Positions 1 through 33,251 of a stretch of 33,251 bases of DNA are shown here, one piece after another. The position numbers and the translations under genes were made by a program. Position 1 is the stretch's first letter. Each line of letters begins with the position of its first letter. A model generated the notes under the pieces. That model was not told where the DNA came from and did no database searches. It saw only the letters and a list, made by a program, of their open reading frames with translations. The stretch lies in NCBI RefSeq assembly GCF_000003605.2, contig NW_003134623.1, positions 1 through 33,251 on the forward strand, written 5' to 3'. This DNA is from Saccoglossus kowalevskii (Eukaryota; Hemichordata; Enteropneusta; Harrimaniidae).

Positions 1-935
1 GACAATTCGAAACACTTTCAGACATTAAATGGCCGCCAATTCGAATAAAATTCAAATGATCCCAGTAGTCGAGTGATCATGTGATGGACCTGGCACAAAA
101 GTTAAGATCAATAGAGCGTGCCTCGTAATTGCATGGGAGACTACTTGAGCTAACAAGCTTGTTAAATACATTTTTTTTTGGGTTCCGAAACAAACATGGA
201 AAAGACATAAAGTATTTTTTTGTATTTTTATTATTGAAATATAACACCTTTATAGTAGAAAGTCGTGCTGGTTATTTTGATAATTTAAGTTTATAGAAAG
301 TTTAAAAATTTGCACGTATTTTCAATGCACAACTTCCGCTTGCGGTCTGCTATAGTGGATGTCAGCTATTGAAAATGCGTACAAAGCTGTACAAAGTGAG
401 TGCAAAGTTGGTAGAATAGCGTGTATGTTTGAACTAAGTTGTTGTCATATCTAACCGTAAAATTATAAAGTACGGAAAGTGAATAAAATGCAATTGAACG
501 TCTCGTTTATTAGAATAGTGCCCTATGAGCTTACCGTAGCATGTTCTAAAGCATCCTAAAACGATAGGAAAAGCATTGGAAAAGTAGGTGAGTTTGCTAA
601 TACATTTTACCTAAGTCATTGTAATATCGACAACACGGTTAAAAATATAGTAAAATGGGCAAATGTTTTGAAAAAGTCTTATACATTAGCAGATTATACC
701 ACTATGAATCCGTGAAATGATTAACAAACTGATTACAAAGTATTGAAAAGTGGTTGCAAAGTTAGCAAATTTACATGGAAATGTGACCTATGTTATTATA
801 TTATGAGACCCATAGTTAAATATTAGGAAATTTAAAGTGAATTAATATGTCGTAAATGGCCGTTTACTCACGTACTGACTTTCGAAGCATGGATAGGTCA
901 TAGGTCAACTTACGAAAGAAACACGTGATACGAAT
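1..935 (+). repeat. Satellite unit 1 (935 bp, cassette B with A-type end)
   Basis: Full-length unit. It has a 5-bp insertion near 831-835 (AGGAAATTTAAAGTG where other units read AGGAAAAGTG). The cassette is type B (AACACGG, GTAAAATGGGC) but ends with the A-type GAATCCGTG, so it looks recombinant. CTATTGAAA and AACTTCC are shared with unit 22. Confidence 0.95.
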
Positions 936-937
936 GA

Positions 938-980
938 CAATTCGAAACACTTTCAAACATTAAATGGCCGCCAATTCGAA
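938..980 (+). repeat. Short direct repeat CAATTCGAA x2 in each unit head
   Basis: CAATTCGAA occurs at 938-946 and again at 972-980, 34 bp apart, in unit 2 and in most other units. The core TTCGAA is self-complementary. This may be a remnant of an older duplication inside the monomer. Confidence 0.6.
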
Positions 981-1085
981 TAAAATTCAAATGATCCCAG
1001 TAGTCGAGTGATCATGTGATGGACCTGTCACAAAAGTTAAGATCAATAGGGCGTGCCTCGTAATTACATAAGAGACCACTTGAAC

Positions 1086-1099
1086 TAACAAGCTTGTTA
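1086..1099. repeat. 14-bp perfect palindrome with AAGCTT core (representative copy)
   Basis: TAACAAGCTTGTTA equals its own reverse complement. It recurs at the same offset (about 150) in most units. Units 5, 6, 7, 9, 21, 34 and 36 read AAGGTT, unit 35 reads AAAGTT, units 8, 11 and 33 differ on the right arm, and units 19 and 30 read AAGTTT. The intact form contains a HindIII site, so a HindIII digest would release a ladder based on about 930 bp. Confidence 0.85.
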
Positions 1100-1100
1100 A

Positions 1101-1180
1101 ATACATTTTTTTTTGGTTCCGAAACAAACATGGAAAAGACATAAAGTATTTTTTTGTATTTTTATTATTGAAATGTAACA
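1101..1180 (+). other. T-rich island of the monomer (representative copy)
   Basis: A run of 9 T (1106-1114) precedes GGTTCCGAAAC and is followed by a second T-rich stretch ending in TATTATTG. The first run varies among units (about 5-10 T, or a T-then-G run in units 9, 21, 34 and 35). It is the most length-variable site in the repeat. Long T tracts generally disfavour nucleosomes, so this could be a regularly spaced linker or nucleosome-free spot; that is inference. Confidence 0.6.
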
Positions 1181-1312
1181 CCTTTATAGCAGAAAGTCGT
1201 GCTGGTTATTTTGATAATTTAAGTTTATAGAATGTTTATAAATTTGCACGTATTTTCAATGCACAATTCCCTCTTGCGGTCGGCTATAGTGGATGTCAGC
1301 TATTAAAATTGC

Positions 1313-1341
1313 GTACAAAGCTGTACAAAGTGAGTGCAAAG
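1313..1341 (+). repeat. CAAAG cluster with small inverted repeat GTACA-AAGC-TGTAC
   Basis: GTACAAAGCTGTAC (1313-1326) has 5-bp complementary arms around a 4-base loop. CAAAG occurs three times at about 10-11 bp spacing. A related cluster lies about 356 bp downstream (TACAAAGTAGTGAAAAG). The two clusters mark homologous positions of the internal ~178-bp subrepeats. Confidence 0.6.
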
Positions 1342-1826
1342 TTGGTAGAATAGCGTGTATGTTTGAACTAAGTTGTTTTCATATCTAACCGTAAAATTAT
1401 AAAGTACGGAAAGTGAATAAAATGCAAGTGAACGTCTCGTATATTAGAATAGTGCCCTATGAGCTTACCGTAGCATGTTCTAAAACATCCTAAAACGATA
1501 GGAAAAGCGTTAGAAAAGTAGGTGGGTTTGCTAATACATTTTACGTAAGTCATTGTAATATCGACCCCACAGTTAAAAATATAGAAAAAAATGAGCAAAT
1601 GTGCTGAAAAAGCCTCATATATTAGCAGATTATACCACTATGAATCCGTGAAATGACAAACAAACTGATTACAAAGTAGTGAAAAGAGGTTGCAAAGTTA
1701 GCAAAAATACATGGAAATGTGACCTATGTTGTTATACCATCGACACCCATAGTTAAATGTTAGGAAAAGTGAATTAATATGTCGTAAATGGCCGTTTACT
1801 AACGTACTGACTTTTGAAACATGGAT

Positions 1827-1839
1827 AGGTCATAGGTCA
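1827..1839 (+). promoter_or_regulatory. AGGTCA-T-AGGTCA direct repeat (DR1-like), representative copy
   Basis: Two perfect AGGTCA half-sites are separated by one base. This matches the DR1 consensus bound by animal nuclear receptors of the RXR/USP and HNF4 type. It is intact (spacer T or G) at 25 of 36 unit ends by my reading. A simple 7-bp tandem duplication (ATAGGTC twice) would give the same sequence. Binding is untested and assumes an animal host. Confidence 0.35.
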
Positions 1840-1853
1840 ATTTACGAAAGACA

Positions 1854-1859
1854 CACGTG
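1854..1859. promoter_or_regulatory. CACGTG hexamer near the unit junction, representative copy
   Basis: CACGTG lies 14 bp downstream of the AGGTCA pair. It is present at every complete unit end except unit 8 (CACGTA). CACGTG is the classic E-box/G-box bound by bHLH proteins. Near-invariance is notable, but functional binding is inference. Confidence 0.35.
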
Positions 1860-1867
1860 AAACGAAT

Positions 1868-2796
1868 GACAATTCGAAACACTTTCAAACATTAAATGGC
1901 CGCCAATCGATTAGAAATCAAATGATCCCAGTAGTCGTTTGATCATGTGATGCACCTGTCACAAAAGTTAAGATCAATAGGGCGTGCCGCGTAATTGCAT
2001 GGGAGACTACTTGAGCTAACAAGCTTGTTAAATACATTATTTTTGGTTCCGAAACAAAACATGGAAAAGACATAAAGTATTTTTTTGTATTTTTATTATT
2101 GAAATGTAACACCTTTAAGCAGAAAGTCGTGCTGGTTATTTTGATAATTTAAGTTTATAGAATGTTTAAAAAATTGCACGTATTTTCAATGCACAACTCC
2201 CTCTTGCGGTCGGCTATAGTGGATGTCAGCTATTAAAATTGCGTACAAAACTGTACAAAGTGAGTGCAAAGTTGGTAGAATAGCGTGTATGTTTGAACTA
2301 AGTTGTTGTCATATCTAACCGTAAAATTATAAAGTACGGAATGTGAATAAAATGCAAGTGAACGTTTCGTATATTAGAATAGTGCCCTATGAGCTTACCG
2401 TAGCATGTTCTAAAACATCCTAAAACGATAGGAAAAGCATTAGAAAAGTAGGTGGGTTTGCTAATACATTTTACCTAAGTCATTGTAATATCGACCCCAC
2501 AGTTAAAAATATAGAAAAAATGAGCAAATGTGTTGGAAAAGCCTCATATATTAGCAGATTATACCACTACGAATCCGTGAAATGATAAACAAACTGATTA
2601 CAAAGTAGTGAAATGTGGTTGTAAAGTTAGCAAAATTACATGGAAATGTGACCTATGTTGTTATATTATCGGCATCCATAGTTAAATGTTAGGAAAAGTG
2701 AATTAATATGCCGTAAATGGCCGTTTACTAACGTACTTACTTTCGAAGCATGGATAGGTCATAGGTCAACTTACGAAAGACACACGTGATACGAAT
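1868..2796 (+). repeat. Satellite unit 3 (929 bp, cassette A)
   Basis: The head is unusual: CCAATCGATTAGAAATC replaces the common CCAATTCGAATAAAATTC, followed by TCGTTTGATC and ATGCACCTG. The T tract is interrupted (ATTATTTTTGG). Cassette A. The head resembles the GAATTGAAATC type of units 6, 9, 21 and 34. Confidence 0.95.
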
Positions 2797-3729
2797 GACA
2801 ATTCGAAACACTTTCAAACATTAAATGGACGCCAATTCGAATAAAATTCAAATGATCGCAGTAGTCGAGTGATCATGTGATGGACCTGTCACAAAAGTTA
2901 AGATCAATAGGGCGTGCCTCGTAATTGCATGGGAGACTACTTGAGCTAACAAGCTTGTTAAATACATTTTTTTTTGGTTCCGAAACAAACATGGAAAAGA
3001 CATTAAGTATTTATTTTGTATTTTTGTTATTGAAATGTAACACCTTTATAGCAGAAAGTCGTGCTGGTTATTTTGATAATTTAAGTTTATCGAATGTTTA
3101 AAAATTTGCACGTATTTTCAATGCACAACTCCCTCTTGCGGTCGGCTATAGTGGATGTCAGCTATTAAAATTGCGTACAAAGCTGTACAAAGTGAGTGCA
3201 AAATTGGTAGAATAGCGTGTATGTTTGAACTAAGTTGTTGTCATATCTAACCGTAAAATTATAAAGTATGGAAAGTGAATAAAATGCAAGTGAACGTCTC
3301 GTATATTAGAATAGTGCCCTATGAGCTTACCGTAGCATTTTCTAAAACATCCTAAAACGATAGGAAAAGCATTAGAAAAGTAGGTGGTTTTGCTAATACA
3401 TTTTACCTAAGTCATTGTAATATCGACAACACGGTTAAAAATATAGAAAGAAACGAACAAAGGTGTTGGAAAAGTCTTATACATTAGCAGATTATACCAC
3501 TATGAAACCGTGAAATGATAAACAAACTGATTACAAAGTAGTGAAAAGTAGTTGTAAAGTTAGCAAAATTACATGGAAATGTGACCTATGTTGTTATATT
3601 ATCGACACCCATAGTTAAATGTTAGGAAAAGTGAATTAATATGTCGTAAATGGCCGTTTACTGACGTACTGACTTTCGAAGCATGGATAGGCCATAGGTC
3701 AACTTACGAAAGACACACGTGATACGTAT
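2797..3729 (+). repeat. Satellite unit 4 (933 bp, cassette B2-like)
   Basis: Full-length unit. The cassette reads AACACGGTT then GAAAGAAACGAACAAAGG, a divergent form of B2. Private changes include GGACGCCAATTC, TGATCGCAG and TATTTATTTTG. One AGGTCA half-site is broken (AGGCCA). Confidence 0.95.
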
Positions 3730-4652
3730 GACAATTCGAAACACTTTCAAAGATTAAATGGCCGCCAATTCGAATAAAATTCAAATGATCCCAGTAGTCG
3801 TGTGATCATGTGATGGACCTGTCACAAAAGTTAAGATCAATAGGGCGTACCTCGTAACTGCATGGGAGACTACTTGAGCTAACAAGGTTGTTAAATACAT
3901 TTTTTTTTGGTTCCGAAACAAACATGGAATACTTAAAGTATTTTTTTGTATTTTTATTATTGAAATGTAACACCTTTATAGCAGAAAGTCGTGCTGGTTA
4001 TTTTGATAATTTAAGTTTATAGAATGTTTAAAAATGTGCACGTAGTTTCAATACACAACTCCCTCTTGCGGTCGGCTATAGTGGATGTCAGCTATTAAAT
4101 TGCGTACAAAGCTGTACAAAGTGAGTGCAAGTTGGTAGATAGCGTGTATGTTTGAACTAAGTTGTTGTCATATTTAACCGTAAATTATAAGTACGGAAAG
4201 TGAATAAAATGCAAGTGAACGTCTCGTATATTAGAATAGTGCCCTATGAGCTTACCGTAGCATGTTCTAAAACATCCTAAAACGATAGGAAAAGCGTTGG
4301 AAAATTAGGTGGGTTTGCTAATACATTTTACCTAAGTCATTGTAATATCGACCCCACAGTTAAAAATATAGTAAAATGGGCAAATGTGTTGGAAAAGTCT
4401 TATACATTAGCAGATTATACCACTATGAAACCGTGAAATGATAAACAAACTGATTACAAAGTAGTGACAAGTAGTTGTAAAGTTAGCAAAATTACATGGA
4501 AATGTGACCTATGTTGTTATATTATTGAGACCCATAGTTAAATGTTAGGAAAAGTGAATTAATATATCGTAAATGGCCGTTTACTAACGTACTGACTTTC
4601 GAAGCATGGATAGGTCATAGGTCAACATACCGAAGACACACGTGAAACGAAT
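3730..4652 (+). repeat. Satellite unit 5 (923 bp, hybrid cassette A to B)
   Basis: The middle carries the TGGAATAC and GTGCACGTAG haplotype also seen in units 7, 8, 25 and 36. The cassette starts as A (CCCCACAGTT) and switches to B (GTAAAATGGGC, GTCTTATAC, GAAACCGTG). Five single-base losses in A runs lie between about 4096 and 4193; these plus the 2-bp TGGAATAC form account for the short length. Confidence 0.95.
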
Positions 4653-5318
4653 GACAATTCGAAACACTTTCAAACATTAAATGGCCGCCAATTCGAATTG
4701 ATATCAAATGATCCCAGTAGTCGTGTGATCATGTGATGGACCTGTCACAAATGTTAAGATCAATAGGGCGTGCCTCGTAATTGCATGGGAGACTACTTGA
4801 GCTAACAAGGTTGTTTGAACTAAGTTGTTGTCATATCTAACCGTAAAATTATAAAGTACGGAAAGTGAATAAAATGCAAGTGAACGTCTCGTATATTAGA
4901 ATAGTGCCCTATGAGCTTACCGTAGCATGTTCTAAAACATCCTAAATCGATAGGAAAATCGTTAGAAAATTAGGTGGGTTTGTTAATACATTTTACCTAA
5001 GTCATTGTAATACCGACCCCACAGTTAAAAATATAGAAAAAATGAGCAAATGTGTTGGAAAAGCCTCATATATTAGCAGATTATACCACTATGAATCCGT
5101 GAAATGATTAACAAACTGATTACAAAGTAGTGAAAAGTGGTTGCAAAGTTAGCAAAATTACTTGGAAATGTGACCTATGTTGTTATATTATCGACGCCCA
5201 TACTTAAATGTTAGGAAAAGTGAATTAATATGCCGTAAATGGCCGTTTACTAACATACTGACTTTCGAAGCATGGATAGGTCATAGGTCAACTTACGAAA
5301 GACACACGTGATACGAAT
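4653..5318 (+). repeat. Satellite unit 6, internally deleted (666 bp, cassette A)
   Basis: About 264 bp are missing: the sequence passes directly from AACAAGGTTGTT to TTGAACTAAG. The T-rich island and the first part of the internal subrepeat region are lost. The head is of the GAATTGATATC, GTCGTGTGATC and AAGGTT type. Confidence 0.95.
4809..4818 (+). other. Deletion junction of unit 6
   Basis: The left partner ends AAGGTTGTT(AAATAC) and the right partner is (GTA)TGTTTGAAC, so TGTT is shared at the joint. This is a 4-bp microhomology, typical of slippage or end joining. Confidence 0.8.
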
Positions 5319-6005
5319 GACAATTCGAAACACTTTCAAACATTAAATGGCCGCCAATTCGAATAAAATTCAAATGATCCCAGTAGTCGAGTGATCATGT
5401 GATGGACCTGACACAAAAGTTAAGATCAATAGGGCGTGCCTCGTAATTGCATGGGAGACTACTTGAGCTAACAAGGTTGTTAAATACATTTGTTTTTGGT
5501 TCCGAAACAAACATGGAATACGTAAAGTATTTTTTTGTATTTTTATTATTGAAATGTAACACCTTTATAGCAGAAAGTCGTGCTGGTTATTTTGATAATT
5601 TAAGTTTATAGAATGTTTAAAAATGTGCACGTAGTTTCAATGCACAACTCCCTCTTGCGGTCGGGTTTGCTAATACATTTTACCTAAGTCATTGTAATAT
5701 CGACCCCACAGTTACAAATATAGAAAAAATGAGCAAATGTGCTGGAAAAGCCTCATATATTAGCAGATTATACCACTATGAATCCGTGAAATGACAAACA
5801 AACTAATTACAAAGTAGTGAAAAGTGGTTGCAAAGTTAGCAAAATTACATGGAAATGTGACCTATGTTGTTATATTATTGATACCCATAGTTAAATGTTA
5901 GGAAACGTGAATTAATATGTCGTAAATAGCCGTTTACTAACGTACTGACTTTCGAAGCATGGATAGGTCATAGGTCAACTTACGGAAGACACACGTGATA
6001 CGAAT
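5319..6005 (+). repeat. Satellite unit 7, internally deleted (687 bp, cassette A)
   Basis: About 243 bp are missing: GCGGTCGG is joined to GTTTGCTAATAC. The retained T-island is of the TGGAATAC and GTGCACGTAG haplotype. The 3' third (AACTAATTAC, GATACCCATAG, GTAAATAGCCG) is nearly identical to unit 8. Confidence 0.95.
5660..5667 (+). other. Deletion junction of unit 7
   Basis: The left side is ...GGTCGG and the right side is ...GGTGGGTTTGC in intact units. Only a short GG identity overlaps. The breakpoints differ from those in neighbouring unit 6, so the two deletions were separate events. Confidence 0.8.
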
Positions 6006-6206
6006 GACAATTCGAAACACTTTCAAACATTAAATGGCCGCCAATTCGAATAAAATTCAAATGATCCCAGTAGTCGAGTGATCATGTGATGGACCTGGCA
6101 CAAAAGTTAAGATCAATAGGGCGTGCCTCGTAATTGCATGGGAGACTACTTGAGCTAACAAGCTAGTTAAATACATTTTTTTTTGGTTCCGAATCAAACA
6201 TGGAAT

Positions 6207-6380
6207 ACATAAAGTATTTTTTTGTATTTTTATTATTGAAATGTAACACCTTTATAGCAGAAAGTCGTGCTGGTTATTTTGATAATTTAAGTTTATAGAA
6301 TGTTTAAAAATGTGCACGTAGTTTCAATGCACAACTCCCTCTTGGGGTCGGCTATAGTGGATGTCAGCTATTAAAATTGC
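6207..6380 (+). repeat. Tentative ~174-bp subrepeat S0 inside the monomer
   Basis: AAAGTA at 6211 and GGTTATTTTGAT at 6272 fall about 170-174 bp before the equivalent positions in S1. Similarity is weak and AT-rich, so this copy is suggestive only. Confidence 0.3.
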
Positions 6381-6558
6381 GTACAAAGCTGTACAAAGTG
6401 AGTGCAAAGTTGGTAGAATAGCGTGTATGTTTGAACTAAGTTGTTGTCATATCTGACCGTAAAAATTATAAAGTACGGAAAGTGAATAAAATGCAAGTGA
6501 ACGTCTCGTATATTAGAATAGTGCCTTATGAGCTTACCGTAGCATGTTCTAAAGCATC
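6381..6558 (+). repeat. ~178-bp subrepeat S1 inside the monomer
   Basis: The segment begins GTACAAAGCTGTACAAAGTG. Ungapped comparison of the first 70 bases gives 47 matches with S3 (offset 356) and 41 with S2 (offset 178), by hand count. Later, GTCTCGTATATTAG (6503) matches GCCTCATATATTAG in S2 (6680), 177 bp on. Confidence 0.65.
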
Positions 6559-6736
6559 CTAAAACGATAGGAAAAGCATTGGAAAAGTAGGTGGGTTTGC
6601 TAATACATTTTACCTAAGTCATTGTAATATCGACCCCACAGTTAAAAATATAGAAAAAATGAGCAAATGTGCTGGAAAAGCCTCATATATTAGCAGATTA
6701 TACCACTATGAATCCGTGAAATGACAAACAAACTAA
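6559..6736 (+). repeat. ~178-bp subrepeat S2 inside the monomer
   Basis: Key match: CCTAAGTCATTGTAATATCG at 6613 aligns with CCTATGTTGTTATATTATTG in S3 at 6791, exactly 178 bp later. CCCACAGTTAAA then matches CCCATAGTTAAA. The A/B cassette lies in this subrepeat. Confidence 0.65.
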
Positions 6737-6909
6737 TTACAAAGTAGTGAAAAGTGGTTGCAAATTTAGCATAATTACATGGAAATGTGACCTATGTTGT
6801 TATATTATTGATACCCATAGTTAAATGTTAGGAAACGTGAATTAATATGTCGTAAATAGCCGTTTACTAACGTACTGACTTTCGAAGCATGGATAGGTCA
6901 TAGGTCAAC
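6737..6909 (+). repeat. ~175-bp subrepeat S3 inside the monomer
   Basis: It begins TTACAAAGTAGTGAAAAGTG. TAGGAAACGTGAATTAATATG aligns with TACGGAAAGTGAATAAAATG of S1 at an offset of about 355. It contains the AGGTCA direct repeat near its end. Confidence 0.65.
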
Positions 6910-7135
6910 TTACGAAAGACACACGTAAAACGAATGACAATTCGAAACACTTTCAAACATTAAATGGCCGCCAATTCGAATTGAAATTAAATGATCCCAG
7001 TAGTCGTGTGATCATGTGATGGACCTGTCACAAAAGTTACGATCAATAGGGCGTGCCTCGCAATTGCATGGGAGACTACTTGAGCTAACAAGGTTGTTAA
7101 ATACATTTTTTGGGGGTTCCGAAACAAATATGGAA
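6910..7135 (+). repeat. Tentative fifth subrepeat S4 spanning the unit 8/9 junction
   Basis: TTACGAAAG at 6910 follows TTACAAAG at 6737 by 173 bp, in phase with S0-S3, but the segment is about 50 bp longer and alignment is poor. If it is real, the monomer is a degenerate pentamer. Confidence 0.25.
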
Positions 7136-7864
7136 AAGACATAAAGTATTTTTTTGTATTTTTATTATTGAAATGTAACACCTTTATAGCAGAAAGTCGT
7201 GCTGGTTATTTTGATAATTTAAGTTTATAGAATGTTTAAAAATTTGCTCGTATTGTCAATGCACAACTCCCTCTTGCGGTCGGCTATAGTGGATGTCAGC
7301 TATAAAAATTGCGTACAAAGCTGTACAAAGTGAATGCAAAGTTAGTAGAATAGCGTGTATGTTTGAACTAAGTTGTTGTCATATCTAACCGTAAAATTAT
7401 AAAGTACGGAAAGTGAATAAAATGCAAGTGAACGTCTCGTATATTAGAATAGTGCCCTATGAACTTACCGTAGCATGTTCTAAAACATCCTAAAACGATA
7501 GGAAAAGCGTTAGAAAATTAGGTGGGTTTGCTAATACATTTTACCTAAGTCATTGTAATATCGACAACACGGTTAAAAATATAGAAAAAATGAGCAACAG
7601 TGTTGGAAAAGTCTTATACATTAGCAGATTATACCACTATGAAACCGTGAAATGATAAACAAACTGATTACAAAGTAGTGAAAAGTAGTTGTAAAGTTAG
7701 CAAAATTACATGGAAATGTGACCTATGTTGTTATATTATCGACACCCATAGTTAAATGTTAGGAAAAGTGAATTAATATGTCGTAAATGGCCGTTTACTA
7801 ACGTACTGACTTTCGAAGCATAGATAGGTGAGGTAAACTTACGAAAGACACACGTGAAACGAAT
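6936..7864 (+). repeat. Satellite unit 9 (929 bp, cassette B2)
   Basis: The head is of the GAATTGAAATTAAATG, GTCGTGTGATC and AAGGTT type, with the T run replaced by TTTTTTGGGGGTTCC; units 21 and 34 share this. The middle (TTTGCTCGTATTGTC, GTGAATGCAAAGTTAG) is shared with adjacent unit 10. The AGGTCA pair is broken. Confidence 0.95.
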
Positions 7865-8794
7865 GGCAATTCGAAACACTTCCAAAGATTAAATGGCCGC
7901 CAATTCGAATAAAATTCAAATGATCCCAGTAGTCGAGTGATCATGTGATGGACATGTCACAAAAGTTAAGATCAATAGGGCGTGCCTCGTAACTGCATGG
8001 GAGACTACTTGAGCTAACAAGCTTGTTAAATACATTTTTTTTTTGGTTCCGAAACAAACATGGAAAAGACATGAAGTATTTTTTTGTATTTTTATTATTG
8101 AAATGTTACACCTGTATAGCAGAAAGTCGTGCTGGTTATTTTGATAATTTAAGTTTATAGAATGTTTAAAAATTTGCTCGTATTGTCAATGCACAACTCC
8201 CTCTTGCGGTCGGCTATAGTGGATGTCAGCTATAAAAATTGCGTACAAAGCTGTACAAAGTGAATGCAAAGTTAGTAGAATAGCGTGTATGTTTGAACTA
8301 AGTTGTTGTCATATCTAACCGTAAAATTATAAAGTACGGAAAGTGAATAAAATGCAAGTGAACGTCTCGTATATTAGAACAGTGCCCTATGAACTTACCG
8401 TAGCATGTTCTAAAACATCCTAAAACGATAGGAAAAGCATTAGAAAAGTAGGTGGGTTTGCTAATACATTTTACCTAAGTCATTGTAATATCGACAACAC
8501 GGTTAAAAATATAGAAAAAATGAGCAAAGGTGTTGGAAAAGTCTTATACATTAGCAGATTATACCACCATGAAACCGTGAAATGATAAACAAACTGATTA
8601 CAAAGTAGAGAAAAGTAGTTGTAAAGTTAGCAAAATTACATGGAAATGTGACCTATGTTGTTATATTATCGACACCCATAGTTAAATGTCAGGAAAAGTG
8701 AATTAACATGTCGTAAATGGCCGTTTACTAACGTACTGATTTTCGAAGCATGGATAGGTCATAGTCAACTTACGAGAGACACACGTGATACGAT
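7865..8794 (+). repeat. Satellite unit 10 (930 bp, cassette B2)
   Basis: It begins GGCAATTCG instead of GACAATTCG. The middle block from about 8173 to 8400 repeats that of unit 9 almost exactly. One G is lost in the second AGGTCA half-site (CATAGTCAAC). Confidence 0.95.
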
Positions 8795-9720
8795 GACATT
8801 CGAAACACTTCCAAAGATTAAATGTCCGCCAAGTCGAAAAAATTCAAGTGATCCCAGTAGTCGAGTGATCATGTGATGGGCCTGTTACAAAAGTAAGATC
8901 TATCGGGCGTGGCTAGTAAATGCACGGGAGACTACTTGAGCTAACAAGCTGGTGAAATACATTTTTTTGGTTCCGAAACAAACATGGAAAAGACATAACG
9001 CATTTTTTTGTATTTTTATTATTGAAATATAACACCTTTATAGTAGAAAGTCGTGCTGGTTATTTTGATAATTTAAGTTTATAGAATGTTTAAAAATTTG
9101 CACGTATTTTCAATGCACAACTCCCTCTTGCGGTCGGCTATAGTGGATGTCAGCTATTAAATTTGCGTACAAAGCTGTACAAAGTGAGTGCAAAGTTGGT
9201 AGAATAGCGTGTATGTTTGAACTAAGTTGTTGTCATATCTAACCGTAAAATTATAAAGTACGGAAAGTGAATAAAATGCAAGTGAACGTCTCGTATATTA
9301 GAATAGTGCCCTATGAGCTTACCGTAGCATGCTCTAAAACATCCTAAAACGATAGGAAAAGCAATAGAAAAGTAGGTGGTTTTGCTAATACATTTTACCT
9401 AAGTCATTCTAATGTCGATAACACGGTTAAAAATATAGAAAAAATGAGCAAAGGTGTTGGAAAAATCTTATACATTAGCAGATTATACCACTATGAAACC
9501 GTGAAATGGTAAACAAACTGATTACAAAGTAGAGAAAAGTAGTTGTAAAGTTAGCAAAATTACATGGAAATGTGACCTATGTTGTTATATTATCGACACC
9601 CATAGTTAAATGTTAGGAAACGTGAATTAATATGCCGTAAATGGCCGTCTACAAACGAACTGACTTTCGAAGCATGGATAGGTCATAGGTCAACTTACGA
9701 AAGACACACGTGAAACGAAT
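8795..9720 (+). repeat. Satellite unit 11, divergent head (926 bp, cassette B2)
   Basis: The first ~230 bases carry a rare linked set: GATGGGCCTGTTAC, GATCTATCGGGCGTGGCTAG, GCTGGTGAAATAC and GACATAACGCATT. Only unit 33 shares it, 20,474 bp away. The rest of the unit is ordinary. Confidence 0.95.
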
Positions 9721-10652
9721 GACAATTGGAAACACTTACAAACATTAAATGGCCGCCAATTCGAATAAAATTCAAATGATCCCAGTAGTCGAGTGATCAT
9801 GTGATGGACCTGTCACAAAAATTAAGATCAATAGGGCGTGCCTCGTAATTTCATGGGAGACCACTTGAGCTAACAAGCTTGTTAAATACATTTTTTTTTT
9901 GGTTCCGAAACAAACATGGAAAAGACATAAAGTATTTTTTTGTATTTTTATTATTGAAATGTAACACCTTTATAGCAGAAAGTCGTGCTTGTTATTTTGA
10001 TAATTTAAGTTTATAGAATGTTTAAAAATTTGCACGTATTTTCAATGCACAACTCCCTTATGTGGTCGGCTATAGTGGATGTCAGCTATTAAAATTGCGT
10101 ACAAAGCTGTACAAAGTGAGTGCAAAGTTTGTAGAATAGCGTCTATGTTTGAATTAAGTTGTTGTCATATCTAACCGTAAAATTATAAAGTACGGAAAGT
10201 GAATAAAATGCAAGTGAACGTCTCGTATATTAGAATAGTGCCCTATGAGCTTACCGTAGCATGTTCTAAAACATCCTAAATCGATAGGAAAAGCATTAGA
10301 AAAGTAGGTGGTTTTGCTAATACATTTTACCTAAGTCATTGTAATATCGACAACAAGGTTAACAATATAGAAAAAATGAGCAAAGGTGTTGGAAAAGTCT
10401 TATACATTAGCAGATTATACCACTATGAAACCGTGAAATGATAAACAAACTGATTACAAAGTAGTGAAAAGTAGTTGTAAAGTTAGCAAAATTACATGGA
10501 AATGTGACCTATGTTGTTATATTATCGACACCCATAGTTAAATGTCAGGAAAAGTGAATTAATATGTCGTAAATGGCCGTTTCATAACGTACTGACTTTC
10601 GAAGCATAGATAGGTCAGAGGTCAACTTCCGAAAGACACACGTGAAACGAAT
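9721..10652 (+). repeat. Satellite unit 12 (932 bp, cassette B2)
   Basis: Full-length unit. Private changes are GACAATTGGAAAC, CTTATGTGGTCGG, GCGTCTATG and GAATTAAG. The cassette is B2 with AACAAGGTTAAC. It ends with the AGGTCAGAGGTCA spacer variant. Confidence 0.95.
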
Positions 10653-11582
10653 GACAATTCGAAACACTTCCAAAGATTAAACGGCCGCCAATTCGAATAA
10701 AATTCAAATGATCCCAGTAGTCAAGTAATCGTGTGATGGACATGTCACAAAAGTTAAGATCAATAGGGCGTGCCTCGTAATTGCATGGGAGACTACTTGA
10801 GCTAACAAGCTTGTTAAATACATTTTTTTTTGGTTCCGAAACAAACTTGGAAAAGACAGAAAGTATTTTTTTGCATTTTTTTTATTGAAATGTAACACCT
10901 TTATAGCAGAAAGTCGTGCTGGTTATTTTGATAATTTAAGTTTATAAAATGTTTAAAATTTGCACGTATTTTCAATGCACAAATCCATCTTGCGGTCGGC
11001 TATAGTGGATGTCAGCTATAAAAAATTGCGTACAAAGCTGTACAAAGTGAGTGCAAAGTTGGTAGAATAGCGTGTATGTTTGAACTAAGTTGTTGTCATA
11101 TCTAACCGTAAAATTATAAAGTACGGAAAGTGAATAAAATGCAAGTGAACGTCTCGTATATTAGAAATAGTGCCCTATGAGCTTACTGTAGCATGTCTAA
11201 AACATCCTAAAACGATAGGAAAAGCATTAGAAAAGTAGGTGGTTTTGCTAATACATTTTACNTAAGTCATTGTAATATCGACAACACGGTTAAAAATATA
11301 GAAAAAATGAGCAAAGGTGTTGGAAAGTCTTATACATTAGCAGATTATACCTCTATGAAACCGTGAAATGATAAACAAACTGATTACAAAGTAGTGAAAA
11401 GTAGTTGTAAAGTTAGCAAAATTACATGGAAATGTGACCTATGTTGTTATATTATTGACACCCATAGTTAAATGTTAGGAAAAGTGAATTAATATGTCGT
11501 TAATGACCGTTTACTAACGTACTGACATCCGAAGCATAGATAGGTCAGAGGTCAACTTACGAAAGACACACGTGAAGCGAAT
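10653..11582 (+). repeat. Satellite unit 13 (930 bp, cassette B2, contains N)
   Basis: The head reads AAACGGCCGCC, GTCAAGTAATCGTG and GACATGTC, shared with units 15, 16 and 27. An undetermined base lies at 11262. A base is lost in GCATGTCTAAAAC. Confidence 0.95.
11262..11262. other. Undetermined base (N)
   Basis: TTTTACNTAAGTC; other units have C here, rarely T or G. It is the only ambiguity code seen and marks an unresolved position in the consensus. Confidence 0.99.
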
Positions 11583-12512
11583 GACAATTCGAAACACTTC
11601 CAAAGGTTAAATGGCCGCCAATTCGAATAAAATTCAAATGATCCCAGTAGTCGAGTTATCATGTGATGGACATGTCACAAAAGTTAAGATCAATAGGGCG
11701 TGCCTCGTAATTGCATGGGAGACTGCTTGAGCTAACAAGCTTGTTAAATACATTTTTTTGGGTTCCAAAACAAACATGGAAAAGACATAAAGTATTTTTT
11801 TGAATTTTTATTATTGAAATGTAACACCTTTATAGCAGAAAGTCGTGCTGGTTATTTTGATAATTTAAGTTTATAGAATGTTTAAATATTTGCACGTATT
11901 TTCAATGCACAACTCCCTCTTGCGGTCGGCTATAGTGGATGTCAGCTATTAAAATTGCGTACAAAGCTGTACAAAGTGAGTGCAAAGTTGGTAAAATAGC
12001 GTGTATGTTTGAACTAAGTTGTTGTCATATCTAACCGTAAAATTATAAAGTACGGAAAGTGAATAAAATGCAAGTGAACGTCTCGTATATTAGAATAGTG
12101 CCCTATGAACTTACCGTAACATGTTCTAAAACATCCTAAAACGATAGGAAAAGCATTAGAAAAGTAGGTGGGTTTGCTAATACATTTTACCTAAGTCATT
12201 GTAATATCGACCCCACAGTTAAAAATATAGAAAAAATGAACAAATGTGTTGGAATAGCCTCATATATAAGCAGATTATACCACTATGAATCCGTGAAATG
12301 ATAAACAAACTGATTACAAAGTAGTGGTAAGTAATTGTAAAGTTAGCAAAATTACATGGAAATGTGACCTATGTTGTTATATTATCGACACCCATAGTTA
12401 AATATCAGGAAAAGTGAATTAATATGTCGTAAATGGCCGTTTACTAGCGTACTGACTTTCGAAGCATAGATAAGTCAGAGGTCAACTTACGAAAGACACA
12501 CGTGAAACGAAT
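11583..12512 (+). repeat. Satellite unit 14 (930 bp, cassette A)
   Basis: This A unit stands among B2 units. It shares GGTTCCAAAACAAAC, TTTAAATATTTGC, GTTGGAATAGCC, AAATATCAGG, TTACTAGCG and GATAAGTCAGAGG with unit 26, 12 units (11,165 bp) downstream. Confidence 0.95.
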
Positions 12513-13443
12513 GACAATTCGAAACACTTCCAAAGATTAAACGGCCGCCAATTCGAATAAAATTCAAATGATCCCAGTAGTCAAGTAATCGTGTGATGGA
12601 CATGTCACAAAAGTTAAGATCAATAGGGCGTGCCTCGTAATTGCATGGGAGAATACTTGTGCTAACAAGCTTGTTAAATACTTTTTTTTTTGGTTCCGAA
12701 AAAAACATGGAAAAGACATAAAGTATTTTTTTGTATTTTTATTATTGAAATGTAACTCCTTTATAGCAGAAAGTCGTGCTGGTTATTTTGATAATTTAAG
12801 TTTATAGAATGTTTAAAAATTTGCACGTATTTTCAATGCACAACTCCCTCTTGCGGTCGGCTATAGTGGATGTCAGCTATTAAAATTGCGTACAAAGCTG
12901 TACAAAGTGAGTGCAAAGTTGGTAGAAGAGCGTGTATGTTTGAACTAAGTTGTTGTCATATCTAACCGTAAAATTATAAAGTACGGAAAGTGAATAAAAT
13001 GCAAGTGAACGTCTCGTATATTAGAATAGTGCCCTATGAGCTTACCGTAGCATGTTCTAAAACATCCTAAAACGATAGGAAAAGCATTAGAAAAGTAGGT
13101 GGTTTTGCTAATACATTTTACCTAAGTCATTGTAATATCGACAACACGGTTAAAAATATAAAAAAAATGAGCAAAGTTGTTGAAAAAGTCTTATACATTA
13201 GCAGACTATACCACTATGAAACCGTGAAATGATAAACAAACTGATTACAAAGTAGTGAAAAGTAATTGTAAAGTTAGCAAAATTACATGGAAATGTGACC
13301 TATGTTTTTATATTATCGACACCCATAGTTAAATATCAGGAAAAGTGAATTAATATGTCGTAAATGGCCGTTTGCTAGCGTACTGACTTTCGAAGCATAG
13401 ATAAGTCAGAGGTCAACTTACGAAAGACACACGTGAAACGAAT
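12513..13443 (+). repeat. Satellite unit 15 (931 bp, cassette B2)
   Basis: The head is nearly identical to unit 16, including GAGAATACTTGTGC and AAATAC followed directly by a 10-T run. It shares GAAAAAAACATGG and GTAGAAGAGCG with unit 28. Confidence 0.95.
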
Positions 13444-14376
13444 GACAATTCGAAACACTTCCAAAGATTAAACGGCCGCCAATTCGAATAAAATTCAAAT
13501 GATCCCAGTAGTCAAGTAATCGTGTGATGGACATGTCACAAAATTTAAGATCAATAGGGCGTGCCTCGTAATTGCATGGGAGAATACTTGTGCTAACAAG
13601 CTTGTTAAATACTTTTTTTTTTGGTTCCGAAACAAACATGGAAAAGACATAAAGTATTTTTTTGTATTTTTATTATTGAAATGTAACACCTTTATAGCAG
13701 AAAGTCGTGCTGGTTATTTTGATAATTTAAATTTATAGAATGTTTAAAAATTTGCACGAATTTTCAATGCACAACTCCCTCTTGCGGTCGGCTATAGTGG
13801 ATGTCAGCTATAAAAATTGCGTACAAAGCTGTACAAAGTGAGTGCAAAGTTGGTAGAATAGCGTGTATGTTTGAACTAAGTTGTTGTCATATCTAACCGT
13901 AAAATTATAAAGTACGGAAAGTGAATAAAATGCAAGTGAACGTCTCGTATATTAGAATAGTGCCCTATGAGCTTACCGAAGCATGTTCTAAAACATTATA
14001 AAGCGATAGGAAAAGCATTAGAAAAGTAGGTGGTTTTGCTAATACATTTTACTTAAGTCATTGTAATATCGACAACACGGTTAAAAATATAGAAAAAACG
14101 AGCAAAGGTGTTGGAAAAATTCTTATACATTAGCAGATTATACCACTATGAAACCGTGAAATGATAAACAAACTGATTACAAAGTTGTGAAAAGTAGTTG
14201 TAAAGTTAGCAAAATTACATGGAAATGTGACCTATGTTGTTATATTATCGACAGCCCATAGTTAAATGTTAGGAAAAGTGAATTAATATGTCGTAAATGG
14301 CCGTTTACTGACGTACTGACTTTCGAAGCATGGATAGGTCATAGGTCAACTTACGAAAGATACACGTGATACGTAT
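13444..14376 (+). repeat. Satellite unit 16 (933 bp, cassette B2)
   Basis: The head copies unit 15. From about 13975 (ACCGAAGCATG, AACATTATAAAG) to the unit end it is nearly identical to unit 28, including GACAGCCCATAG and AGATACACGTGATACG. Confidence 0.95.
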
Positions 14377-15307
14377 GACAATTCGAAACACTTTCAAACA
14401 TTAAATGGCCGCCAATTCGAATAAAATTCAAATGATCCCAGTAGTCGGGTGATCATGTGATGAACCTGTCACAAAAGTTAAGATCAATAGGGCGTGCCTC
14501 GTAATTGCATGGGAGACTACTTGAGCTAACAAGCTTGTTAAATACATTTTTTTTTGGTTCCAAAACAAACATGGAAAAGACATAAAGTATTTTTTTTGTA
14601 TTTTTATTATTGAAATGTAACACCTTTTTAGCAGAAAGTCGTGCTGGTTATTTTGATAAATTAAGTTTATAGAATGTTTAAAAATTTGCACGTATTTTCA
14701 ATGCACAACTCCCTCTTGCGGTCGGCTATAGTGGATGTCAGCTATTTAATTTGCGTACAAAGCTGTACAAAGTGAGTGCAAAGTTGGTAGAATAGCGTGT
14801 ATGTTTGAACTAAGTTGTTGTCATATCTAACCGTAAAATTATAAAGTACGGAAAGTGAATAAAATGCAAGTGAACGTCTCGTATATTAGAATAGTGCCCT
14901 ATGAGCTAACCGTAGCATGTTCTAAAATATCCTAAAACGATAGGAAAAGCATTAGAAAAGTAGGTGGGTTTGCTAATACATTTTACCTAAGTCATTGTAA
15001 TATCGATAACACAGTTAAAAATATAGTAAAATGGGCAAATGTGTTGAAAAAGTCTTATACATTAGCAGATTATACCACTATGAAACCGTGAAATGATAAA
15101 CAAACTGATTACAAAGTAGTGAAAAGTAGTTGTAAAGTTAGCAAAATTACATGGAAATGTGACCTATGTTGTTATATTATTGAGACCCATAGTTAAATGT
15201 TAGGAATGGTGAATTAATATGTCGTAAACGGCCGTCTACTAACGAACTGACTTTCGAAGCATGTATATGTCATAGGTCAACTTACGAAAGACACACGTGA
15301 AACGATT
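14377..15307 (+). repeat. Satellite unit 17 (931 bp, cassette B)
   Basis: The head (GTCGGGTGATC, GATGAACCTG, TTCCAAAACAAAC) matches unit 29, 11,161 bp away. The cassette is B with ATAACACAGTT. The tail CTACTAACGAACTG, GCATGTATATGTC is shared with unit 18. Confidence 0.95.
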
Positions 15308-16238
15308 GACAATTCGAAACACTTTCAAACATTAAATGGCCGCCAATTCGAATAAAATTCAAATGATACCAGTAGTCGAGTGATCATATGATGGACCTGT
15401 CACAAAAGTTAAGATTAATAGGGCGTGCCTCGTAATTGCATGGGAGACTACCTGAGCTAACAAGCTTGTTAAATACATTTTTTTTTGGTTCCGAAACAAA
15501 CATGGAAAAGACATAAAGTATTTTTTTGTATTTTTGTTATTGAAATGTAACACCTTTATAGCAGAAAGTCGTTCTCATTATTTTGATAATTTAAGTTTAT
15601 AGAATGTTTAAAAATTTGCACGTATTTTCAATGCACAACTCCCTCTTGCGGTCGGCTATAGTGGATGTCAGCTATTAAAATTGCGTACAAAGCTGTACAA
15701 AGTGAGTGCAAAGTTGGTAGAATAGCGTGTATGTTTGAACTAAGTTGTTGTCATATCTAACCGTAAAATTATAAAGTACGGAAAGTGAATAAAATGCAAG
15801 TGAACGTCTCGTATATTAGAATAGTGCCCTATGAGCTTACCGTAGCATGTTCTAAAACATCCTAAAACGATAGGAAAAGCATTAGAAAAGTAGGTGGGTT
15901 TGCTAATACATTTTAGCTAAGTCATTGTAATATCGACCCCACAGTTAAAAATATAGAAAAAATGAGCAAATGTGTTGGAAAAGCCTCATATATTAGCAGA
16001 TTATACCACTATGAATCCGTGAAATAATAAACAAACTGATTACAAAGTAGTGAAAAGTGGTTGTAAAGTTAGCAAAATTACATGGAAATGTGACCAATGT
16101 TGTTATATTATTGAGACCCATAGTTAAATGTTAGGAAAAGTGAATTAATATGTCGTAAATGGCCGTCTACTAACGAACTGACTTTCGAAGCATGTATATG
16201 TCATAGGTCAACTTACGAAAGACACACGTGAAACGAAT
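15308..16238 (+). repeat. Satellite unit 18 (931 bp, cassette A)
   Basis: Full-length unit with cassette A. It has a private change, GTCGTTCTCATTATT, where other units read GTCGTGCTGGTTATT. The tail copies unit 17. It has no obvious counterpart between units 29 and 30, although its neighbours do. Confidence 0.95.
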
Positions 16239-17167
16239 GACAATTCGAAACACTTTCAAACATTAAATGGCCGCCAATTCGAATAAAATTCAAATAATCC
16301 CAGTAGTCGCGTGATCATGTGATGGACCTGTCACAAAACCTAAGATCAATAGGGCGTGCCTCGTAATTGCATGGAAGACCACTTGAGCTAACAAGTTTGT
16401 TAAATACATTTTTTTTGGTTCCGAAACAAACATGGAAAAGACATAAAGTATTTTTTTGTATATTTATTATTGAAATGTACCACCTTTATAGCAGAAAGTC
16501 GTGCTGGTTATTTTGATAATTTAAGTTTATAGAATGTTTAAAAATTTGCACGTATTTTCAATGCACAACTCCCTCTTGCGGTCGGCTATAGTGGATGTCA
16601 GTTATTAAAATTGAGTTCAAAGCTGTACAAAGTGAGTGCAAAGTTGGTAGAATAGCGTGTATGTTTGAACTAAGTTGTTGTCATATCTAACCGTAAAATT
16701 ATAAAGTATGGAAAGTGAATAAAATGCAAGTGAACGTCTCGTATATTAGAATAGCGCCCTATGAGTTTACCGTAGCATGTTCTAAAACATCCTAAAACGA
16801 TAGGAAAAGCGTTAGAAAATTAGGTGGGTTTGCTAATACATTTTACCTAAGTCATTGTAATATCGAGAACACGGTTAAAAATATAGTAAAATGGGCAAAT
16901 GTGTTGGAAAAGTCTTATACATTAGCAGATTATACCACTATGAAACCGGGAAATGAAAAACAAACTGCATACAAAGTAGTGAAAAGTAGTTGTAAAGTTA
17001 GCAAAATTACATGGAAATGTGAAGTATGTTGTTATATTATTGATACCCATAGTTAAATGTTAGGAAACGTGAATTAATATGTCGTAAATGGCCGTTTACT
17101 AACGTACTGACTTTCGAAGCATGGATAGGTCATAGGTCAACTTACGAAAGACACACGTGATACGAAT
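16239..17167 (+). repeat. Satellite unit 19 (929 bp, cassette B)
   Basis: The linked rare set TCGCGTGATC, CAAGTTTGTTAAATAC, GTATATTTATTATTG, GTACCACC, TTGAGTTCAAAG and ATAGCGCCC is shared with unit 30, 11 units (10,233 bp) away. Confidence 0.95.
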
Positions 17168-18096
17168 GACAATTCGAAACACTTTCAAACATTAAATGGC
17201 CGCGAATTCGAATAAAATTCAAATGATCCCAGTAGTCGAGTGATCATGTGATGGACCTGTCACAAAAGTTAAGATCAATAGGGCGTGCCTCGTAATTACA
17301 TGGGAGACTACTTGAGCTAACAAGCTTGTTAAATACATTTTTTTTGGTTCCGAAACAAACATGGAAAAGACATAAAGTATTTTTTTGTATTTTTATTATT
17401 GAAATGTAACACCTTTATAGAGGAAAGTCGTGCTGGTTATTTTGATAATTTTAGTTTATAGAATGTTTAAAAATGTGCACGTAGTTTCAATGCACAACTC
17501 CCTCTTGCGGTCGGCTATAGTGGATGTCAGCTATTAAAATTGCGTACAAAGCTATACAAAGTGAGTGCAAAATTGGTAGAATAGCGTTTATGTTTGAAGT
17601 AAGTTGTTGTCATATCTAACTGTAAAATTATAAAGTACGGAAAGTGAATAAAATGCAAGTGAACGTCTCGTATATTAGAAATAGTGCCCTATGAGCTTAC
17701 CGTAGCATATTCTAAAGCATCCTAAAACGATAGGAAAAGCATTGGAAAAGTAGGTGGGTTTGCTAATACATTTTACCTAAGTCATTGTAATATCGACAAC
17801 ACGGTTAAAAATATAGTAAAATGGGCAAATGTGTTGGAAAAGTCTTATACATTAGCAGATTATACCACTATGATACCGTGAAATGATAAACAAACTGATT
17901 ACAAGTAGTGAAAAGTAGTTGTAAAGTTAGCAAAATTACATGGAAATGTGACCTATGTTGTTATATTATCGACACCCATAGTTAAATGCTAGGAAAAGTG
18001 AATTAATATGTCGTAAATTACCGTTTACTAACGTACTGACTTTCGAAGCATGGATAGGTCATAGGTCAACTTACGAAAGACACACGTGAAACGAAT
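17168..18096 (+). repeat. Satellite unit 20 (929 bp, cassette B)
   Basis: Hybrid middle: TGGAAAAGAC (common type) is followed by GTGCACGTAG (TGGAATAC haplotype). GGCCGCGAATTCG creates an EcoRI site absent from most units. TTTATAGAGGAAAG is private. Confidence 0.95.
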
Positions 18097-19026
18097 GACA
18101 ATTCGAAACACTTTCAAACATTAAATGGCCGCCAATTCGAATTGAAATCAAATGATCCCAGTGGTCGTGTGATCATGTGATGGACCTGTCACAAAAGTTA
18201 AGATCAATAGGGCGTGCCTCGTAATTGCATGGGAGACTACTTGAGCTAACAAGGTTGTTAAATACATTTTTTGGGGGTTCCGAAACAAACATGGAAAAGA
18301 CATAAAGTATTTTATTGTATTTTTATTATTGAAATGTAACACCTTTATAGCAGAAAGTCGTGCTGGTTATTTTGATAATTTAAGTTTAAAGAATGTTTAA
18401 AAATGTGCAGGTATTTTTAATGCACAACTCCCTCTTGCGGTCGGCTATAGTGGATGTCAGCTATTAAAATTGCGTACAAAGCTGTACAAAGTGAGTGCAA
18501 AGTTGGTAGAATAGCGTGTATGTTTCAACTAAGTTGTTGTCATATCTAACCGTAAAATTATAAAGTACGGAAAGTGAATAAAATGCAAGTGAACGTCTCG
18601 TATATTAGAATAGTGCCCTATGAGCTTACCGTAGAATGTTCTAAAGCATCCTAAAACGATAGGAAAAGCATTGGAAAAGTAGGTGGGTTTGCTAATACAT
18701 TTTACCTAAGTCATTGTAATATCGACAACACGGTTAAAAATATAGTAAAATGGGCAAATGTGTTGGAAAAGTCTTATACATTAGCAGATTATACCACTAT
18801 GATACCGTGAAATGATAAACAAACTGATTACAAAGTAGTGAAAAGTAGTTGTAAAGTTAGCAAAATTACATGGAAATGTGACCTATGTTGTTATGATATT
18901 GAGACCCACTGTTAAATGTTAGGAAAAGTTAAGTAATATGTCGTAAATGCCCGTTTACTGACGTACTGACTTTCGAAGCATGGATAGGTCATAGGTCAAC
19001 TTACGAAAGACACACGTGAAACGAAT
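18097..19026 (+). repeat. Satellite unit 21 (930 bp, cassette B)
   Basis: The head is of the GAATTGAAATC, CAGTGGTCGTGTGATC and AAGGTT type with a T-then-G run, shared with unit 34 (13 units on) and unit 9 (12 units back). TATTTTATTGTAT and GTTTAAAGAATG recur in unit 35. Confidence 0.95.
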
Positions 19027-19958
19027 GACAATTCGAAACACATTCAAACATTAAATGGCCGCCAATTCGAATAAAATTCAAATGATCCCAGTAGTCAAGT
19101 GATCATGTGATGGACCTGTGACAAAAGTTAAGATCAATAGGGCGTGCCTCGTAATTGCATGGGAGACTACTTGAGCTAACAAGCTTGTTTATTACATTTT
19201 TTTTTTGGTTCCGAAACAAACATGGAAAAGACATAAAGTATTTTTTTGGATTTTTACTTTTGAAATGTAACACCTTTATAGCAGAAAGTTGTGCTGGTTA
19301 TTTTGATAATTTAAGTTTATAGAATGTTTAAAAATTTGCACGTATTTTCAATGCACAACTTCCTCTTGCGGTCGGCTATAGTGGATGTCAGCTATTGAAA
19401 TTGCGTACAAAGCTGTACAAAGTGAGTGCAAAGTTGGTAGAATAGCGTGTATGTTTGAACTAAGTTGTTGTCATATCTAACCGTAAAATTATAAAGTACG
19501 GAAAGTGAATAAAATGCAAGTGAACGTCTCGTATATTAGAATAGTGCCCTATGAGCTTACCGTAGCATGTTCTAAAACATCCTAAAACGATAGGAAAAGC
19601 ATTAGAAAAGTAGGTAGGTTTGCTAATACATTTTACCTAAGTCATTGTAATATCGACCCCACAGTTAAAAATATAGAAAAAAAGAGCAAATGTGTTGGAA
19701 AAGCCTCATATATTAGCAGATTATACCACTATGAATCCGTGAAATGATAAACAAACTGATTACAAAGTAGTGAAAAGTGGTTGTAAAGTTAGCAAAATTA
19801 CATGGAAATGTGACCTATGTTGTTATATTATTGAGACCCATAGTTAAATATTAGGAAAAGTGAATTAATATGTCGTAAATGGCCATTTACTAACGTACTG
19901 ACTTTCGAAGCATGGATAGGTCATAGGTCAACTTACGAAAGACACACGTGAAACGAAT
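19027..19958 (+). repeat. Satellite unit 22 (932 bp, cassette A)
   Basis: Full-length unit. AACTTCCTCTTG and CTATTGAAATTG match unit 1, 21 units upstream. It has the GTTTATTACATT variant just after the palindrome. Confidence 0.95.
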
Positions 19959-20889
19959 GACAATTCGAAACACTTTCAAACATTAAATGGCCGCCAATTC
20001 GAATAAAATTCAAATGATCCCAGTAGTCGACTGGTCATGTGATGAACCTGTCACAAAAGTTAAGATCAATAGAGCGTGCCTCGTAATTGCACGGGAGACT
20101 ACTTGAGCTAACAAGCTTGTTAATTACATTTTTGTTTGGTTCCGAAACAAACATGGAAAAGACATAAAGTATTTTTTTGTATTTTTATTTTTGAAATGTA
20201 ACACCTTTTTAGCAGAAAGTCGTGCTGGTTATTTTGATAATTTAAGTTTATAGAATGCTTAAAAATTTGCACGTATTTTCAATGCACAACTCCATCTTGC
20301 GGTCGGCTATAGTGGATGTCAGCTATAAAAAATGCGTACAAAGCTGTACAAAGTGAGTGCAAAGTTGGTAGAATAGCGTGTATGTTTGAACTAAGTTGTT
20401 GTCATATCTAACCGTAAAATTATAAAGTACGAAAAGTGAACAAAATTCAAGTAAACGTCTCGTATATTAGAATAGTGCCCTATGAGCTTACCGTAGCATG
20501 TTCTAAAACATCCTAAAACGATAGGAAAAGCGTTAGAAAAGTAGGTGGGTTTGCTAATACATTTTACGTAAGTCATTGTAATATCGACCCCACAGTTAAA
20601 AATATAGAAAAAATGAGCAAATGTGCTGGAAAAGCCTCATATATTAGCAGATTATACCATTATGAATCCGTGAAATGACAAACAAACTGATTACAAAGTA
20701 GTGAAAAGTGGTTGCAAAGTTAGCAAAATTACATGGAAATGTGACCTATGTTGTTATATTATCGACACCCATAGTTAAATGTTAGGAAAAGTGAATTAAT
20801 ATGTCGTAAATGGCCGTTTACTAACGTTCTGACTTTTGAAGCATGGATAGGTCATAGGTCAACTTACGAAAGACACACGTGATACGAAT
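19959..20889 (+). repeat. Satellite unit 23 (931 bp, cassette A)
   Basis: The TTTTACGTAAGTC and GACTTTTGAAGC variants are shared with unit 2, 21 units upstream. Private changes are GACTGGTCATG and GAACAAAATTCAAG. Confidence 0.95.
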
Positions 20890-21820
20890 GACAATTCGAA
20901 ACACTTTCAAACATTAAATGGCCGCCAATTCGAATAAAATTCAAATGATACCAGTAGTCGAGTGATCATGTGATGGACCTGTCACAAAAGTTAAGATCAA
21001 TAGGGCGTGCCTCGTAATTGCATGGGAGACCACTTGAGCTAACAAGCTTGTTTAATACATTTTTTTTTGGTTCCAAAACAAACATGGAAAAGACCTAAAG
21101 TACTTTTTTGTATTTTTATTATTGAAATGCAGCACCTTTATAGCAGAAAGTCGTGCTGGTTATTTTGATAATTTAAGTTTATAGAATGTTTAAAAATTTG
21201 CACGTATTTTCAATGCACAACTCCCTCTTGCGGTCGGCTATAGTGGATGTCAGTTATTAAAATTGCGTACTAAGCTGTACAAAGTGAGTGCAAAGTTGGT
21301 AGAATAGCGTGGATGTTTGAACTACGTTGTTGTCATGTCTAACCGTACAATTATAAAGTACGGAAAGTGAATAAAATGCAAGTGAACGTCTCGTATATTA
21401 GAATAGTGCCCTATGAGCTTACCGTAGCATGTTCTAAAACATCCTAAAACGATAGGAAAAGCATTAGAAAAGTAGGTGGTTTTGCTAATACATTTTACCT
21501 AAGTCATTGTAATATCGACCCCACAGTTAAAAATATAGAAAAAATGAGCAAATGTGTTGGAAAAGCCTCATATATTAGCAGATTATACCACTATGAATCC
21601 GTGAAATGATAAACAAGCTGATTACAAAGTAGTGAAAAGTGGTTGTAAAGTTAGCAAAATTACATGGAAATGTGACCTATGTTGTTATATTATTGATACC
21701 CATAGTTAAATGTTAGGAAACGTGAATTAATATGTCGTAAATGGCCGTTTACTAACGTACTGACTTTCGAAGCATGGATAGGTCATATGTCAACTTACGA
21801 AAGACACACGTGATACGAAT
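20890..21820 (+). repeat. Satellite unit 24 (931 bp, cassette A)
   Basis: Full-length unit with cassette A. It has private AATGCAGCACC, GTACTAAGCTG and GCGTGGATG. The tail is GATACCCATAG, GGAAACGTG. The second AGGTCA half-site is broken (ATGTCA). Confidence 0.95.
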
Positions 21821-22747
21821 GACAATTCGAAACACTTTCAAACATTAAATGGCCGCCAATTCGAATAAAATTCAAATGATCCCAGTAGTCGAGTGATCAT
21901 GTGATGGACCGTCACAAAAGTTAAGATCAATAGGGCGTGCCTCGTAATTGCATGGGAGACTACTTGGGCTAACAAGCTTGTTAAATACATTTTTTTTTGT
22001 TTCCGAAACAAACATGGAATACATAAAGTATTTTTTTGTATTTTTATTATTGAAATGTTACACCTTTATAGCAGAAAGTCGTGCTGGTTATTTTGATAAT
22101 TTAAGTTTATAGAATGTTTAAAAATGTGCACGTAGTTTCAATGCACAACTCCCTCTTGCGGTCGGCTATAGTGGATGTCAGCTATTAAAATTGCGTACAA
22201 AGCTGTACAAAGTGAGTGCAAAGTTGGTAGAATAGCATGTATGTTTGAACTAAGTTGTTGTCATATCTAACTGTAAAATTATAAAGTACGGAAAGTGAAT
22301 AAAATGCAAGTGAACGTCTCGTATATTAGAATAGTGCGCTATGAGCTTACCGTAGCATGTTCTAAAGCACCCTAAAACGATAGGAAAAGCATTGGAAAAG
22401 TAAGTGGGTTTGCTAATACATTTTACCTAAATCATTGTAATATCGACAACACAGTTAAAAATATAGTAAAATGGGTAAATGTGTTGAGAAAGTCTTATAC
22501 ATTAGCAGATTATACCACTATGAAACCGTGAAATGATAAACAAACTGATTACAAAGTAGTGAAAAGTAGTTGTAAAGTTAGCAAAATTACATGGAAATGT
22601 GACCTATGTTGTTATATTATTGACACCCATAGTTAAATGTTAGGAAAAGTGAATTAACATGTCGTAAATGGCCGTTTACTAACGTACTGACTTTCGAAGC
22701 ATAGATAGGTTAGAGGTCAACTTACGAAAGACACACGTGAAACGAAT
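21821..22747 (+). repeat. Satellite unit 25 (927 bp, cassette B)
   Basis: TGGAATACATAAAG and GTGCACGTAG haplotype. A base is lost in GGACCGTCAC. The cassette is B with AACACAGTT and GGGTAAATGTG. The first AGGTCA half-site is broken (AGGTTA). Confidence 0.95.
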
Positions 22748-23677
22748 GACAATTCAAAACACTTTCAAACATTAAATGGCCGCCAATTCGAATAAAATTC
22801 AAATGATCCCAGTAGTCGAGTGATCATGTGATGGACATGTCACAAAAGTTAAGATCAATAGGGCGTGCCTCGTAATTGCATGGGAGACTACTTGAGCTAA
22901 CAAGCTTGTTAAATACATTTTTTTTGGTTCCAAAACAAACATGGAAAAGACATAAAGTATTTTTTTGTATTTTTATTATTGAAATGTAACACCTTTATAG
23001 CAGAAAGTCGTGCTGGTTATTTTGATAATTTATGTTTATAGAATGTTTAAATATTTGCACGTATTTTCAATGCACAACTCCCTCTTGCGGTCGGCTATAG
23101 TGGATGTCAGCTATAAAAATTGCGTACAAAGCTGTACAAAGTGAGTGCAAAGTTGGTAGAAGAGCGTGTATGTTTGAACTAAGTTGTTGTCATATCTAGC
23201 CGTAACATTATAAAGTACGGAAAGTGTATAAAATGCAAGTGAACGTCTCGTATATTAGTATAGTGCCCTATGAGCTTACTGTAGCATGTTCTAAAATATC
23301 CTAAAACGATAGGAAAAGCATTAGAAAAGTAGGTGGGTTTGCTAATACATTTTACCTAAGTCATTGTAATATCGACCCCACAGTTAAAAATATAGAAAAA
23401 ATGAGCAAATATGTTGGAATAGCCTCATATATTAGCAGATTATACCACTATGAATCCGTGAAATGATAAACAAACTGATTACAAAGTAGTGAAAAGTAAT
23501 TGTAAAGTTAGCAAAATTACATGGAAATGTGACCTATGTTGTTATATTATCGACACCCATAGTTAAATATCAGGAAAAGTGAATTAATATGTCGTAAATG
23601 GCCGTTTACTAGCGTACTGACTTTCGAAGCATAGATAAGTCAGAGGTCAACTTACGAAAGACACACGTGAAACGAAT
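22748..23677 (+). repeat. Satellite unit 26 (930 bp, cassette A)
   Basis: Counterpart of unit 14: GGTTCCAAAACAAAC, TTTAAATATTTGC, GTTGGAATAGCC, AAATATCAGG, TTACTAGCG and GATAAGTCAGAGG. It also has GTAGAAGAGCG, as in units 15 and 28. Confidence 0.95.
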
Positions 23678-24604
23678 GACAATTCGAAACACTTCCAAAG
23701 ATTAAACGGCCGCCAATTCGAATAAAATTCAAATGATCCCAGTAGTCAAGTAATCGTGTGATGGACATGTCACAAAAGTTAAGATCAATAGGGCGTGCCT
23801 CGTAATTGCATGGGAGAATACTTGAGCTAACAAGCTTGTTAAATACATTTTTTTTGGTTCCGAAACAAACATGGAATACATAAAGTATTTTTTTGTATTT
23901 TTATTATTGAAATGTAACACCTTTATAGCAGAAAGTCGTGCTGGTTATTTTGATAATTTAAGTTTATAGAATGTTTAAAAATTTGCACGTAGTTTCAATG
24001 CACAACTCCCTCTTGCGGTCGGCTATAGTGGATGTCAGCTATTAAAATTGCGTACAAAGCTGTACAAAGTCAGTGCAAACTTAGTAGAATAGCGTGTATG
24101 TTTGAACTAAGTTGTTGTCATATCTAACCGTAAAATTATAAAGTACGGAAAGTGAACAAAATGCAATTGAACGTCTCGTATATTAGAATAGTGCCCTATG
24201 AGCTTACCGTAGCATGTTCTAAAGCATCCTAAAACGATAGGAAAAGCATAGGAAAAGTAGGTGGGTTTGCTAATACATTTTACCTAAGTCATTGTAATAT
24301 CGACAACACGGTTAAAAATATAGTAAAATGGGCAAATGTGTTTGAAAAGTCTTATACATTAGCAGATTATACCACTATGAAACCGTGAAACGATAAACAA
24401 ACTGCTTACAAAGTAGTGAAAAGTAGTTGTAAAGTTAGCAAAATTACATGGAAATGTGACCTATGTTGTTATATTATTGATACCCAAAGTTAAATGTTAG
24501 GAAACGTGAATTAATATGTCGTAAATGGCCGTTTACTGACGTACTGACTTTCGAAGCATGGATAGGTCATAGGTCAACTTACGAAAGACACACGTGATAC
24601 GAAT
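23678..24604 (+). repeat. Satellite unit 27, chimeric (927 bp, cassette B)
   Basis: The head is of the AAACGGCCGCC, GTCAAGTAATCG and GAGAATACTTG type (units 13, 15, 16). It switches before the T tract to TGGAATACATAAAG and GCACGTAG, so a recombination point lies around 23825-23870. Confidence 0.95.
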
Positions 24605-25537
24605 GACAATTCGAAACACTTTCAAACATTAAATGGCCGCCAATTCGAATAAAATTCAAATGAACCCAGTAGTCGAGTGATCATGTGATGGACCTGTCAC
24701 AAAAGTTAAGATCAATAGGGCGTGCCTCGTAATTGCATGGGAGACTACTTGAGCTAACAAGCTTGTTAAATACATTTATATTTGGTTCCGAAAAAAACAT
24801 GGAAAAGACATAAAGTATTTTTTTGTATTTTTATTATTGAAATGTAACACCTTTATAGCAGAAAGTCGTGCTGGTTATTTTGATAATTTAAGTTTATAGA
24901 ATGTTTAAAAATTTGCACGTATTTTCAATGCACAACTCCCTCTTGCGGTCGGCTATAGTGGATGTCAGCTATTAAAATTGCGTACAAAGCTGTACAAAGT
25001 GAGTGCAAAGTTGGTAGAAGAGCGTGTATGTTTGAACTAAGTTGTTGTCATATCTAACCGTAAAATTATAAAGTACGGAAAGTGAATAAAATGCAAGTGA
25101 ACGTCTCGTATATTAGAATAGTGCCCTATGAGCTTACCGAAGCATGTTCTAAAACATTATAAAACGATAGGAAAAGCATTAGAAAAGTAGGTGGTTTTGC
25201 TAATACATTTTACTTAAGTCATTGTAATATCGACAACACGGTTAAAAATATAGAAAAAACGAGCAAAGGTGTTGGAAAAATTCTTATACATTAGCAGATT
25301 ATACCACTATGAAACCGTGAAATGATAAACAAACTGATTACAAAGTTGTGAAAAGTAGTTGTAAAGTTAGCAAAATTACATGGAAATGTGACCTATGTTG
25401 TTATATTATCGACAGCCCATAGTTAAATGTTAGGAAAAGTGAATTAATATGTCGTAAATGGCCGTTTACTGACGTACTGACTTTCGAAGCATGGATAGGT
25501 CATAGGTCAACTTACGAAAGATACACGTGATACGTAT
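24605..25537 (+). repeat. Satellite unit 28 (933 bp, cassette B2)
   Basis: Its first half resembles unit 15 (GAAAAAAACATGG, GTAGAAGAGCG). From about 25136 it is nearly identical to unit 16. That mosaic is what an exchange between neighbouring units 15 and 16 in the source block would produce. Confidence 0.95.
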
Positions 25538-26471
25538 GACAATTCGAAACACTTTCAAACATTAAATGGCCGCCAATTCGAATAAAATTCAAATGATCCC
25601 AGTAGTCGGGTGATCATGTGATGAACCTGTCACAAAAGTTAAGATCAATAGGGCGTGCCTCGTAATTGCATGGGAGACTACTTGAGCTAACAAGCTTGTT
25701 AAATACATTTTTTTTGGTTCCAAAACAAACATGGAAAAGACATAAAGTATTTTTTTGTATTTTTATTATTGAAATGTAACACCTTTATAGCAGAAAGTCG
25801 TGCTGGTTATTTTGATAATTTAAGTTTATAGAATGTTTAAAAATGTGCACGTATTTTCAATGCACAACTCCCTCTTGCGGTCGGCTATAGTGGATGTCAG
25901 CTATAAAAATTGCGTACAAAGCTGTACAAAGTGAGTGCAAAGTTGGTAGAATAGCGTGTATGTTTGAACTAAGTTGTTGTCATATCTAACAGAAAAATTA
26001 TAAAGTACGGAAAGTTAATAAAATGCAAGTGAACGTCTCGTATATTAGAATAGTGCCCTATGAGCTTACTGTAGCATGTTCTAAAACATCCTAAAACGAT
26101 AGGAAAAGCATTAAAAAAGTAGGTGGTTTTGCTAATACATTTTACCTAGGTCATTGTAATATCGACAACACGGTTAAAAATATAGAAAAAATGAGCAAAG
26201 GTGTTGGAAAAGTCTTATACATTAGCAGATTATACCACTATGAAACCGTGAAATGATAAAACAAACTGATTTACAAAGTAGTGAAAAGTAGTTTGTAAAG
26301 TTAGCAAAATTACATGGAAAATGTGACCTATGTTGTTATATTATTGACACCCATAGTTAAATGTTAGGAAAAGTGAATTAATATGTCGTAAATGGCCGTT
26401 TACTAACGTACTGACTTTCGAAGCATAGATATGTCATAGGTCAACTTACGAAAGACACACGTGAAACGAAT
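25538..26471 (+). repeat. Satellite unit 29 (934 bp, cassette B2)
   Basis: The head matches unit 17 up to the T tract. Four single-base homopolymer insertions between 26255 and 26323 explain the extra length. It has private CTAACAGAAAAATT. Confidence 0.95.
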
Positions 26472-27400
26472 GACAATTCGAAACACTTTCAAACATTAAA
26501 TGGCTGCCAATTCGAATAAAATTCAAATGATCCCAGAAGTCGCGTGATCATGTGATGGACCTGTCACAAAAGCTAAGATCAATAGGGCGTGCCTCGTAAT
26601 TGCATGGGAGACCACTTGAGCTAACAAGTTTGTTAAATACATTTTTTTTGGTTCCGAAACAAACATGGAAAAGACATAAAGTATTTTTTTGTATATTTAT
26701 TATTGAAATGTACCACCTTTATAGCAGAAAGTCGTGCTGGTTATTTTGATAATTTAAGTTTATAGAATGTTTAAAAATTTGCACGTATTTTCAATGCACA
26801 TCTCCCTCTTGCGGTCGGCTATAGTGGATGTCAGCTATTAAAATTGAGTTCAAAGCTGTACAAAGTGAGTGCAAAGTTGGTAGAATAGCGTGTATGTTTG
26901 AACTAAGTTGTTGTCATATCTAACCGTAACATTATAAAGTACGGAAAGTGAATAAAATGCAAGTGAACGTCTCGTATATTAGAATAGCGCCCTATGAGCT
27001 TACCGTAGCATGTTCTAAAACATCGTAAAACGATAGGAAAAGCGTTAGAAAGTTAGGTGGGTTTGCTAATGCATTTTACCTAAGTCATTGTAATATCGAC
27101 AACACGGTTAAAAATATAGTAAAATGGGCAAATGTGTTGGAAAAGTCTTATACATTAGCAGATTATACCACTATGAAACCGTGAAATGATAAACAAACTG
27201 CTTACAAAGTAGTGAAAAGTGGTTGGAAAGTTAGTAAAATTACATGGAAATTTGACCTATGTTGTTATGTTATCGACACCCATAGTTAAATGTTAGGAAA
27301 AGTAAATTAATATGTCGTAAATGTCCGATTACTAACATACTGACTTTCGAAGCATGGATAGGTCATAGGTCAACTTACGAAAGACACACGTGATACGAAT
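26472..27400 (+). repeat. Satellite unit 30 (929 bp, cassette B)
   Basis: Counterpart of unit 19 in its first half. The tail (AACTGCTTAC, GTGGTTGGAAAG, AAATTTGACC, AAAAGTAAATTAAT) is shared with the next unit, 31. Confidence 0.95.
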
Positions 27401-28329
27401 GACAATTCGAAACACTTTCAAACATTAAATGGCCGCCAATTCGCATAAAATTCAAATGATCCCAGTAGTTGAGTGATCATGTGATGGACCTGTCACAAAA
27501 GTTAAGATCAATAGGGCGTGCCTCGTAATTGCATGGGAGACTACTTGAGCTAACAAGCTTGTCAAATACATTTTTTAGAGGTTCCGAAACAAACATGGAA
27601 TACATAAAGTATTTTTTTGTATTTTTATTATTGAAATGTAACACCATTTATAGCAGAAAGTCGTGCCGGTTATTTTGATAATTTAAGTTTATAGAATGTT
27701 TAAAAATGTGCACGTATTTTCAATGCACAACTCCCTCTTGCGGTCGGCTATAGTGGATGTCAGCTATTAAAATTGCGTACAAAGCTGTACAAAGTGAGTG
27801 CAAAGTTGGTAGAATAGCGTATATGTTTGAACTAAGTTGTTGTCATATCTAACTGTAAAATTATAAAGTACGGAAAGTGAATAAAATGCAAGTGAACGTC
27901 TCGTATATTAGAATAGTGCCCTATGAGTTTACCGTAGTATGTTCTAAAGCATCCTAAAACGATAGGAAAAGCATTGGAAAAGTAAGTGGGTTTGCTAATA
28001 CATGTTACCTAAGTCATTGTAATATCGACAACACGGTTAAAAATATAGTAAAATGGGCAAATGTGTTGGAAAAGTCTTATACATTAGCAGATTATACCAC
28101 TATGAAACCGTGAAATGATAAACAAACTGCTTACAAAGTAGTGAAAAGTGGTTGGAAAGTTAGTAAAATTACATGGAAATTTGACCTATGTTGTTATGTT
28201 ATCGACACCCATAGTTAAATGTTAGGAAAAGTAAATTAATATGTCGTAAATGGCCGTTTACTAACGTACTGACTTTCGAAGCATGGATAGGTCATAGGTC
28301 AACTTACGAAAGACACACGTGAAACGAAT
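27401..28329 (+). repeat. Satellite unit 31 (929 bp, cassette B)
   Basis: TGGAATACATAAAG haplotype with the T run replaced by TTTTTTAGAGGTTCC. The tail repeats that of unit 30 at 929 bp spacing. Confidence 0.95.
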
Positions 28330-29268
28330 GACAATTCGAAACACTTGCAAACATTAAATGGCCGCCAATTCGAATAAAATTCAAATGATCCCAGTAGTCG
28401 AGTGATCATGTGATGGACCTGTCACAAAAGTTAAGATCAATAGGGGGTGCCTCGTAATTGCATGGGAGACTACTTGAGCTAACAAGCTTGTTAAATATAT
28501 TTATTTTTGGTTCGGAAACAAACATGGAAAAGACATAAAGTATTTTTTTGTATTTTTGTTATTGAAATGTAACACCTTTAAGCAGAAAGTCGTGCTGGTT
28601 ATTTTGATAATTTAAGTTTATAGAATGTTTAAAAATTTGCACGTATTTTCAATGCACAACTCCCTCTTGCGGTCGGCTATAGTGGATGTCAGCTATTAAA
28701 ATTGCGTACAAAGCTGTACAAAGTGAGTGCAAAGTTGGTAGAATAGCGTGTATGTTTGAACTAAGTTGTTGTCATACCTAACCGTAAAATTATAAAGTAC
28801 GGAAAGTGAATAAAATGCAAGTGAACGTCTCGTATATTAGAATAGTGCCCTATGAGCTTACCGTAGCATGTTCTAAAACATTCTAAACATCCTAAAACGA
28901 TAGGAAAAGCGTTAGAAAATTAGGTGGGTTTGCTAATACATTTCACCTAAGTCATTGTAATATCGACCCCACAGTTAAAAATATAGAAAAAATGAGCAAA
29001 TGTGCTGGAAAAGCCTCATATATTAGCAGATTATACCACTATGAATCCGTGAAATGACAAACAAACTAATTACAAAGTAGTGAAAAGTGGTTGCAAAGTT
29101 AGCAAAATTACATGGAAATGTGACCTATGTTGTTATATTATCGACACCCATAGTTAAATGTTAGGAAAAGTGAATTAATATGTCGTAAATGGCCGTTTAC
29201 TAACGTACTGACTTTCGAAGCATAGATAGGTCAGAGGTCAACTTACGAGAGACACACGTGAAACGAAT
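28330..29268 (+). repeat. Satellite unit 32, longest unit (939 bp, cassette A)
   Basis: A 9-bp partial duplication near 28871-28890 gives TTCTAAAACATTCTAAACAT where other units have one copy. The tail has the AGGTCAGAGGTCA spacer variant. Confidence 0.95.
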
Positions 29269-30195
29269 GACAATTCGAAACACTTCCACAGATTAAATGG
29301 CCGCCAATTCGAAAAAATTCAAATGATCCCAGTAGTCGAGTGATCATGTGATGGGCCTGTTACAATAGTTAAGATCTATCGGGCGTGGCTAGTAATTGAA
29401 CAGGAGACTACTTGAGCTAACAAGCTAGTGAAATACATTTTTTTGATTCCGAAACAAACATGGAAAAGACATAACGCATTTTTTTGTATTTTTATTATTG
29501 AAATGTAACACCTTTATAGTAGAAAGACGTGCAGTTTATTTTGATAATTTAAGTTTATAGAATGTTTAAAAATTTGCACGTATTTTCAATGCACAACTCC
29601 CTCTTGCGGTCGGCTATAGTGGATGTCAGCTATTAAAATTGCGTACAAAGCTGTACAAAGTGAGTGCAAAGTTGGTAGAATAGCGTGTATGTTTGAACTA
29701 AGTTGTTGTAATATCTAACCGTAAAATTATAAAGTACGGAAAGTGAATAAAATGCAAGTGAACGTCTCGTATATTAGAATAGTGCCCTATGAGCTTACCG
29801 TAGCATGTTCTAAAACATCCTAAAACGATAGGAAAAGCATTGGAAAAGTAAGTGGGTTTGCTAATACATTTTACCTAAGTCATTGTAATATCGACAACAC
29901 GGTTAAAAATATAGTAAAATGGGCAAATGTGTTGGAAAAGTCTTATACATTAGCAGATTATACCATTATGAAACCGTGAAATGATAAACAAACTGCTTAC
30001 AATGTAGTGAAAAGTAATTGTAAAGTTAGCAAAATTACATGGAAATGTGATCTATGTTGTTATATTATTGATACCTATAGTTAAATGTCAGGAAACGTGA
30101 ATTAATATGTCGTAAATGGCCGTTTACTAACGTACTGACTTTCGAAGCATGGATAGGTCATAGGTCAACTTACGAAAGACACACGTGAAACGAAT
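29269..30195 (+). repeat. Satellite unit 33, divergent head (927 bp, cassette B)
   Basis: The head carries the rare set of unit 11 (GATGGGCCTGTTAC, GATCTATCGGGCGTGGCTAG, GTGAAATAC, GACATAACGCATT). The second half differs (cassette B rather than B2), so only the head was conserved or transferred. Confidence 0.95.
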
Positions 30196-31126
30196 GACAA
30201 TTCGAAACACTTTCAAACATTAAATGGCCGCCAATTCGAATTGAAATCAAATGATCCCAGTGGTCGTGTGATCATGTGATGGACCTGTCACAAAAGTTAA
30301 GATCAATAGGGCGTGCCTCGTAATTGCATGGGAGACTACTTGAGCTAACAAGGTTGTTAAATACATTTTTGGGGGGTTCCGAAACAAACATGGAAAAGAC
30401 ATAAAGTATTTTTTTGTATTTTTATTATTGAAATGTAACACCTTTATAGCAGAAAGTCGTGCTGGTTATTTTGATAATTTAAGTTTATAGAATGTTTAAA
30501 AATTTGCACGTATTTTCAATGCACAACTCCCTCTTGCGGTCGGCTATAGTGGATGTCAGCTATTAAAATTGCGTGCAAAGCTGTACAAAGTGAGTGCAAA
30601 GTTGGTAGAATAGCGTGTATGTTTGAACTAAGTTGTTGTCATATCTAACCGTAAAATTATAAAGTACGGAAAGTGAATAAAATGCAAGTGAACGTCTCGT
30701 ATATTAGAATAGTGCCCTATGAGCTTACCGTAGCATGTTCTAAAACATCCTAAAACGATAGGAAAAGCGTTAGAAAATTAGGTGGGTTTGCTAATACATT
30801 TTACCTAAGTCATTGTAATATCGACCCCACAGTTAAAAATATAGAAAAAACGAGCAAATGTGTTGGAAAAGCCTCATATATGAGCAGATTATACCACTAT
30901 GAATACGTGAAATGATAAACAAACTGATTACAAAGTAGTGAAAAGTGGTTGCAAAGTTAGCAAAATTACATGGAAATGTGACCTATGTTGTTATATTATC
31001 GACACCCATAGTTAAATGTTAGGAAAAGTGAATTAATATGTCGTAAATGGCCGTTTAATAACGTACTGACTTTTGAAGCATGGATAGGTCATAGGTCAAC
31101 TTACGAAAGACACACGTGATACGAAT
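30196..31126 (+). repeat. Satellite unit 34 (931 bp, cassette A)
   Basis: The head is nearly identical to unit 21 (CAGTGGTCGTGTGATC, AAGGTT, T-then-G run). The cassette is A with GAATACGTG. The tail has GACTTTTGAAGC, as in unit 23. Confidence 0.95.
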
Positions 31127-32054
31127 GACAATTCGAAACACTTTCAAACATTAAATGGCCGCTAATTCGAATAAAATTCAAATGATCCCAGTAGTCGAGT
31201 GATCATGTGATGGACCTGTCACAAAAGTTACGATCAACAGGCGTGCCTAGTAATTGCATGGGAGACTACTTGAGCTAACAAAGTTGTTAAATACATGTTT
31301 GGGGGTTCCGAAACAAACATGGAAAAGACATAAAGTATTTTATTGTATTTTTATTATTGAAATGTAACACCTTTATAGCAGAAAGTCGTGCTGGTTATTT
31401 TGATAATTTAAGTTTAAAGAATGTTTAAAAATGTGCACGTATTTTTAATGCACAACTCCCTCTTGCGGTCGGCTATAGTGGATGTCAGCTATTAAAATTG
31501 CGTACAAAGCTGTACAAAGTGAGTGCAAAGTTGGTAGAATAGCGTGTATGTTTGAACTAAGTTGTTGTCATATCTAACCGTAAAATTATAAAGTACGGAA
31601 AGTGAATAAAATGCAAGTGAACGTCTCGTATATTAGAATAGTGCCCTATGAGCTTACCGTAGCATGTTCTAAACATCCTAAAACGATAGGAAAAGCGTTA
31701 GAAAATTAGGTGGGTTTGCTAATACATTTTACCTAAGTCATTGTAATATCGACCCCACAGTTAAAAATATAGAAAAAATGAGCAAATGTGTTGGAAAAGC
31801 CTCATATATTAGCAGATTATACCACTATGAATCCGTGAAATGATAAACAAACTGATTACAAAGTAGTGAAAAGTGGTTGCAAAGTTAGCAAAATTACATG
31901 GAAATGTGACCTATGTTGTTATATTATCGACACCCATAGTTAAATGTTAGGAAAAGTGAATTAATATGTCGTAAATGGCCGTTTACTAACATACTGACTT
32001 TCGAAGCATGGATAGGTCATAGGTCAACTTACGAAAGACACACGTGGTACGAAT
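31127..32054 (+). repeat. Satellite unit 35 (928 bp, cassette A)
   Basis: GTTACGATCAACAGGCG, ACATGTTTGGGGGTTCC, TATTTTATTGTAT and GTTTAAAGAATG link it to units 9 and 21. Cassette A. CACGTGGTACG is private. Confidence 0.95.
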
Positions 32055-32974
32055 AACAATTCGAAACACTTTCAAACATTAAATGGCCTCCAATTCGAAT
32101 AAAATTCAAATGATCCCAGTAGTCGAGTGATCATGTGATGGACATGTCACAAAAGTTAAGATCAATAGGGCGTGCCTCGTAATTGCATGGGAGACTACTT
32201 GAGCTAACAAGGTTGTTAAATACATTTTTTTTGGTTCCGAAACAAACATGGAATACATAAAGTATTTTTTTGTATTTTTATTATTGAAATGTAACACCTT
32301 TATAGCAGAAAGTCGTGCTGGTTATTTTGATAATTTAAGTTTATAGAATGTTTAAAAATGTGCACGTAGTTTCAATACACAACTCCCTCTTGCGGTCGGC
32401 TATAGTGGATGTCAGCTATTAAAATTGCGTACAAAGCTGTACAAAGTGAGTGCAAAGTTGGTAGAATAGCGTGTATGTTTGAACTAAGTTGTTGTCATAT
32501 CTAACCGTAAAATTATAAAGTACGGAAAGTGAATTAAATGCAAGTGAACGTCTCGTATATTAGAATAGTGCCCTATGAGCTTACCGTAGCATGTTCTAAA
32601 GCATCCTAAAACGATAGGAAAAGCATTGGAAAAGTAGGTGGGTTTGCTAATACATTTTACCTAAGTCATTGTAATATCGACCACACAGTTAAAAATATAG
32701 AAAAAATGAGCAAATGTGCTGGAAAAGCCTCATATATTAGCAGATTATACCACTATGAAATGACAAACAAACTAATTACAAAGTAGTGAAAAGTGGTTGC
32801 AAAGTTAGCAAAATTACATGGAAATGTGACCTATGTTGTTATATTATTGATACCCATAGTTAAATGTTAGGAAACGTGAATTAATATGTCGTAAATAGCC
32901 GTTTATTAACGTACTGACTTTCGAAGCATGGATAGGTCATAGGTCAACTTACGAAAGACACACGTGATACGAAT
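32055..32974 (+). repeat. Satellite unit 36 (920 bp, cassette A)
   Basis: It begins AACAATTCG. TGGAATACATAAAG and GTGCACGTAG haplotype. An 8-bp deletion lies near 32757 (CACTATGAAATGAC), between two TGAA copies. The tail GATACCCATAG, GTAAATAGCCG matches units 7 and 8. Confidence 0.95.
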
Positions 32975-33251
32975 GACAATTCGAAACACTTTCAAACATT
33001 AAATGGCCGCCAATTCGAATAAAATTCAAATGATCCCAGTAGTCGAGTGATCATGTGATGGACCTGGCACAAAAGTTAAGATCAATAGGGCGTGCCTTGT
33101 AATTGCATGGGAGACTACTTGAGCTAACAAGCTTGTTAAATACATTTGTTTTGGTTCCGAGACAAACATGGAATACATAAAGTATTTTTTTGTATTTTTA
33201 TTATTGAAATGTAACACCTTTATAGCAGAAAGTCGTGATGGTTATTTGTGA
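32975..33251 (+). repeat. Satellite unit 37, partial (277 bp)
   Basis: The unit runs to the window end. It shares GACCTGGCAC with unit 8 and has the TGGAATACATAAAG form. The last bases, GTGATGGTTATTTGTGA, depart from the expected GTGCTGGTTATTTTGAT. Confidence 0.93.

What the first reader, a model, noticed from the sequence alone, without database searches (positions are those of the whole stretch)
6207..7135. Nested periodicity: the 930-bp monomer is built from ~175-178-bp subrepeats
Three consecutive segments of unit 8 (6381, 6559, 6737) align at 178-bp steps. By hand count S1/S3 share 47 of their first 70 bases and S1/S2 share 41 of 70, ungapped. Later blocks (GTCTCGTATATTAG against GCCTCATATATTAG; TACGGAAAGTGAAT against TAGGAAACGTGAAT) keep the phase. 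Two further segments (S0, S4) fit weakly, giving about five subunits per monomer. This suggests an old nucleosome-sized satellite that became a higher-order repeat and was then amplified as the new unit.
Basis: partly seen in the sequence, partly recalled or inferred. Interest (0 to 1): 0.72.

Follow-up and report, generated by a model that had tools for sequence, protein, structure and literature searches.

The report
Satellite built on dead 5S gene
The 930-bp repeat that fills this contig does contain three old 178-bp copies of one segment, but another part of it is a decayed 5S ribosomal RNA gene, and a sister repeat in the same genome mostly keeps the docking site of that gene's switch protein although the gene around it is gone.

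Summary
Self-alignment of the monomer consensus scores 101 at offset ~178 and 75 at ~355; 12 shuffles peak at 33. There are three subrepeats, not five: an S1-S3 profile finds nothing in the other 400 bp. Those hold a degenerate 5S rRNA gene: against the host's own 5S it scores 56, reached by 0 of 10,000 shuffles (best 39; Gumbel p 2e-9). The register is ungapped, and a T9 run starts at the second base after the gene. rRNA pairing is gone (16 of 39 pairs, 14.8 expected), while the promoter region is enriched (35/48 versus 27/71). A sister 942-bp family (about 3,200 copies), 68% identical along the monomer, shares the three subrepeats. Its consensus keeps 5S positions 62-91 (intermediate element plus C-box core, TFIIIA sites) 30/30, the rest 34/89; one of two contigs chosen without the promoter carries a 25-26/30 variant in 4 of 5 monomers. 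The triplication predates the family split. The window's family (at most about 250 copies) has 25/30. 5S-derived satellites are known; this composite form looks like a new variant.

The parts
1..33251 (+). Array of the 930-bp satellite filling the whole contig (36 full monomers between 132 and 33105, plus two partial ends)
   Evidence: Anchor spacing; the window is contig G000:C2645:1-33251
6137..7066 (+).
6364..6544 (+). Subrepeat S1 in unit 8
   Evidence: Consensus 230-409 mapped to unit 8
6545..6718 (+). Subrepeat S2 in unit 8
   Evidence: Consensus 410-583
6719..6895 (+). Subrepeat S3 in unit 8
   Evidence: Consensus 584-760
6986..7104 (+). Degenerate 5S rRNA gene, in ungapped register with host 5S positions 1-119 (this copy ends in unit 9); both gene ends are at chance similarity
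   Evidence: family consensus 62/119, next best register 46/119
7035..7082 (+). Relic of the 5S internal control region (A box, intermediate element, C box; 5S positions 50-97)
   Evidence: Family consensus matches host 5S 35/48 versus 27/71 elsewhere, Fisher p 2e-4
7047..7076 (+). Counterpart of the 30-bp block (5S 62-91) that is identical to host 5S in the consensus of the 942-bp sister family
   Evidence: Family consensus 25/30 here, 30/30 in the sister family
7106..7114 (+). T-run starting at the second base after the 5S register (T9 in the consensus, TTTTTTGGG in this copy): terminator relic
   Evidence: a run of 5 or more T starting within 3 nt follows 1.9% of monomer positions
4784..5449 (+). 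Short monomer (666 bp) lacking about 264 bp, including the T-run and the start of S1
   Evidence: MAFFT places the gap at consensus 5-269, by eye the joint is near 33/297
5450..6136 (+). Short monomer (687 bp) lacking 242 bp (consensus 216-457); the deletion is not a multiple of 178

Best explanation
This is a non-coding satellite of a 572-Mb eukaryotic genome whose monomer contains a degenerate 5S rRNA gene (promoter relic plus T-run) and a long spacer in which a 178-bp segment was triplicated long ago. Shown: the 5S homology, the three subrepeats, the sister family, the order triplication then family split, and decay of linkage across the monomer. Inferred: the unit descends from a 5S rDNA-like repeat; its 5S part stopped being selected as rRNA but was kept for a time as a binding or promoter element. 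The sister family still mostly keeps the TFIIIA core (IE plus C-box core) and most likely still binds TFIIIA, perhaps with pol III. The window's family has lost visible constraint there and is now mainly passive repeat DNA, kept uniform by exchange of short tracts (gene conversion is the likeliest form) between monomers on the same and other contigs, with little sign of local turnover of whole monomers.
For: 5S homology: score 56 versus a best of 39 in 10,000 dinucleotide shuffles of 5S, Gumbel p 2e-9, reversed 5S 18; ungapped register 62/119, next best 46, mean 28.1, sd 4.7. Over 5S 18-97 the match is 53/80 against 15-25 in eleven other registers. The 5S used is the host's own (RF00001 hits of 105-113 bits). 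T-run in place. rRNA structure lost: 16/39 pairs in this family, 15/39 in the sister, 14.8 and 15.3 expected (pairs from an RNAfold model of host 5S). Sister family: 68% over 918 aligned positions; 30/30 at 5S 62-91 and 34/89 elsewhere, Fisher 1.5e-10; mismatch to its own consensus 2.7% in the block and 8.9% outside, 20 monomers; the block falls among the 0.6% least diverse 30-bp windows. Genome counts: promoter probe 3,225 against 2,959 for an S3 probe that does not touch the promoter, so the promoter is not rare in that family. Triplication before the split. Mean linkage r2 falls from 0.31 (<50 bp) to 0.037 (150-200 bp), shuffled 0.006-0.011; adjacent monomers 94.9% identical, monomers on different contigs 94.7%.
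Against: Rfam gives no hit to the monomer at E up to 5 (3 kb) or 10 (261 bp). Within the window's family the promoter region is not more conserved than the rest: window rank 0.44 with 36 monomers, 0.58 with 125. Variants at 5S-mismatching sites do not return to the 5S base more often than in wrong registers: 66/145 (46%) against 24-60%. The 20 sister monomers came from contigs found through the promoter. Nine promoter sites from two contigs chosen instead by the S3 probe, and picked because they were missing from the capped list of exact promoter matches, give 29, 29, 30 and 29 of 30 on C879 but 26, 26, 26, 25 and 30 on C1067, where the block is no better kept than its flanks. The spacer resembles neither host 5S spacer type. 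No transcription or binding data exist here.
Confidence: 0.76

Rival explanations
1. One reading: an old ~175-bp nucleosome-sized satellite became a five-unit higher-order repeat that was re-amplified as the 930-bp unit; the 5S resemblance is incidental.
For: Three real 178-bp subrepeats older than the family split.
Against: S0 and S4 do not match; 5S homology at p 2e-9 in the remainder and a 30/30 block in the sister consensus; no free 178-bp array among the 40 of 955 candidates scored.
Confidence: 0.07
2. The 5S part came from a 5S-derived SINE (SINE3-like, name recalled) or another pol III retroelement caught in a satellite and amplified with it.
For: Only the middle of the 5S is recognisable while both gene ends are at chance (3/17 and 6/22), as expected of a SINE head; an LTR element has also inserted into this satellite (L060).
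Against: The T-run sits where the end of a full 119-nt gene would put it and the register is ungapped; tandem 5S-type repeats are abundant in the genome.
Confidence: 0.12
3. The 62-91 block of the sister family is kept by recurrent gene conversion from real 5S genes rather than by selection for a bound protein.
For: Exchanged tracts within the window's family are short. On C1067 one monomer of five has 30/30 beside four with 25-26/30, which would fit a corrected copy.
Against: In the 20 sister monomers read the letters next to the block differ from 5S on both sides, in the indel copy once its indel is allowed for, so no longer imported tract is seen; the window's family is not being corrected (25/30).
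Confidence: 0.22

Closest known systems
PcP190 satellite DNA of hyloid frogs (PMC11675491: abstract, introduction, section 3.5 and discussion read; PMC4201667: two passages read)
   Same: Tandem satellite with a segment about 70% similar to host 5S (here 77.6% over 49 bp, and 66% over 5S 18-97), on contigs separate from true 5S, spacer unlike the 5S spacers; origin from 5S rDNA proposed.
   Different: PcP190 is ~190 bp with a 120-bp conserved region like the whole transcribed 5S; here the monomer is 930-942 bp, holds a 3 x 178-bp triplication, and only the middle of the 5S is recognisable.
5SHindIII-DNA of the fish Hoplias malabaricus (PMC2713275: passages read)
   Same: Tandem satellite with a partial 5S segment (95 bp) and a spacer.
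   Different: 360 bp, spacer similar to the true 5S spacer, centromeric by FISH; here no similarity to the two host 5S spacer types was found and chromosomal position is unknown.
5S rDNA-derived satellite of the Plantago lagopus B chromosome (title seen in reference lists only)
   Same: Satellite derived from 5S rDNA.
   Different: Details not seen.
5S arrays of Tribolium freemani with satellite DNA and Jockey-like elements (PMC11202950: abstract in part and passages read)
   Same: 5S sequence, satellite arrays and retrotransposons interleaved.
   Different: There 5S rRNA genes sit beside satellite DNA; here the gene is dead and part of the monomer.
Alpha satellite with CENP-B box (recalled, not looked up)
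   Same: A short protein-binding box in a drifting satellite monomer.
   Different: Different protein and sequence; no binding or centromere evidence here.

Membership tests
5S rDNA-derived satellite DNA | Tandem arrays of a homogenised monomer | tested here: met
   36 monomers in the window; 125 of 800-1000 bp on seven contigs, about 94.7% identical
5S rDNA-derived satellite DNA | A monomer segment homologous to the host 5S gene | tested here: met
   score 56, 0 of 10,000 shuffles reach it
5S rDNA-derived satellite DNA | Distinct from functional 5S genes (separate arrays, rRNA structure not maintained) | tested here: met
   The 47 best of 18,217 RF00001 candidates lie on C3485, C2212 and C3801, none of the satellite contigs read; 16/39 rRNA pairs kept, chance level
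5S rDNA-derived satellite DNA | Heterochromatic or (peri)centromeric location | not testable with these tools
   Contigs carry no chromosome assignment
Functional 5S rRNA gene array | 5S rRNA secondary structure maintained | tested here: not met
   16/39 pairs (14.8 expected); the 216-bp family C consensus keeps 39/39
Canonical higher-order repeat of one short satellite | The whole unit is tiled by diverged copies of the short monomer | tested here: not met
   Three copies cover 531 of 931 bp; no profile match in the other 400 bp
5S-derived SINE | Dispersed copies with target-site duplications and a tail | not tested
   Only pattern counts were made
Protein-box satellite (CENP-B-box type) | Short box conserved above the monomer background | tested here: inconclusive
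   Sister family: mismatch 2.7% in the box and 8.9% elsewhere in 20 promoter-found monomers, but 25-26/30 in 4 of 5 monomers of C1067. In the window's family not above background
Protein-box satellite (CENP-B-box type) | The protein binds the box in vivo | not testable with these tools
   No binding data

The most novel reading that the evidence does not exclude
Satellites of this genome carry a 'TFIIIA box': the binding core of the 5S gene's specific factor was freed from the rRNA gene and is kept by selection inside drifting satellite monomers, doing a structural job (clustering repeats with 5S loci, driving pol III transcripts that seed heterochromatin, or phasing chromatin), while the window's family is a branch in which the box is decaying. 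That would give a within-genome pair (about 3,200 copies with the box, at most about 250 without it intact) for what a protein box does for satellite copy number and homogenisation.
Probability: 0.27. Interest if true: 0.8.

Novelty: new variant of a known kind. Interest (0 to 1): 0.56.

Why it matters
Satellites derived from 5S genes are known, but what keeps their 5S part conserved is unsettled: the PcP190 authors say the satellite's role remains to be established and favour recombination with 5S rDNA over transcription as the reason for its conserved and variable halves (PMC11675491, introduction and discussion). Here rRNA structure is lost and the conserved part shrinks to the TFIIIA sites, which separates selection for the RNA from selection for a DNA-bound protein. 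Two sister families in one genome, one with the block mostly intact and one without, make the question testable. The linkage decay also indicates that uniformity here comes from exchange of tracts of the order of 100 bp.

Tried and rejected
Five subrepeats: rejected. Rfam search of the monomer: no hit. ARAGORN: no tRNA in the window. First 5S test with three remembered 5S sequences: two of three beat their 500 shuffles (38 against a best of 29; 35 against 28), the third did not (33 against 38); replaced by the host's own 5S. 'Variants restore the 5S base': 14 of 28 with 36 monomers, but 66/145 with 125 monomers lies inside the range of wrong registers; dropped. Promoter conservation inside the window's family: not above background. 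Exchange among S1-S3 inside the monomer: no clear pattern in which allele matches the paralogues. True 5S spacer as source of the monomer's spacer: nothing better than E 1.5 outside the 5S part. Search of paper texts for an 11-base 5S string to name the species: eight papers, none on 5S by title; species not named. Literature: TFIIIA with satellite DNA and 5S rDNA, one paper; satellite DNA with pol III and internal promoter, two; 5S with subrepeats and higher-order, one; none describes a TFIIIA-core satellite in its title or abstract start, the part I saw. Not answered because the machine stayed busy: a scan for further families. Rows dropped: two short monomers from the 125-monomer set by the 800-1000 bp filter, and likewise units of 686, 1416 and 1861 bp; incomplete 5S copies from family C (30 complete ones used).

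Full report
What is there. The window is one whole contig (G000:C2645) of a 572,110,611-base assembly in 4,830 contigs, filled by one tandem repeat: 36 full monomers, 34 of 920-938 bp and two of 666 and 687 bp, mean pairwise identity 94.7%. TRF does not report the array because its longest period is 500.

The observation. Self-alignment of the 931-bp consensus gives 101 at offset ~178 and 75 at ~355; 12 dinucleotide shuffles peak at 26-33. S1, S2 and S3 span consensus 230-760 and are 62-65% identical with gaps. S0 and S4 are not supported as subrepeats.

The other 400 bp. At the joint of two monomers I noticed strings like the control boxes of the 5S rRNA gene. Rfam gives no hit. The host's own 5S genes do: they lie on three contigs with RF00001 hits of 105-113 bits, in units of about 1.1 and 1.6 kb. 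Local score 56, ungapped over 74 bp, 0 of 10,000 shuffles reach it (best 39), Gumbel p 2e-9. In ungapped register the consensus matches 62/119 (next best register 46; mean 28.1, sd 4.7). By region: 1-17 3/17, 18-49 18/32, 50-97 35/48, 98-119 6/22; a T9 run starts at the second base after position 119, and a T-run that close follows 1.9% of positions. Of 39 base pairs in an RNAfold model of host 5S, 16 are kept, 14.8 expected from composition. So it is a dead rRNA gene whose internal control region decayed least (Fisher p 2e-4). Box limits (A 50-64, IE 67-72, C 80-97) and the statement that IE and C box interact with TFIIIA are from PMC3342222 (passages).

Genome context. A pattern for this family's promoter relic, up to 3 mismatches, counts 250 sites, reversed control 0; some may be sister-family variants, which can lie 3 mismatches away, so 250 is closer to a ceiling. 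Ten stretches (94.7 kb) on six further contigs are the same array almost end to end. A looser 5S promoter pattern counts 8,146 sites, reversed control 0, in arrays of several periods. Two further kinds were read. Family C, 216 bp (C111, C404, C242; 30 complete copies): its consensus is a second 5S type with nine substitutions, 39/39 pairs kept and three double compensations, though single copies are decayed; 3,205 sites match its 46-base promoter pattern within 3 mismatches, which can include true 5S. Family B, ~942 bp (C324, C389, C482, C525; 20 monomers, spacing unbroken inside the stretches read): 3,225 sites for a promoter-plus-flank probe and 2,959 for an S3 probe outside the promoter; the two probes hit 19 and 20 of the 20 B monomers and 0 of 125 A monomers.

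Family B is the sister of the window's family A. The consensuses align over 918 positions at 68%. B has the same three subrepeats (S1/S3 82/120, S2/S3 98/148, S1/S2 74/109). A six-sequence tree pairs S1A-S1B (0.945), S2A-S2B (0.90) and S3A-S3B (0.99), so the triplication came first. The B consensus matches host 5S 62-91 30/30, but 1-17 3/17, 18-49 13/32 and 98-119 8/22; Fisher 1.5e-10 for the block against the rest. Mismatch to the B consensus is 2.7% in the block and 8.9% outside; of 20 monomers (both ends of each taken together) 8 have no change, 10 one, one two and one, with an indel, four. The letters next to the block differ from 5S on both sides in these monomers, the indel copy allowed for. 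rRNA pairs in B: 15/39, 15.3 expected. In A the block is 25/30; units 10 and 32 and one monomer in L060 carry a form closer to 5S. The C-box core 80-91 is 12/12 in both consensuses.

Limits. The 20 B monomers came from contigs found through the promoter. A small check without it, nine sites on two contigs chosen by the S3 probe and by absence from the capped exact-match list, gave 29, 29, 30, 29 on C879 and 26, 26, 26, 25, 30 on C1067. Within A the region is no more conserved than the rest, so for A I claim past constraint only. An early hint that variants revert to 5S letters failed its control.

How arrays stay uniform. Among 125 monomers on seven contigs, 37 sites have a minor allele of 15% or more. 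Mean r2 is 0.31 below 50 bp, 0.16 at 50-100, 0.09 at 100-150, 0.04 at 150-200 and 0.011 at 450 and over; shuffled 0.006-0.011. Adjacent monomers (94.9%, 118 pairs), other same-contig pairs (94.7%, 1,153) and different-contig pairs (94.7%, 6,479) are almost equally alike. This fits exchange of short tracts between monomers; whether the contigs are one array or several is unknown. The two deletions in the window (about 264 and 242 bp) are not multiples of 178.

What it most likely does. The window's family is best read as passive satellite DNA with a decaying promoter. The sister family most likely still binds TFIIIA; whether pol III follows is open, since the A box is 10/15 in both consensuses. 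Nothing here measures binding or transcription.

Relation to known systems. 5S-derived satellites exist in frogs (PcP190, about 70% similar to 5S; PMC11675491), fish (5SHindIII-DNA, 360 bp with a 95-bp 5S segment; PMC2713275) and a plant B chromosome (title only). This belongs with them by tandem organisation, 5S homology and separation from true 5S. It differs in monomer size, the nested triplication and the shrinking of the recognisable 5S part to the middle of the gene. My searches, seen as listings with a few papers opened in part, showed no TFIIIA-core satellite; they cover open-licence papers only.

Noticed in passing
L060 (G000:C2777:1-8000), 3272-6158: About two satellite monomers (3789-5640) lie between two 97.3%-identical 518-bp direct repeats that look like LTRs, with frames matching DUF1759 and DUF5641 outside them in the same orientation (BEL/Pao-like; that name is recalled). 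Both joints sit at the same satellite position with a shared CGGAA, as if one insertion into the satellite was later amplified in tandem with two monomers; a circle or an assembly error is not excluded.
   Followed up: partly
L063, L064, L066 (216-bp arrays): A second 5S rRNA type whose consensus differs from the 1.1/1.6-kb-unit 5S at nine sites and keeps all 39 modelled base pairs with three double compensations; thousands of copies, many decayed, with some 118-bp spacings. It may be an oocyte-type 5S (guess).
   Followed up: partly
G000:C1067, promoter sites near 4997-7950 (L071-L074): Four of five sister-family monomers read share a block variant at 25-26/30, while the next one (L075) is 30/30: an array caught losing or regaining the block.
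   Followed up: partly
G000:C994:192105-192132: An exact S3 probe of the sister family inside a contig of at least 192 kb, the only one listed there: a possible isolated copy outside the arrays.
   Followed up: no
L010, spacer of the 1,580-bp 5S units: The spacer of one true 5S type also seems to contain internal tandem subrepeats of about 60 bp (by eye in the sequence printed).
   Followed up: no
window 13806-13849 and four similar places; L061 342-394 and 2237-2289: TRF finds a 21-bp tandem pair at the start of S1 in the window, and 21-bp and 10-bp (GTGCAAAGTT) repeats at the corresponding place of the sister family: a third level of periodicity near two helical turns.
   Followed up: no
window consensus 49-409: The region from after the T-run to the end of S1 varies less (about 2%) than S2 (4.6%) and S3 (3.3%) across 125 monomers; the reason is unknown.
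   Followed up: no
window units 7 and 36, 16 and 28, 14 and 26: Distant monomers are 97.8-98.8% identical, above the 94.7% background, hinting at past segmental duplication inside the array.
   Followed up: no
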